A DNA stretch of 55,471 nucleotides, taken from the IMG/VR virus record IMGVR_UViG_3300045970_000148, positions 1-55,471 of that record; one strand, written 5' to 3'. The translations under genes were made by a program, and so were the position numbers. This DNA is from a virus. Numbering within the stretch: the stretch's first letter is position 1; each line of letters begins with the position of its first letter. This document shows, in pieces, positions 1 through 55,471 of the stretch. The notes under the pieces are model-generated. The model ran no database searches and was not told where the DNA came from. It saw only the letters and a list, made by a program, of their open reading frames with translations.

Positions 1-276
1 CAAGATCCACGATGGACGCCAGTTCGTGATCCAGCTCATGAATAGGGATACGGGTACCGTTTTCTTTGAAGTACCTTCTTCGGTCTATCTTGAGCACACG
101 GCCATGATGTTCAAGCAGATCATCAGCCGTAATAGCATAGCGTTCCCGTAACTCCTTACGGATAGCGGCTATACGTGCCACAATGTTAGGTGATGTTAGG
201 AGTTTACTGGCTTCGACGCGTGCCGTGTTATCTTGAACTTTTGGCTTGGCCACAAGATATGCTTTGTAGCCAACAC
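1..276. repeat. Left copy of imperfect terminal overlap
   Basis: Bases 1-276 align without gaps to 55196-55471 with 7 mismatches. Four mismatches cluster near 54-67 and the others are single changes. All lie in the terS reading frame, where residues reading YFKENGTRIP here read YFNEKGNRIP in the right copy. A circular or terminally redundant assembly would normally give identical ends, so the two copies look like two alleles. Confidence 0.9.
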
Positions 277-448
277 CGCCATTCTCCACATACTCCCAAC
301 AAAAACGTTCCTTCCACGGCTCAAGCTCGGCAGATTCATAGCCCACCTCGTTCTGCATTTCCGGTAGCACTACCTGCCCTGAAACAGCTGTAGGGCTACC
401 ATTTAAAAGCGTAGCCCCTGCTGTATGTCCGTTCGGTTTTTCACTCAT
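1..448 (-). CDS. terS: Terminase small subunit, N-terminal part (gene split by window ends)
   Basis: ATG at 448 follows a strong GAGGTGAGG ribosome site. The frame stays open to base 1, which corresponds to 55196 at the other end, so the intact gene is this part joined to 54984-55471: about 219 residues. The small terminase recognises and hands packaging DNA to TerL. The N-terminus (MSEKPNGHTAG...) is polar, then a segment resembling a helix-turn-helix with 'KAYLVAKPKVQ', consistent with the Terminase_2 family. It lies directly upstream (across the join) of terL. A 22-bp palindrome sits 29 bp in front of the start. Identification rests on position and family pattern rather than a diagnostic motif. 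Confidence 0.75.
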   Translation of the reverse strand, partial: MSEKPNGHTAGATLLNGSPTAVSGQVVLPEMQNEVGYESAELEPWKERFCWEYVENGGVGYKAYLVAKPKVQDNTARVEASKLLTSPNIVARIAAIRKELRERYAITADDLLEHHGRVLKIDRRRYFKENGTRIPIHELDHELASIVDL

Positions 449-476
449 ACCTCACCTCATACCACAAATCAAAATC

Positions 477-498
477 ATCCGCAATAACTACGGCGGAT
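477..498. promoter_or_regulatory. 22-bp palindrome, copy 1 (front of terS)
   Basis: Inverted repeat of form ATCCGYM-N8-GRCGGAT, followed on the plus strand by AGT. Four more copies of exactly the same length occur at 13115, 24225, 41215 and 50838. Here it ends 29 bp before the terS start codon. Candidate operator, or a hairpin at an mRNA 5' end. Confidence 0.65.
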
Positions 499-556
499 AG
501 TCTAATAAAAGCAAAGCCTCACGTTCTTCCCTGCTTACCGGCACTGATTCTTTCAT
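488..556 (-). CDS. Possible 22-residue peptide between dnaC and terS
   Basis: A short frame whose ATG overlaps the dnaC stop as ATGA and which ends in the palindrome at 477-498. The peptide is acidic then hydrophobic (ends LLLLDYPP). Tight stop-start coupling is the only argument that it is translated. No family recognised. Confidence 0.3.
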   Translation of the reverse strand: MKESVPVSREEREALLLLDYPP

Positions 557-1407
557 GGCTGTCTCCTGTAGCTGGTCCAGTTGAGCACCAGAACACGGCC
601 ACCGTTCTCTTGAAAGCGTTCCATGCTACGGACTCCCAGTGTTTCCTCAATCTGCTTGAGCGTCAGATTAGACAGGAGTATTACCGACTTCATAGCCTCA
701 TAGCGGTCGTTTATTACTTCGGTCAGATACAGCTGTTCGGTTGCGGTGCCGAATTGCACCCCTACCTCATCAATCACCAGAAGCTCAGGAGCCACGAAAT
801 AGCGCAACACCTCATCCTCGGTAACTCCTGATTGTTTCCAGCTGTCCTTGAATCTCCTGACGACCTTGAGGGCGGTGGTATGGAGAAACGAGTAACCTCG
901 CTTCATCGTTTCTTGCCCTATGATAGCAGACAGCATGTTTTTCCCGGTACCGAGAGATCCAACCATAATCAAGCTGGTACCGCAGCCAGGAGCGAAGTCA
1001 CCAGCAAAGCTCTTGCAGGCTTCCAACACCTGAGACGCGGCCTGATTGACGGGCTTGTAATCAGCAAACACTTTGCCTTTGAATCGTTCACCGATACAGG
1101 AATCAGCAAAGTATCGGTCAATCTGGACTTGTTTTGCGTGGTTCACTCTGTCAACCGCTTCCTGCTTTATCCGGTCGTTATCGATAGCTGTTTGAGCATC
1201 AGCGCACACAGGGCAGTATGGCCCCACAAGCCACTCCGGTCCTGAAACCATCGGAGTATCGCAGATAGGACAAGGTTCATCCGGCAGCTGCTCCCTGTGG
1301 GGTAAACGTAGATCCATCAAGCCAATCGGCTTCGGGTCCATTTGGCGGGATAATTCCCGGCGTTTTGCCAACAGTCGCTCTTGTCCGGCTTGAATTTCCT
1401 GCTCCAT
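553..1407 (-). CDS. dnaC: DnaC-like helicase loader ATPase
   Basis: 284 residues. Early positions hold a four-cysteine zinc ribbon (CPIC ... CPVC, residues about 46-68). The AAA+ domain has a Walker A-like loop GSLGTGKN (about 150) and Walker B 'LLVIDEVG' (about 209), as in phage replication loaders of the DnaC/IstB type, which place the replicative helicase on DNA. The start is set by AAGGAG seven bases before ATG; this makes the gene overlap the preceding replication gene by 131 bp, which is unusually long. A later ATG at 1317 would remove most of the overlap but has no comparable ribosome site. The asparagine after GK replaces the usual Ser/Thr of Walker A, a point worth noting. Confidence 0.85.
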   Translation of the reverse strand: MEQEIQAGQERLLAKRRELSRQMDPKPIGLMDLRLPHREQLPDEPCPICDTPMVSGPEWLVGPYCPVCADAQTAIDNDRIKQEAVDRVNHAKQVQIDRYFADSCIGERFKGKVFADYKPVNQAASQVLEACKSFAGDFAPGCGTSLIMVGSLGTGKNMLSAIIGQETMKRGYSFLHTTALKVVRRFKDSWKQSGVTEDEVLRYFVAPELLVIDEVGVQFGTATEQLYLTEVINDRYEAMKSVILLSNLTLKQIEETLGVRSMERFQENGGRVLVLNWTSYRRQP

Positions 1408-2350
1408 GCGCTTCTCCTTTCACTGGCTTAAATTCCGTCTGCAACCATTTGATCGTGGCTTCATAGGGATCAAGCAGGCGCGGCTTACCACGGCAGCGGT
1501 TCAGGAACTTTTCAAGGGCTACGGTCAGGTTGATATCAGGAAACAGCTCTCTCAGACGCTCTTGCTTCTCAATGAAAATAACTTCCAGTTGACCACATGC
1601 ACCCGCCTGCTGCTGTTGACGGTTTATTTCCTTTTCCCTTTCCCTTTCCCTTTCCCTTTCCCTTTCCTTGTCAGGCACCTGTTGACTACCCGTTGACATA
1701 CCGTTAACGGGGGGTGTATCGCTCGTTAATATTCCGTCAACTATCCTCTCGCCCTTGTTTGGTGGCCACGTTAACCCTGCTTCTGTTGGAGTCTTGTCAG
1801 ACTTCACCGCATTGCAACGCTTGCATGACGTAGTGAGGTTGTCAGGTCTGTTGGTGCCGCCTTTTGAATAAGGGATTACATGATCCAGACAAATAGCTCT
1901 CTGGTTGTCTCGCAGGTTTTTGCCGCAATATTGGCAAGTATAGTTATCGGTATTGTAAATGTTGATTCTTTGTGACTGGGTAAGTGGCCTGAAATATGGT
2001 GTAATGAGGCCATCGGATGAAGGTATTTCGCTCGGCGGTTCGTCTCTTGATACTATTTGGTGCCGGGACCAGTTTTTGATTGCCCCGTATTGCTTTTCTT
2101 CGACTTCATATCGAATGAGGTACCCATGCTCAAGCAGCACATCCATAGTTCTGCTTAGATCAAAATCGATGTATGGCAGTATAGAGAGCCGCAGTTTTCT
2201 TGGTCGCCATTCAAAGCGACCTTCTCTGTCTGCTGTTGCCCATAAACCGGCAAACACCAACATGCAGTATGCCCCGAGGTTCGATGCTTCCAGATCTTGC
2301 AGATCCTCATCAATAAAAAATTCCGGCTTGATGCTTCTTATTCTCGCCAT
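1277..2350 (-). CDS. Replication initiation protein with internal HNH domain
   Basis: 357 residues. The first about 110 residues (MARIRSIKPEFF...) match the winged-helix N-terminus found in many phage replication proteins that lie just upstream of dnaC. Residues about 130-190 form an HNH/zinc domain: CQYC, then LDHVIPYSKGG, DNL and CKRCN. A strongly charged Glu-Arg repeat (about residues 228-243) coded by a hexamer microsatellite separates it from a C-terminal region. ATG follows AGGGGATTGT. The role in origin opening or helicase recruitment is inferred from gene order; whether the HNH part cuts DNA cannot be told. Confidence 0.75.
   Translation of the reverse strand: MARIRSIKPEFFIDEDLQDLEASNLGAYCMLVFAGLWATADREGRFEWRPRKLRLSILPYIDFDLSRTMDVLLEHGYLIRYEVEEKQYGAIKNWSRHQIVSRDEPPSEIPSSDGLITPYFRPLTQSQRINIYNTDNYTCQYCGKNLRDNQRAICLDHVIPYSKGGTNRPDNLTTSCKRCNAVKSDKTPTEAGLTWPPNKGERIVDGILTSDTPPVNGMSTGSQQVPDKEREREREREREKEINRQQQQAGACGQLEVIFIEKQERLRELFPDINLTVALEKFLNRCRGKPRLLDPYEATIKWLQTEFKPVKGEAHGAGNSSRTRATVGKTPGIIPPNGPEADWLDGSTFTPQGAAAG
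1633..1667. repeat. Hexamer microsatellite (TTTCCC)n in replication gene
   Basis: Nearly six tandem copies of TTTCCC on the plus strand, read on the minus strand as alternating Glu and Arg codons in the replication protein. Gain or loss of a unit keeps frame, so only linker length would vary. Confidence 0.9.
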
Positions 2351-2374
2351 ACAATCCCCTGGTGGACGTAGTAT

Positions 2375-2533
2375 CTACTTACAGCAATACTTGCAGCGGA
2401 CAAACACCCGCAATGTGGCCGGATCTACTTCGGTGATACCCTTGGCCTTGGCAACCAACTGGAGACACGATCTGTTCCGGTGGATGGTCTTGGCCTGTCT
2501 GGTTGTGCTGGTGGAGATAAAGTAACTGTTCAT
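2375..2533 (-). CDS. Small Cys-rich basic protein (52 aa)
   Basis: ATG overlaps the previous stop as ATGA (translational coupling), and the gene ends 25 bp before the replication gene. The peptide is basic, with cysteines at residue 23 and in a C-terminal RCKYCCK cluster, perhaps binding a metal. No family recognised. Its position, coupled upstream of the replication gene, suggests early expression. Confidence 0.6.
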   Translation of the reverse strand: MNSYFISTSTTRQAKTIHRNRSCLQLVAKAKGITEVDPATLRVFVRCKYCCK

Positions 2534-2883
2534 TTTCCAGCCAAATTGATTATGTCGTCAGCAATCCATTTGCAGAGATTGCCGGGAAGGTTGCGGACGT
2601 ATGTTGCCGCTTCTGACAAGCCTTGAGATTGTCCATCCTTGAAGGCTGCTTTGATTTGTTTTTCCAGTTCTTTTGTGAATACATCCAGCAACATATCCAG
2701 ATTGTAGTTATCAATTATTGCCTGTTTGGTAACAAGTTGTTCATTTGCATGAGCATTGCATTGTTCCAACTGTTCAACAGTGATAAGCAAATCCTGAATT
2801 ATTTTATCAGCCTGCGGTAAAGCATTGGGAATCATATATTTCCCTACAATCCATCTATATGCTTGTTCCTTGAGGTTGCTCAT
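2530..2883 (-). CDS. Hypothetical early protein (117 aa)
   Basis: Starts at ATG 2883 preceded by AAAGGG; a GTG two codons earlier is the alternative. Mostly helical, rich in Gln and Leu, with a predicted coiled segment around residues 25-75 and a C-terminal 'NLPGNLCKWIADD' stretch. No signal peptide, membrane segment or known motif. It is coupled to the downstream 52-residue gene. Confidence 0.65.
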   Translation of the reverse strand: MSNLKEQAYRWIVGKYMIPNALPQADKIIQDLLITVEQLEQCNAHANEQLVTKQAIIDNYNLDMLLDVFTKELEKQIKAAFKDGQSQGLSEAATYVRNLPGNLCKWIADDIINLAGK

Positions 2884-2906
2884 AAACACCCTTTCATAAT
2901 AAACCT

Positions 2907-3206
2907 TTAGACACGCCTTACATCAGATAACGCTTGTGGGTGAATGCTGCCCGCCGTGGCCGCCAGCATTGCCGCCATCAGCATCATTGACGATGACCTG
3001 CCACGACTACCAAAACCACCAGTTCCGACACTTCGCTGTCGTGGCTCCGTGACGCATGGTGGCGTGTAATCCCTGTCCAGTGTTGCGTCACGTTCAGCCT
3101 GACGGAGCAAATACGCTTCCCGATCTATGCGGTGCCGCTCTTCACGTTTTGCAATGGACTCTGCTTTCCGTTCTTCAAATGTTCCTCGCTTGCTCGCTTG
3201 TCCCAT
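2907..3206 (-). CDS. Hypothetical charged protein (99 aa)
   Basis: ATG follows AGGAGGAG, a near-perfect ribosome site. The N-terminal half is a charged helix (many Arg/Glu), followed by a Gly/Ser-rich linker and a hydrophobic MMLMAAMLAATAG stretch that could be a short membrane or packing helix. Family not recognised. Lies in the same minus-strand early run as the replication genes. Confidence 0.65.
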   Translation of the reverse strand: MGQASKRGTFEERKAESIAKREERHRIDREAYLLRQAERDATLDRDYTPPCVTEPRQRSVGTGGFGSRGRSSSMMLMAAMLAATAGSIHPQALSDVRRV

Positions 3207-3288
3207 GCTTCGCTCCTCCTGTAAAATCAGTAACCAACGTCACCACCCAACCAATAAATCAGGCCGGATCAAGCACCATCCATTATGT

Positions 3289-3653
3289 CTACAAACCGTA
3301 TCGTCGCTCTTCTTCTTTGCATTTCAGATAGTGATAAAAACTTTCGTAACAATCACCGACTCTCAAATAGTCCTGATAGCGCTGTTGGCTTCGGGTTAGT
3401 TTCGGTGCCGGTGGCCGCTTCGGGCTATTCAGCGCCACGTAGTCAATCCCTGTTGGGGTAACAACGAAACAGTGCATATCGCCAGTGAATGAACGTGTGC
3501 CAAAGTCTTTCATCAATCCCATAACGACCAACTCCGTACAGGCGTCGAAATCTTTGCTACCGGGACCAGTAGCAAAGTGATTGCGGAATTGGTTGCCGTG
3601 GCCGTACTTATCCAGCCCGAGGGAGTGTTGCAGAATGTGTAATTTATTGATAT
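3289..3653 (-). pseudogene. Gene that lost its start to the ISC insertion
   Basis: The frame ending at 3289 is open from the element edge (3653) without any ATG, GTG or TTG before a TTG at 3531, and it meets a stop just inside the element. The peptide from the edge begins DINKLHILQHSLG and continues through an ordinary soluble protein (about 121 residues remain). If the element is removed in silico, the frame continues into the sequence now at 5617 and beyond, where a TTG start with a GAGCGGG site overlaps the end of the upstream gene. So the element probably separated start and body. Expression from TTG 3531 would give an 80-residue remnant. Confidence 0.6.
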
Positions 3654-3664
3654 CGGGCGTAAAA

Positions 3665-3687
3665 CCGGTATCCCTTTAGGGTAGCGG
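3665..3687. repeat. Right-end subterminal hairpin of ISC element
   Basis: CCG-G-TA-T-CCCT-TT-AGGG-TA-G-CGG: stem with one mismatch, a bulged T and a two-base loop. Shares the ATCCCTTTAGGGT core with the left-end hairpin. Likely TnpA recognition site. Confidence 0.7.
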
Positions 3688-3715
3688 ATGTAAGCCCGTT
3701 GCCTTTTGCGATAGT

Positions 3716-4120
3716 TCATCCTTGGCTCCCAATGTATTGCTCTATTGTGGCTTTGCTTGCGTTTCCGATGCTGCTGGCAAAGTAGCCATCACTCCAAAAG
3801 GTTTGCTCTCTCCAAAAGCATCTCATTAAACGCTCCGCGTTGCCGTTTTGTCGCCAGAGACGATAGGTTGAAACCTGCTTTAGCAGGCGGACTATCTGCA
3901 ATACCGACTGGGTCGGGTTGTACGAAACCAGCAAATGCACATGGTCTTTGTCGGTTTCCATCTTGACAATCCCGACATCGTTTTCCTCGGCAATATCGCG
4001 CAGGAGCTGTTTAACCTGATCTCCCATATCGGAGACAAGCAACTTCCTGCGATACTTACAGACAAAGATCATGTGGGCTAACAGCAAATATTTGGCATGG
4101 TTCTTTGTGACGTAATCCAT
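3716..4120 (-). CDS. tnpA: IS200/IS605 Y1 transposase
   Basis: 134 residues, typical length. TnpA moves single-stranded element copies through a 5'-phosphotyrosine link. The metal-binding HUH motif is DHVHLLV (about residue 60) and the catalytic tyrosine is in EQYIGSQG near the C-terminus (about 129). Also seen: the family signature FWREQTFWSDGYF. ATG follows GAGG at good spacing and overlaps the iscB 3' end by 43 bp, so the two are translated together. No lesion visible; it looks active. Confidence 0.92.
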   Translation of the reverse strand: MDYVTKNHAKYLLLAHMIFVCKYRRKLLVSDMGDQVKQLLRDIAEENDVGIVKMETDKDHVHLLVSYNPTQSVLQIVRLLKQVSTYRLWRQNGNAERLMRCFWREQTFWSDGYFASSIGNASKATIEQYIGSQG

Positions 4121-5325
4121 GACGACCTCGCTTGTACTCTTGTTAAGCCGTCCAGCTTCGGGATTGGCTTGATAGCCAGCTTCGTACCAAAAATATCAGT
4201 TAGAATGGCATAGCCGGTAGACATGCGCCCCTTGATGAAATACTCCTTGCCGAGATGCTTTACCTTGTCGAACTTCCTGAAGCCGCAGATCTTGCCGGTA
4301 GGAATCCGCTGTTCGGAACGACGGCCTTTCGTTTGCTGATAATCCCCGTCAGAGATGCTCTTTTTGTACAGCACGGTTGTAGTGCGGAACCTAACCGGGT
4401 TGCCTTGGCTGGCGATTGCGACAGCGTCAAAATGATGCTCTTTGGGCAAACCCATTAACTGCCGATGTTCCTTGGTGATAAAGCCAAAGGTCTCCTCTGC
4501 TGACGGCAAGGCTTTCAGTAGCTGGACTCGGATGCTGTTCATCTGAGTAGCATGGCGGAGTTGCCCTCGTTTCTTGCCTCCCTTGAGGACGATCTGGCCC
4601 TGGTGTAAGGCATCGTGATCGGTCTTGCATAAGGTAATCAGGTTGGATTCTTCGTCGCTCCCGCCGTTTCTCCTGAATATGATGTGGTGAACATGGAGAT
4701 GGCGATCCTTCGATTTGCCTTTGCAGTGCTGGCAGGTGTGGCCGTCCCTGTTCATAACGAACGCCTTGGTATTGGCAAATCCGTAGTTGACGCCTTTCTG
4801 ATACAAGGACTTATCCTGCAGTACGGCTGGATTCTTTAATGCGTGAGCGTCGAATGAAGCTGTCTCGATGATCTCCCTGGATACCGGCAGGATCGACTTC
4901 ACAAAGGCGGTCTCCTTGAGATGCGAGTCGGTTTTGCTTCTCATTGTGGGGGAGAACCTGCCCTTTTTGATTGAGTTGCCCCGGTGCAACCATCTGGCTT
5001 GTCTGTAGCGGGTCTTACGATTGCGCCGGTTCCTGCGGTTTTTACTCCGGGCTTTCATTATCGAGGCGATGTCGTTCCTCACCTCTACTTGGGAAAGATA
5101 CAACACATCCCCGTTTTCGCTTACAGCAGCAGCACCCATTGTGCCGCTGGCTGTGTCCAGGCCAAAGGTGACACCCTGAACGTATTCTTTGGTCTCGTTG
5201 ACCAGCTTGATTACGAAGGGTGTTCGCGTCATACACTTGGCCTTGCCCTGTTTCAGAAGTAATCGTGCTACTACCGGGAGGCAAGGCATAAGTGGTGCGT
5301 TATTTCGGGACAGAACAAAAACCAT
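4078..5325 (-). CDS. iscB: IscB RNA-guided nuclease
   Basis: 415 residues, start fixed by AAGGAGG nine bases before ATG 5325. IscB is the transposon-borne ancestor of Cas9. Order seen: N-terminal PLMP domain (PLMP at 11-14), RuvC-I (GLDTAS, D56), arginine-rich bridge helix (about 92-111), RuvC-II (EIIETASFD, about 151-158), HNH (C198, C201, HVHH 211-214, C233, H237), RuvC-III (HHFDA, D300), then a C-terminal adjacent-motif reading region. All catalytic residues expected for RuvC and HNH are present, so it should cut both strands at a site named by the omega RNA encoded just upstream. In ISC elements this activity is thought to preserve or restore the element. Confidence 0.93.
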   Translation of the reverse strand: MVFVLSRNNAPLMPCLPVVARLLLKQGKAKCMTRTPFVIKLVNETKEYVQGVTFGLDTASGTMGAAAVSENGDVLYLSQVEVRNDIASIMKARSKNRRNRRNRKTRYRQARWLHRGNSIKKGRFSPTMRSKTDSHLKETAFVKSILPVSREIIETASFDAHALKNPAVLQDKSLYQKGVNYGFANTKAFVMNRDGHTCQHCKGKSKDRHLHVHHIIFRRNGGSDEESNLITLCKTDHDALHQGQIVLKGGKKRGQLRHATQMNSIRVQLLKALPSAEETFGFITKEHRQLMGLPKEHHFDAVAIASQGNPVRFRTTTVLYKKSISDGDYQQTKGRRSEQRIPTGKICGFRKFDKVKHLGKEYFIKGRMSTGYAILTDIFGTKLAIKPIPKLDGLTRVQARSSWITSQRTMPNICC

Positions 5326-5632
5326 AACCAAACCTCCTTGGTAAATTCTCTGCATTGCTGCAGGTTGTGCGTAACTCCAAACTGTTACCATCTGGAGTGT
5401 CCGACTTCATCTCGACAAAGATAATCAGGCTTTTTACACTCACGGCACCGAGCCTTTCCCCAGCTCTACTTAATCCGTGAGCGACATTGCCTCAGTCTGA
5501 TGCGTCAACCAAGGGTGTCATGACCTAACTATCGTAGCTGGCGTTTCTGCCAACTGAGTCTGGTGAACTTAGGCTCCTTTCGAAGCCACGATCCCTTTAG
5601 GGTCGTGGTAGTTCACCAGTATGGTAAGTCCA
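5326..5632 (-). ncRNA. Omega RNA (HEARO-like) region with guide
   Basis: Gene-free, GC-rich and rich in inverted repeats, directly upstream of iscB where the omega RNA of ISC elements is encoded. The scaffold would run from the left end (5616) towards 5326, with a hairpin at 5586-5608. In this family the guide is the flanking host sequence just outside the left end, i.e. about 16 or more bases from 5617 upwards (minus strand, ending ACTTACCATACTG). Exact ends are not determined. Confidence 0.65.
5586..5608. repeat. Left-end subterminal hairpin of ISC element
   Basis: CCACGA-T-CCCT-TT-AGGG-TCGTGG: ten base pairs with one bulged T and a two-base loop, matching the right-end hairpin core. It lies 8 bp inside the inferred left end and would be the first stem of the omega RNA. 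Confidence 0.75.
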
Positions 5633-5711
5633 GCTCAATTCGTGCCCGCTCGCACTCCGACATAATGATGTAGCTAAATATGCGAGGATCTTTCAGGAGA
5701 GCAAATATCAT
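5613..5711 (-). CDS. Small protein cut at its stop codon by the ISC element
   Basis: ATG overlaps the MazG-like stop (ATGA). The frame gives 32 residues ending ARIELDLPYW. The last tryptophan and the TGA come from the ISC element; without it the gene would end ...DLPY-TGA. The C-terminus CERARIELDLPY is identical to the end of the 100-residue protein at 7029-7331, so the two are relatives. Function unknown. Confidence 0.6.
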   Translation of the reverse strand: MIFALLKDPRIFSYIIMSECERARIELDLPYW

Positions 5712-6034
5712 CTATTGGCTCCATTCCCGCTTATCACTCCACGTAGTTGCCGTGAAGCCAGCTTTTCGATGTTGCAGAAGGCCACATACTCAAGATTAGT
5801 CCCAAGTTCGTCACAGAGCGTAGCCAGGTACCAAAGGACATCGCCCAATTCTGCGATAAGATCCTGCTTGTGGTCCTGGACTACTCCGCCATGATCCCGA
5901 AATATCTTCTTGATCTTGTCCAGTACTTCGCCCGTTTCACCAGCTAAACCAAGAGCCGGATAGATGATGCCGTGGCCTATGACCGGATATGTTGCGGTTT
6001 TGCGGGCTTCTCTCTGGTAATCACTGAATTCCAT
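5708..6034 (-). CDS. MazG-like nucleotide pyrophosphohydrolase
   Basis: 108 residues. Four-helix MazG fold: the ExxE-type metal motif GETGEVLDKIKK (about residues 30-41) and the second motif AELGDVLWYL (about 61-70) are both present. Such enzymes hydrolyse NTPs or dNTPs to monophosphates and pyrophosphate; phage forms may clean nucleotide pools or blunt ppGpp-linked responses. Overlaps the DHH gene by 14 bp and couples to the small gene downstream. Confidence 0.85.
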   Translation of the reverse strand: MEFSDYQREARKTATYPVIGHGIIYPALGLAGETGEVLDKIKKIFRDHGGVVQDHKQDLIAELGDVLWYLATLCDELGTNLEYVAFCNIEKLASRQLRGVISGNGANR

Positions 6035-6875
6035 TCTGTTCCCCCGTCAAGCTAAACGGCAGAACATCACATTGAAAACCTGATGCCCCTTTATGCCCCC
6101 CCCCACCACGAGCCTTGCAAATCACCGACACATCAACATCCGGCTTTTCGGCATACAGCGATACCTTCCATTTATCCCGGTACCAGCAAAACGACAACAT
6201 TGCGTCATGTTTCTCTGGATCATAACCGGAATCAAACACAGTGGAATTTGTCAGCCCCTTGTTGACGGCCAACACCCGCAAGCCATCCAGCTCAGTTTCA
6301 AAGCCGCACGTCCGAAGATAGCTCTCATTGTCTTTCTTCTGTGCCGCCAGTAGCAGGGCTCCGTCATGAGTAATCTCTGCCACCAGTTCATCATCAATAA
6401 ACAGGCGGTGCCAGAACTCGCTATTGTTCGGATCAGTATTGAACTGCCATACGCCTTTCTGGAACTCCATTGCGCCAGGGTGATTCATCCAGTCCCACAC
6501 GTCATAGCGCCCCAACAGAAACACCGCACGCGGCATGTCAGAACCAACCAGACATTCCCACACCAGTTCACAACCAGCCTTGCCGACAACCTGCATTCCA
6601 TTGAAAGGCACACCGGCAGCGTCCCGCTCTTCAATGGCGCTCTTGTGGTGATCGATCCAGACTAATGCACCGCACGCCTCTTTTAGACGGATCATGTCAG
6701 TGAATGGCTGTAGCGAAAAGTCCACCATATACACCAGCTCGTCAGATAGGATCGTATCCCACGGAAACGGCTGTCCATAATTGATGCCGACCAGTTCACA
6801 TTCAGGATGTACTTCTTTAACTATTGCGCCAGAACAGCGGCCATCATGATCTGCGCTGTGGTAAAAACATTTCAT
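6021..6875 (-). CDS. DHH/DHHA1 family phosphoesterase
   Basis: 284 residues with ATG 6875 chosen because GGAGGTGCTCA precedes it; the frame is open further upstream but that part lies over the leader. The DHH motif is VWIDHHKSA (about residue 85), an early SADHDG block supplies further metal ligands, and the C-terminal DHHA1 glycine motif is ARGGGGHKGASGF. Family members hydrolyse phosphodiesters in short oligonucleotides or cyclic dinucleotides. Its neighbours are MazG-like and Tad2 proteins, so removal of nucleotide signals is possible but not shown. Confidence 0.85.
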   Translation of the reverse strand: MKCFYHSADHDGRCSGAIVKEVHPECELVGINYGQPFPWDTILSDELVYMVDFSLQPFTDMIRLKEACGALVWIDHHKSAIEERDAAGVPFNGMQVVGKAGCELVWECLVGSDMPRAVFLLGRYDVWDWMNHPGAMEFQKGVWQFNTDPNNSEFWHRLFIDDELVAEITHDGALLLAAQKKDNESYLRTCGFETELDGLRVLAVNKGLTNSTVFDSGYDPEKHDAMLSFCWYRDKWKVSLYAEKPDVDVSVICKARGGGGHKGASGFQCDVLPFSLTGEQNGIQ

Positions 6876-6898
6876 TGAGCACCTCCGGTTAATTGTGT

Positions 6899-6920
6899 GC
6901 CGGTCTTTCCCGGCTGTCAC
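6899..6920 (-). promoter_or_regulatory. Recurrent leader hairpin, copy A (front of DHH gene)
   Basis: On the minus strand GUGACA is followed by stem GCCGG / CCGGC with a six-base GA-rich loop, 24 bp in front of the DHH start codon. Similar elements occur at 7980 and 8135. The 146 bp between this gene and 7029 hold no other convincing gene. Confidence 0.45.
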
Positions 6921-7028
6921 GCTACCCACTGTTCGACCCGTATTTGCATCTGCCAGCCATGCTTGTGCTACGGCAGAGGTTCCCCAACTATTGGGCTCAC
7001 CGGTTAAGGGAGGGCAGCGACCCACCCG

Positions 7029-7331
7029 TCAGTATGGTAAGTCCAGCTCAATCCGTGCCCGTTCACACTCTTCAATAAGTTGCTTCTGTTTTTCAGCAAT
7101 GTGAGCACGGATAACAGAAAGAGCCAGACGAGGATTTACATCAAACAGCGTGTGACTATGTTCGCCAGAAGGCACCCCGAGCTTAAGAACCTGCTCCCGG
7201 CCATAAGGATCTATTGGATTAGGAGCCGTGCCGGTGTTTATGGCTTCTTCCATCTTTTCAATGAGGCTTTTGCCCTTGGATATTTCGCTGTAACACTTCC
7301 AGATTCTTTCTGCTGTTTCCTGAGTAATCAT
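7029..7331 (-). CDS. Hypothetical protein sharing a C-terminus with the interrupted small gene
   Basis: 100 residues from ATG 7331 (a GTG one codon earlier is possible). Helical and charged; the last 12 residues CERARIELDLPY match those of the 5613-5711 product, and the DNA for the final 23 bases is identical. Contains 'NPRLALSVIRAHI', related to a 'DPR' motif in two other small phage proteins here. No known domain. It ends 8 bases inside the region that matches the omega-RNA guide. Confidence 0.65.
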   Translation of the reverse strand: MITQETAERIWKCYSEISKGKSLIEKMEEAINTGTAPNPIDPYGREQVLKLGVPSGEHSHTLFDVNPRLALSVIRAHIAEKQKQLIEECERARIELDLPY

Positions 7332-7364
7332 CACAATCCTTTCCTGTTTTAGTAGTTCGCTTTG

Positions 7365-7383
7365 GCGGGGAATTGCACCCCGC
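7365..7383. other. Strong intergenic hairpin
   Basis: GCGGGG-N7-CCCCGC perfect six-pair stem between 7415 and 7331. No T-run follows, so it is more likely an RNA-processing or attenuation element than an intrinsic terminator. Confidence 0.5.
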
Positions 7384-7414
7384 TCGTACTATGTCAATCT
7401 CTCCGCCGTACCAT

Positions 7415-7618
7415 TTAGGCGTTGCTTTCGGAGTCGGCCACAGGCAGATGCTTCGAGGTACGATCAAGGGCAGCAAAAGACTTGCAGAAATATATGCGCA
7501 TCTTCTTTTTACCGAGCTTCAACGGTGATTGACCCGCTGCAAAGCAATACACTTTGCCACGCCTATGGCGTTTTCCAGCCTCTCGTTCCCGCCGTCCTTG
7601 ATTAATCCTCTTGGTCAT
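7415..7618 (-). CDS. Small basic hypothetical protein (67 aa)
   Basis: ATG 7618 is preceded by AGGAGAATGAGG. Very basic N-terminal half (Arg/Lys in about one of three positions), two cysteines, no recognised fold. Could bind nucleic acid; this is only a composition-based guess. Confidence 0.5.
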   Translation of the reverse strand: MTKRINQGRREREAGKRHRRGKVYCFAAGQSPLKLGKKKMRIYFCKSFAALDRTSKHLPVADSESNA

Positions 7619-7685
7619 GGTCGTTACCTCATTCTCCTACTAAAAGCCGCATGTCACTGTCCATGCCGCAAAGCGATTAAAACAA

Positions 7686-7955
7686 CTACACGACACCCCA
7701 GTCTTCACCCAGTATGTCTGTCTGTGATGCCAACCACGGAACAAAATTCAAGCCTTCGTCAGCAGTTTTCATCATAATATATGGGAGCATCTTACATTCT
7801 GTGCCCACTGGAAAGGCCGCTGCTAAAGGTCTACCTTCTGTAATCTTTACTTCACTGGCACGGTTATAAAACAGAAACATACCCTTGCCATTCCATCCCG
7901 CTCGCGATACACGTTCTCCTGCTTTTAATGCTTCAAGTGCTTGTCCAAAATTCAT
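7686..7955 (-). CDS. tad2: Tad2-like anti-Thoeris protein (DUF2829)
   Basis: 89 residues, the usual size. The DUF2829 pattern is clear: MNFGQALEALKAGERV at the start, RAGWNGKGMFLF in the middle and WLASQTDILGEDW at the end. Tad2 proteins form small oligomers that trap the cyclic ADP-ribose-type signal made by Thoeris TIR proteins, so the defence effector is not triggered. ATG follows GGGAGG. A recurrent hairpin (7980) lies 25 bp upstream. The call depends on family membership; binding is not visible in sequence. Confidence 0.88.
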   Translation of the reverse strand: MNFGQALEALKAGERVSRAGWNGKGMFLFYNRASEVKITEGRPLAAAFPVGTECKMLPYIMMKTADEGLNFVPWLASQTDILGEDWGVV

Positions 7956-7979
7956 ACTGTCCTCCCGGTTTGATTTATT

Positions 7980-7999
7980 GCCGTCTCTCCGGCTGTCAC
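7980..7999 (-). promoter_or_regulatory. Recurrent leader hairpin, copy B (front of tad2)
   Basis: GUGACA then GCCG / CGGC stem with GAGAGA loop on the minus strand, 25 bp before tad2. The segment 7956-8430 (475 bp) has no convincing gene. It holds this copy, copy C and several GC-rich stems, with tiny frames (a possible 18-codon leader beginning at about 8012 whose stop overlaps the tad2 ATG). Confidence 0.45.
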
Positions 8000-8134
8000 G
8001 CCTATGTTCATCGGTATCCTTATTGGTACGGCGTTCCCCTACATGCTTCGCTCCGAATCAGCGTCCCGCCATTCTCCCTATCTGTCGGGCGTTCCCTGCT
8101 ATGTTACCGGGGGGAAGAGATAAGCTTGTTAAGT

Positions 8135-8157
8135 GCCGGTCTTGTTCCCGGCTGTCA
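8135..8157 (-). promoter_or_regulatory. Recurrent leader hairpin, copy C
   Basis: CUGACA then GCCGG / CCGGC stem with an eight-base GA-rich loop, in the middle of the 475-bp gap between tad2 and the DUF551 gene. Loop length varies between copies while the stem is kept, which favours a structured RNA. Confidence 0.4.
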
Positions 8158-8430
8158 GGTTTAGTCGTCAACTTTCCTTTGTTAGAGTCCATTTAGTGCT
8201 ACGCGGCCTGTTACCAATTCAGGAGAATGGCCTTGTTGACGCTTTATCTCTGCCTTCGCGGGTGGATATCACCGCCCGATGGATACTCGTGTTATTGTAT
8301 TGCTGTGCGGCTTATACCAACAATGTCACGGGATGATTGCATAGGATTTCCTTTTCAACGGGCTACTTCGTACTTTCCATTTTCGCGAGGTGACCGCTGA
8401 CTCTTGTCCTTGGGCTGCACAGCAAATTGT

Positions 8431-8619
8431 TTATTGAGGCGGATCAGGGAACTCCATCCAGTGCGTAACAGAATCGCTGTCCATCGGATAGCCTTGCAGA
8501 TCCATCCATTGTTCACCACTATGGTATCCCGGCCAAACAGGTTCATTGCTATCTGGTACAAACGTCATAACGGTTGTTTCGCTATCAGGCAGTGATTCTG
8601 TTACCGGTATCCACTTCAT
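8431..8619 (-). CDS. DUF551 family protein
   Basis: 62 residues. Matches the small DUF551 family often carried by phages and prophages: start MKWIPVTESLPDSE and end VTHWMEFPDPP. Function of the family is unknown. Its start overlaps the stop of the XRE gene by 4 bp. Confidence 0.8.
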   Translation of the reverse strand: MKWIPVTESLPDSETTVMTFVPDSNEPVWPGYHSGEQWMDLQGYPMDSDSVTHWMEFPDPPQ

Positions 8620-8897
8620 AATTCCATTTCCTCCCGAGTAATTGCGCTTGGTATCCCGAACCCAAAACCTTCAAGCGCCAGTTGCGCGTCAATCCTTGCC
8701 GGTAGACCGGCCATAAACTCTAAATCTTGCTGCTGCCACTCCCGTACTCTATTGATAAATCCGGCTGGCATGGAGCGACGGCCTGTTTCATAACCCTGAT
8801 ATGTTGCTTTCGGCACATTCAGAACACCCGCCATTTCACCTATGCTAAACTTCATTTCCAATCGCAGAGACTTAAGCTCCGCATACGGTTTATTCAT
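8616..8897 (-). CDS. XRE-type helix-turn-helix regulator
   Basis: 93 residues. The HTH spans about residues 14-40 (FSIGEMAGVLNVPKATYQGY), followed by ETGRR, the usual XRE pattern. A 6+6 bp inverted repeat (8914-8933) lies 17 bp upstream and could be its own operator. Coupled to DUF551. Confidence 0.8.
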   Translation of the reverse strand: MNKPYAELKSLRLEMKFSIGEMAGVLNVPKATYQGYETGRRSMPAGFINRVREWQQQDLEFMAGLPARIDAQLALEGFGFGIPSAITREEMEL

Positions 8898-8913
8898 ATT
8901 TTCACCTTAAATC

Positions 8914-8933
8914 GTATGCACTCAGGCGCATAC
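8914..8933. promoter_or_regulatory. Inverted repeat in front of XRE gene
   Basis: GTATGC-N8-GCATAC, overlapping the stop of the preceding gene. Its place just before a repressor-type gene suggests an autoregulatory site. Confidence 0.4.
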
Positions 8934-9119
8934 CCTCTCGTGCCACGGTAGGACACGATCAGGGCAATCGTAGGTTGTCTCGTTAATAATGGCCGTGATC
9001 TCCTGCTTTGCACAATCGACCTGCTTCCGGCACTTGCCGTAAGCATCACAGCGGTCGCATTGCGTGAACGCCTTTGTCTTTCGCTTGCGTTTCCGCAGTA
9101 CTACTGTTTTACGTCCCAT
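8922..9119 (-). CDS. Small Cys-rich basic protein (65 aa)
   Basis: Very basic N-terminus (RKRKRKTKAF) then CDRCDAYGKCRKQVDC, a four-cysteine cluster, and a further cysteine before the end. Likely a metal-binding, perhaps nucleic-acid-binding protein. Start ATG 9119; GTG 9128 would overlap the upstream stop. No clear ribosome site, so expression may rely on coupling. Confidence 0.6.
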   Translation of the reverse strand: MGRKTVVLRKRKRKTKAFTQCDRCDAYGKCRKQVDCAKQEITAIINETTYDCPDRVLPWHERVCA

Positions 9120-9120
9120 G

Positions 9121-9522
9121 CTAATCACTTACGGCCTCACATCGTTTGCTCTGCTCTAATAGAAAATGCTTCTGTAACGTCTTTTCCTGCACTCTGAACC
9201 CTGATTGAGTAAGCAGCTGTGCCACGGTGTACCAGGACACACCGGCCTCTCTCTGTTTCACAATGCTTTCGTAAAACTTCACCACAATGAAATGAGTCGC
9301 TGTTTTCTCAACAGGGTCCCATTCGCGCTTCGGCTCTTCTGATTTTGTCGGTACCGCCATCATCACCGGCACAACATCAGCATCACGCCAGTAACCGCAA
9401 CGCCAGCAAGTGAACCCTGAAATCATATTCGTTGCAGATCCACCGCTCTGCCGGAGTAGACCCGATGAACCTGAAAATGTACGTTCTTCACGAAGGCGGG
9501 TACCGCACTTGGGACAACTCAT
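9121..9522 (-). CDS. Zinc-ribbon protein with possible DNA-binding C-terminus
   Basis: 133 residues. A zinc ribbon is formed by CPKC (residues 3-6) and CWRC (about 39-42). The C-terminal half has 'SWYTVAQLLTQSGFRVQEKTLQKHF', which reads like a helix-turn-helix as in transposase-like or MobC-like proteins. Overlaps the upstream 38-residue gene as ATGA. Function not recognised. Confidence 0.65.
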   Translation of the reverse strand: MSCPKCGTRLREERTFSGSSGLLRQSGGSATNMISGFTCWRCGYWRDADVVPVMMAVPTKSEEPKREWDPVEKTATHFIVVKFYESIVKQREAGVSWYTVAQLLTQSGFRVQEKTLQKHFLLEQSKRCEAVSD

Positions 9523-9635
9523 ATGCTCTCCCGTTCACGACACAAACCGTCTGCATCCACGGTAACAAGCCCTTGAGTGCACCGCTGTTCCAGGTAATAT
9601 TTACACTGCTCATTTAAACAACGGATGTACTGCAT
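9519..9635 (-). CDS. 38-residue Cys-containing small protein
   Basis: ATG 9635 follows GGAGG; stop overlaps the next ATG. Cysteines at residues 6, 11, 19 and 32 in a C-x4-C-x7-C pattern suggest a metal site. It sits between the second DGR target gene and the zinc-ribbon gene. Confidence 0.6.
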   Translation of the reverse strand: MQYIRCLNEQCKYYLEQRCTQGLVTVDADGLCRERESI

Positions 9636-9688
9636 CACCGGCTACCTCCATGAAAGTTGTCTACGACAAAGCGGGTGCTATCGCACCG

Positions 9689-11071
9689 CTACGCGAGGTA
9701 ACAGGCGGAACGGAAACCCACATAGGCGCCCGCGCCCGCCCGAGAGCCACCCAGGGACACGCCCCACACACCAGCACCCGTAGAGTAGCCCCAGCTGCAC
9801 GACGAGATCGGCACCATGTCCTTCTCAGGATAGTTCCAGTACCCACCATTCATCAGCGGATTGCTCTGCTTGCCGGGGAGCGCGATACCGGCACCGGTCA
9901 ACTGCCAGCCGGTTCCTTCCGGATCGCCGGACAAAGTGCTCAGGTCACTACCGAATCGCTGATAACCGCGAGCAATCGGAAACTCATCAGAATCCGGCAA
10001 TGGCTCGTAATTCTTCTTGCGTCCCTTTGGCCCCCAATGGTCAGTAGGTGAAGTAATGCCGCTGGTCATATCCTTCATGCGAGCAGCGGTATTCATCGCT
10101 AGCAGTTGCTTGCCGTCAGATGTGACACCGGGGTTAATCTCATACATCAGGCCGTTCAGATCAGCCACGCCAGACGCTTGACCGTTGTGGGTAGTACGGT
10201 TGAAATGGTTGGCACTGCCGGTCAAACCGCATTGACCATAGCCGTCACCCTCATAGCGAATCTCTGAATCAAAATAATCGCCACGGCTTCCATTGTTACA
10301 GCCCTTGGGAAAGTTGTTCTTGTCACCAAGCCAACCGCAATGAGTCGTGTCGGTAGATGCACCGGCATGAGCGAGAGAAAGCAGGGCGAGGGCGGCATGA
10401 ATAAAGCGGGAGTTTACAAAGAAATCGGCACCGCGAGTCTTGGCGGCCTGAATGGTTCCATAAAACGCATTATCGGGCCTGCCGTTCAGGTCGTTGATAG
10501 GATTGTGTGAGCTGTATGTAGACAGCGGCTTGCCGAACATCAGCGAAGAAGCGATGCCGCCGTTGTTGGAGCACATGAACTTGTCAACAAACACTCCCGG
10601 CTGAATCACCCCACCGTCATAGAATGCACGGTGCAGGGCATAACCGCTGTGTTTAGCGTGCGCCATATCCTTGAAGTGATCGAATGGTTTGATTGAAACG
10701 GCATGAAGAGGAAGAAGGTTCTTGTCAGTACCGATCTTGTAGAAGAATGCCGGAATCCAGACCATAATCGAACCATCGGTAAAGATGTAGTTACCGTAGG
10801 TATCGCTTGCCGTCATGCCAGCAGGCAACGGCCCAGGACAAACACCGACACCAAACCCATCTTGACCAGGTACACCGATATCGTTCACGGCCCCCTGCTT
10901 CCGTACAGCAAGTATTGCCTCAACCGTTACCGCCTGAGCATCCAGTGTGTTAATGCTGTAGCCTCTGGCAAATTCAGGGTGACAGGTACAGACGAACTGC
11001 ATCACCGCACTGTCAACGTCACTTGCCGTCAATTCAATCTTTGCTCCTTTTTTTGTTCGTTTGATCTTCAT
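9689..11071 (-). CDS. Second DGR target protein (C-type-lectin fold, variable C-terminus)
   Basis: 460 residues. From about residue 90 it is collinear with the main DGR target: YGNYIFTDGSIMVWIP, GYALHRAF, VDKFMCS, NGQASGVADLNGLMYEINPG, and the ending KDMVPISS...YVGFRSACYLA. This ending is coded by variable repeat VR2 and corresponds to the ligand-binding face of the C-type-lectin (formylglycine-enzyme-like) fold. The first about 60 residues are unrelated to those of the main target, so it may attach elsewhere on the virion or act as a secreted binder. The gene is about 9 kb from the reverse transcriptase start and in the operon that also carries a lytic transglycosylase. Confidence 0.88.
   Translation of the reverse strand: MKIKRTKKGAKIELTASDVDSAVMQFVCTCHPEFARGYSINTLDAQAVTVEAILAVRKQGAVNDIGVPGQDGFGVGVCPGPLPAGMTASDTYGNYIFTDGSIMVWIPAFFYKIGTDKNLLPLHAVSIKPFDHFKDMAHAKHSGYALHRAFYDGGVIQPGVFVDKFMCSNNGGIASSLMFGKPLSTYSSHNPINDLNGRPDNAFYGTIQAAKTRGADFFVNSRFIHAALALLSLAHAGASTDTTHCGWLGDKNNFPKGCNNGSRGDYFDSEIRYEGDGYGQCGLTGSANHFNRTTHNGQASGVADLNGLMYEINPGVTSDGKQLLAMNTAARMKDMTSGITSPTDHWGPKGRKKNYEPLPDSDEFPIARGYQRFGSDLSTLSGDPEGTGWQLTGAGIALPGKQSNPLMNGGYWNYPEKDMVPISSCSWGYSTGAGVWGVSLGGSRAGAGAYVGFRSACYLA
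9706..9817 (-). repeat. DGR variable repeat VR2 (remote)
   Basis: 112 bp aligned without gaps to the template repeat at 20931-21042. Twenty mismatches, of which 18 are at template-strand adenines; the two others are also present in VR1. The 3' block TGTGGGTTTCCGTTCCG is unchanged, as expected for the homing initiation site. Confidence 0.95.
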
Positions 11072-11262
11072 GCCGCCTCCCGGTTTTTAAATTGACCATC
11101 TATGCACTCACGACACGCACGCCCTTGATTCGCATGGTCACAATGGCACGGTGTCGGTAATTCATCCCCGCTTCTGGCTGCAACACAGAGAGCCACGACA
11201 AACACTCCGGCCATACTGCCAATGAAAATACCGACCCAGAATGCAACCCATACCGGACTCAT
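11068..11262 (-). CDS. Small membrane protein with Cys cluster
   Basis: 64 residues. One membrane helix (about residues 4-28), then a loop with CHCDHANQGRACREC. Overlaps both neighbours by 4 bp, between the lytic transglycosylase and the second DGR target. Could be an accessory of cell-wall entry or lysis; function not known. Confidence 0.65.
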   Translation of the reverse strand: MSPVWVAFWVGIFIGSMAGVFVVALCVAARSGDELPTPCHCDHANQGRACRECIDGQFKNREAA

Positions 11263-11798
11263 CGCTGAGTCTCCATCGCCTGTACTTTGGCAAGCACAAC
11301 CCGCTGATACTGCTTTACCTTCGGATTGCTCGGGCTCCCGTTCCAGCGAGCCACGGCACCGCGATAACCATGCTCCTTGACCATCTGCAAAAATAAACGG
11401 TTCGCCTGGTCAACCTGTCCTTCGATAGAATCCGGTACCGTGCCATGATGTGAGCCCCACACTTGAAATATGCCCTTAGCCTTGCCGCCATCACCAACCG
11501 CGTACTGCCCCCCCCCACTTTCCGTATGGGCGATACTCGCCATTGTCAGAGGGTATTCAGTGCGCTCCGCAATCGCCTTGGCCACCGGTTCCGGCAACAT
11601 CGTCTCGATCCGCTCTTGCGTGTTGCTCTTGGCAACCGGCATAACAGCCTCAACCACAACCGGCTCCTGCTCCAAATAGCCGACAAACCCGTATATCAAC
11701 ACCGCCATAACCGTGAACAATATCGCCTGAGCTGCTTTTTTCTGGTTCTGGATCATCCTGTTCCTCCGCCAGTTACATAGATTTTTATAGTCCGTCAT
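11259..11798 (-). CDS. Membrane-anchored lytic transglycosylase (SLT-like)
   Basis: 179 residues from ATG 11798, which follows GGGAGG. One N-terminal membrane helix (about 25-45) then a lysozyme-like domain: IAHTESGGGQYAVGDGG with the catalytic Glu of the ES motif, KGIFQVWG and AVARWNGSP. Such enzymes cleave the glycan strand of murein to a 1,6-anhydro end. Its place outside the lysis block, beside a tail-tip protein, could mean a role in entry or superinfection control. Confidence 0.85.
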   Translation of the reverse strand: MTDYKNLCNWRRNRMIQNQKKAAQAILFTVMAVLIYGFVGYLEQEPVVVEAVMPVAKSNTQERIETMLPEPVAKAIAERTEYPLTMASIAHTESGGGQYAVGDGGKAKGIFQVWGSHHGTVPDSIEGQVDQANRLFLQMVKEHGYRGAVARWNGSPSNPKVKQYQRVVLAKVQAMETQR

Positions 11799-11937
11799 GA
11801 TATTCCCTCCCGTCGATAACGACTGATTCAAGCACCATTTTCAAACCTTCAATCTCTTCCACTTCCATCGCCTCACCAGCCAGAACCAAACCATGCAGTG
11901 ACTTGATTACAAACAACATGCGAGGATCTATTCTCAT
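11785..11937 (-). CDS. 50-residue hypothetical protein
   Basis: ATG overlaps the upstream stop (ATGA) and its 3' end overlaps the transglycosylase start by 14 bp. Begins MRIDPRMLFVIKSL and is acidic afterwards. The DPR motif recalls that in the 32-residue product at 5613-5711. Function unknown. Confidence 0.55.
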   Translation of the reverse strand: MRIDPRMLFVIKSLHGLVLAGEAMEVEEIEGLKMVLESVVIDGREYHDGL

Positions 11938-12119
11938 GCCTGTGCCGCCTGCCTGAGTTGTCGCCGCTGTTGACTCTTTTCCCGAGCGTCAAGAGCTGCA
12001 CGCTTTGCCCGAGTAAAATCATTTTCAGTCAGAGCAACAGGAGGCAACGGATTCATCAGCTTACGCAACATCCCCTCAATAGAGTCCAGTCGGTCTAAAA
12101 TCATCTGTTCAGCAGTCAT
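11934..12119 (-). CDS. 61-residue hypothetical protein
   Basis: Starts at ATG 12119 overlapping the previous stop. Helical: an N-terminal MTAEQMILDRLDSIEGMLRK coil and a basic, Gln-rich tail. No known family. Part of a chain of ATGA-coupled small genes. Confidence 0.55.
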   Translation of the reverse strand: MTAEQMILDRLDSIEGMLRKLMNPLPPVALTENDFTRAKRAALDAREKSQQRRQLRQAAQA

Positions 12120-12364
12120 GGCCTTGCCCCTCCGAAACACCGCTGTAATTTCCGATATGCCTTAGCGGAACGAATGTGCTTACATTCGGCAACCGGTGAT
12201 AAAGACACTGCAACCTTGTATTCAAAATGAGGGCAGCCACACCAACCGCTTGCCAGTTCATCCAAATCAACCAGATATAGCAAGCCCCGACCGGTTGACT
12301 TGACGTGATATCGTCCGGCCTCTCCTGCCACTGGATAAACTCCCAGATCGATGGCGGCATTCAT
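12116..12364 (-). CDS. Small protein with SWIM-type zinc finger
   Basis: 82 residues. The motif CGC-x18-CKH (C42, C44, C63, H65 approximately) matches the SWIM pattern CxCxnCxH, preceded by a YHVKSTGRG beta segment typical of these domains. SWIM fingers bind DNA or protein. ATGA coupling on both sides places it in the early operon. Confidence 0.7.
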   Translation of the reverse strand: MNAAIDLGVYPVAGEAGRYHVKSTGRGLLYLVDLDELASGWCGCPHFEYKVAVSLSPVAECKHIRSAKAYRKLQRCFGGARP

Positions 12365-12594
12365 GGCTTGAGATTCCGCCGTGATAATGTTGTCGCCTGA
12401 GACATTTCCTGAAATGCTGCTTTTGTATTGTTGCTGGCTGGATCTTTACGGAAGGAGTCAATGTAGATTTCGACACACTTGAATAGGTGTTCATGGACTT
12501 TCTGGTCAGTAGCTTTTTTGCCGAATACTCGGCTATTACTGGCTTTCACCCGTCTGTTTGCATCAGCAATCATTGATTGAATCATTGCGCTCAC
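12361..12594 (-). CDS. Hypothetical protein (77 aa)
   Basis: Soluble, helical, basic; no motif recognised. Overlaps the CII-like gene upstream and the SWIM gene downstream by 4 bp each, so it belongs to the same coupled early operon. Confidence 0.6.
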   Translation of the reverse strand: MSAMIQSMIADANRRVKASNSRVFGKKATDQKVHEHLFKCVEIYIDSFRKDPASNNTKAAFQEMSQATTLSRRNLKP

Positions 12595-13085
12595 AGTTCA
12601 CCTCCTGTTTCAAAGTCGATCCAAAGAGCCGCAGTTACGAGCCATGCCGGGATAAAGCCTTTCTCTGGAGACAAGGCAAAATGCGCACGGCACTCGTGAC
12701 ATGGTTTCACCTGACGTGACGCCTTAATTTCTTCGATTGCTTCTCGCAGCATCAGCTTCAATTCCTCAATCTCGGAGCCAATCATTTCAACATCCCCAGG
12801 GCGGTGATGCCGGTCAGGTTCAGGAAGCAAATCCTTCATGTGTAAATAAAGCCAGCGCAGGTAAATCGCGTTACCACAGCTGACCATGAACGGAACAATG
12901 CGATCGTGACGGAGTGTCACATCATAATTAGAGTTGAGAGCGCGGGAGAGGTGGCTTTCTGTAATGCCAAGATCAATTGCTACGGCCTTCTGATTGTTTG
13001 CGGAGCGTTCCAGTGACATCCTGAGAGCTGCTTTCGCTGATGTGCATTCAAGGATTTCTTTGTCTGGTATTTCGATGCTCAACAT
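12591..13085 (-). CDS. CII-like phage regulator (first gene of early operon)
   Basis: 164 residues. Residues about 18-55 form a helix-turn-helix (NNQKAVAIDLGITESHLSRAL) like that of phage CII/Cox-type regulators; a long acidic helix (about 100-125) may oligomerise; a CHEC motif lies near 130. It is the first gene after palindrome copy 5 (30 bp away) and lies opposite the CI-like repressor, so it probably helps the lysis/lysogeny choice. Confidence 0.7.
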   Translation of the reverse strand: MLSIEIPDKEILECTSAKAALRMSLERSANNQKAVAIDLGITESHLSRALNSNYDVTLRHDRIVPFMVSCGNAIYLRWLYLHMKDLLPEPDRHHRPGDVEMIGSEIEELKLMLREAIEEIKASRQVKPCHECRAHFALSPEKGFIPAWLVTAALWIDFETGGEL

Positions 13086-13114
13086 GCGTTTCTCCTGAAA
13101 GTTAATTTCATATC

Positions 13115-13136
13115 ATCAGCCGCAGTTTTGACGGAT
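13115..13136. promoter_or_regulatory. 22-bp palindrome, copy 5 (front of early operon)
   Basis: The most diverged of five copies (ATCAGCC left arm) but of the same length and followed by AGT. Ends 30 bp before the CII-like gene. Confidence 0.6.
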
Positions 13137-13144
13137 AGTGCAGA

Positions 13145-13381
13145 TCAGGCGGTACATTCGAGCTTGTCAAGCTCAGGCAACAACAGCGAAGTACAAAACT
13201 TTGAGTAGCTTAAGTTACGAGCTAGTGCCAATCGCTTGACCTGTTTGGCTCGCTCCGGGGGGAGGTTGACAATAATGCGGCCACGGCGAAGGGCTTCATC
13301 TTCTCCAAGTGGCGGGCGGCCACGCTTAGCACCACTTGGAGGCCGACCACCTATAACGACTTCTGCATATTCTGTTTTCAT
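13145..13381 (-). CDS. Ribbon-helix-helix DNA-binding protein with AT-hook-like arm
   Basis: 78 residues. An N-terminal arm contains GGRPPSGAKRGRPP, an AT-hook-like run, then RIIVNLPPERAKQVKRLA, a beta strand and helix typical of Arc/CopG proteins. Divergent to the lysogeny block; a probable repressor of one of the two facing promoters. Confidence 0.75.
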   Translation of the reverse strand: MKTEYAEVVIGGRPPSGAKRGRPPLGEDEALRRGRIIVNLPPERAKQVKRLALARNLSYSKFCTSLLLPELDKLECTA

Positions 13382-13407
13382 TGCTTTGCCTCTAATACTG
13401 TTGTATT

Positions 13408-13437
13408 TTGTGATTCACTAAATAGTTAAGGTATAAT
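13408..13437 (+). promoter_or_regulatory. Plus-strand promoter of lysogeny block
   Basis: TTGTGA, 18-bp spacer, TATAAT. A GTGA-T-TCAC dyad overlaps the -35 box and may be an operator. About 98 bp ahead of the first plus-strand gene. Confidence 0.55.
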
Positions 13438-13534
13438 TCTTTTAGTGGGCGTACTTTGTTGTGAAGTGACGCAGTTTATTGAGCTTCAACCTGATTAAGT
13501 ATTTTTTGCAGTGATACCAGAAGGGAGTTGGTCT

Positions 13535-13735
13535 ATGGCCGAGCAAATAATCATTCTCAGCGCTCAGCTTGCGAATGCGACTGAGCGCATTTCGCAGCTT
13601 GAAGCGCAGGTAGCGACTCTTGAACAGCAACTTATAGAAGCGGAAGCGGTCATAAAGGAACTCAGAGACAGGATTCAGGATTCTGTTGCGAAAGAAGTTC
13701 ATATCGACAAGCCTCGTTCTCCCATGTGTGGGTAG
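13535..13735 (+). CDS. Small leucine-zipper-like coiled-coil protein
   Basis: 66 residues from ATG 13535 (GAAGGGAG site). Heptads of Ile/Leu run through residues 5-55 (IIILSAQLANATERISQLEA...). Likely a dimerising partner, perhaps an antirepressor, given its place in front of the CI-like gene. A minus-strand frame also covers this stretch but has no ribosome site. Confidence 0.55.
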   Translation: MAEQIIILSAQLANATERISQLEAQVATLEQQLIEAEAVIKELRDRIQDSVAKEVHIDKPRSPMCG

Positions 13736-13780
13736 TTCTTTTGTGTGTCACGCAATTATTTATAATTCGGAATCACGAAC

Positions 13781-14209
13781 ATGTCAAATAAAAAAATCGA
13801 TACTCCGAACATTATTGGTTCAGCGGTACACGCCGCCCGAAAAGCTAGTAAACTTACGCTGAGAGAGCTAGGCTCAAAGGTTGGCACTTCAGCAGGAAAC
13901 CTAAGTGACATTGAAAATGGGAAATCAGTACCAGGTGGCGAACTACTTATTTCGATACAACGAACACTTAATATAAATATTGTTGGAGAATCCGAACAGA
14001 AATACGAAGTTGCGCAGGTCGTACAAGGGTTAACACCAGCGGAATATGAAATGATAAGAATCGCACGAGAGTGCCCGGAGGCCGTGGCTGTAGTACGGAT
14101 GATGGGTGCGGTAGATTCAGACACACAGAAGGATATTCAACATGACGTTGAGAAGGCGAAACGTATCTTCGATAAGATGAAAGAATTACAAGAGAGAAAA
14201 GCGGTGTAG
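13781..14209 (+). CDS. CI-like repressor (XRE family)
   Basis: 142 residues. XRE helix-turn-helix at about 22-50 (LTLRELGSKVGTSAGNLSDIE then NGKSVP). The C-terminal half is helical and lacks the serine/lysine peptidase of classical CI, so it is not self-cleaving by RecA; induction would need another route. First regulator of the plus-strand lysogeny block. Confidence 0.8.
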   Translation: MSNKKIDTPNIIGSAVHAARKASKLTLRELGSKVGTSAGNLSDIENGKSVPGGELLISIQRTLNINIVGESEQKYEVAQVVQGLTPAEYEMIRIARECPEAVAVVRMMGAVDSDTQKDIQHDVEKAKRIFDKMKELQERKAV

Positions 14210-14237
14210 TTTATGCCTTTCAGTCGGGGGTTAATTT

Positions 14238-14486
14238 ATGAGTGAGACGCAAAAATGGATAGGCATTACAACGGTCATACTGGATGTTTTAATGGGTTTA
14301 TTCCCTCCTTGGCACATCAACTGGTCAACATCCGAGGGTGCTGCAAGACACATCAACAAGGGTTACCAATTTATTTTTACACCAATACCAACTGGGACAA
14401 TCACAATGTCTACCTTATTTGTGCAAATTGCCGTGGTAACACTTGTTGGTGCTGCGTTGTTTTATTTTACTAAGCCCAGCAGATAA
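14238..14486 (+). CDS. Two-helix membrane protein
   Basis: 82 residues; membrane helices at about 7-25 and 57-77 with a loop containing PPWHINWST. Expressed from the lysogeny block, so perhaps a superinfection-exclusion or envelope-changing protein. Function not known. Confidence 0.6.
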   Translation: MSETQKWIGITTVILDVLMGLFPPWHINWSTSEGAARHINKGYQFIFTPIPTGTITMSTLFVQIAVVTLVGAALFYFTKPSR

Positions 14487-14508
14487 TAAAATAGCTGAGG
14501 GGGATTAT

Positions 14509-14895
14509 ATGAGACTTTATATGCAGCCAATTCTTTTTATCATCATGTCTCTATTTCCTGCGTTGGTATTTTCTGAGTGTGCTCAATACCAAATCATAGA
14601 TCATGGCGACAGGGTTGAGGCTATTTGTGTCGGGGCACCGTTATCGGAATCAGAAAAAAGGGCACTATCTGTTGCAGATGGGCAGTACCGCCAGAACGAA
14701 GTGGCACGCGAAAAGAGCTATGCCCAGCAAGAGATTGATCGTAACGCTGAGGAATTAAAACTGCGTAAATCAAGAGAGGCATTAGTTATTCAAGAACGGG
14801 AAGAGAAACAAAGAAAAGAGAGCGAAGAGAGATTGCGTAGGGCGCAGAAGGATTTAGAGGATTCACAAGACCGGTTGAAAAGAAGTTGGAGATAG
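14509..14895 (+). CDS. Secreted coiled-coil protein
   Basis: 128 residues from ATG 14509 (AGGGGG site). Signal peptide over residues 1-22 (ends VFSEC), a short globular part, then a Glu/Lys/Arg-rich coiled coil to the C-terminus. Periplasmic location expected. In a lysogeny block this fits a conversion or exclusion factor, but no family is recognised. Confidence 0.6.
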   Translation: MRLYMQPILFIIMSLFPALVFSECAQYQIIDHGDRVEAICVGAPLSESEKRALSVADGQYRQNEVAREKSYAQQEIDRNAEELKLRKSREALVIQEREEKQRKESEERLRRAQKDLEDSQDRLKRSWR

Positions 14896-14897
14896 CT

Positions 14898-15215
14898 ATG
14901 AAGCGCTATCAAAAATTAATCCAAGATGCTGTAGGCGGCAGTAGTGAGAGCCATGCTCCAATCAAGAAAAATGGCTACAATATATTAGCGCGTGAAATGG
15001 GAGCGCCCTCAACGTCAATCCACGAATGGGCAACTTATCCGCATAAAGTACCTACATACAAAAGCCTTGAACGGCTGTCTGCATATTTCGATGTCCCTTT
15101 ACACACGCTATTGATGGAGTATGACGATCCGCGTATAGCCATTATCGACATAATGTATAAGCTTGACGACCAGCGCATTTCGGTCTTATTAAGCCATGCA
15201 AAGGTACTCTCCTAA
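14898..15215 (+). CDS. Helix-turn-helix regulator upstream of integrase
   Basis: 105 residues from ATG 14898. HTH around residues 35-60 (NILAREMGAPSTSIHEWATY) and a second helical part resembling the C-terminal half of XRE repressors. Overlaps the integrase start, so it may act as an excisionase-like or repressor partner. Confidence 0.65.
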   Translation: MKRYQKLIQDAVGGSSESHAPIKKNGYNILAREMGAPSTSIHEWATYPHKVPTYKSLERLSAYFDVPLHTLLMEYDDPRIAIIDIMYKLDDQRISVLLSHAKVLS

Positions 15216-16371
15216 TATGTCAATAAAACCGCACCCCACAAAAAAAGGCTGGTGGCACATCATCATCAGTCACGGTCGTAAGGGCTCTAAGACCTACAAG
15301 CCCACGGAATACATACCATACGAAGGCACTGAAGCACGAGCCCTCGCTTTTGAGCGTGAATTGCGTGGACTGCAACCAGACAATAATGGCCGTATCAAAG
15401 TAATAGATCTGCTGGACAGCTTCTTTACATGGCACCAGACGAATATGAAGCCTAAAACTCACACTGAATGCATGGCGGCTTTCAAGCGTCTTATTCCGTA
15501 CCTGGGTAACAAGTATATCTCATATCTTCGTAACAGCGATTATGAACCATATAAGGCGGATCGTCTTGCAACACTGATTATTCCAAAACGGAGAAAACAT
15601 AGAACAGATCGAGTGCATGACAGCTATGCTGAAACCGACGAAGAATATGCTACCCGTTGCGTAGCTGAAACACGAAACGTCAGTAAGCGTTCAATCCAGA
15701 TTGAGTTGAACTATTTCAGGACCTTTATCCGTTGGGCGAGAGATGAAGAAAAGTATACTGTTGGTGACTTGCCGAAGGGGTTTAGTAAGGATCAACAAAA
15801 AGCAAAAGGGAAGGTTGTGTTGGCCCTGACTGAAATTCCCGCCTTGATCGAGCAGCAGAAGGAAGGATTCCAGCGAACCCTTACAATGTTGATGTTACAG
15901 AATGGTCTACGTAAAACCGAAGCACTGACGCTCCGCAAGCGAAACGTAGATCTTAAGAACAATTGCCTGATTATAACAGGAAAGAACGATAAGACCAGAG
16001 TTGTACCGATAGTTACACCGGATCTGTATAAGGCACTTGAGGAAGCGGGAGAGAAAAAACAACCAGCAGACTTTCTTTTTGTGAATCCTAAAACAAAACG
16101 TCCCTATACCAATATAATGAAAAGTCTTAAGTCGGCAGCCGTATCAGCCGGAATCGATAAGAGGGTATATAACCACCTCATGAGACACAGTTTCATAACC
16201 AGTGGTCTTATGGCCGGTGTCTCTGTATCTGCTATGCGTGACCTCGCTGGACATGAGGATATACGCACTACGCAGGAGTATACACACTTCATTGCAGAGC
16301 ACCTGCAATCAGAGGCGGTAAAGATAGCCTCTGTAATGTTAGTTCAAAAAGTTGCTCCTGAACCCGCATGA
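15196..16371 (+). CDS. int: Tyrosine-recombinase integrase
   Basis: 391 residues (ATG 15217 would give 384). Arm- and core-binding domains first, catalytic domain after about residue 200. Catalytic residues seen: Arg in NGLRKTEALTLRK, Lys/beta-hairpin segment, HLMRHSF (H and R), AGHEDIRTT (H) and Tyr in TQEYTHF. It integrates the phage at a tRNA gene; attP lies 29 bp after its stop. Confidence 0.93.
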   Translation: MQRYSPNMSIKPHPTKKGWWHIIISHGRKGSKTYKPTEYIPYEGTEARALAFERELRGLQPDNNGRIKVIDLLDSFFTWHQTNMKPKTHTECMAAFKRLIPYLGNKYISYLRNSDYEPYKADRLATLIIPKRRKHRTDRVHDSYAETDEEYATRCVAETRNVSKRSIQIELNYFRTFIRWARDEEKYTVGDLPKGFSKDQQKAKGKVVLALTEIPALIEQQKEGFQRTLTMLMLQNGLRKTEALTLRKRNVDLKNNCLIITGKNDKTRVVPIVTPDLYKALEEAGEKKQPADFLFVNPKTKRPYTNIMKSLKSAAVSAGIDKRVYNHLMRHSFITSGLMAGVSVSAMRDLAGHEDIRTTQEYTHFIAEHLQSEAVKIASVMLVQKVAPEPA

Positions 16372-16400
16372 ATACTGAGCTTGCGCTAAGTCGGTCATAC

Positions 16401-16445
16401 CTTGGGAGCAGGGGGTCGCTGGTTCGATTCCAGTCTCACCGACCA
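16401..16445 (+). other. attP core: 3' half of tRNA-Pro(UGG)
   Basis: Anticodon loop CTTGGGA (anticodon TGG), anticodon-stem 3' strand, variable loop, T arm GCTGG-TTCGATT-CCAGT, acceptor strand and CCA end are all present, but the 5' half of a tRNA is absent. This is the usual form of a tRNA-directed attP, giving back an intact tRNA at one junction after integration. Confidence 0.85.
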
Positions 16446-16453
16446 GATATCAA

Positions 16454-16478
16454 GGGGTTACGGGTTTCCCGTAGCCCC
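16454..16478. terminator. Bidirectional terminator after attP
   Basis: GGGGTTACGGG-TTT-CCCGTAGCCCC, eleven pairs, followed by an AT-rich run. Lies between the converging integrase and lysis blocks. Repeated AATTCCA/AATT segments just downstream (16491-16520) may be integrase arm sites. The rest of 16479-16551 shows nothing else. Confidence 0.75.
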
Positions 16479-16551
16479 ATAATTTTGTAAAATTCCATAC
16501 AATTCCAGACAATTTAGCGTCTGTAATTTTCAGCATCCCTTTCCTCCGCCT

Positions 16552-16854
16552 TTACTGGCTTTCTTTGGCACTGGTAACACCCCCTCTTTTATTAAATTGC
16601 TCAATCGTAGTGAAGTTTATTTCTCCCCAGACACGAATCAGTTCCAAGTTTATCAGCACATCCTTCCGGCCACGATCAGAGAGACAATATTCATTTTCCC
16701 TCCGGACTACTGGAACTTCACGAAGGAGCGGCGCTTGTTCTACCGGCAGAGTAATTCTGATATCCGGGCAAACGGGGCAGGGCTTTGGGCACCCCAGGAG
16801 GAATAAGCACGAAACTATCACCATCAGCAACAGGAGGTTGCGAAACTTCAACAC
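16552..16854 (-). CDS. Outer-membrane spanin lipoprotein (Rz1-like)
   Basis: About 100 residues from GTG 16854 or TTG 16851; ATG 16824 is also possible but would remove the positive n-region. Lipoprotein signal KFRNLLLLMVIVSCLFLLGC with lipobox LLGC. Proline- and Cys-rich start of the mature part (PKPCPVCPD) as in Rz1-type proteins. It begins inside the i-spanin gene in another frame and extends 166 bp beyond it. Works with the i-spanin to fuse membranes at lysis. Confidence 0.78.
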   Translation of the reverse strand: MLKFRNLLLLMVIVSCLFLLGCPKPCPVCPDIRITLPVEQAPLLREVPVVRRENEYCLSDRGRKDVLINLELIRVWGEINFTTIEQFNKRGGVTSAKESQ

Positions 16855-17128
16855 TGTCGATGTATGTATTTGACTGGACTCTGACCTTTTTGATTGCATC
16901 TGCAATCTCCTTATTGAGCTGAATATAGTTATTGAATTGCTGCGCATACATCTCTGCTGACGCTTTTTGTAGTGCTGCTTCCGCTTTATACTTGTCCAGA
17001 TCAGCGCGGATACTTTTCTCATGCCAGCCAAACCATGCCAGTCCGGCTATGATAATTGCAACAAGGGCAATCTTGATGTACAACAGGTACGGATTCAACG
17101 TTGTGGCGATACTCCCGAGTCCTATCAT
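16718..17128 (-). CDS. Inner-membrane spanin (Rz-like)
   Basis: 136 residues. N-terminal membrane helix (about 15-38), then a periplasmic coiled coil (about 40-90) and a Pro-rich end. Overlaps the HslV-like gene start by 4 bp. Pair and overlap with the lipoprotein are the diagnostic features. Confidence 0.78.
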   Translation of the reverse strand: MIGLGSIATTLNPYLLYIKIALVAIIIAGLAWFGWHEKSIRADLDKYKAEAALQKASAEMYAQQFNNYIQLNKEIADAIKKVRVQSNTYIDSVEVSQPPVADGDSFVLIPPGVPKALPRLPGYQNYSAGRTSAAPS

Positions 17129-17559
17129 AGTTCACCTTCCTCCCCGATTTCCAATACATCAATCCCAAGACCTGAGCCCGTATCAAATCTAATGGCAATC
17201 TCTACGGCCTCCTTGGCATTCTTGCCTGCGGCCATTGCACCAAGTGCATAATCCGCCCCGCTGCCAGCTGCCCAGTAGGGCATATCTATCAGATACGGCA
17301 TAAGCAGGTTTTCAAAACGTTGGCACAGTCCGGCAGATATAACCATTGCGGAAAAACCTTCATCAAGTTTCGGCCTTTTATCTGGATCTCTACCATTGCG
17401 ATACCATTCCAGAAACAACATGGATTCCTGAACACTGCCACAACATCCAACCAGGTCATTGCTATAGCGGAATATCTTCTTAAGCGGTATCGCGGTACCG
17501 CCGAGTGTTAGTTGCCTGTCAGCTGCCATCATCTGTCCATCCCATGCAACAGTGGTCAT
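17125..17559 (-). CDS. HslV/proteasome-beta-like Ntn hydrolase
   Basis: 144 residues. Begins MTTVAWDGQMMAADRQ: removal of Met leaves Thr, the nucleophile of proteasome-type hydrolases, followed by the conserved aspartate in AAD. Also seen: KIFRYSNDLVGCCGS and AAGSGADYALGAMAAG, both HslV-like. Phage members are short and of unknown substrate. It sits inside the lysis block with ATGA coupling on both sides. Confidence 0.8.
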   Translation of the reverse strand: MTTVAWDGQMMAADRQLTLGGTAIPLKKIFRYSNDLVGCCGSVQESMLFLEWYRNGRDPDKRPKLDEGFSAMVISAGLCQRFENLLMPYLIDMPYWAAGSGADYALGAMAAGKNAKEAVEIAIRFDTGSGLGIDVLEIGEEGEL

Positions 17560-17660
17560 GCAGCTACCCCCGGTTTTTTACACTGGCCACAATCAATGCA
17601 GTCCTGATTGTCACAAACATAGCTGTTAAGAAATACGCAGAACTTGCACGCCTTTGCCAT
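17556..17660 (-). CDS. 34-residue Cys-rich small protein
   Basis: ATG 17660 preceded by AAGGTGA; stop overlaps the Ntn hydrolase start. Six cysteines (5, 8, 16, 21, 24, 27) in CxxC-like pairs, so it could bind zinc or an iron-sulphur centre. No family recognised. Confidence 0.6.
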   Translation of the reverse strand: MAKACKFCVFLNSYVCDNQDCIDCGQCKKPGVAA

Positions 17661-17664
17661 AACT

Positions 17665-18240
17665 TCACCTTACCCTTATGAATCCGACTACCGCGAATGC
17701 TGAACCAATGTCGAGCCTTCTGTTACGGTCAAATACTCCGCCACCCTCTCGCTGGTTGCCAGTATTTCCCGGTTGAGTGTTTCCCTCTCGTGATCTGAAA
17801 GAAGTACGTCCGGTCTGAGCAAGAGCAATACCAGCGTGCCCGCTGAAATTTGGGATTGTGTCACGGCCATGCCTCCAGATAATGCCGTCAGCAGGCATGA
17901 TTTTGTCTATCCCCATTGCCACGTCCTCAGCGTCGAACGTCCGGTACCGCAATCCATTCGACCGGCACGCTTTCCAGAGCAACGAACATCGGCCTATCCG
18001 TGGCAGGTTGTGGCCCTGCTCGTGATAGTTCCAGATATAGAACGCGGCACAGTATGGCTGTCCCATTGGCAAACCCAGATACTTAAGCCAAGTGTCAATC
18101 TCTGGCCCGCGATTGTCGTTGTGCAGCTCCCGGACATGCAGATACTTTGTGCTATTGGCAATTACGCGATCTTGCAATGGCGCTGCTTCCGACCATGTTG
18201 TTGACGCTAACAAAATAGTTATAAGTAGGAACCGTTTCAT
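17665..18240 (-). CDS. Secreted CHAP/NlpC-type endolysin
   Basis: 191 residues. Signal peptide MKRFLLITILLASTTWSEA, then a cysteine peptidase/amidase fold: catalytic Cys in GQPYCAAFYIW (about 65), His in FSGHAGIALAQ (about 138). Such enzymes cut peptide stems of murein. Export by its own signal suggests holin-independent (Sec/pinholin-type) release. Overlaps the holin candidate by 4 bp. Confidence 0.8.
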   Translation of the reverse strand: MKRFLLITILLASTTWSEAAPLQDRVIANSTKYLHVRELHNDNRGPEIDTWLKYLGLPMGQPYCAAFYIWNYHEQGHNLPRIGRCSLLWKACRSNGLRYRTFDAEDVAMGIDKIMPADGIIWRHGRDTIPNFSGHAGIALAQTGRTSFRSREGNTQPGNTGNQREGGGVFDRNRRLDIGSAFAVVGFIRVR

Positions 18241-18515
18241 TTGCCGATTACACCGGCCATTGCCAAGAGCAACGCCGAAACGAATATGGCAGCGGCCATG
18301 TTGTCTCGTTCAAATACCTCTTGGAGCACGTCATACTTCGTGCCACGTAGACAGTATACCGTGACAAAGAATGCAACCAGTAAAACCGCCAGCTGCATTA
18401 AGCGAAGCGTCACGATCTCGGCAGCGGCCAAAGCTCCGGCAGGCACCAAGAGAAACACCGCCAGAAGAGTGACAATAACGAGGCTTACAATCAGGGAAAA
18501 TTCTGCTGCTTTCAT
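18237..18515 (-). CDS. Holin candidate (three membrane helices)
   Basis: 92 residues with membrane helices at about 8-30, 37-60 and 70-90, short charged loops and no other domain. Adjacent to and overlapping the endolysin gene. Class I holin topology fits; no exact family assigned. Confidence 0.6.
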   Translation of the reverse strand: MKAAEFSLIVSLVIVTLLAVFLLVPAGALAAAEIVTLRLMQLAVLLVAFFVTVYCLRGTKYDVLQEVFERDNMAAAIFVSALLLAMAGVIGK

Positions 18516-18528
18516 CTTAAGCTCCTTT

Positions 18529-18933
18529 CTACCCCTTCATTTCTTTCCATAGTTTCGCTATGGTTTGAAACACATTCAGCTTATCTACCAGCCAAAGAAT
18601 GAACAGCAGGCCACTAATTGCGTACGGCGTTATCTGGGTCTTTACCCCGTCCCAGAACTTTTGCCGTTCAGCTTCAACGGTTTCAACCCCACACTCTTTC
18701 GCGTGCAGCAGATCAATGCGCCGTATGGATTTGAACGCGGCTTGAATATCCCGTTCAGCTTCGCCCATTCGCTCGGTCAATGACTTGATCTGTGCGCCCT
18801 GCTCCGATATATCCGCGAGCACTTCATACGTTTTTGCGCCAAGCTGCTTTTGTTCAGCCAGTGTATCCGACACACTTTTCAGAATCATCTCAAGGGTAAC
18901 GAGTCTTTCCCCTTGCTGGCATAGTGTTGTCAT
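18529..18933 (-). CDS. Coiled-coil membrane protein, holin/antiholin candidate
   Basis: 134 residues. A long coiled coil over about 10-75, a basic segment, then one C-terminal membrane helix (ITPYAISGLLFILWLVDKL). The layout recalls phage proteins of the T7 gp17.5/XhlA type that regulate lysis. Position directly before the holin candidate supports this. Confidence 0.6.
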   Translation of the reverse strand: MTTLCQQGERLVTLEMILKSVSDTLAEQKQLGAKTYEVLADISEQGAQIKSLTERMGEAERDIQAAFKSIRRIDLLHAKECGVETVEAERQKFWDGVKTQITPYAISGLLFILWLVDKLNVFQTIAKLWKEMKG

Positions 18934-18950
18934 AAGTGGACTCCATCAAG

Positions 18951-19145
18951 TTATTGAATTGCAGATCCTGCCAGTAATGCCTTTTCGCCTCTACCCCATG
19001 CCCGGCACTCTTCCACCCAGGCATTGTATTGCGTGGCCTCTTCCGAAGGTGCCGTGCGCAAGATCCCTAATTCATCATCCACGCTGTACCGGCTGCGGAT
19101 CATCTCCACCACTTTGCGGTTGATCGCTTCCCGGCTCATTTCCAA
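18951..19145 (-). CDS. 64-residue protein related to the 19423-19842 product
   Basis: C-terminal half YSVDDELGILRTAP...WVEECRAWGRGEKALL resembles the end of the 139-residue protein (YSLEDEAYFSRIG...FVEEVRQWGRDEKAVL). Likely a short paralogue. Possibly a tail-fibre chaperone-like protein, given the nearness of the target protein; not proven. Confidence 0.55.
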   Translation of the reverse strand: MEMSREAINRKVVEMIRSRYSVDDELGILRTAPSEEATQYNAWVEECRAWGRGEKALLAGSAIQ

Positions 19146-19426
19146 ACCTCGCGGTACTTGTCGCAGTGGTTCTCTTCACCCATCAGGTGCAGGAATATCC
19201 AGTTGATAAACCGTTCCTGCCAACCATCTTTGCGGCCACTCCACGAGCTGATTGTTTCCCGGTCGCCTTGTCCCATTGCTGCATTGCCAAGACGGTCATA
19301 GGCAACGGCGATACTGACTGCCCGTGTGGTGTTGAACAGGATCGAGACACCCATCCAAAACCACACGGCACTGTTCAGCAATCCGATTGCCAGCCATGCC
19401 AGTATCAGAACAAGACGGACTCTCAT
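19136..19426 (-). CDS. Small membrane protein (96 aa)
   Basis: N-terminal membrane helix or helices (about 3-45), then a soluble part ending EENHCDKYREVWK. It is squeezed between the two related genes with 4- and 10-bp overlaps. Function unknown; lysis or envelope role possible. Confidence 0.55.
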   Translation of the reverse strand: MRVRLVLILAWLAIGLLNSAVWFWMGVSILFNTTRAVSIAVAYDRLGNAAMGQGDRETISSWSGRKDGWQERFINWIFLHLMGEENHCDKYREVWK

Positions 19427-19842
19427 AGCCCCAGAACTGCTTTCTCGTCACGGCCCCACTGCCTGACTTCCTCCACAAAGGCACCGAAAGCAAGCAGTGC
19501 ATCTTGCTCCCCCGGTTGGAAGGTATACGCCCCCAGAGCGACACCAACACCAATGCGGGAGAAATACGCCTCATCCTCAAGGCTATACTTTGCCCTGATA
19601 CGCTCCTGCATTCTGCTGGTGATAAGCGCAACGTGGACGCTTGCCGACTTGATCCGGTCGCGTAGCTCGTCGGTCAACGTTACTTCGGTAACAGTTAGCC
19701 GTGAATCATGCACCGGCAGCTCACCGGCCACACTGATAAATGTTGTGCCGTCAAGCGTACACAGTTCGGTAACGCCTTCACCCGAGACACGGTACTCCGT
19801 GAATTCGTCTGAATCCTTTTGGTACTGATAGATTTTTGCCAT
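19423..19842 (-). CDS. Hypothetical protein next to DGR, tail-fibre assembly-like
   Basis: 139 residues. N-terminal beta-rich part (IYQYQKDSDEFTEYRV...), C-terminal helical part shared with the 64-residue protein. Such two-part proteins downstream of fibre genes often help fibre folding, but no family match is claimed. Its start lies inside the reverse transcriptase gene (65-bp overlap). Confidence 0.5.
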   Translation of the reverse strand: MAKIYQYQKDSDEFTEYRVSGEGVTELCTLDGTTFISVAGELPVHDSRLTVTEVTLTDELRDRIKSASVHVALITSRMQERIRAKYSLEDEAYFSRIGVGVALGAYTFQPGEQDALLAFGAFVEEVRQWGRDEKAVLGL

Positions 19843-20797
19843 TGTGAATAGCCTCCTTGAGTATGGATATTAACCGTGGCAAGCTATCGGTACGGCAGGC
19901 GTGACCGAGGATAGATGCCATTGATAATTGATTGCCCTGCTTGCAGGAACGTTTGAACTTGAAAAGGGAATACTTGCGAATGAATCTGCGAGTGCGCCAG
20001 GTGCGATAGCCAACAAAGTTCAAGCCGCGCTTAACCTTCTGAATGCCGAACCGCGATAATGAGAGATGCAGATTGTCAGTGATAAACGCGATGATGGTTT
20101 TCAGATGCTTCACGCAATCAGGACGACTGATACCAATCAGGATAAAATCATCCACATAGCGCACGTACTTTTTGATCTTCAGGACCCGCTTGATAAAATG
20201 ATCGAGCGGATTGAGGTAGATCAGCGCGTACATCTGGCTTAACAGATTGCCGATAGGTATGCCGGTATCGGTATCCTTCTCGGTGTACATCATCATGATA
20301 TTGATTAACCGCTGGTCTTTGATCTTCTTTACCAACTGGCTCCGTAAAATGTCCCGGTCGATACTGGCAAAGAACTTTCGGATATCCAGTTGCAGGGTAT
20401 AGCTATCTCCGTCACTGGCTCGCAATGCCGCCTGAGTGTAGTCGCTGGCTTTGTGAGTACCCATACCGACACGGCAGGCGAACGATTGATCTATGAAGGT
20501 TCGGTTATATATTGGATAGATGAAACGATAGATAGCGTGTTGAACAACGATATCCCGAAAAGCAGGAGCATGAATAATACGCGGCTTAGGTTCTGTGACC
20601 TGAAACACCTGGTAGATACGTGGCCGATAGGAACCGCTGTGAATCTCCCGGTGTAGATCATCAAGGTTTGCGCCCAGATGTTTCTCAAACTCAAAGGTTG
20701 CTCTCTTGGAACGCTTGCCCTTGCGAGCATCCAGAAACGCTTGATAGAGATTCTCAGGGGTAAAGACCTTATCGAACAATCCGCCAGTTCGTTTCAT
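19778..20797 (-). CDS. DGR reverse transcriptase
   Basis: 339 residues from ATG 20797 (AGGGGTGG upstream); the frame is open earlier but that part is template repeat flank. Motifs in order: finger segment KPRIIHAPAFRDIVV (about 80), motif A LDIRKFFASID (about 138), DGR signature IGNLLSQ (about 184), catalytic YVDDF (about 216), then the thumb. The IGxxxSQ motif is typical of DGR enzymes rather than retrons or group II introns. It copies the template RNA, misinserting at adenines, to make variable cDNA. The last 21 residues overlap the next gene. Confidence 0.95.
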   Translation of the reverse strand: MKRTGGLFDKVFTPENLYQAFLDARKGKRSKRATFEFEKHLGANLDDLHREIHSGSYRPRIYQVFQVTEPKPRIIHAPAFRDIVVQHAIYRFIYPIYNRTFIDQSFACRVGMGTHKASDYTQAALRASDGDSYTLQLDIRKFFASIDRDILRSQLVKKIKDQRLINIMMMYTEKDTDTGIPIGNLLSQMYALIYLNPLDHFIKRVLKIKKYVRYVDDFILIGISRPDCVKHLKTIIAFITDNLHLSLSRFGIQKVKRGLNFVGYRTWRTRRFIRKYSLFKFKRSCKQGNQLSMASILGHACRTDSLPRLISILKEAIHNGKNLSVPKGFRRIHGVPCLG

Positions 20798-20930
20798 TGT
20801 GCCACCCCTGACGTTCGGGCAATCCCTACCAGAAAGAAGTGGACTGGTGATTTCGCACGAACTGAGTGCCGGACAATAGCTCCCTGTTTTTCCACTACCC
20901 GCGAAACATAGCGGCATGAGGAAAGAGAGT

Positions 20931-21042
20931 CGGAACGGAAACCCACAGTGTTGCTCGCGCTCGTCCGATAGCTACCCAGGTACACGCTCCACACACCAGC
21001 ATACGTATTGTTGTTCCAGTTGTACGACGAGATCGGCACCAT
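20931..21042 (-). repeat. DGR template repeat (TR)
   Basis: 112 bp in the spacer between avd and the reverse transcriptase gene. Read in frame it would give PISSYNWNNNTYAG..., an Asn/Tyr/Ser-rich version of the target ends, i.e. rich in AAY-type codons that give large diversity when adenines are randomised. The surrounding spacer (20798-21062) has no other gene and would be part of the template RNA. Confidence 0.95.
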
Positions 21043-21062
21043 ATTGAGTTATTGCCCGTTTC

Positions 21063-21464
21063 CTACCAACGGTTCTCCTCCTTCAATTTATTAATCCAGC
21101 CGCCAATCATTCGCCCAAGTTCATCATTCAATCTGGTTATCGCGCTAAAGCGGTGTGCTTCAAGTTCACCGGCTGATTTCTCCTGCTTCTTGCCATCCTT
21201 GAAGCGGAAGTAGCCGAGCTCATACGCCAGCAACAATTGCATTCTCAACCGTTCATGCGCGATATCCAGATTTGAAAGCGTGGTTTTCTTGTGATAGCGT
21301 TTCTGGCCTTCGCTTATCAGGTCGTATACTTCATACGCCGTATTTCTGATGCGCTGTTCCAGCGCAAACTTCTCAAACTTCGGGAAGTGATTCAGGTAGA
21401 GGTTCAGGAGCTTGCTAAACTCCATGAACTTTCTACACAAATTTGCCTCAGGGTCGATAACCAT
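21063..21464 (-). CDS. avd: DGR accessory variability determinant (Avd)
   Basis: 133 residues, helical, basic. The pattern LNHFPKFEKFALEQRIRNTAYEVYDLI matches the four-helix-bundle Avd family. Avd binds the reverse transcriptase and template RNA and is needed for mutagenic homing. Located between VR1 and TR, as in the Bordetella phage BPP-1 cassette. Ends 20 bp before TR. Confidence 0.9.
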   Translation of the reverse strand: MVIDPEANLCRKFMEFSKLLNLYLNHFPKFEKFALEQRIRNTAYEVYDLISEGQKRYHKKTTLSNLDIAHERLRMQLLLAYELGYFRFKDGKKQEKSAGELEAHRFSAITRLNDELGRMIGGWINKLKEENRW

Positions 21465-21481
21465 CGGTCGCTATCGCTCTC

Positions 21482-23452
21482 TTACGCAGGGTAACAGGCG
21501 GAACGGAAACCCACATTGTTGCCCGCGCCCGGCCGAGAGCCAGTCAGGGACACGCCCCACACACCAGTACCCGCAGCGTTGTTCCAGTGGAACGACGAGA
21601 TCGGCACCATGTCGTTTATGAAGTATTCATAGAAGTAGTCGTTTCCGAAAAGACTACTGCCTGCGGCAGAGACGCCGTTGCCGTCTTTTGGAAAGCCAAG
21701 CCCCGCGAGCTGCCAAGGATCGCCAGCGGTAGCTTCTGAAAGCACCTGATTAGCAGCGTTGCCGAAGTACATTCCACAACCGCCGTTTACCATTGGCACC
21801 GTGATAACATCGGAATGTGCAGCAACACCAGTTGCGCCCCATACATCAGTCGAGAGGGTATTGCCAGCCCCGAGAGACTTGGCGGCGGTAGCCTTCTTGT
21901 AAACATAGAACGTTCCGAGAGTGATCGTGCCGCCAGAGGTGTACGCCGTGTAGCCGGTAGAGTTGACACCGGATAGCTCAAAGGTGTTCGCCGTGACGTT
22001 GGCAACGGTATGGACACACGTATTTACCTGCGTCATACCAACAACTCCTGATATTACAATCTGCTGGCCGTTGACAAGTCCGTGAGCTGTAGCAGTAACA
22101 ACAGCGGGGTTAGCCTGAGAAATGCCGGTGATTGCCTTGGTGGAAGTGATGCAAGTCAGGCCGGGATTAATATCATACATCAGACCATTCAGATCAGCCA
22201 CGCCAGATGCTTGGCCGTTATGGGTAGTCTTGGCAAAAGTATTGCCGACTCCGCCGCCGTAACCTGCTGAACCGGTTTTGCCGCAATTGGAATACCCGTC
22301 TGTCTGGTAGGTAACAGCGGTATCGTTGACATCCTTAAGCGCGTTATTATTACAGCCCTTCGGAAAGTTTGTTGCGCCCGCTGAATACCAGGCGCAGTAA
22401 GTTGTAGCACTGGAAGCTTGACCATGTGCCAGAGCCAACAGAGCAAGACCGGCAGTAATAAAGCGGGTCGTACAGAAGAACATTGACGAAGCATTGACGG
22501 CACCGTTCACACCATCCCTTGCTTTGGCTGCGGTGATTGCCGAGTAATAAGCGTTTGTACCGGCAGTGCATGTACCTGCTGACGTGTAGGTCGTGAAAGC
22601 GGTCGAGTTGATATTAACCGTGACGTTATTCGCATCGACAACCGAAACAACCTGAGCAACAAGCCCGTTAAGTTCTGTCATGCCGACAACAGCACTGATT
22701 GCAAACCGTTGACCGACAACATAGGAATGCCCGGTAATGGTGATCTGGCAGTTTGCCGCCTTGGTAGCAGCAGTGATTGCTTTGGTAGCAGGGTGAGCAG
22801 TACGAACAGCGGTAAGGTTGGCAATGGTATTGTGGTCATACGCCGTGCTGATCGGATTACCGTTTGCGATTGACGAAGCAATCCGGCCTGTTCCCCAGAC
22901 GTTTTCAGAACACTTGTACTTGTCCACGAAACAGCCGGACTTTTCCACATCGCCATCAATGAACATGCGGTGAATAGCATAACCGGACGCATTCGCCAGA
23001 ACCGTAGACGAGAATGTCTCAAGACCACGCACGTCAACCGAGTTGACACCATGCACACCATAGGTAGGGTTTGATGCATGAGCCACGCGATACCAGAACT
23101 TCGGTATCCAGCACATAATTGAACCATCCTGATACATGTAGTTGCCATAATTGGCGTGAGCTGGATCAGTAGCACCGGGAAGCGCCACAAAACCGGCAGG
23201 CACAATAGGACAAATGCCGACACCGAAACCAGCCCCGCCAGGTGCGCCGATGCTGTTGACCTTGGCGGGAAGCACGAGGTTTGCGGAGGCTGCGACAACA
23301 TCAGCCTGCGCCTTTGCGTCGAGGACGCTTTGAGCGGCGGAAACTGCGGAACCGGAAGCAGCTGTAACCTTTGCATCCAGCGTTGCCTTTGAAACGTTTA
23401 CTGCGGTAGTCAGTGCCGTGGTGGACGCTACCAGATCATCAATAGTTGCCAT
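21482..23452 (-). CDS. DGR target protein, tail-fibre tip with C-type-lectin fold
   Basis: 656 residues. Residues 1-60 are an Ala-rich helical repeat like that of the upstream fibre protein and probably join it. The lectin-type domain begins at about 75 and is collinear with the second target, but has two inserted beta domains (about 221-298 and 435-513) that resemble each other (VVGMTELNG/VVGMTQVNT; YTSAGT/YTSGGT) and recall FCCH-type modules of phage tail proteins. Residues about 617-653 are VR1-coded. It should determine receptor range and be diversified by the DGR. Confidence 0.92.
   Translation of the reverse strand: MATIDDLVASTTALTTAVNVSKATLDAKVTAASGSAVSAAQSVLDAKAQADVVAASANLVLPAKVNSIGAPGGAGFGVGICPIVPAGFVALPGATDPAHANYGNYMYQDGSIMCWIPKFWYRVAHASNPTYGVHGVNSVDVRGLETFSSTVLANASGYAIHRMFIDGDVEKSGCFVDKYKCSENVWGTGRIASSIANGNPISTAYDHNTIANLTAVRTAHPATKAITAATKAANCQITITGHSYVVGQRFAISAVVGMTELNGLVAQVVSVVDANNVTVNINSTAFTTYTSAGTCTAGTNAYYSAITAAKARDGVNGAVNASSMFFCTTRFITAGLALLALAHGQASSATTYCAWYSAGATNFPKGCNNNALKDVNDTAVTYQTDGYSNCGKTGSAGYGGGVGNTFAKTTHNGQASGVADLNGLMYDINPGLTCITSTKAITGISQANPAVVTATAHGLVNGQQIVISGVVGMTQVNTCVHTVANVTANTFELSGVNSTGYTAYTSGGTITLGTFYVYKKATAAKSLGAGNTLSTDVWGATGVAAHSDVITVPMVNGGCGMYFGNAANQVLSEATAGDPWQLAGLGFPKDGNGVSAAGSSLFGNDYFYEYFINDMVPISSFHWNNAAGTGVWGVSLTGSRPGAGNNVGFRSACYPA
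21499..21610 (-). repeat. DGR variable repeat VR1
   Basis: 112 bp, gap-free match to TR with 18 mismatches; 13 at template adenines. Non-adenine changes are at 21516, 21543, 21544, 21568 and 21571; the first and last are shared with VR2. The invariant 3' block and the shared GGTAACAGGCGG beyond it (absent from TR) mark the homing site. Confidence 0.95.
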
Positions 23453-23464
23453 TGTGATTCTCCT

Positions 23465-24208
23465 TTACGCGAAAGCGAAATGTTCGACCATCATGGTCTG
23501 GGTTAGGATGAGGTTGTTTGCAACGGTCATTATCTGGCCTGCGGCGGCGGCGGCGGCTGATTCCGCCCTTACTGCCTGACCGGTAGCGAGAACAACTTGA
23601 GCTGCGCCAGCTGATGTTGCTAGAGCGGCTTGTGCAACTGCAGCTACCCTTGATTGTTCAGCAGCTACCGCCGATATTACTGCGGCCCCTGCTTTGGATG
23701 TTGCAATGTCCGCCTGTGTCTCTGCATCCATAACAGAGTTGGCGGCTGCGGCTGCATAGCCTGCTGTTGCTATTTCGCTATTCGATGCAGTAGCGGCGGC
23801 GGCAACGGCTGTTGCTGCATCAGCATCAGCTGAATTTTTACTGGAAAGAGCGGCGGCGGCACTTGCTGCGGCATTTGCGGCGTTGATAAAAGTGTTGCGC
23901 AATACTTCCGGTGGCACCGTCTCCATGTAGGTAGACAGATTGGCGGCTGCATCGTCCGTGATTTGCAAAGGAACATCAGCGCATATTCTCCCCGAGCTGT
24001 CAGTTATCACCAGGCGAACGCGAGCTGTCCGGGCAATGGAGAAACTAAAATCACCATTTGCATCAATCGAAACCGTATCAGGAACGAGTGTAGCAATAGA
24101 ACCCTGAATCATTTGCGGGACTATTGACGGCTTGATGGTAGCGGTTCCGCCCTGTGCTATTGCCAGTCCAACGTTTGATGTATTGCCACTTAATGTTTGA
24201 TATAACAT
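23465..24208 (-). CDS. Tail-fibre/baseplate protein (247 aa)
   Basis: ATG 24208 follows GAAGGGG. N-terminal part is beta-rich (MLYQTLSGNTSNVGLAIAQGG..., a BppU-like attachment domain), followed by a long Ala-rich coil (residues about 115-235). It probably links the DGR target to the tail. Palindrome copy 2 lies 17 bp ahead, so it is first in the DGR operon. Confidence 0.7.
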   Translation of the reverse strand: MLYQTLSGNTSNVGLAIAQGGTATIKPSIVPQMIQGSIATLVPDTVSIDANGDFSFSIARTARVRLVITDSSGRICADVPLQITDDAAANLSTYMETVPPEVLRNTFINAANAAASAAAALSSKNSADADAATAVAAAATASNSEIATAGYAAAAANSVMDAETQADIATSKAGAAVISAVAAEQSRVAAVAQAALATSAGAAQVVLATGQAVRAESAAAAAAGQIMTVANNLILTQTMMVEHFAFA

Positions 24209-24224
24209 GCGCGTTCCCCTTCGC

Positions 24225-24246
24225 ATCCGTCATAATTACGGCGGAT
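24225..24246. promoter_or_regulatory. 22-bp palindrome, copy 2 (front of fibre/DGR operon)
   Basis: Perfect-arm copy (ATCCGTC / GGCGGAT) with TATACT just upstream on the minus strand as a possible -10 box. Lies in the 57-bp gap between the giant gene and the fibre gene. Confidence 0.65.
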
Positions 24247-24265
24247 AGTATAGATAAAATAATAA

Positions 24266-27200
24266 TTACTCAATCTGATTTCGTTCCCATGCCATTGTTT
24301 TCTTTTGTGGCTTAAAGGTACGTGATTTCTGAATACTTTCGGCCTTGATGATCGGCACCAGGCCGAAAGCCTGAGACTTGCGAAGCTCCGTATTGTATTT
24401 TACGACGCCACGCACAGCGGCTTTCATATCTTCCGAGTTCTTTGCTCTCCGGATTCCGGCAAGAGCATCATCCCGTTCCGACTTCCAGTAAGCGTTTAGA
24501 TCCCGCTCGTCGCTTTTCAGGTTGGTCCGGTCGCTGATTTCAAGAGGATTGAAACCGAGCATCTTCTTGGCAACATCGGTACCGCTGTATTTTACTTGAC
24601 GACCTGTCTCGTCAAAGACCGGTTTACCTCCCAGCGTTGTGGCTCCCTGATTGTACTGACGTGCAGCTCGCATAGGATTAGCCAAGAATTCAGGCACAAT
24701 ATTTTCTATCGCCCGGAGTCCATCCCCTTTTTGCAGGGCATTCAAAGCCATACCCGGCTTCTTGAGTAATCCGCCCCACGCTCCACCGATACGCTCCCCG
24801 AAGGTCTTTTCAGGATCAGAGATAAATGGAATGTTGACGGCAAGCGCACGGCTCATATCAACACCGACCACGGAGGTAACGCCATGATTGACGAAGTTCT
24901 GTATGATCTGTCCCGGCGTGCTGTTACCAGCTGCGTCCTTGACGAACTTTTTGAACTTCATTTTGTACGAAACCCCAAACCACTTCATGATCCAGTTATC
25001 CATATCGTCGGCACCGGGAAGGGCAAAGACCCCACCCAATGCGGCAATGGCTCCCAGACTCCGGGCAATGGTGGCGAACTCCCCATCTTTGGCACGGTTG
25101 AACATCCAGTGCATATAGTTGTGGACGTACCCCTGAAACAGATAGGCGGTCTTACCCAATGGCCCCAGTTTGCGGACCATCTCGGGCAGGTTCTCTTTGC
25201 CCATGACGTAGTGAGTATTATTCACAAACTCTTCGGCCTTTTTATATGCCGCTTCGTCAATCGTTCCCGCTGCGCTCTTTTTGAATATACGGTATGCGGC
25301 AAGTATGGCCGGTTCACGGTTAAGTTTTTGTTCAACCAACTGGAACGGTGTCATAGATTTTTCAACAAACCATTTCCATTTAGTGCCGAAACCCATTTCC
25401 TGAGTACCGGATATCTGTCGAATTGCCTGCGCTTGTGCCGTGCCCTCGCGAACCGCACGGAACAATACATCATATTCCTCCTTGGTAAGCGTCCCGACAC
25501 CGCCGCGTTTACGGTCTACGGAATCCTTCAATACGTCCTTCTGTGCAGTGGCAAGGGCGGCTATGGCAGAACCCTTGTGACCAGCTTTTTTCATTATCAG
25601 GGAAAGTTCTGCCTGGCCAACGGTATAGTTCTGGAAAGCGTTCAAGAGTGCCGATGATACTTTGAAACCAAGATAGTACACGGCACCGACGCTGCGGGCG
25701 GTTGCTGCCAGCTCATCCAGATAGGTGCTATTCTTCATAGCGTCCTGAACGTAATCATTTACCCAGACTTTATCGGATGGATTGGCCTTGCTGATATCCT
25801 TGGCCGCGCTGGTTGTCTCAATGGCAAAGCGCATCTTGGAGAGCCAGCCGGACATGCCGCTGATATACTCTTTTAATACTGTCTGATAATCAGCATCATC
25901 ATAGCCCTCAATCAATGTCGTCTCACGGCTGATACCGTGACGGCCAAACCCCTGAGCCATGATCTCCTTGGCAATTTCCTGAAATACTTCATGCTTAAGG
26001 GACTGCCACTGCTCAACTGACATTTTCCCGGTAACACCGGCACGATCAAAGGCTTGATTCAGCAAAGCCTCTACAGCAACTTCACTTCCCTTCCATGCCA
26101 ACAGCTCAGACGGCGTGGCGTTGTTGCGCTCGTATTCAACTTCATACTTGGTACCAGCTTCAAAGTTCCCCTTGAGGTGCTTCTTAAGATCGGCCTGAAC
26201 TTCTCTGACAAGCCCCTTGGCTCCTGTCTCGGTCAGAGTCGGTTTCATGTAGACCTTGACCCGCTCCCCTTCCTCGTTCGTGGTGTAGACAGAAACATGC
26301 CAGTCACCATCTTTACGGTTACGCGGTGCATAGCCTCTCAGATTGCCCCACTCGCTCTTGAGCTTGTCCAGTTCGCCACGGTAGCCAAGGATATCCCGGA
26401 AAGCAGAGAGCATATTCCCCTGGTGTTTCTTCTCGGTCTGGTCAACCTGTTTCCAGAAGTCACGATAGGCGGCGATAACAGCAGGGCTCGCCTTGATCTT
26501 GGCGGGGTTCTCGCCGCTGGCAAGTTCATCATCAGTGAGGTTACGCTTAAGACTGCGAATCAGCCGGTGAACTTCACTTGCCTCTTTCGCATCAAGGTGT
26601 GCTGCTCGCTCCATGTTCTTATTCAGGAGTTCGACCAGATCAGCGAACCACTCTTGATCCTTGTATGGAAGCATTGACAGTTCATCGAGCTGCTGGAAGC
26701 GTACCCGATTGGCGGCATTCATAACTTCATGAAAGGCCCGATATGCTTCAACAACAGTTTTACCGACTTTGCCGAACTTGGTTTTTCCCCGGTACAGCTC
26801 GTCTCTGGTGAAGTAGGTGGCAACTCCGTTTTCGTCACCATGCTTTATCAAGTCGTTAAACTGTTTTAATTCTTCTTTGCTGGCTTTCTTAAGAATGTTA
26901 TCCAGCCCTTCAACTCCGGTATAGCCTTCCGATGCCTGAAATAGATCAGAGATAATGCCGTTGCGGTTCTGGCTACGCTCAAGATTGAGATTAACAACAT
27001 GGCGGCGTATCGGTTTGCCCTCACTACCGAACCACGGATTAGAGAGGATCTTGCCGATATTGGCTTTCAGGCGCTCAGGAATACTCTGGCCTGCCAGTTC
27101 AATCAGGCTCTTGACCATATCAGTTACTTTGGCAGGGGCGTTTATCTTGGCGGCGTGTTGTGAGATAGCCTGATCTTGTAAAGAAAACTTGGCGGTGATT

Positions 27201-30200
27201 TCCACGTCTGCATCGTTGAAAATGACGTAGTTGTAATTGCCTTCACCCTTGCCTCGGCTGGAGCCGTCCAGATATTTAATGCCACGGACGCCGAGAGAAT
27301 GGAGATATTCAGAAGCGGCCCGTTGTCTGTTTTGTTCTGAGTCATCCGCAGCAATTGACTTTGATATCAGGTTGTACGCTTGTTGGCCGTTTACATTGTT
27401 GCTTTGTGCATAATCGGCATAATCTCTACTCAACCTACTGGCTTTATGATAGTCAGTTTCGTTATTTACTATGTCGTCAAACGCTCGTTGAATAGACTCT
27501 TTCACGGTTTCACTCTGCTCATTCAGCGGCATGTCCCACAACAGATATTCATCTTCTTTTGGGTCGAGTTCAACTTGATAGAGTTTGCCTTTGGCTTCTT
27601 CTTCAGCCGGTTCCGGAGAACGTTCAAATCCTGTATCTTTTATTTTGTTTTGGAAACCTTCTTCGGCATATCTATAATCTTTGCCAACGGAATTAGCGTA
27701 AACGAGGTTGCTAAACTCAATTGCTGTTTCTCTGTCGTCTATCGACCTTGGAGCGTGTTCGTGGATGTTCCATTCAAATTCTTGCGCAAGTTCAGGGAAC
27801 TCTTTTTTAAACCTTGCATAATCTGCCTCTGCACGATCAGCAGAATCTTTGGCTATTTTCTGCCAGTTTTTATTCCGCCGCGCAAGCGTCTCCTTGTACC
27901 ACTCCGCAACATCCCGGCTACCTGCAAAGTAAAGACCATACCCGTAAGCCTGCGCCCCTTCACCCGTGCCGATATGCGCCGTACTAAACCCATTATGATC
28001 ATGCGGCGAACCATGCCAGGCAGCGGCAAACATCGCCTCATCACCACCCAAACCAACCGACAACCGCTTTTCCCCAATCCGCAACATCTCGGCCACGGCC
28101 AGTGAAAGCTCACTATCAGAGACATGCGAGATAAGCCCCTGCTGCCGTAACCAGTGCTTGATATACATGAACAGGCGCTGCATCAGGCCTGACGGTTTCC
28201 AATCGGCATTCACCGCCTGTTCTGCAATGGCGGCGGTTGCTTCCTGAACGGCACGGCGGTATTGCTTTTCATCGGTCAAATCATAACCGTACCGGTAGGC
28301 TATCCGCTCAAGCATCAGGTGCGCTTCTTTGGCTGCTTCTGTTTTGCCATTTACCGTACGCTTAAACCAGTCGACAGCCAGGTCAACTACCTTCTTGGTC
28401 TGTCCGGCGTGTGCCAGTTCGTGACCAATGACCAGTGCCTTGACGCGGTCCATATTGGGGATGTTATCTGTTATGACATGGATAGTCCCGCCATATTCCA
28501 TTGCCTGGACATGCGCGGGATTTACTTGTGCTAGTTCGATCTGATTGTATGCGGTGGAGTCTGCTGCTTTTAAATCATCGGGGGATTGCCAAACCTTGAC
28601 GCGCTTGGCAATTGGGAGGGAATCAACAAAGGTTTGAACTTCGGGAACATTTAAGGAACTTTTATTCCGGTCTTTTTCTCGTAAGCCGCTATCGCCCCAG
28701 GCATACAAAGCTTGATTTCCTGAAGCATTTGAGCGTGCTGCCCCGGAGTCATACTTGACCGTGACAGCGTTATTGTTGGCGTTGACGATTGCTTCGCTTT
28801 GTTCGTCGGTGTACTCTGGGATTTCATTATCTGACTCCTTTATTCTTGTTGCTGCCTCGGTATGCAACGAGTCCATAACAGCTTTATCACTGTTACTGTA
28901 TATTATCACATTTCTTGATTCCGGCAAATATAATGTAACGTAGTCACCGAACTTTATCTTTCGGTTTTTCGGCATATAATTTTTGTTAAACAGGTGCACC
29001 GAAGCGTCATGCACAAGCAGCGACTTTACAGTATAGGCATGGTCATTTAAAAACTTTGCCTCAGCATCATAGAATTTAGATGCAGCGCCATCTGATGAAT
29101 ATTCACCATTTGTCAGTTTGATTTTTCCAAGTATTTCCCCGAGACTTACCCAGTCATTATAAAATGTCCGTTTTGCCGTCAAGACATGCTTGCCAGCCTT
29201 ATCAAAAACCTGCATCTCGGTATAGCCGTGCTTGCCAGAAATAGATTTAACCGTATGGTCACTGTCTTTCATCAAACCGCTTACCTGGGCGATGTATTGA
29301 GGAATAAGTGTCTTATGGTCTACCTTCTTTATGGGCTCAATGCTTTCCCGGCCAGCATACGGATAATCGGTATGCATATCTCCGAGCGCAAAATTAGCGG
29401 GACCTTCTCCCGGTTTCACTTCATCCGCTGTCAACTCCGCCTGCAACTGCGATAACTCGGCAATCTTCTCATTGAACGCTGCTTCATGTTCAAACGGTGC
29501 GCCGATTCTCTTTATCAACTGCTTCAACTTCGTTTCATCCTCAGCAAGATTCGATTCTGTTCTTCGAAGCGAATCAGATACATCATTCAAACGGTTGAAG
29601 ATCCTCCGGGCCAAACCAGCCCCATCCGTGCCTTGCGGATACATCATCATATTGGTGTCAATTTCTGACGGCACATTATCAGTTATCTGAATGATATTGG
29701 AATACTGTGTTGTCACCGCTGACATAGCAACGGACGCGACTAACGGCATACCATTAATGCTGCCGTACTGCTGTGAATCAGTCCAAACCCCTTTATAACT
29801 ATTGTCAGGGAATTGGTTTTGAAGATCCAGTACCGCCTGATTATACGCAGCAACTACCGCTTCGCCAAACTCACCTGCCTTGTCAATCGTGCGCTTTTCG
29901 ACAACACCCTTGAAGCTACTACCGGAAACATAACCGCCAACAGCCTTTACCGCTTCTTTCAGCTTGGCAATGCTCTTCTGTTCATAGGATATATTCCATT
30001 CCGCTGTATTTTTATCGCCTCGCATCTGGCTTTGTTGCTGGAAGTGTGCTTCTTTCAAGCGGGAGTAGCGCTCGATATCGGCTTGCAAACCTACCAGCTT
30101 GATAACCCGCTCGTCACCAGACGACAAAGCCCGTGCCATTTCATACTGGCTGACTTCTGAAACATCTTCCATTGTGCGCAGATTATCGTCACCCATAAAG

Positions 30201-33200
30201 GCTTGCTCGATAAAGCGCCCTTTGCGGCCTACCATCTGCCACATGGTTGAATCATAACTCCCTTTGGTGGAATACCAATTAGCCTCAATCTCGGTATTCT
30301 GGTTCCCCTGGCGAATGATACGACCGTGAGCTTGTTCGACTGCGGACGGGTACCACGGTGGATCAATATAATGCAGAGCATAGAGACGGGTTTGCAGATT
30401 CTTTCCGACTCCCAGACTGTTGGCATGGCCGATGATGATCTTCTTGCGCCCTTCGCGCATATCCTTCATGACTGACAATTGCTTGGCACTGGTGTCATAT
30501 TCATCAAACCACGCCACTTCACCAGCAGGAATACCGGCAGCTTTCAAGCGCTGATTGATCCAAGCCCGAGCGTCAAAACCACGGCTCTTGGCGACATTGG
30601 CACCGAAACCATGATTATAAAAGACAACCTGCGTGCCGCCCTTGATTGCAGATGGTTTACCATCAACGCCGTTGTATTTGTTATCCTTCGTGTCTTTATA
30701 CACCCGGATAATTTCATCAATCACGCGGTTCAGCTTGCTATCAGGATCATTCTTGGTCGAACCGACCAGGCGCATATCAATAGACGACAAACGGCCATCG
30801 GTAATAATGTTGATAATCGGGTCAGGGTTTCCCGGTTGATCCGGTGTCGGCTTCCAGTCACGTGCCCGCTGCATACGTGGTTGCAGTACGTTTGTCTGAT
30901 ACGCTTTAAGTTCATCTGACGGCGTAGCGATAATCATATTCGGCTTGCCGCCCTTGATATCAGGGCGAACCACATACGCCCCCAGGTGGCTGGAAGTCAG
31001 TACATCCATAAAGGTACGAACACGCTTCATCAACTCCGGCAGGTTATTGAACTTGGCAAAGCGAGAAACCGGCTCATACTTGCCTGCTGCGTTCAACTCA
31101 TAATCCATTGCCGTCTGGCCGAACATCGCCGCCCAAGCATCAAAATGACCGATATCGTCACGCTCCATCTCTTCTTCCATAAAGAAACGCATGACGTTGT
31201 ACAGCTCGCCCATTGTATTTGTGACAGGTGTACCGGAAGCGAAGACATGACTACGGCCAGGTTTTTGATGCTCCATCCAGTTTGTTTTCAGAAACAGGTC
31301 GAGCGCGGTACGACTACCAACAGGGTCAATTCCCTTGACCTGCTGCACTGTGGTAAAATCCAGTTTACGGAACTTGTGCGCTTCATCAACAAACAAGAAG
31401 TCAACACCCAGTTCTTCATAGGTAATGATATTGTCGCCCTTGCCATCTTCAACAATGCTGTCAAAGCGCTGTTCGGCATTTTCAATCATCTTCTCCATCT
31501 TGGAAATAAGATGTCGGGGTGCATCATCGTCTTGTGCTTCCGTCAATGCTTCACGCATGGCGTTCAGCATCTTCTCTTTCACCGGGGCAACACTCTCCGG
31601 TTTCATGCGCAACTTACCAAGTGCTGATTGCGTAATGATGATAGCATCAGGGGCATTCATCGCCGCTTGCGCCATAAAGCGCTTACGGTTTTTCAGATCA
31701 AAGTTAAGTTCATCGGCCACCATAATGCTTGCCAGTGGGTACGCATCCATGAATTCAGCGGACCATTGCGACAGCTGGTCATTCGGCACGACATAGAGCG
31801 GCTTGTTAATCAGCCCCAGGCGTTTCATCTCCATACCGGCAGCAATCATCTCAAGCGTTTTACCTGCACCAACAGCATGTGCCAGATAGGTATTGCCGGT
31901 CTGGATCATGCGCCAGATTGCCCGCTTCTGGTGAGGGTGCAGCTTATACTTGGTAGCGATACCGGGAAGTGTCAGGTGACTGCCATCAAAACGACGGGGT
32001 GCAAGGTTGTTGTACTTCTTATTGTAGAGATCCAGCATCTCGCCAGCACGTTCAGCATCAGTCCAGATCCACGATCGGAACTCTGTACGCATATTGTCGG
32101 CAATTTCATTTACCCGTGCTGTCGCAGCAGGATCGGCTGATACTTTGCCGTCAAGATCTCTTACGGTAATACGAAGAGGTCGCTGATTCAGAACAGCATC
32201 AAGAATCTCATTAGCACCACGATCAGCCGTACCCCATTCAGCGGTTGAGCTACGCAACGACTGGACACCCTGCTTTTTACTGGAAGCACGGCGGCCATAT
32301 CCTTTGGCCGGGGCATTACCCATTGTTACCTTCCAGGTGTTTGTTGCCGCATGGCGCTCAACCTTTATATTCAGGTTCAGCACTTCTTGGGCGAACTCCC
32401 CGACAATATCAGTCGGCATCCACGCCATACCAAGACCAGCGGTAATCTGTCCCGGTGTAAGCGGTTTTGGCTGTACTTCGGTTAATGCCTTGACGTTTGC
32501 GCGAAACTTCTCATCACTCCGTGCCGCCTGTTCAGCTTCTGCCAGTTTAGTAACAACATCACCAGACAGATATTCATCCGCCAGCAGATGTTCACCGGAT
32601 GGCGTTTCATAGATCATATCGCCCAAGGCTTCAATCGCTTCCGTGCGAGACATCTTCATCAATCCGGCGATGTGATCCAGGTCAAGCATCCCGATTTCAT
32701 CAAGCGACAATGCCAATGCATCACCCATGCTCTGCGGATTGGTGGAACGCACCGGCTTCATGACGGTACGACCGGTCAGGAAGGAGGCTTTTGAAATATC
32801 GCCATCGTCGTTGATCTGCTCAAGCGCGAGAACAAGCGAACCCTCAACGTCGATGTTTGCTGTTTTTTCCCACTTATAATTGCGCGACTCTACTTTCTGT
32901 TCATTGCCATCTTCATCAAGCTCTGTTTTGACTTTCAGCGTAAAGTCTTTGATGTTGCCGTGCTTCTTCACAAAAGCGTCATACGCCTTATTCAGTTCCT
33001 TCAACGACTTTTCCCACCCTGCATCGTTGAACTGGTCAAAACGTGCCTGCTTCATCAGGTCACGTAAAGGAATATAATCGGTCAACCAGACTTGCTCTTT
33101 TGCTGATAGCTTCACCATGCTGGAGAGCGACACCCCGGAACCGTTTTCAACCCGCATGATTCCGCTCTTGTCAGACAGGTACACGCCCCCCTCTTTCTTA

Positions 33201-36200
33201 TTCTTGGGGCTAAAATCACGCTCTACGACAACCTGCTTGATCGTTTTCGGATCTTGTCGCATGGCACTGTAGACGTTGGCAGGCAGGTTTTGCACAGCAG
33301 CGGCAAAGAGCTGTTCAATATCGCCTTCCAGTGGTTTAACAGAATAATCATTCTGGCTGAATTGGCCTCGCTCGGTAACATGAGTACCCAACACCATCTC
33401 AGGATGAGCGGCAAAATACTCGTTGATCTGCTTGGTCTGGTCGCCTATCTGGATATCAGCGGTTTTGCCCCAGGCATGGCCACCCCCTTCGACTCCGCTC
33501 AGGGCAGGTGCTTCACCTTCGGCACGTTTGCGCAAAAAGATAACATCCGTAACAACTTCCGTGCCGCTGTGCTGCTTGAAAGCGGTTTGTGGTAGACGGA
33601 TTGCACCCAGTAGATCGGCACGCTCAGATAGATATGCCCGTGCCTTGTCGTCCAACTTATCCATAGTATAGCGACTGGTAACAAACGCCAGCAAACCACC
33701 GGGACGCACCTTGTCAATGGTCTTGGCAAAGAAGAAGTCATGCAGTGAAAACTTGTTTTTCTTGTAATCAGGGTCAGTCAGGATTGTTGTGGATGAAAAC
33801 GGCGGATTGCCGATTGCCACGTCAAAGAAATTGCCGGGGAACTTCTGCTTGGTGTAGTCACCATGGATAATATTCTGATTCGGATAGAGTTGTTGTGCTA
33901 TGGCAGCAGTAATGCCATCCATCTCAATACCGGTATACTTGGAATTGGCGTAGATACCATCAGGCATGGTGCCCATAAAGTTACCGGTACCGGGGCCAGG
34001 TTCAAACACCTTGCCACCAGCAAAGCCCATACGCTCAAAAGCTTTCCACATGGAGCGGGTAATAGCTTCACTGGTGTAGTGGGCATATTGACTGGAGCGT
34101 GCGGCGGTCTTTAATTCTTCGGGAGTAAGCGCAGTATCAAGGCGGTCAACCAGCGGCTTCCATGCTGCTTCTGCCCATTGTGGAATAATGCGCCCTTGTT
34201 CGGCATAGCCGGGGAATATCTTATTGCGGATTTCGCCAGAGCCCCAACCGACATACTTCATCAATAGAAGTTGTTCGTCAGGCGTGGCCATGCGATTTTC
34301 TTCGCGGAGGGTTTTAATCAGTTCAACAATATCAAGGTTACGGCTGGCACTATCCTTCCAGCTTCCGGTACGCTCTAAGCCGCCATTTGGGATTCGTAAA
34401 TCTCCGGTGGCATCGGATCGGAGAATTCCAGATAATCCGCTCGGGTCACTTCCCAGATCTCGCGTTGCGCTTGTTCCGTCTCCTGCACTTGCTGCATCGA
34501 ATCGTGGATCTTGCTGATTTTCGTTAATGCTTGATGAAACACTGACCGATACGACTCCTCCATCTCCACTGCGTACTCTTCCAGGAACGTCTGCAACGTC
34601 CCCGCTTTTGTCAGATCTTTGTGCATCTGAGGTGCCTGTTCCTTCATCGACAATGCTATCATCTGTTCCAGTTTTTTGCCGCTCGGAATTAACATCAGAC
34701 ACCTCCTCGTTTTCTTCTATTATAGCATAGTTATTGTTTTTTACATCATCCATAAAGCGCATGAGATAGGGTTTAATGGCGTTACCAAACTGCTTGGCAA
34801 TGAACTGAAAGAACTCGGTTAACTGCTTGCCGGATTCTTTGAAGTTATTGTATGCTGCCACAAAGTGAGGTTTGGCTTTGGCGTAGGTATGCTCGTCCAC
34901 GGCACCGGGGAAGTTCTTTAGCGAGCCACCACCAAAGATGTCATAGAGCCCTTTCAATGCTTCACCGGCACCCTTGACGCCAGAATCAGCGGCGGCTTTC
35001 AGAATATCGCTTGCGCCTCGGGTGTCTGTTGCAGGTGTGCCTGTTACCGCGTCTTGTCCGTATGCCCCTGAGACAATCGGGTCGTTACCGGTTCCGTAGA
35101 TTGTATCTACAAGATACTTCTTGCGGGTGTCGGTCAAGTGCCGCCATTTTGTCTTGGCCAAGAGATCAGTCTGGCCGCTCATATCCTGCGTAATCACTCT
35201 TCGGCCAACAAGAGTTAATTCGTTATCCCACCATGCTTCATAGTCTATGGTAGAGTTAATTGCCGGTTTCGCTGATCGTGCTGTCTGCTTGCTCCACAAA
35301 TCAAACAGTCCGGCATAACCGCCGATTTCCTTTATTGCTGATTCAAGATCCTCGGGAGATAATGCATAGTAATCCCACACATAAACTTCCAGATCTTTTT
35401 TGAATACATTATAATATTCATCTGTCCCTTGACCGTTGTTTATGAACTTGGTTGCCATACTCCATGCAGCATCAATAGCCTTACCGCGCTTTTCTTTTTC
35501 ATAAGGGGAATTATCTACAGATTTAACCGGAATGCTTTCAGCGACAACATCTACAACACTCTTCCCGGCCAGTGCAGTATTCAATTTATCCAGAAAATCA
35601 AACGGTGGCGAAAACTTATTCCCCGGTGCCGTGCCGCCGACACTGCGGTGATACCAATCGCCATCCACTTTGGTATAGATATAAGGATTGTTGTCAACCT
35701 GAACTTCGTTATCCGCCAGCTCGACCTTTTCAGGTGCAACCGCTTCGCCCTGCAAGCCTTCCACAAACTTCCGTCGTGCAGGAGTATCAGTCACATACCA
35801 AACACGCTTACGCATTGCCCACCGGAAACCTTCCGCCTTGATCTTGCTGATAACAGCATCAGACGGTTTTCCTTCAAAGCGCAATTCAATACCATTCTGC
35901 GCACTGTTGAATGAAACCTTCATCCCGGCAACCGGCTCTACCTTCGGCTTGGCCGCTTCAACCTTCTGCCGGTACTTATCCGCCTCATCTGGGTACTTTT
36001 CTGCCCAAGTATCAAACGCCGCCTGTTGTTCATCAGCAGTCTTGTCAAAAGCAGTTGCCGACTTTTCGTGACTGGCAATATTCTCTTTCTTCTTGGCACG
36101 TTCAGCTGCATTGCGTGAACTCTGTGCCTGTTTGCGGGAATACGCTACATTTCGCAGTAGTGCGTCTGGTTCGACCGCTACTTTATTATAAACCGGGGCA

Positions 36201-39200
36201 GGAACAACTGCCGGAGCGGGATCTGTTTCATGGTTCATGTGATCGAAAGAAGCATACCCTTTGACACCGTTATCCCACACAACATCATACGAATGAGAAT
36301 GACGCTGTGAAGCTTCGGATGAAGCGGACCCGTATGTAATCATGCGGCTGATAAATGTTTCAGCACGGGAAACTTCACCATGCTTACCGTCACTATCCTG
36401 AACACGATCCCCCTCTTTAAAGTAGGGTGCCGTCTGGTCATCTCTTTCCGGTTTTGTTGGATGGGAATCAATAGGAGGTGGTGTACTTTTCCGCTCTTCC
36501 TGCTTTGCCTTATGCTTCTGTAATGCTTTTTGAATGCGCGGTTTGTTCTCTGGCTTGGCCTTGGCTATAACCTGCTTCAAATACGCTTCGTGCTTCTTGG
36601 CTTTTGATAGCGAACGTGCCGGTTTTTCAGCAGCCGTTACATCATCAAACATCGCCGCCATTTCCTCAAGCGACAGGCTGTTAATTTCATCTTCAATGGT
36701 TTTGGTGGCAGTAGGTAGTTCCTCGGCCTTGATACGGGCCTTGCGTGGAGCATTGGTCTTTTTCGGTTTCTCCGCCTTGGCACCATCGACTAAACCAGCA
36801 GCATAGGCTTCATTGGCGGTTTCAGTATGTTGAGTCTGATCCAGCATAGGTTGACCGTGATCCTGCCATCCAGCATGGTAATTGGCGTAAAACATTTTAT
36901 CAAAGTCGTTGCGGTCCCAACTTGGGGCATCCCAGAGATCATACTTATTCAGCATTGCTTCATAAGCTTTTTGGCCAGCTTTGCCGCGTGGATGTTCTTT
37001 CTTGCCAGGCAGCGGGAGCCGTTCTACTGTTTTAACTGCGCCTGCCGTACCTTCGCTTGCAACATCACCTTTACTGACTGGAGAAACGCTTTCCGCTTCG
37101 CTGGTGGCATCTTCTTGCACTTGTCCTTGATCTTCTGTGCTGTTTCCTTGACTGAATTCTGTTGCATCCAGAACCTCCTTAAGATCGTTTTCAACCTCCT
37201 GCCAATCGGCGGCGGTCAGGGTTTCATTATCCAGTCCATCAAGATACTCATCCAGAATATCGCCAGCATCAGCCAGTTCTTGTACCTGTTCATCAAGCCA
37301 CTGGTTACGGCTGAACTCGTCGTACTCTTCATCGGTCATGGCGTTAATCATTTCCGAATAGCGAATCTCCGCTTCGCGGTATGCGTCGGTACCCGCTTCG
37401 GTCGAATGCGTCGAGCGGTGTACGGTACCGCGTTGTGCACTATCCAGCTTATCAAGCAGAGTGTTGATATCAGCAGACTCATCAAGATAGCCCTGTTCAA
37501 CCAATGCTTCTCGCATCCTGTCCAGCGGTATACCCTTGGAACTGATAACATGCAGAATCCCGGCCTTAGCTTCTTTTGTGGCCAGGCTATTCAGTGTGTG
37601 TGCCAGATCCTTGCCGGTACCGGTCTGCTTGTCGATCTCTGTACGACTGATACCGCCCAACTTGGCAATAGCTACAGCAATGCTGTCTTTGGAAGTATCC
37701 AGTTGACGGCGGGTGTTGGCCGGTTTTACTGGTGGCGGTGTTTTGCCGGTCTTGTTTTCGGGAGGAAGTCCACCAAGAAACTTGTCCAGCTCCTTTATAT
37801 ACTTACTGGTATCGTATTTCTCGCCTTGCGGGTTTGTGGCCTTTTCAATATTTGACCTTACTTCGCTTGCAGCTGCCAACAGTGCTTCACGCTCGGTGCC
37901 GTAACCTTTGTTATGGCCGCTCGGAGTCAGGGGCGGGTGTGGCCCACCGTGTCCTGAGTAAGCAGTATTGTAACCGGCGTTAGCGTAATACTCGCCGTCA
38001 GCAGCTTTACCTATCTTGAAATCAAAAAACGGTACAGCTTGAGGACGCTTCGGATCTGGTACGGTATAGCGCGTCTGTTCTGCCACCTGTTCTTCCATTT
38101 TCGGTGTTGTGTTTACTGCTTTACCAGATTCGGCGGCCTGGATCTCTGCATTGATCTCACTCAATCGCTGAGTGACTTCCGCTGGATACACCAAACCGCC
38201 GGTAATACCCTTGCCGCTGTTTTTTGTAAGCAGTTGTTCTTTCTCCTGCTTCAATGCGGTAACACGGTCTGTTACAGCCTGGCTCCGCACGCTGGACACT
38301 TCTTCTTGCGGCCCATTGTTTTTTTGCTGCACGCTGGACAAATCATTGCTTACACCTCCGGGTTGGATATTATCACTTCCGACTCCTGCCACTTGGCTTT
38401 GCACAGGGGGCACTGCCACTCGCTGCCCGTCCATTTCACTCGGCCCTTGGTTTGGCACTTCGGGCAATATACTTGTAATGCCATTGACCTTCTCCTGTGA
38501 CTTACGGAATTCAGAGACAATTCTTGATGCGTATGAAGCGGCACGCTCTCCGTGCAGTTGCATCAAATGGCCGTCTGATTGCTGGTTCTTCCATGCCATA
38601 GCCTTTTCAAGCTCACTTGGAGCTGATGGCAGAGAGGCGGCTTCCGGCTGTATCTCTGGGGCATTGGCAAAAGGTTGAGCTGCAAACGATGAATACATAT
38701 CCGCTGATATCGGTGGCAGATCAGGAAGAATGGAATTGACGGCGCGGGTCATTGCTCCTGCCGGTGGAGTTGCAGCTATACCAAGATCACGTCCCGAATC
38801 CACGGGCCAGCTTTCGGGTATAGAATCGGCGCCAACACCTGATGAATCTTGCAGTATGTTACCAGTGCGTACATTTGCTCCTGTGACAATTTCGGTAGCG
38901 GGTTGGTTTTGCTGATTGACGGCATTGGCTTCCTCCGTTGGTATTTGTGGCTGTTGGCCACGCTGCTCTAAATAATCACCGGCATGACTCAATACCTGCC
39001 CGCCACCACCCATTGCGGCACCGGCCAATCCGCCCAATGCTGCTGATTCGGCAACACGCTCGTCCCACGGCTTGCCAAGCGCAAGGTTCTGCATGACCTG
39101 TTCTTGTGCTGATTGAGGCAACTCTTCAAAGATGCCCTCCGACAACATCCCGCCAGTAATACCCTTGACCATGCCGACTTTACTTTGACCGGCCAGCTTA

Positions 39201-39889
39201 CCGCCAGCAATCATAGTATCGACATCGGCAATGCCCATCTTGCGGGCAAGACCACCGCCAGCAAGCCCAAAGGCGGCAGTACCAACACCGGACGCTGCAG
39301 CAAGTGCCGCCTGTTTCGGTGTAAGCAAACCTGTTGGTGTCTCTTGCCGGATCTGTTCAGCGGCAGAACCCGCACCAAAAACACCTTCGCCAGCTGCACC
39401 GGCAACAATAGGAGCGAATTCACCAGCTGCGGCCAGTGCCGCTTTTGGCGCTACTTTCATGATCCCACGAGCAACACCGCCAGCTCCTATCATGCCGGGA
39501 GCAGATTCAAGCACGGAATGAGCTATAGTTGATGGCCGTTGTACCGCTGCGGCAATGGTGGGAAAGAAACCTTCGGTATTAGCGACTTCACGATTCAACT
39601 GCTGTTGCTCAGGAGTGTAGAGCGTATCAATGATTGATTTTGCTTCTTTGGGTTTAAAGCCTGCTTTTTCTGCCAACTTTCCGGCATAACCGCCCGTTGC
39701 GATATCAGCAATACCAACTACTGCTTCCGGTACGGCTATGGCACCTTTTAACAGAGATAGTGCAGGATCAGCGACAACCCTGCGAAGGCGGCTTGGTGTG
39801 GGTGTTTCCACTTCACCATCGAGCTTACCGGTGAATGGAATTAAGGAGGGTGCAGCGTCGAGCGTTCCGTTAAACGGTTTCAGTTCCAT
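24266..39889 (-). CDS. Giant polyvalent virion protein (methylase, helicase, peptidase, ART)
   Basis: 5,207 residues from ATG 39889; an earlier in-frame ATG overlaps the upstream gene. Parts seen: hydrophobic Gly/Ala-rich region (about 30-320) that could form an ejection channel; polar linkers; DarB-like N6-adenine methylase (EPGPGTGNF about 1963, NPPF about 2025); SNF2-type helicase (AHAVGAGKT about 2670, DEAH about 2835, RIIRQGNQN about 3190); zincin-like HELAHAGQ (about 3823); ADP-ribosyltransferase-like part (WHGSPHDHNGF ... GYGLYFAG, about 3958-4170); helical C-terminus with PLGKTAYLFQ (about 4913) of the PLxRFG kind. Polyvalent proteins enter with the DNA and protect it from restriction and other defences. 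Confidence 0.9.
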   Translation of the reverse strand: MELKPFNGTLDAAPSLIPFTGKLDGEVETPTPSRLRRVVADPALSLLKGAIAVPEAVVGIADIATGGYAGKLAEKAGFKPKEAKSIIDTLYTPEQQQLNREVANTEGFFPTIAAAVQRPSTIAHSVLESAPGMIGAGGVARGIMKVAPKAALAAAGEFAPIVAGAAGEGVFGAGSAAEQIRQETPTGLLTPKQAALAAASGVGTAAFGLAGGGLARKMGIADVDTMIAGGKLAGQSKVGMVKGITGGMLSEGIFEELPQSAQEQVMQNLALGKPWDERVAESAALGGLAGAAMGGGGQVLSHAGDYLEQRGQQPQIPTEEANAVNQQNQPATEIVTGANVRTGNILQDSSGVGADSIPESWPVDSGRDLGIAATPPAGAMTRAVNSILPDLPPISADMYSSFAAQPFANAPEIQPEAASLPSAPSELEKAMAWKNQQSDGHLMQLHGERAASYASRIVSEFRKSQEKVNGITSILPEVPNQGPSEMDGQRVAVPPVQSQVAGVGSDNIQPGGVSNDLSSVQQKNNGPQEEVSSVRSQAVTDRVTALKQEKEQLLTKNSGKGITGGLVYPAEVTQRLSEINAEIQAAESGKAVNTTPKMEEQVAEQTRYTVPDPKRPQAVPFFDFKIGKAADGEYYANAGYNTAYSGHGGPHPPLTPSGHNKGYGTEREALLAAASEVRSNIEKATNPQGEKYDTSKYIKELDKFLGGLPPENKTGKTPPPVKPANTRRQLDTSKDSIAVAIAKLGGISRTEIDKQTGTGKDLAHTLNSLATKEAKAGILHVISSKGIPLDRMREALVEQGYLDESADINTLLDKLDSAQRGTVHRSTHSTEAGTDAYREAEIRYSEMINAMTDEEYDEFSRNQWLDEQVQELADAGDILDEYLDGLDNETLTAADWQEVENDLKEVLDATEFSQGNSTEDQGQVQEDATSEAESVSPVSKGDVASEGTAGAVKTVERLPLPGKKEHPRGKAGQKAYEAMLNKYDLWDAPSWDRNDFDKMFYANYHAGWQDHGQPMLDQTQHTETANEAYAAGLVDGAKAEKPKKTNAPRKARIKAEELPTATKTIEDEINSLSLEEMAAMFDDVTAAEKPARSLSKAKKHEAYLKQVIAKAKPENKPRIQKALQKHKAKQEERKSTPPPIDSHPTKPERDDQTAPYFKEGDRVQDSDGKHGEVSRAETFISRMITYGSASSEASQRHSHSYDVVWDNGVKGYASFDHMNHETDPAPAVVPAPVYNKVAVEPDALLRNVAYSRKQAQSSRNAAERAKKKENIASHEKSATAFDKTADEQQAAFDTWAEKYPDEADKYRQKVEAAKPKVEPVAGMKVSFNSAQNGIELRFEGKPSDAVISKIKAEGFRWAMRKRVWYVTDTPARRKFVEGLQGEAVAPEKVELADNEVQVDNNPYIYTKVDGDWYHRSVGGTAPGNKFSPPFDFLDKLNTALAGKSVVDVVAESIPVKSVDNSPYEKEKRGKAIDAAWSMATKFINNGQGTDEYYNVFKKDLEVYVWDYYALSPEDLESAIKEIGGYAGLFDLWSKQTARSAKPAINSTIDYEAWWDNELTLVGRRVITQDMSGQTDLLAKTKWRHLTDTRKKYLVDTIYGTGNDPIVSGAYGQDAVTGTPATDTRGASDILKAAADSGVKGAGEALKGLYDIFGGGSLKNFPGAVDEHTYAKAKPHFVAAYNNFKESGKQLTEFFQFIAKQFGNAIKPYLMRFMDDVKNNNYAIIEENEEVSDVNSERQKTGTDDSIVDEGTGTSDAQRSDKSGDVADVPGRVRSGDGGVVSVSVSSSINENQQDPRFDAASAGDGTSATRDLGSDPSGLSGILRSDATGDLRIPNGGLERTGSWKDSASRNLDIVELIKTLREENRMATPDEQLLLMKYVGWGSGEIRNKIFPGYAEQGRIIPQWAEAAWKPLVDRLDTALTPEELKTAARSSQYAHYTSEAITRSMWKAFERMGFAGGKVFEPGPGTGNFMGTMPDGIYANSKYTGIEMDGITAAIAQQLYPNQNIIHGDYTKQKFPGNFFDVAIGNPPFSSTTILTDPDYKKNKFSLHDFFFAKTIDKVRPGGLLAFVTSRYTMDKLDDKARAYLSERADLLGAIRLPQTAFKQHSGTEVVTDVIFLRKRAEGEAPALSGVEGGGHAWGKTADIQIGDQTKQINEYFAAHPEMVLGTHVTERGQFSQNDYSVKPLEGDIEQLFAAAVQNLPANVYSAMRQDPKTIKQVVVERDFSPKNKKEGGVYLSDKSGIMRVENGSGVSLSSMVKLSAKEQVWLTDYIPLRDLMKQARFDQFNDAGWEKSLKELNKAYDAFVKKHGNIKDFTLKVKTELDEDGNEQKVESRNYKWEKTANIDVEGSLVLALEQINDDGDISKASFLTGRTVMKPVRSTNPQSMGDALALSLDEIGMLDLDHIAGLMKMSRTEAIEALGDMIYETPSGEHLLADEYLSGDVVTKLAEAEQAARSDEKFRANVKALTEVQPKPLTPGQITAGLGMAWMPTDIVGEFAQEVLNLNIKVERHAATNTWKVTMGNAPAKGYGRRASSKKQGVQSLRSSTAEWGTADRGANEILDAVLNQRPLRITVRDLDGKVSADPAATARVNEIADNMRTEFRSWIWTDAERAGEMLDLYNKKYNNLAPRRFDGSHLTLPGIATKYKLHPHQKRAIWRMIQTGNTYLAHAVGAGKTLEMIAAGMEMKRLGLINKPLYVVPNDQLSQWSAEFMDAYPLASIMVADELNFDLKNRKRFMAQAAMNAPDAIIITQSALGKLRMKPESVAPVKEKMLNAMREALTEAQDDDAPRHLISKMEKMIENAEQRFDSIVEDGKGDNIITYEELGVDFLFVDEAHKFRKLDFTTVQQVKGIDPVGSRTALDLFLKTNWMEHQKPGRSHVFASGTPVTNTMGELYNVMRFFMEEEMERDDIGHFDAWAAMFGQTAMDYELNAAGKYEPVSRFAKFNNLPELMKRVRTFMDVLTSSHLGAYVVRPDIKGGKPNMIIATPSDELKAYQTNVLQPRMQRARDWKPTPDQPGNPDPIINIITDGRLSSIDMRLVGSTKNDPDSKLNRVIDEIIRVYKDTKDNKYNGVDGKPSAIKGGTQVVFYNHGFGANVAKSRGFDARAWINQRLKAAGIPAGEVAWFDEYDTSAKQLSVMKDMREGRKKIIIGHANSLGVGKNLQTRLYALHYIDPPWYPSAVEQAHGRIIRQGNQNTEIEANWYSTKGSYDSTMWQMVGRKGRFIEQAFMGDDNLRTMEDVSEVSQYEMARALSSGDERVIKLVGLQADIERYSRLKEAHFQQQSQMRGDKNTAEWNISYEQKSIAKLKEAVKAVGGYVSGSSFKGVVEKRTIDKAGEFGEAVVAAYNQAVLDLQNQFPDNSYKGVWTDSQQYGSINGMPLVASVAMSAVTTQYSNIIQITDNVPSEIDTNMMMYPQGTDGAGLARRIFNRLNDVSDSLRRTESNLAEDETKLKQLIKRIGAPFEHEAAFNEKIAELSQLQAELTADEVKPGEGPANFALGDMHTDYPYAGRESIEPIKKVDHKTLIPQYIAQVSGLMKDSDHTVKSISGKHGYTEMQVFDKAGKHVLTAKRTFYNDWVSLGEILGKIKLTNGEYSSDGAASKFYDAEAKFLNDHAYTVKSLLVHDASVHLFNKNYMPKNRKIKFGDYVTLYLPESRNVIIYSNSDKAVMDSLHTEAATRIKESDNEIPEYTDEQSEAIVNANNNAVTVKYDSGAARSNASGNQALYAWGDSGLREKDRNKSSLNVPEVQTFVDSLPIAKRVKVWQSPDDLKAADSTAYNQIELAQVNPAHVQAMEYGGTIHVITDNIPNMDRVKALVIGHELAHAGQTKKVVDLAVDWFKRTVNGKTEAAKEAHLMLERIAYRYGYDLTDEKQYRRAVQEATAAIAEQAVNADWKPSGLMQRLFMYIKHWLRQQGLISHVSDSELSLAVAEMLRIGEKRLSVGLGGDEAMFAAAWHGSPHDHNGFSTAHIGTGEGAQAYGYGLYFAGSRDVAEWYKETLARRNKNWQKIAKDSADRAEADYARFKKEFPELAQEFEWNIHEHAPRSIDDRETAIEFSNLVYANSVGKDYRYAEEGFQNKIKDTGFERSPEPAEEEAKGKLYQVELDPKEDEYLLWDMPLNEQSETVKESIQRAFDDIVNNETDYHKASRLSRDYADYAQSNNVNGQQAYNLISKSIAADDSEQNRQRAASEYLHSLGVRGIKYLDGSSRGKGEGNYNYVIFNDADVEITAKFSLQDQAISQHAAKINAPAKVTDMVKSLIELAGQSIPERLKANIGKILSNPWFGSEGKPIRRHVVNLNLERSQNRNGIISDLFQASEGYTGVEGLDNILKKASKEELKQFNDLIKHGDENGVATYFTRDELYRGKTKFGKVGKTVVEAYRAFHEVMNAANRVRFQQLDELSMLPYKDQEWFADLVELLNKNMERAAHLDAKEASEVHRLIRSLKRNLTDDELASGENPAKIKASPAVIAAYRDFWKQVDQTEKKHQGNMLSAFRDILGYRGELDKLKSEWGNLRGYAPRNRKDGDWHVSVYTTNEEGERVKVYMKPTLTETGAKGLVREVQADLKKHLKGNFEAGTKYEVEYERNNATPSELLAWKGSEVAVEALLNQAFDRAGVTGKMSVEQWQSLKHEVFQEIAKEIMAQGFGRHGISRETTLIEGYDDADYQTVLKEYISGMSGWLSKMRFAIETTSAAKDISKANPSDKVWVNDYVQDAMKNSTYLDELAATARSVGAVYYLGFKVSSALLNAFQNYTVGQAELSLIMKKAGHKGSAIAALATAQKDVLKDSVDRKRGGVGTLTKEEYDVLFRAVREGTAQAQAIRQISGTQEMGFGTKWKWFVEKSMTPFQLVEQKLNREPAILAAYRIFKKSAAGTIDEAAYKKAEEFVNNTHYVMGKENLPEMVRKLGPLGKTAYLFQGYVHNYMHWMFNRAKDGEFATIARSLGAIAALGGVFALPGADDMDNWIMKWFGVSYKMKFKKFVKDAAGNSTPGQIIQNFVNHGVTSVVGVDMSRALAVNIPFISDPEKTFGERIGGAWGGLLKKPGMALNALQKGDGLRAIENIVPEFLANPMRAARQYNQGATTLGGKPVFDETGRQVKYSGTDVAKKMLGFNPLEISDRTNLKSDERDLNAYWKSERDDALAGIRRAKNSEDMKAAVRGVVKYNTELRKSQAFGLVPIIKAESIQKSRTFKPQKKTMAWERNQIE
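33484..33504. repeat. REP-like palindrome inside giant gene
   Basis: CCCTTCGACTCCGCTCAGGG, a known bacterial small palindromic repeat type, lies in frame and adds the peptide ALSGVEGG between the methylase and the next region (about residue 2131). It looks like a transferred host repeat tolerated in a linker. Confidence 0.7.
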
Positions 39890-39890
39890 A

Positions 39891-41198
39891 TCATTTCCCC
39901 GTAAATCTATTACCGCTGGCATCCTGATAAACATCCTTACCGCCTGACGTACCAACATAGGTCATGCCAGAAGGCGCTTTATATGAAACGAATTTACCGG
40001 CTACAGCGGGTTTCTCGGGAGTGCCGAAACCAAGTATCCCGGTCGATGCTTGTGCTGGTGTCCCCGGCATAAACTGTTTCCCTGTGAGAATGTCCTGAGT
40101 GTCTTGCGCAATGCGCCCCGCATGATCCTTGGCTTCCGCCTCTGGCTTGCCCGCCGTAATAGCCGCGTCATAGGCTTTCGTGTACGCCTCTGATGTAATT
40201 TTTTTCTGGTTCTGTATGATTTCGTCCATCTTGGCGGCATGATTTGCTGCGGCCTGCTCTTCTTTGCTCTGAATACCAGCGGTGGTTTTTGTGTAGTTCT
40301 TTTCGTGTGCTTTATTCAGATCTATTTGAGACTTTTGCAGATCTACTTTCATGGCATTTAACGGCGTTGTTATATCTTCTGATAATGTCTTGCCCAATGT
40401 TGACGCGAGTATGTTCTGATTGGCAGTTTCGGCACTGGCATCAATCTGATATTTATGTATCGGGAGGTTTAGCGCCGTTGGTATCGCAGAGCCCGCCACA
40501 TTAATAATAGAATTTGTGCGTGCGTTTTGTTGATTTGCTTCGCGGCGAGACTGAGCCTCATCCATCATTTGATCCCTGCTATCACCGAAAAACTTACTGG
40601 GTGTGCGGTTTGCTTTAGCAACGGGCATAGCGGAAAGCTGTTTTATATAATCGTTTAAACCTAACCCTTCTTGTAATTGTGGCCGCTGCGGGTTTTGCAG
40701 CTTATCCATGCTTGCGCGGTTAAACTCCTGGATTCGGAGAGGATCGTTATAAACAGCGGCGTTGTCGCTTGATCCACCGCTATTTTTGGCAATGCCTTTT
40801 TGAAGGTCGGGCATATCGATTTTAGGAAGTGCCGTATTTAGCGGAGTAGTATTACTGATATCTGAAATAGGCTTTAGCTCATTTGCTTCGGCGGGCAATT
40901 CGGGTGCCATAGGTACGACGGCATTCTTTTTTTGAGGAACACTGATAGTTGGTTTACCGGCCTTGCCATTGGCATAGTCAGACAATTCACCAGCTACCTG
41001 TTGAGTCCTACCGTTGACCATCGCCATTGGATCACCAGTATCGCTGAACATGGCACGGCCAGTCTCAAGAATCTTCCCGCCCAAAGAAGCAGCTGCCGGA
41101 ACAAGCCCCAGAGACACAACGCTTGATATCGGTGCCTGTTTCGCTACACCTGAAAAGGTCGTTTCATACTTCGGTTTATAAGCACCAAGGAGCGCCAT
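39891..41198 (-). CDS. Putative ejection/tail protein (435 aa)
   Basis: ATG preceded by GGAGGTG. N-terminal Ala/Gly-rich stretch with a possible membrane helix (about 25-45), long Gln/Asn/Lys-rich helices (about 190-340), and a small beta C-terminus (SGMTYVGTSGGKDVYQ). Directly in front of the giant protein gene (1 bp gap), so probably a partner in the ejected complex. No family assigned. Palindrome copy 3 lies 17 bp upstream. Confidence 0.6.
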   Translation of the reverse strand: MALLGAYKPKYETTFSGVAKQAPISSVVSLGLVPAAASLGGKILETGRAMFSDTGDPMAMVNGRTQQVAGELSDYANGKAGKPTISVPQKKNAVVPMAPELPAEANELKPISDISNTTPLNTALPKIDMPDLQKGIAKNSGGSSDNAAVYNDPLRIQEFNRASMDKLQNPQRPQLQEGLGLNDYIKQLSAMPVAKANRTPSKFFGDSRDQMMDEAQSRREANQQNARTNSIINVAGSAIPTALNLPIHKYQIDASAETANQNILASTLGKTLSEDITTPLNAMKVDLQKSQIDLNKAHEKNYTKTTAGIQSKEEQAAANHAAKMDEIIQNQKKITSEAYTKAYDAAITAGKPEAEAKDHAGRIAQDTQDILTGKQFMPGTPAQASTGILGFGTPEKPAVAGKFVSYKAPSGMTYVGTSGGKDVYQDASGNRFTGK

Positions 41199-41214
41199 CT
41201 TACACCTCCATTGT

Positions 41215-41236
41215 ATCCGCCATAACTACGGCGGAA
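41215..41236. promoter_or_regulatory. 22-bp palindrome, copy 3 (front of ejection operon)
   Basis: Arms ATCCGCC / GGCGGAA; TATAGT lies just upstream on the minus strand. Drives or controls the two-gene unit that includes the 5,207-residue protein. Confidence 0.65.
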
Positions 41237-41278
41237 ACTATACGTAAAAAAATATAAAGTATCGACAATTATTGTGCG

Positions 41279-42643
41279 TTACGCTATCTGCTGGATAGCA
41301 ATCGCAGTCTGAGAAGCTGCATTCGCTAACGAAGCTGCTGCCTGTGCCGCTGCGGATGCTGCATTTACCTGCTTGACTGCATTATCAGATATGACTTTGA
41401 CCTGGTTGTTGGCAAGCGAGACGTGTTCCTGAACTGCTGCCGAATATTCAATAAGCGCGTTTTTATCTTCTTCGCTTAATTGAGAAACAATTGTCTTAGC
41501 TTTTTCAATAAGGAGTGAATAGTATTTATATTTAATGTCCGCGTTGGTATTGGAGCTGCTTATGATGGCGCTGGATGATGCCGTGAAGGTGTTAATGTTT
41601 GCATTGCTTTGTGCGTCAAAGGTTTTTATGTTTGCATCTACCTGAGCAGTATATTTTTTAATTTCAGTATCCGTTATGGCCACATATTTTCTAAGGATAC
41701 TGTCAATGGTAAGCTGGTTTAATTTTATATTCGCATCAAGCCGTTGCAGGGCATATTCTAACCGTAATTTAGCTTGCTGGAATATGCTGTCTAGTTGCGC
41801 AGAAAAAGACTTTATCAATACATCGGCATAGCGGGCGTTCCATTCAGTGTCAGAATTATGCGCCGAGATGCTTTTATCAATAGTAAACTGGTAATTAGTT
41901 TTGGCCCAGTCGTATATATGCTTAACAAGCTCTCTGCTTACCTGCGACAAGTCAAATTGGTATTGTTGCGTAGCTGCCAGCTTGAGCGCAGTAGTCATTG
42001 AGTTTGGATAGGTAAAGCCTCTGGCTCCGACTGATGCTGCGGCGGCACTGTGAGCATCACGTAATGCCTGCTGTTTCCGCTCCCGATCCTGGGCATAAAA
42101 TGCTACCTGCATTTTAGTAGAGTCGTTGGTCAGGCTCGTAATCACATTGTCTACATCAGTGGCCCCGAGTAGCCCTGTCATGTACCCATCCATTGTTGAT
42201 TTCAGGTTGGTCCAGTACGTTTCTGACCACTTAGGTGTATTGAATGTAGACAGGTCTGGGGCAGTGGGCAGGGCTCCGAGATCAAAGCTTACAGCATTGA
42301 GGGCTGTAGCAGCAGTTGATGTCATTGTTAACACCTGTGCCGCCGCAAGGAGAGCAGGATCAAGTTGCCCGTTTGCGGCAATGTCAGTTGTTGTGAGCGC
42401 TCCTGCGGGCGTGACTGTTCCGGCAGCCGCCAACGTCCCAGGTGTTGCGGCGGATGATTCAGCTATAGCCCCAATTGCGGTGATAGGGGCCGAGTAATCA
42501 TATCCGGTCGGCAGAGCGGTTGAGTGGATAGACATGGATATTGTGGTATTGGCAATCGAGTTAAGGCTACTTATAGCAGCGTTTACAGATGACACTGCGG
42601 CGGTATATTCGCTTACTACATCTCCTACTGTTCCTGATGGCAT
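41279..42643 (-). CDS. Helical tail/ejection protein (454 aa)
   Basis: Start after GGAGG. Ser/Ala-rich beginning, then long amphipathic helices (about 165-420) containing KIDNxx-type repeats such as LDANIKLNQLTID and VDANIKTFDAQSNANINTF, ending in an Ala-rich tail. Similar helical proteins follow neck genes in podophages and act in DNA ejection or as internal core. No sequence motif settles it. Confidence 0.6.
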   Translation of the reverse strand: MPSGTVGDVVSEYTAAVSSVNAAISSLNSIANTTISMSIHSTALPTGYDYSAPITAIGAIAESSAATPGTLAAAGTVTPAGALTTTDIAANGQLDPALLAAAQVLTMTSTAATALNAVSFDLGALPTAPDLSTFNTPKWSETYWTNLKSTMDGYMTGLLGATDVDNVITSLTNDSTKMQVAFYAQDRERKQQALRDAHSAAAASVGARGFTYPNSMTTALKLAATQQYQFDLSQVSRELVKHIYDWAKTNYQFTIDKSISAHNSDTEWNARYADVLIKSFSAQLDSIFQQAKLRLEYALQRLDANIKLNQLTIDSILRKYVAITDTEIKKYTAQVDANIKTFDAQSNANINTFTASSSAIISSSNTNADIKYKYYSLLIEKAKTIVSQLSEEDKNALIEYSAAVQEHVSLANNQVKVISDNAVKQVNAASAAAQAAASLANAASQTAIAIQQIA

Positions 42644-42661
42644 GGTGTGCCTCCGTGGTGC

Positions 42662-44620
42662 TTAGTTTGGTCTAGTGAATGTTATGGTGTGGGCTTCCCG
42701 AACGTGATTTCCACCTGAAGTACCCCAATAATCGTAAGTCATAGTAATGGAGTATGCGTCAACAGCAACGTTGGATGCGTTGTACTGGACATACGACAAC
42801 ACTGACGTAAGTGGTTGCGTATAAGCGTAGTTTGTTTGTATCCTAAACCCCCCGCTAGGCTGAGTCCAGTTAGTCATGCTGGAATCAAACGAGCTGGTTA
42901 CAGTACGATTAGAGTTTACACTCATGGTCATCCCGACGTATGCACTTGCTATATTCGGGACAGTTAAATATAGCGCATGGGTTGTCCCGTCGAACCAATA
43001 TTCAGTTCGTGTGTGTGCCGAAACGGTCCATACTGCTGCCAGAGTGGTATAACCTGCGATAGCAACAGTAAAGTTGATAGAAGTCGCATTATAAAGTGCC
43101 ACATTTGCACCCTGCGGTGTCCACGACATCGCTACGTTGAACGATGTATCCGAAGGTATGGCGCTATTCAGTTTTGTGGAGTTGTCTGCTGTTGATATAG
43201 TTATCCCTGACGCATGGTTTGTCACGGTGTAGGTATAACCACTTCCGGCAGACGGGGTTATGATCCATGGTGCAACCTCGCCTCTCCAACTATTAGATAA
43301 CTGCATAAGAACCATAAGCTGATAATAAGTGACTGCACCTCTCGCATAAGAAAATGATGTCCCGTAGTTTATTGTTGGTGTATTCTTGGCTATGGTAAAT
43401 GGGTGTGAGTCACCAGAGACGGCTAGGTATCGCAAAAGGTCGGATGGGGTGAATCCATATACTATATTGAATGTATCTGGGGTTATATAAGCAGAAGAGT
43501 TCGAGAACGATGCTGTGTTACTTGCGTTCGCCCCTGAAAGTGACGTTGTGGGAGTGCCCACTACCACGACCGGATCAAGCCGGTTATCGGTGCGCTTAAA
43601 TACAGGGGATTCGAATACTGCCCAAGTCAAATATCCATAGCTGTAGCTGGTAATAGCCCACACCACAACCGGCAGAGCTTTTTCAATAGTAAAGGTACGC
43701 TTCTTTACTGCGACCTGATACGTCACTAGATCCGTGGGCACAAACCGATAATAATATGTCACCGTTCCCATGTCTGGCTGTGCGTACCCAACTATCTGCG
43801 TGGTAAATAATTCATCACTGTAATATCCATGGGTCCCTGCCGGTAAGACAGTGCCATCTACGGATATAAAAGTTGCTTCTGCGGTGAATTGTGTGGCGAG
43901 ATCTGCTGGATGGAGCGCCTTATCCCAAAAGTATTCTCCGTAAGGACGGGTCAGGTCGGGGCTCCATACAATAAACGTCTCAGACTCAGGTGGACCGTAC
44001 TGCTCATATATTGCAGACAATCCAGTTTTAGTTGTGCCATCTTCTGCAAGCGTGATCTCTGGCCGAAAAGGGGCGAATAAGCTGATTGGAGGTTCCGAGC
44101 TATCAGTAATGAGCAGACCTATCTCGTCCAGCCGGTCAACCCCATTCAGGTCGTTCGCCCACCATGGATCTTCTACAAACTGATGTTCAATTATATATTC
44201 CCTGGCCATTCCTGCTGTAACGATATCGCCTGTCCCGTCGGATAGTCCGGTTAATATGTTGACCGACATACCCGTAACCACATTAGAGGGCACCCCGGAT
44301 ATTAAATCCATGTGGGCAAGTTGAATCTGAAAAGGCGGGTTTCCCCCTTTCCAAGAAATGAAGGGATACGATACCCAGTCAGGCATCAACTCATTATATG
44401 CGGCAGTAATCCTGAACGGATTGCCCTGTAGTATTGTGACAGAATCACTGATTGGGGTGTTTCCCATTTTTACTATGTAAACGAAAATATCTGAGGCGGG
44501 GTCCAGCGTTAAAGACTTTACTGATTTGGAAGGTCGAGCCCCTCCGGGTTTATAGGCCGCTTTTGCTCCGGCTACCATTGTGGCGTTTAAGTCAGATCCG
44601 GTAGCGTTGACGATCTTCAT
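42662..44620 (-). CDS. Tail protein with MBG/Ig-like beta repeats (652 aa)
   Basis: ATG 44620 shares its A with the preceding stop. After a jelly-roll-like N-terminal part (1-220) come repeated beta domains (about 230-560) with segments such as TFTIEKALPVVVW and PFTIAKNTPTINYG, the spacing seen in MBG/YDG-type bacterial surface repeats. Such domains on virions bind sugars on the cell. Probable tail-fibre or decoration protein. Confidence 0.65.
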   Translation of the reverse strand: MKIVNATGSDLNATMVAGAKAAYKPGGARPSKSVKSLTLDPASDIFVYIVKMGNTPISDSVTILQGNPFRITAAYNELMPDWVSYPFISWKGGNPPFQIQLAHMDLISGVPSNVVTGMSVNILTGLSDGTGDIVTAGMAREYIIEHQFVEDPWWANDLNGVDRLDEIGLLITDSSEPPISLFAPFRPEITLAEDGTTKTGLSAIYEQYGPPESETFIVWSPDLTRPYGEYFWDKALHPADLATQFTAEATFISVDGTVLPAGTHGYYSDELFTTQIVGYAQPDMGTVTYYYRFVPTDLVTYQVAVKKRTFTIEKALPVVVWAITSYSYGYLTWAVFESPVFKRTDNRLDPVVVVGTPTTSLSGANASNTASFSNSSAYITPDTFNIVYGFTPSDLLRYLAVSGDSHPFTIAKNTPTINYGTSFSYARGAVTYYQLMVLMQLSNSWRGEVAPWIITPSAGSGYTYTVTNHASGITISTADNSTKLNSAIPSDTSFNVAMSWTPQGANVALYNATSINFTVAIAGYTTLAAVWTVSAHTRTEYWFDGTTHALYLTVPNIASAYVGMTMSVNSNRTVTSSFDSSMTNWTQPSGGFRIQTNYAYTQPLTSVLSYVQYNASNVAVDAYSITMTYDYWGTSGGNHVREAHTITFTRPN

Positions 44621-46101
44621 CAGCGTGTACGTCCAGCACAAACCACAACAGTCGGTTCAAGGTTGAACGCCGTAAATACAGAACCGTTGATATTCTTAAG
44701 CTTGAACTGCCAGAACGTTGCGCTCATTCCGCGAGGTGGAGAAGATCGCAAGGTATGTGCTGAGGCCAGATCATCAAACAGAATCACATCATCCTCAAAA
44801 GCCAGCTGCTCATTGACAAAGTAATCAACTGCCAACTCACCGCCACATCGAGCCTGAACATAAAGAGCTGGCAGATACTTCTTTTCTTTCTTGCCGAAGT
44901 CGGTTGACGGTGTAAGCACAAATGCGTCAATCTTCTGTGATAATTCAGGAACTCCGGCATAATCGGTATCACCTTCAATCCTGAATACGCCATGACTATT
45001 GGCCCCATAATATTCAGAACCATGCTTGAACAGGCTGGTAAAAGGATAGTTGGTAAAACGGCTGTGAGTCCCCTTGGCCAGATTGAGCACCCATGTTGCA
45101 CTGGCAAAGCCGACAATGTACTGATTGAGCCCGTTGTGCTCTTTGAATAGCGCGGTGCCAGTAGCAACATCAGGCAGCGTTACCTTGTCGGCTGAGAGAT
45201 TAACGGCAGTGCCTCCCGGTAATCCGGCGAAGATACCTACTCGCGTAGACCAGAGAACCGCCATGCCTACCGCTTGCAACTGAGGTATCAGGCCAGCATG
45301 AACTTGAATTGCAGTACCGTAGATTGCTCCATACGGTGTTACCTGCGCTTGAGAGAATCCTGCTTGCAGCTTGCCTTGTTCATCAACGACAATCCCGCCA
45401 CCCTCAAGGAAGTATGTTGCTTTCTCGGTACCCACAAACAGGCCATTGGTGCCATGATGAATCATGGTTACTGGATCAGAAAAACCGGCAACCACGTTGT
45501 AACGGATATCCATCTGTTCAATGTTGTGCGTCTTGGTGGCGTAGACAAAGTTATCAATCGCCAGGTACAGCGTACCGCCAAAATGATGCAGACACTTCCC
45601 GGCCAGAGTCGCCAGCTTGAAAGCATCTACTTCAAAGTTGCTGTTTGACGCAACTCCATTCCATTTGGCCGGATCAGCAGGATAGTGGCTTGCTACCCAT
45701 GCTTCCAGTGAGGCTGCATCTACCCAGTCACTTGCCTTATCAATCCGCGTAACTGTGGCGCCATCAATGATGCCTATCTTCTCGTTATCAGAGAACACAA
45801 CTACATCATTGACCTGCTCAAACTCACACGCAGCCAGCACGGTAAAGGCTGTTGTCAGTGTCGTAACGATCAATCCGTTGAAGGTGCAGAGGTGCCCGCC
45901 AAATACGCAGTAGGTCACATCATCTTTGCTGGTCCAGCAGGAGGTGACATCTCCGGCCACAACCAGATTGAACCCGTCACGTCTGATAGCGTTGTGCTCG
46001 TCGTCAAGGTCACAGTTACAGATATCGACACACTGCCCTTTCTTCGGATCAAAGCTGGCAGGATCAGCCAGAGTATTCATACCTGCAAAAGAAAAGCGCA
46101 T
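44620..46101 (-). CDS. Tail hub / packaged-DNA stabilisation-like protein (493 aa)
   Basis: ATG 46101 with GGAGAGG upstream. Beta-propeller-like pattern throughout (repeated VFGGHLCTFNG, VFSDNEKIGIIDG, LYLAIDNFVYATKT) as in P22 gp10-like hub proteins. Located directly after the adaptor gene, which matches the order adaptor, hub, tail proteins in P22-type phages. Family call by order and fold pattern. Confidence 0.65.
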   Translation of the reverse strand: MRFSFAGMNTLADPASFDPKKGQCVDICNCDLDDEHNAIRRDGFNLVVAGDVTSCWTSKDDVTYCVFGGHLCTFNGLIVTTLTTAFTVLAACEFEQVNDVVVFSDNEKIGIIDGATVTRIDKASDWVDAASLEAWVASHYPADPAKWNGVASNSNFEVDAFKLATLAGKCLHHFGGTLYLAIDNFVYATKTHNIEQMDIRYNVVAGFSDPVTMIHHGTNGLFVGTEKATYFLEGGGIVVDEQGKLQAGFSQAQVTPYGAIYGTAIQVHAGLIPQLQAVGMAVLWSTRVGIFAGLPGGTAVNLSADKVTLPDVATGTALFKEHNGLNQYIVGFASATWVLNLAKGTHSRFTNYPFTSLFKHGSEYYGANSHGVFRIEGDTDYAGVPELSQKIDAFVLTPSTDFGKKEKKYLPALYVQARCGGELAVDYFVNEQLAFEDDVILFDDLASAHTLRSSPPRGMSATFWQFKLKNINGSVFTAFNLEPTVVVCAGRTR

Positions 46102-46102
46102 A

Positions 46103-46786
46103 TCAGAACCTCTCCGGGCGGCATACATACTCTTGGGGATTCATGGCGGCGCGATTCAAGGTGATCTGTTCAATATCCGCATCAAACTGTTTGCCCCATT
46201 TGGCTGACAGGTTCGGGTCATAACCTTCCAGATCCGGCTTGATGTAGAGATACTTCAAAGCACCATGAATCATTTCATCATCCAGCTGTTTTACTTCCGG
46301 TGAGGCTATTATCTCCTTTTCCACCAGTGATAACAGCGGGAGGCGTTTCACCGTCATGGCAACGGTGCCGCCAGTAATAGGTTTACGGTTGAAGCTGACG
46401 ATGTAATCACCAGAATCAACCGTAAAGAATGAGGGTGTACCCTCGGCTTCATCCCAACCGGGATCATGTTGATCCAGCCAGGCGGTAGTTTTGCGTTCAA
46501 GGGGCTTGGTTACACCGGGGAACTTCAAGCGTTCTATGCGCAATATCCGGTCATCAATAACGTAGTCTCTCGGGAATACTCCGTTGACAGCAGCTATCGT
46601 GAGCTGACATATCGCAACAGTCGTTGAGTCGTGCAGCAGAAATAGTTTCTTGCACAGTTCACGTTCTGCTTGAGACAATGACGCGATGATATGTGGTGTT
46701 TTCCAAAGGAACTGCGACTCATGCAATCCTTTCGCATCATCCAGAAACTCAGTCCGTATCCGTTTAACCAGCCCCTCGATATCCAT
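46103..46786 (-). CDS. Head-tail adaptor (gp4-like)
   Basis: 227 residues. N-terminal helical bundle (MDIEGLVKRIRTEFLDD..., SLSQAERELCKKLF), a middle beta part with RDYVIDDRILRIERL, and a helical C-terminus (DDEMIHGALKYLYIKPDLE). This pattern fits the podophage portal-adaptor group (P22 gp4/SU10-type). It joins the portal to the tail hub. Overlaps the hub gene. Confidence 0.7.
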   Translation of the reverse strand: MDIEGLVKRIRTEFLDDAKGLHESQFLWKTPHIIASLSQAERELCKKLFLLHDSTTVAICQLTIAAVNGVFPRDYVIDDRILRIERLKFPGVTKPLERKTTAWLDQHDPGWDEAEGTPSFFTVDSGDYIVSFNRKPITGGTVAMTVKRLPLLSLVEKEIIASPEVKQLDDEMIHGALKYLYIKPDLEGYDPNLSAKWGKQFDADIEQITLNRAAMNPQEYVCRPERF

Positions 46787-46789
46787 ACC

Positions 46790-47323
46790 TTACCCCTTGG
46801 CTGCTTCGTAAGCTGCATCACGCTCCGGGCCAGTCACTTCAAAGCCGAGCTTTTCTTTCAGTACTTCCACTTTGGGAGTGCCTGTGCTGGTGAAATCACT
46901 TGGATTGCCGGTGTTCAACAGATCAATGATTGCTGCCTTGATCTGCTCTGTTCTCTCACTGGTTGCAGCAGGAGATGCAGGGGTAGGTGACTTAAGAGCA
47001 AAACCGTCATCATCTGAATCCTGCAAGAGTGTCAAAGGTGGAGTAGCGGGAGTATCAGCTTGAATCAGTGGAGCCCCCGGTGTTTCAACACCAGCCAGAC
47101 GACTCTTAAGGTCAATAATCTGTTCCTCCGTATAAGCGCCACGAGCAATCGCTTCCTGATGAAAGAACAGCGGCACCGTGCGTGGTGTATCGCCAATACG
47201 GCAACCGTGACCGCCATGTTCAGTTGAAAGAGAAATAGGTTCCTGACCGGGAAGTGTGCAGAACTTGGTTTCTTCATTTGTGACCACGGAACTCGGGTCA
47301 AAGGTGTTCGGATTAACTGCCAT
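46790..47323 (-). CDS. Hypothetical head protein with Mu gp35-like C-terminus (177 aa)
   Basis: Middle part is Pro/Ala/Thr-rich and disordered; the last 30 residues (PKVEVLKEKLGFEVTGPERD) resemble the short domain at the C-terminus of Mu-like head proteins, which binds capsid or DNA-packaging partners. Lies between decoration and adaptor genes. Confidence 0.6.
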   Translation of the reverse strand: MAVNPNTFDPSSVVTNEETKFCTLPGQEPISLSTEHGGHGCRIGDTPRTVPLFFHQEAIARGAYTEEQIIDLKSRLAGVETPGAPLIQADTPATPPLTLLQDSDDDGFALKSPTPASPAATSERTEQIKAAIIDLLNTGNPSDFTSTGTPKVEVLKEKLGFEVTGPERDAAYEAAKG

Positions 47324-47347
47324 TGGTATATCCTCCGGTTTATGATT

Positions 47348-47373
47348 CAGGGGCGAGAGTAACCCCGCCCCTG
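47348..47373 (-). terminator. Hairpin between head genes
   Basis: CAGGGGCG ... CGCCCCTG, eight perfect pairs, in the 60-bp gap after the decoration-type gene's neighbour. No T-run; attenuation or mRNA stabilisation is likely. Confidence 0.5.
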
Positions 47374-47383
47374 TGTTCTTTGT

Positions 47384-47788
47384 TTACCGCTGAACGAAAT
47401 CAGCGCGGCCAGGTTCGATGTACTCCACAATCAGGTATCCTGCACCAGCAGTAGGAGCAACTCCGGTGAAAGCGGCATTGATTACAATAGTGCGCTCGTT
47501 GGCGGTGTTGTGTACCTTGCCGGTCGGCACCAGCTTGGTCAATGCGGCTGTTTTCGCATCGATAGCCGATTTGAAGCGGTTTGCAGACGACTTGTCGCCT
47601 ACAGTGAGGGTGTTGGTAGTGGAGTTGAATGCTGTGGTGATAACAAGCTCACCATCAGTTACAATCGCACCACTGGGAAGGCCCATTGCTTCCTGGTCAA
47701 TCGGAGTAACCGAGCCAAGATCAGCAAAGGTGAAATCAACCTTTTTTACGGATGGGGACTGTACCCCTGCATCTTTCGTGATCGCCAT
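47384..47788 (-). CDS. Capsid decoration or head-fibre-like protein (134 aa)
   Basis: Compact beta-rich protein with a TSSAN-type loop and ending YIEPGRADFVQR. It lies just downstream of the major capsid gene, where small decoration proteins are often coded. No motif proves this role. Confidence 0.55.
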   Translation of the reverse strand: MAITKDAGVQSPSVKKVDFTFADLGSVTPIDQEAMGLPSGAIVTDGELVITTAFNSTTNTLTVGDKSSANRFKSAIDAKTAALTKLVPTGKVHNTANERTIVINAAFTGVAPTAGAGYLIVEYIEPGRADFVQR

Positions 47789-47882
47789 GATCGTAATTCC
47801 TTTCGTGAATGAATTTTTGTTGGCAGGGTTGCGGCGTTAACCGCTGATGCAACCGGGAAAGCATCACCCCGCCATAGGTAAA

Positions 47883-47905
47883 GGAGCGAGCCTTAAGCCC
47901 GCCCC
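47883..47905 (-). terminator. Hairpin after major capsid gene
   Basis: GGGGCGGGC-TTAAG-GCTCGCTCC, nine pairs including two G-U, then TTTACC on the minus strand. A weak terminator that would reduce transcription past the highly expressed capsid gene. Confidence 0.6.
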
Positions 47906-47919
47906 TCCGGTTTATCCGC

Positions 47920-49038
47920 TTAGAACGGGTCCATGTAGTGATCGACTGCGACCAGTCCGAAGTCCTCAGTGCTCTTGTCGAGGTTGCTGTAGAACTTGGG
48001 CTTGAGCAGGCCGAAGATTTTGCTTGTGTAGATACCCTGCTGGCTATCGTACTCAAACCCTTTCTCTACCCACTTTGGAGCGCCGAGGTCGGAGAAGCCG
48101 AGAGCCTGAGCACCCATAAGCAGAGTACGGCTACCGTTGACAGCGTTACCTGCGCCCCACTTGGCGGAAGCACCATTGGTATTGAATACCAGCGAGTGCT
48201 CCTGAAGGATCAGGCCGTCAACCGTTACGGTACCGCCAGTAAAGAACGGATTCTCATCACCACGTACTCCGCCCTGAATGACGGCGTTTTTGTAATCAGC
48301 ATCGTTCTTAATCATGGCAAGGGTATTGGCGGTGATAAAGACCACGTAATACTCTTTCCCGCCTGCATAAAGAGGCTTGACCATGTGGCTCTTGGCATAC
48401 GCCTTAAGCATCGTCAGCATCTTGTAGGTTGGTCGGTCGGTAGAAGCGATTACAGAAGTATCGCCAGCCTCAAGCTGTCCGGTTGTGCCGTTCCAGCGTC
48501 TCCAGCGTTTTGCAGAAGGAGCGGAAACATACGGGGCAAAGTTCAGCTTGGTAAGCGTATCTTTGGCACGCAACGAACCATCCAGGTTGTAGGCATAGGA
48601 AATGCCGGACGCGGTAAGGAACGCCAGCTGGTCAGCACGAGAAGCAAGCCAGGTGGAGAGCTTGTCTTTTGCTTCGCCACGGAAATCAACGACTGTGTTC
48701 TGATCGGCCAGTTCACCCTCGTTACGAACTGAGTGGTAGATCTCGTCAATCATGATCTCCTGCTGGTAGGACTTCATTTGTTCTTCGGTACCTTCACGCT
48801 TGCCACCGACAGAACCAACGCCGCCATCTTCTACGAGGTCGGCAACCAGAGTCATGATGCACTTGAGGCCGCCGCCTACGGTTTTCTTGAGGTCAGTGAT
48901 TAACTGAATAGGGAAGTTGTCGCCTTTACCGGCGAACTTGGAAAGGATGTAGGACTTCTCGCGCATCTGCGAGAGTACATCGCGGGACCAGATTTTAATC
49001 TGATCGGAGCTGAGTGCTCCAAAATTGGTAACTGCCAT
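47920..49038 (-). CDS. Major capsid protein (N4 gp56-like)
   Basis: 372 residues. Begins MAVTNFGALSSDQIKIWSRDV, with TLVADLVEDGGVG and an N-arm that fits the N4 gp56 group of HK97-fold capsids; C-terminal ...GLVAVDHYMDPF. Place between scaffold and decoration genes agrees. ATG follows AGGAGG. Confidence 0.85.
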   Translation of the reverse strand: MAVTNFGALSSDQIKIWSRDVLSQMREKSYILSKFAGKGDNFPIQLITDLKKTVGGGLKCIMTLVADLVEDGGVGSVGGKREGTEEQMKSYQQEIMIDEIYHSVRNEGELADQNTVVDFRGEAKDKLSTWLASRADQLAFLTASGISYAYNLDGSLRAKDTLTKLNFAPYVSAPSAKRWRRWNGTTGQLEAGDTSVIASTDRPTYKMLTMLKAYAKSHMVKPLYAGGKEYYVVFITANTLAMIKNDADYKNAVIQGGVRGDENPFFTGGTVTVDGLILQEHSLVFNTNGASAKWGAGNAVNGSRTLLMGAQALGFSDLGAPKWVEKGFEYDSQQGIYTSKIFGLLKPKFYSNLDKSTEDFGLVAVDHYMDPF

Positions 49039-49264
49039 GACTGAATTCCTCCTGTGAGTTTTGTGTGTCGTTTCGTTTTGACTGCATGGGATTTGTGCGG
49101 ATTAACGCCCGGCACATCGGGCGGAAACGACCTCTTCACAGGGGCGTCGGTCACTGGCACAGTATCGCGGTAGCTTGCGAAATGGTTTAACGTCACACTC
49201 AGGACGAAAACGACCGCTTGCAGTGCGTCGGTACTGGTCAGATTGAGTTCTGACTGAACTGTTT

Positions 49265-49303
49265 GGGGGATGGGCCGGGATCTTCCGGGCATCCTCATCC
49301 CCC
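49265..49303. other. Long hairpin between scaffold and capsid genes
   Basis: GGGGGAT ... ATCCCCC outer stem with an inner CCGG/CCGG stem. The 272-bp gap 49039-49310 has no convincing gene; it also holds a CGCCCG/CGGGCG stem near 49107. Probably a regulatory leader for the capsid mRNA. Confidence 0.55.
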
Positions 49304-49310
49304 TTGCAGG

Positions 49311-50249
49311 TTACAGAATATCTCCGCGTGCTTTTGCGGCTGCTTCTGTCTTACTGAATTCCTTGAACTGTTTCTCTGACATCTTATCGATATTGACAGT
49401 AAATGACTCTTCGCCTTTACCGGGAAGAACAGGAGGTTGTGCAACCGAAGCTGAGGCCGCTGTAGTACGTGCCTGTATATCGCGTGATTGCCGTACCTCA
49501 TCAGCCTTGCTGGTATCAACAGTAGCAGGAGTCTGTGTACCCAGTAGTCGGGCAAACTTTGGCCCTTTCTCCTGAACAGCTGTCTGTAATGCCTCAACCG
49601 GTGTCAGACCAGTGGTAATAAGTTCGGCTGTGCGAGCCCTGACGGCTCCAACTGCATCAACGTCAACATCAGGTGAATCAATATTCAGGAATGGATACTT
49701 CTCGTAAGCGGCTGTAGCGACTGTTTCAAGCGACGATTGCAACGTCTCCTGACTGGCACTCTGCTTGATATTGGTTTCTGCCCTTACGGTAGCAACCTGT
49801 AACAGCAGATCATCAATCTGGTCGCCAAGTACGCTTGCTGCTTCAAGATCACCTTCAAGCTCCAGGTCTTTCTGTTGACGGCGCATCTCCCGTATCTTCT
49901 CGCGTGGATCTTCAACGGTTTGTTGCTGCCCTGCCTGTTCAGTCGTCTCTGTTGCTGGACGCTGTGCGGTCTTGAGTGATTCAAGTTGCGCCTTGAGCGC
50001 CTTGTTTTCCTCGTTTACCTCATTGAAGCGAGCGCGGGGAATAGTTGCATCCGGCTTCTCTTCCGGGTCAACCTTTGCTGCCGGTTCTTCCTTGACGAGC
50101 TTGGCCAGAATGCCAGGGTTGTATTCCGCATCTACACGGACTCCTGCCGCTGTTGGTTCTGGTTCAAAGAAATCGCCTCTATCCTCAACTGCCGGTACTG
50201 CTCCGGGCACCGCTTCCGGTACCGCTACTTCTGTTGCTGATAATGTCAT
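49311..50249 (-). CDS. Scaffolding protein
   Basis: 312 residues, acidic, almost wholly helical, rich in Glu/Gln/Ala, with a coiled part at about 80-160 and a positively charged end (KEFSKTEAAAKARGDIL), as expected for capsid scaffolds. Lies between portal-linked genes and the major capsid protein. Confidence 0.75.
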   Translation of the reverse strand: MTLSATEVAVPEAVPGAVPAVEDRGDFFEPEPTAAGVRVDAEYNPGILAKLVKEEPAAKVDPEEKPDATIPRARFNEVNEENKALKAQLESLKTAQRPATETTEQAGQQQTVEDPREKIREMRRQQKDLELEGDLEAASVLGDQIDDLLLQVATVRAETNIKQSASQETLQSSLETVATAAYEKYPFLNIDSPDVDVDAVGAVRARTAELITTGLTPVEALQTAVQEKGPKFARLLGTQTPATVDTSKADEVRQSRDIQARTTAASASVAQPPVLPGKGEESFTVNIDKMSEKQFKEFSKTEAAAKARGDIL

Positions 50250-50288
50250 TGTCCTGCCTCCCGGTTGTGTTGTCTGGACCTTGCGGCC

Positions 50289-50474
50289 CTAATCCTTTTC
50301 GTTGATAAGGCCAGCCATTTCAGACATGCGGCTCTTTATCATTTCATTGAGGCGCTTACGGCGTTCAGGATCTTTCTTGAGTGCCGTTTCGAGCTCTTCC
50401 GCCCGAGACAAACACCTCAGATCATCCTCAGTCTCCCAACGCTTTTCATCGTCCGACATTTTCCCCTTTGCCAT
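50289..50474 (-). CDS. 61-residue structural-region protein
   Basis: ATG 50474 with GGGAGG. Highly charged helix (ERRKRLNEMIKSRMSEMAG). Small genes like this lie between portal and scaffold in many podophages. Function unknown. Confidence 0.65.
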   Translation of the reverse strand: MAKGKMSDDEKRWETEDDLRCLSRAEELETALKKDPERRKRLNEMIKSRMSEMAGLINEKD

Positions 50475-50637
50475 TTCTGACCTCCCGCATTGAATTGGTA
50501 TGCTGCTGTTCATAACTGCCCCCGAAACGACAAAACCCCACACACACGCCGTAATTGACGTATATGCGGGGTCTATTTAATCCTGCACTCAGGTAAAAAG
50601 ATTATCCGCGACTACCGGTATTCAGTTGTTGTACTGG

Positions 50638-50826
50638 TTACAGCGGGTTCATCTCTTCAAGCTTGGTACCGACAAGCCCGCCCTGATTCAAATGCAGGGT
50701 GAGGTTCCCGGTGAACTTGGCAGTAATAATGCCGCATTCCTTGCACAGATCAAGCAGATCAAGTGCTGCTTTGCGCGGGTCTTTAACCGGTATGCGGCGT
50801 ATGTGTTGCGTGGCACTGTTAGCCAT
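50638..50826 (-). CDS. 62-residue protein, first of head operon
   Basis: ATG 50826 with AAAGGTGA. Contains two cysteines (CKECG) and a C-terminal NLTLHLNQGG strand. No family recognised. It directly follows promoter and palindrome copy 4. The gap 50544-50637 shows nothing else. Confidence 0.6.
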   Translation of the reverse strand: MANSATQHIRRIPVKDPRKAALDLLDLCKECGIITAKFTGNLTLHLNQGGLVGTKLEEMNPL

Positions 50827-50837
50827 AAGTCACCTTT

Positions 50838-50859
50838 ATCCGCCGCAATTATGACGGAT
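50838..50859. promoter_or_regulatory. 22-bp palindrome, copy 4 (front of head operon)
   Basis: Overlaps the -10 box of a good minus-strand promoter and ends 12 bp before the start codon, the clearest case for an operator. Confidence 0.7.
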
Positions 50860-50875
50860 AGTAAAATGATGTCAA
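50848..50875 (-). promoter_or_regulatory. Sigma70-like promoter of head operon
   Basis: TTGACA (50875-50870), 16-bp spacer, CATAAT (50853-50848). It begins inside the end of the upstream small membrane gene. Confidence 0.65.
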
Positions 50876-51150
50876 GAACTTTTTATTTGTTGCTTGTAGC
50901 GTGAGGCAACGGCCCTGCGCTGGTGTCTGGTTGACCCAGGGTGACGAGCCTTGGCAATCTGCTCTATCTCCTTCATAAAGACTGCTCTGTTGGCTTTCAT
51001 GCGCTGTCTCTGTTCTTCCAGATACGCCTCTTCTTCCTGCTTGCGCTTCACAAAATCGGCATGATCCCTTTTCCGCTTAAGATTCCAGGTGAGAACACCT
51101 GATAAAGCAATGAGTATGGCACCAATGCCGATAGCTATCAGGTTCATCAT
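50872..51150 (-). CDS. Small membrane protein with long coil (92 aa)
   Basis: N-terminal membrane helix (about 3-23), then a basic/acidic helix (KRKRDHADFVKRKQEEE...) and a KARHPGSTRHQRRAVASRYK tail. Overlaps the portal stop by 4 bp. Could be a minor virion or holin-like protein. Confidence 0.6.
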   Translation of the reverse strand: MMNLIAIGIGAILIALSGVLTWNLKRKRDHADFVKRKQEEEAYLEEQRQRMKANRAVFMKEIEQIAKARHPGSTRHQRRAVASRYKQQIKSS

Positions 51151-53294
51151 GCCCCACCGCCTTCAATGCCTGTCGTATAGCCATGATCGGCTTGAGGCGG
51201 GAAGTTTGGACTGGTGTTCTGTGGTACCGGTGTACTGATTGGCAGTTGTGGTACCTGCTGAGGTATAACCGGCGCGGCATTATGATCTTCAAAACCAGCT
51301 GACAGCATCAGTTCATCTGCCAGCGGTGCCGCTCCCGGTGTCATAGCCAGAACCTTGGCAGCGTTGACGGCCCCGAACATGCCCTGAATATTCGTGTTGG
51401 TCTTTTCGGCAACCAGCTTGTTGCGCTGTTCAGCCTTAAGATCCACACCGGCCATGATATCCTTGATACGAGCCTCCAGCAGTTTCAGTTGTGCCGCAGC
51501 CGCTCCGTTATCTTCCGGATTAGCCAGACGATCAGCGAGCTGCTGCTTATTGGAGAGGTTTGAAGCCATTACGATTACATCAGCCGGTATCGGAATACCC
51601 GCCTTCTGCATTTCAAGAAGCTGCCGGAACTGAGTATCGGCAAAGGTTGCCGCCAATGGCTGAGAGGTGACAACAACCTCATATTCACCCAGAGTAATAT
51701 CATTGACGATTTGCCCCAGTTCATTCACCTGATTGATAACCAACTCTTCCTCAGTATCGTTGCCCCGGTCGTCAATGCCGATAATCTTGAACATACGCTC
51801 ATTGGTAAAGAACCGCTGGAACAGCTCCATCAGTTTACGAGCCAGCAGAATACGAGTAAACGCCATATTGTCGTGAGCATCAGCCAGTATCAGCTTACTC
51901 TGGTACTGTTTGGATTGAATGGCTATGCCTGATACTTCAGGTGAATTCATCCCCTGTTCAGCGTCAGACATGCCGGTAACGCTCTTAATACCCTCTGCGC
52001 CTACCTGTGACAATCGATCCATGCCTGTGGGGTATTGGTTTGGTTTTATCTTCTCTAAAGGGGCGGTACCAGGCTTACGCATTATCACCAATCCGGTCTT
52101 CATGCCCTTTTCGGCTAAATCGGCAGTTGTCATGTTTGTAAGCTGGCCCTCTTCTCCTTGCCATCCTGAGTTGGCCACGCTGGTTATATAATGAATTGAA
52201 GCAGACAGACTCTTGTTTTCCAATTCCTGCGGACTGATTGCATTGTCAACCATAGCCAGACAGTGACCATAATCGAATAACCAGAAGTAGGGAATGATAT
52301 CAAAGGTCTTGTAGGGGCTCCAATCGTTATGTAGTACAGCAAAGCGAGTAGTCACCATCCAGTAGACTCGCTTGGCGTTCAACTTCTGCAACACCAAACC
52401 GTTCATTGCTGCAAACTCTCGGGCTTGTACCAGTGGCGTCTGGTCCGGTACCGGTTCGGTATCACCGGTCTTTGGATCAACGTAATGCATACAGAGGCTC
52501 ATCTTGTAGTATTGTCGCTCGATAACTCTCAAGCGGACTTCACCGCTGTCTTGACTGCGGAAGTGGTAGACGTTGCCAGCTGCCTTACCGAAACCCTGAC
52601 GATCATCAAGTTCATTCATATGGGCAAACTCCCGGCCCCATGAATCTTCCGTATATTCCGCGTGAGCCTTGTCGGCTGCCATGCGAGACTCACGGCCATA
52701 CATCCCTTCAATCTCATCAAGAGACAACCACGAGATAGTCAGAACATCCGGCCAGGTTGCAGGATCGTACTGGTCAGCATAAGGAGAAAGCACAACTGTC
52801 TCGGGGTTGACGTTCCTGATGTCGATCTCTCCGTTCAGGTTGCCGTTAAAGTCCATACGAGCACGGATAAAGCCGCGCTTTTTAATCAGACCATCTTTAT
52901 ACATCTGCTTTTCAATACGATGATATCCGGTCTTGTTAAGGACATGCATACCCAGTTTGGTCAGATCCTTGGCAATGTTTGCCGTGGCCTGTCCCTTGGC
53001 TGGCTTGTAGGCAATATCGGCACGAGTAGCAATCTGTTCTCCTACCGCCGTTTCAACCGCCGGAAGGATTCCGTTGCGCTCGATACACTTACGTCCCTGA
53101 ACGCTCTCCATGTAGGAACGATCATCATCATTCCACTGCCCGCCATCCCCGGCATAATAGCGATAGTTACGCCGTGCCTTGGCTACATACTCCGTATGGC
53201 CGTTATCGCAGTAAAAGCGGAAACGATCCCACTGCAACTGAATCAGCTGGAAATCTGAAAACAATAACTTGTCGCCTCGATCTTCGCTTGCCAT
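51147..53294 (-). CDS. Portal protein (P22-like)
   Basis: 715 residues from ATG 53294 with AAGGGGA. Length and pattern fit P22-type portals (about 725 aa): wing region with RNYRYYAGDGGQW and YMESVQGRKCIERNG, stem and crown helices, and a disordered Pro-rich end (PQQVPQLPISTPVPQNT). It forms the dodecamer through which DNA enters and leaves. Confidence 0.88.
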   Translation of the reverse strand: MASEDRGDKLLFSDFQLIQLQWDRFRFYCDNGHTEYVAKARRNYRYYAGDGGQWNDDDRSYMESVQGRKCIERNGILPAVETAVGEQIATRADIAYKPAKGQATANIAKDLTKLGMHVLNKTGYHRIEKQMYKDGLIKKRGFIRARMDFNGNLNGEIDIRNVNPETVVLSPYADQYDPATWPDVLTISWLSLDEIEGMYGRESRMAADKAHAEYTEDSWGREFAHMNELDDRQGFGKAAGNVYHFRSQDSGEVRLRVIERQYYKMSLCMHYVDPKTGDTEPVPDQTPLVQAREFAAMNGLVLQKLNAKRVYWMVTTRFAVLHNDWSPYKTFDIIPYFWLFDYGHCLAMVDNAISPQELENKSLSASIHYITSVANSGWQGEEGQLTNMTTADLAEKGMKTGLVIMRKPGTAPLEKIKPNQYPTGMDRLSQVGAEGIKSVTGMSDAEQGMNSPEVSGIAIQSKQYQSKLILADAHDNMAFTRILLARKLMELFQRFFTNERMFKIIGIDDRGNDTEEELVINQVNELGQIVNDITLGEYEVVVTSQPLAATFADTQFRQLLEMQKAGIPIPADVIVMASNLSNKQQLADRLANPEDNGAAAAQLKLLEARIKDIMAGVDLKAEQRNKLVAEKTNTNIQGMFGAVNAAKVLAMTPGAAPLADELMLSAGFEDHNAAPVIPQQVPQLPISTPVPQNTSPNFPPQADHGYTTGIEGGGA

Positions 53295-53304
53295 GACTGT
53301 CCCC

Positions 53305-53526
53305 TTATCCAACAGCTATATGATTTTCTTCGTCTACTACATACAAACGTACACCATCAAACTTCTCGCGTTCACCAACGGCACTGTATCCATCAAGATA
53401 GGCGGTAATGCCTGGCTCTGACATCAACTGACGACGTGTACCAAATCCGATATAGATCCCGGTCGGATTCTTAAGTTGTGCTTTCTTAAAATTGTGCATT
53501 GCTACAAGAATGTCTTTTGAAACCAT
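53305..53526 (-). CDS. 73-residue hypothetical protein
   Basis: ATG 53526 with AGGAAGG. Compact alpha/beta protein (IYIGFGTRRQLMSEPG, FDGVRLYVVDEE). Lies between terL and portal. No known family; perhaps a packaging accessory. Confidence 0.65.
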   Translation of the reverse strand: MVSKDILVAMHNFKKAQLKNPTGIYIGFGTRRQLMSEPGITAYLDGYSAVGEREKFDGVRLYVVDEENHIAVG

Positions 53527-53538
53527 GCCGCACCTTCC

Positions 53539-54987
53539 TTACGAGCACATAGCGCTCTTTTTATGAAAATCCCCAACAATATGTCCCGGCTCCATAACTA
53601 TCGGCTTCGTGATTGCCGCCTGACGGCCCGAACGCCACCAGTACCTTGTGCAGTCCATCAGGTGATCGTTAGTCTTTACTATGGTGCCCTTGCCGTTATC
53701 TGAGCGACGATACAGCCTGAATTCATCAAACCACGGAGCCAGAGACTTGAATACTTTGAGCTTACCGGTAGAGAGGGCTGTCCATACGTCATGGATACCA
53801 GCCTCAACCGCATTATCAGCTATTGAGAGAATCAGCTTTTCATCCTGATACAGATTGATAAGCTTCTCGCCGTCCTTCTGGCTACCGCCACGAGAGGCCG
53901 GATCAATTACGCCCGGAATCCAGTCACCTTTTGCTTTGATACCCGAAGCATGAATAGGCGGTTCAGCCTGACCACGCTTGTAAGCGGAATATAGGTAGCC
54001 CGTCTCCGTCTCTCGGTCTACCGCTCCCCAGATCGCCGCCGTACAGTTCCAGCCAACATCGAAGCCGAATGAACGCGGCCAGTGCGCCGGGATAACAAAG
54101 TCCGGCACCTTGATAAAATCCTCTTCAACAGGGTAGATAGCCCCTGCACCCAATACCGGAACGCCCTTAGAGCGAGCCTCACGTTGATGGGGAGGTAAGG
54201 CGGCATAGAGTTCATCCTTCGTTTTCTTGTCCAGATGCGGTACATCGTCCCAATCAGCCTGAATCGTATAGCGGGTGTGCATTGCATCAGGAAGCTTACC
54301 GCCAGGCATAAAGCGCAGAACGATAGCCGTGATACCTGACAGCGGCGTGAACGTATTCATCACGATGCCGTTACAGGTCATGGTACGCAGCAGCTCTTCG
54401 TCGTACACGTCCTCGGGCGGTTCCTCGTCATTCCAGATAACATGCTTGGCTGTGCCCTGAAACTTTTTACGGCCCTGCTCGTATGACTTGAAACCAAGAA
54501 CAGATACACCGCCAGTAGGAACATGACGAACCATAACCGACTCAAGGCAATTCTTCACGCCATGTGAACGGCGTTCAAAACTGACAATCAAATCACCAGG
54601 TATAAGACCTGTACCCCAACACTCTTCCTTCTCGGGTGGTCCTACCAGCTTTTGCTGAATAATATCCCTGACTGTCTCTGAGGTATCACCAGAGGCCCAT
54701 GCATCAATGGGATGATCGAAGCGCTTACCTTCCCACCACGCCGGATACAAACCTGTCAGGTGGCATACCATCTCATAACCGCCCATGCCCTCGGTCTTAC
54801 CGACGCGGTTTGCTGCAATGGCCCCACGTTCACGGAAGTCTGCACCAGCACGAAAAAAGGCGAGATGCTTCTGATAGAGATCTCGCCGTAGTGGTCCTGT
54901 GTCTGGAAAGTAATCAAAGAAGCGCTTGCGGGACTTGCGCCGTGCAATCTCTTCCTGAATCGCTATGAGTTCCAGATAATTGCTCAT
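53539..54987 (-). CDS. terL: Terminase large subunit
   Basis: 482 residues. ATPase: Walker A AANRVGKTEG (about 58-67), Walker B HVIWNDEEPP (about 183-192), coupling motif NTFTPLSG. Nuclease (RNase-H fold): FGFDVGWNC (about 305), GVIDPAS and NDHLMDCTRY (about 452). This matches the P22/Sf6-type (Terminase_6) group used by headful-packaging phages. Drives DNA into the prohead and cuts it. Overlaps terS by 4 bp. Confidence 0.93.
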   Translation of the reverse strand: MSNYLELIAIQEEIARRKSRKRFFDYFPDTGPLRRDLYQKHLAFFRAGADFRERGAIAANRVGKTEGMGGYEMVCHLTGLYPAWWEGKRFDHPIDAWASGDTSETVRDIIQQKLVGPPEKEECWGTGLIPGDLIVSFERRSHGVKNCLESVMVRHVPTGGVSVLGFKSYEQGRKKFQGTAKHVIWNDEEPPEDVYDEELLRTMTCNGIVMNTFTPLSGITAIVLRFMPGGKLPDAMHTRYTIQADWDDVPHLDKKTKDELYAALPPHQREARSKGVPVLGAGAIYPVEEDFIKVPDFVIPAHWPRSFGFDVGWNCTAAIWGAVDRETETGYLYSAYKRGQAEPPIHASGIKAKGDWIPGVIDPASRGGSQKDGEKLINLYQDEKLILSIADNAVEAGIHDVWTALSTGKLKVFKSLAPWFDEFRLYRRSDNGKGTIVKTNDHLMDCTRYWWRSGRQAAITKPIVMEPGHIVGDFHKKSAMCS

Positions 54988-55471
54988 AGCTCTGGATGAT
55001 CCTTTTTGACAATATCACGCGCAAGCTCGCGGGCTTTCTGTTCAAGCTCGTCGTCTGTCAGATCGGCAAAGCGGTGCGTTACTGTGGCGCTTGACTTGTC
55101 CAGACCAAGGATACGAGCCATAGCCTCCTTTGATTTCTCGCGGGAGGCCACAACCGGCAGCATGACAATGCCGTGTTCTTTGCTGAACGTAGAATCAAGA
55201 TCCACGATGGACGCCAGTTCGTGATCCAGCTCATGAATAGGGATACGGTTCCCCTTTTCATTGAAGTACCTTCTCCGGTCTATTTTGAGCACACGGCCAT
55301 GATGTTCAAGCAGATCATCAGCCGTAATAGCATAGCGTTCCCGCAACTCCTTACGGATAGCGGCTATACGTGCCACAATGTTAGGTGATGTTAGGAGTTT
55401 ACTGGCTTCGACGCGTGCCGTGTTATCTTGAACTTTTGGCTTGGCCACAAGATATGCTTTGTAGCCAACAC
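54984..55471 (-). CDS. terS: Terminase small subunit, C-terminal part
   Basis: The frame is open to the window end and continues at base 277 of the left end. The ATG-less start of the shorter frame (GTG 55448) is internal. Middle part: ADDLLEHHGRVLKIDRRRYF; C-terminal helix TDDELEQKARELARDIV, which would contact TerL. See the partner entry at 1-448. Confidence 0.75.
   Translation of the reverse strand, partial: VGYKAYLVAKPKVQDNTARVEASKLLTSPNIVARIAAIRKELRERYAITADDLLEHHGRVLKIDRRRYFNEKGNRIPIHELDHELASIVDLDSTFSKEHGIVMLPVVASREKSKEAMARILGLDKSSATVTHRFADLTDDELEQKARELARDIVKKDHPEL
55196..55471. repeat. Right copy of imperfect terminal overlap
   Basis: Matches 1-276 with seven mismatches. See the left copy. 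The variable cluster codes for NEKGN here against KENGT at left. Confidence 0.9.

What the first reader, a model, noticed from the sequence alone, without database searches (positions are those of the whole stretch)
20931..21042. DGR with one template and two variable repeats in a temperate podovirus-like phage
TR, VR1 (21499-21610) and VR2 (9706-9817) are each 112 bp and align without gaps. Mismatches fall on template adenines in 13 of 18 cases for VR1 and 18 of 20 for VR2. Reverse transcriptase (IGNLLSQ, YVDD) and Avd are intact, so the system looks active and can diversify two separate proteins.
Basis: partly seen in the sequence, partly recalled or inferred. Interest (0 to 1): 0.9.

Follow-up and report, generated by a model that had tools for sequence, protein, structure and literature searches.

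The report
Phage gene-diversifier with a worn template
A phage carries a genuine diversity-generating retroelement that rewrites two different receptor-binding-type genes from one template, and that template, which is usually described as unchanging, has itself lost many of the adenines it works with; a related phage shows the same thing happening in what looks like a single step.

Summary
In detail: a 112-bp template repeat (TR) on the minus strand, two ungapped variable repeats (VR1, VR2), an intact reverse transcriptase and Avd. VR2 lies 11 kb away, in a gene that is not a recent copy of the VR1 gene. The two VRs are 87% identical in DNA while the genes around them are 51% identical, so this TR wrote both. 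Each VR is followed by a GRNA-loop hairpin of the BPP-1 homing type. In relatives, otherwise identical phage contigs differ only in the VR, almost always at TR adenines, so this retroelement lineage is active; the window phage itself was not testable.

The seven mismatches that are not at adenines have an explanation. In 76 other distinct TRs, four of the five sites involved carry A. The window TR has lost 8 of 22 conserved adenines, against 3% in the others. With those adenines put back, VR1 mismatches are 15/16 and VR2 19/19 at adenines. In a related phage, two contigs are identical over 4,681 bp except for eight changes, all at TR adenines, with an unchanged VR. Templates can therefore be hit by adenine-specific mutation, contrary to the usual statement that TR is invariant. 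New variant of a known kind.

The parts
20931..21042 (-). Template repeat (TR), 112 bp, 23 adenines on the minus strand; reads MVPISSYNWNNNTYAGVWSVYLGSYRTSASNTVGFRS
20948..21003 (-). Stretch of TR holding the eight lost adenines: TR positions 40, 61, 67, 68, 71, 83, 89, 95 = window 21003, 20982, 20976, 20975, 20972, 20960, 20954, 20948
   Evidence: alignment with 76 other distinct TRs
21499..21610 (-). Variable repeat VR1, C-terminal end of target 1
21482..23452 (-). Target 1, 656 aa, tail-fibre-like position, with two E1_FCCH-type inserts
9706..9817 (-). Variable repeat VR2, C-terminal end of target 2, 11 kb from TR
9689..11071 (-). Target 2, 460 aa, C-type-lectin DGR variable protein (model closest to TaqVP, Z 26.4)
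21468..21479 (-). Hairpin after VR1: GAGC-GATA-GCGA, GRNA loop closed by two G-C pairs and tandem G.A, weak outer stem
   Evidence: hairpin type described in PMC3240598
9671..9689 (-). Hairpin after VR2: GCGGTGC-GATA-GCACCCGC, seven Watson-Crick pairs with one bulge, GRNA loop, same distance from VR as in VR1
21063..21464 (-). avd, 133 aa
   Evidence: PF22296 and phrog_3206
20798..20930 (-). Spacer between TR and RT (the segment that recruits RT-Avd in BPP-1)
   Evidence: position; role from PMC12875486; not tested here
19778..20797 (-). DGR reverse transcriptase; conserved start MKRTGG (the open frame runs to 20917)
9544..11107 (-). Segment with the VR2 gene that is missing in the related Geobacteraceae prophage, bounded by GTGTCGTGA direct repeats

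Best explanation
This is a BPP-1-type diversity-generating retroelement. The TR transcript is copied by the RT-Avd complex with errors at adenines, and the cDNA replaces VR1 next door and, in trans, VR2 in a distantly related gene in the early region 11 kb away. Each target is marked by an IMH-like end and a GRNA-loop hairpin that the TR lacks. The TR has been losing adenines while the system was in use. Some losses came before both VRs were written (61, 71, 83, 89, whose derived bases the VRs share). Losses at 67 and 68 came after VR1 but before VR2, and those at 40 and 95 came after both. The most likely cause is that mutated cDNA sometimes recombines back into the TR locus itself. Shown: anatomy, adenine bias, writing of VR2 by this TR lineage, adenine loss in TR, and an adenine-specific TR change in a related phage. 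Inferred: the self-homing route, the order of events, and receptor binding by both targets. The confidence below is for the two-target DGR with a template that lost adenines; I put 0.5 on self-homing as the cause of the loss in the window.
For: Adenine bias of both VRs. VR block 87% against gene body 51% DNA identity between the two targets, 42% just upstream of VR; VR2 equals TR at 87/89 non-A positions while the nearest relative's TR equals it at 57/86. Target 2 branches apart from target 1. Hairpins at +23 after both VRs and none of this kind after TR. Relatives: same architecture and VR-only differences, nearly all at TR adenines, between otherwise identical contigs. TR lost 8/22 conserved adenines against 51/1672 pooled; restoring the adenines of each stage gives 15/16 and 19/19 mismatches at A. 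L095 against L098: 8 changes in 4,681 bp, all at TR adenines, VR identical; third record L150 has the L098 state.
Against: No second record of this phage, so its own activity is unproven. In the window alone TR loss at conserved A (8/23) against conserved non-A (4/32) is not significant (P 0.095). Only one strong TR-hit case among 17 near-identical groups. The VR1 hairpin has a weak outer stem.
Confidence: 0.85

Rival explanations
1. The TR lost its adenines by ordinary point mutation, with selection relaxed or favouring a smaller repertoire; no adenine-specific process touched it.
For: RT and TR lineages are old (RT 72% to the nearest relative, dS saturated), and non-A sites of TR also diverged between relatives.
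Against: In other equally diverged relatives the same adenines are 82-100% conserved. The four TR changes dated after VR1 are all at ancestral adenines (P 0.003; 0.012 if site 43 is counted). L095 shows that an adenine-only hit on TR occurs.
Confidence: 0.3
2. VR-to-TR gene conversion: a mutated VR recombined with TR 568 bp away and overwrote part of it.
For: TR and VRs share derived bases at 61, 71, 83, 89; the repeats are close and 84% alike.
Against: TR keeps A where both VRs do not (62, 70, 82, 88). In L095 the new TR bases at several sites are absent from its own VR (TR T where VR keeps A at position 12; C against G at 24). An unseen VR variant as donor cannot be excluded.
Confidence: 0.2
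3. VR2 is only an old duplicate of VR1 and not a live target.
For: VR1 and VR2 share the same base at 8 of 11 co-mutated adenines, P 0.05 with the observed mutation spectrum.
Against: The gene body is 51% identical in DNA while the VR is 87%, the tree separates the two genes, and VR2 has its own hairpin and no unexplained non-A mismatch.
Confidence: 0.05
4. The L095 TR variant is an assembly artefact made from VR reads.
For: These are metagenome contigs, and TR and VR are similar repeats.
Against: The first changed base is only 11 nt inside the repeat, next to TR-specific flank, so short k-mers already tie it to the TR locus; the other 4,673 bases agree.
Confidence: 0.1

Closest known systems
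Bordetella phage BPP-1 DGR
   Same: RT (34% aa), Avd, C-terminal VR, stop codon at the hairpin, GRNA loop (PMC3240598)
   Different: A second remote target; hairpin of VR1 with tandem G.A; TR with lost adenines, whereas TR is described as unchanged in BPP-1 (PMC3240598)
Two-target gut phage DGRs nd4 and nd12 (PMC10743442)
   Same: One TR feeding two C-type-lectin proteins in a phage
   Different: There both targets are part of the DGR cassette; here the second lies 11 kb away. There VR1 and VR2 agree only sometimes; here at 8 of 11 co-mutated adenines (weak evidence)
Trans-acting DGR 2 of Thiohalocapsa (PMC10907252)
   Same: VRs that match a distant TR at all non-adenine sites
   Different: Bacterial genome with several DGR loci
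TaqVP, Thermus aquaticus variable protein (5vf4)
   Same: Fold of target 2 (Z 26.4, 282 residues, 20% identity)
   Different: Target 2 has a 60-residue N-terminus of low confidence

Membership tests
Diversity-generating retroelement | RT of the DGR clade with a [LIV]GxxxSQ-type motif and YxDD | tested here: met
   IGNLLSQ, YVDD; phrog_1423; similar to BPP-1 and other phage DGR RTs
Diversity-generating retroelement | TR/VR pair with mismatches at TR adenines | tested here: met
   13/18 and 18/20; 15/16 and 19/19 after restoring lost TR adenines
Diversity-generating retroelement | Avd-type accessory protein | tested here: met
   PF22296 55 bits, cut-off 40; NF033474 66.8 bits, below its cut-off of 80
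Diversity-generating retroelement | VR at the 3' end of a C-type-lectin-fold target | tested here: met
   Target 2 model matches TaqVP and Mtd; target 1 is homologous (45% aa)
Phage DGR of BPP-1 type | GRNA-loop hairpin just downstream of VR and not of TR | tested here: met
   VR2 complete; VR1 with GATA loop but weak outer stem
Diversity-generating retroelement | Adenine-specific retrohoming in action | tested here: inconclusive
   Shown by near-identical relatives; no second record of the window phage
Diversity-generating retroelement | TR itself stays unchanged (a stated property rather than a criterion) | tested here: inconclusive
   Window TR lost 8/22 conserved adenines; contradicted in relative L095

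The most novel reading that the evidence does not exclude
DGR cDNA re-enters its own template locus in nature, so a DGR slowly uses up its template adenines (a ratchet). The window TR is an advanced case and L095 a fresh one; the repertoire shrinks unless selection or exchange restores the template.
Probability: 0.5. Interest if true: 0.75.

Novelty: new variant of a known kind. Interest (0 to 1): 0.6.

Why it matters
Papers state that TR stays unaltered so that rounds of diversification can repeat (PMC3240598, PMC10907252). Natural adenine-specific mutation of a template would mean these systems can wear out, would limit how long a phage keeps its full repertoire, and would explain part of the non-adenine TR/VR mismatches that are otherwise put down to chance. 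The remote VR2 is also the class of target that a large survey says it could not detect (PMC8144416).

Tried and rejected
RT search in reference genomes found nothing. Exact search for the TR 5' end gave unrelated contigs; the 3' end gave one relative, L147. A second remote target was sought in 28 long relative records and none was found; this absence is weak evidence as many are fragments. VR-to-VR copying as cause of the shared VR bases: not significant once the A-to-G bias is allowed for (P 0.05). Loss of the DGR core in the Geobacteraceae prophage: no RT, TR or target 1 match in the assembly, but the contig ends inside the late region, so inconclusive; absence of the VR2 gene with a deletion-like scar is clear. 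Five loci gave wrong-frame TRs because the target was cut off by a contig end (L037, L050, L065, L073, L101) and three more were misplaced; all were left out. The VR1 target model was not searched against structures. Literature searches found no report of natural TR self-mutation in the held library; subscription papers are missing from it. Treponema TR variants between strains are known (PMC4891356).

Full report
Observation. TR (20931-21042), VR1 (21499-21610) and VR2 (9706-9817) align without gaps over 112 bp and are the only copies in the record. All features lie on the minus strand. There, 13 of 18 and 18 of 20 mismatches fall on TR adenines (P 1.7e-7 and 2.0e-14). The RT carries IGNLLSQ and YVDD and matches phrog_1423; Avd matches bAvd. 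RT against its nearest relative (72% aa): dN 0.22, dS saturated.

Genome context. The record has a 276-bp, 97.5% terminal repeat, so it is probably near complete. Portal, major head protein, terminase and DnaC-like loader are recognised, and there is a tyrosine integrase. A Geobacteraceae assembly carries a collinear prophage with 79-98% identical head and packaging proteins, which supports a temperate phage of that family. VR1's gene sits in the late region beside avd, TR and RT. VR2's gene lies in the early region, next to a transglycosylase-like gene. In the prophage the VR2 gene is missing between two GTGTCGTGA repeats, and the two small genes that flank it in the window are fused into one shortened gene; this fits a deletion there, so VR2 was probably ancestral.

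The second target was written by this template. The two target proteins are about 45% identical, and a tree groups target 1 with L004's target (100/99), the same relative as for the RT, while target 2 sits on its own long branch. DNA identity is 87% inside the VR, 51% in the gene bodies and 42% just upstream of the VR. VR2 equals TR at 87 of 89 non-A positions, whereas L004's TR equals the window TR at 57 of 86. Common descent of the genes cannot give this; copying from this TR can. The target 2 model resembles TaqVP (Z 26.4) and Mtd (Z about 12).

Homing signals. BPP-1 needs a hairpin with a GRNA loop after VR (PMC3240598). Both VRs are followed at the same distance (23 nt) by a GATA-loop hairpin; the TR is not. 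VR2 has a Watson-Crick stem; VR1 has GAGC-GATA-GCGA, with tandem G.A. Among 51 distinct sites in relatives, 29 are of the G.A type, 19 Watson-Crick and 3 unclear, and no TR flank has the G.A type. One RT-Avd pair thus appears to accept both hairpin types.

Activity of the lineage. Relatives share the architecture VR-avd-TR-RT. Contigs that are identical over about 1.6-2.3 kb elsewhere differ in the VR by up to 23 bases, nearly all at TR adenines; the eight contigs L183-L190 show six VR versions with no other difference. It could not be done on the window phage.

The template has lost adenines. Relatives' TRs read roughly NWNNxxNAGVWxxNxNNxRTNSNNNVGFR; the window's reads NWNNNTYAGVWSVYLGSYRTSASNTVGFR. 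Of 22 columns that are A in at least 80% of 76 other distinct TRs, the window differs at 8 (40T, 61T, 67G, 68G, 71G, 83G, 89G, 95C); pooled loss elsewhere is 51/1672, and the next worst have 5 (P 1.6e-7 against the pooled rate, with the caution that TRs are related). The window TR has 23 adenines; the median elsewhere is 28. All eight lie in codons that are AAY in the relatives.

The VRs date the losses. Both VRs carry the derived base at 61, 71, 83 and 89, so they were written afterwards. Both keep A at 95 and have G, not the TR's T, at 40, so these were lost later. VR1 keeps A at 67 and VR2 has the TR's GG at 67-68, so that loss falls between. Restoring A at the right stages turns the mismatch counts into 15/16 (VR1) and 19/19 (VR2) at adenines; one site (43, VR1) stays unexplained. 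The four TR changes dated after VR1 are all at ancestral adenines (P 0.003). This dating is inference from parsimony.

A fresh case in a relative. L095 and L098 (two metagenomes) overlap by 4,681 bp with eight mismatches, all in TR, all at L098 adenines, in TR positions 12-57; the VRs are identical. A third record, L150, has the L098 state over 2,415 bp. The chance of all eight at A is 1.1e-5, and of all eight in TR about 1e-13. The L095 VR is not the donor at several sites. So adenine-specific mutation does reach a TR in nature. It is rare: one clear case in 17 near-identical groups, with a single TR adenine change in two others, one of which also has a non-A change.

Interpretation. cDNA made from TR is homologous to the TR locus itself, so occasional recombination back into TR is the simplest cause; VR-to-TR conversion from an unseen variant and, for the window, slow point mutation are the rivals. 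I put 0.5 on self-homing as the cause in the window and higher (about 0.75) for L095. Whichever route, the statement that TR stays unaltered (PMC3240598, PMC10907252) does not hold strictly. Hankyphage TRs showed no substitutions (PMC6199706), so stability is the norm.

Novelty. Two-target phage DGRs are known (PMC10743442), and remote targets are known though not detectable in a large survey (PMC8144416). The membership in DGRs is secure. What I did not find in the held library is natural adenine-specific mutation of a TR.

Noticed in passing
window 3716-5616 (-): Complete IscB element inside the phage: IS200-type TnpA, IscB (NF040563, 298 bits) and its HEARO/omega RNA at 5400-5616 (Rfam RF02033, 108 bits); not aligned in the related Geobacteraceae prophage.
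   Followed up: partly
window 24266-39958 (-): A single open frame of 5,230 aa; 5,109 aa in the related prophage. Function not examined.
   Followed up: no
window 7686-7955 (-): Tad2-like domain protein (PF11195), a candidate Thoeris anti-defence gene.
   Followed up: no
window 21482-23452 (-): Target 1 carries two stretches matching E1_FCCH (PF16190) that target 2 lacks.
   Followed up: no
relatives' VR downstream sites, 51 distinct: A conserved hairpin GAGY-GRTA-RCGA with tandem G.A next to the GRNA loop in 29 of 51 sites; published examples show 7-10 bp GC-rich stems.
   Followed up: partly
window 1-276 and 55196-55471: Imperfect (97.5%) terminal direct repeat, so the record is probably a near-complete genome.
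   Followed up: partly
window 11068-11262 and small frame ending near 9520: Two small cysteine-rich genes flanking the VR2 gene are fused into one in the related prophage, a deletion-like scar.
   Followed up: yes
L170: Another TR poor in adenines (18) with 5 of 22 conserved adenines lost.
   Followed up: no
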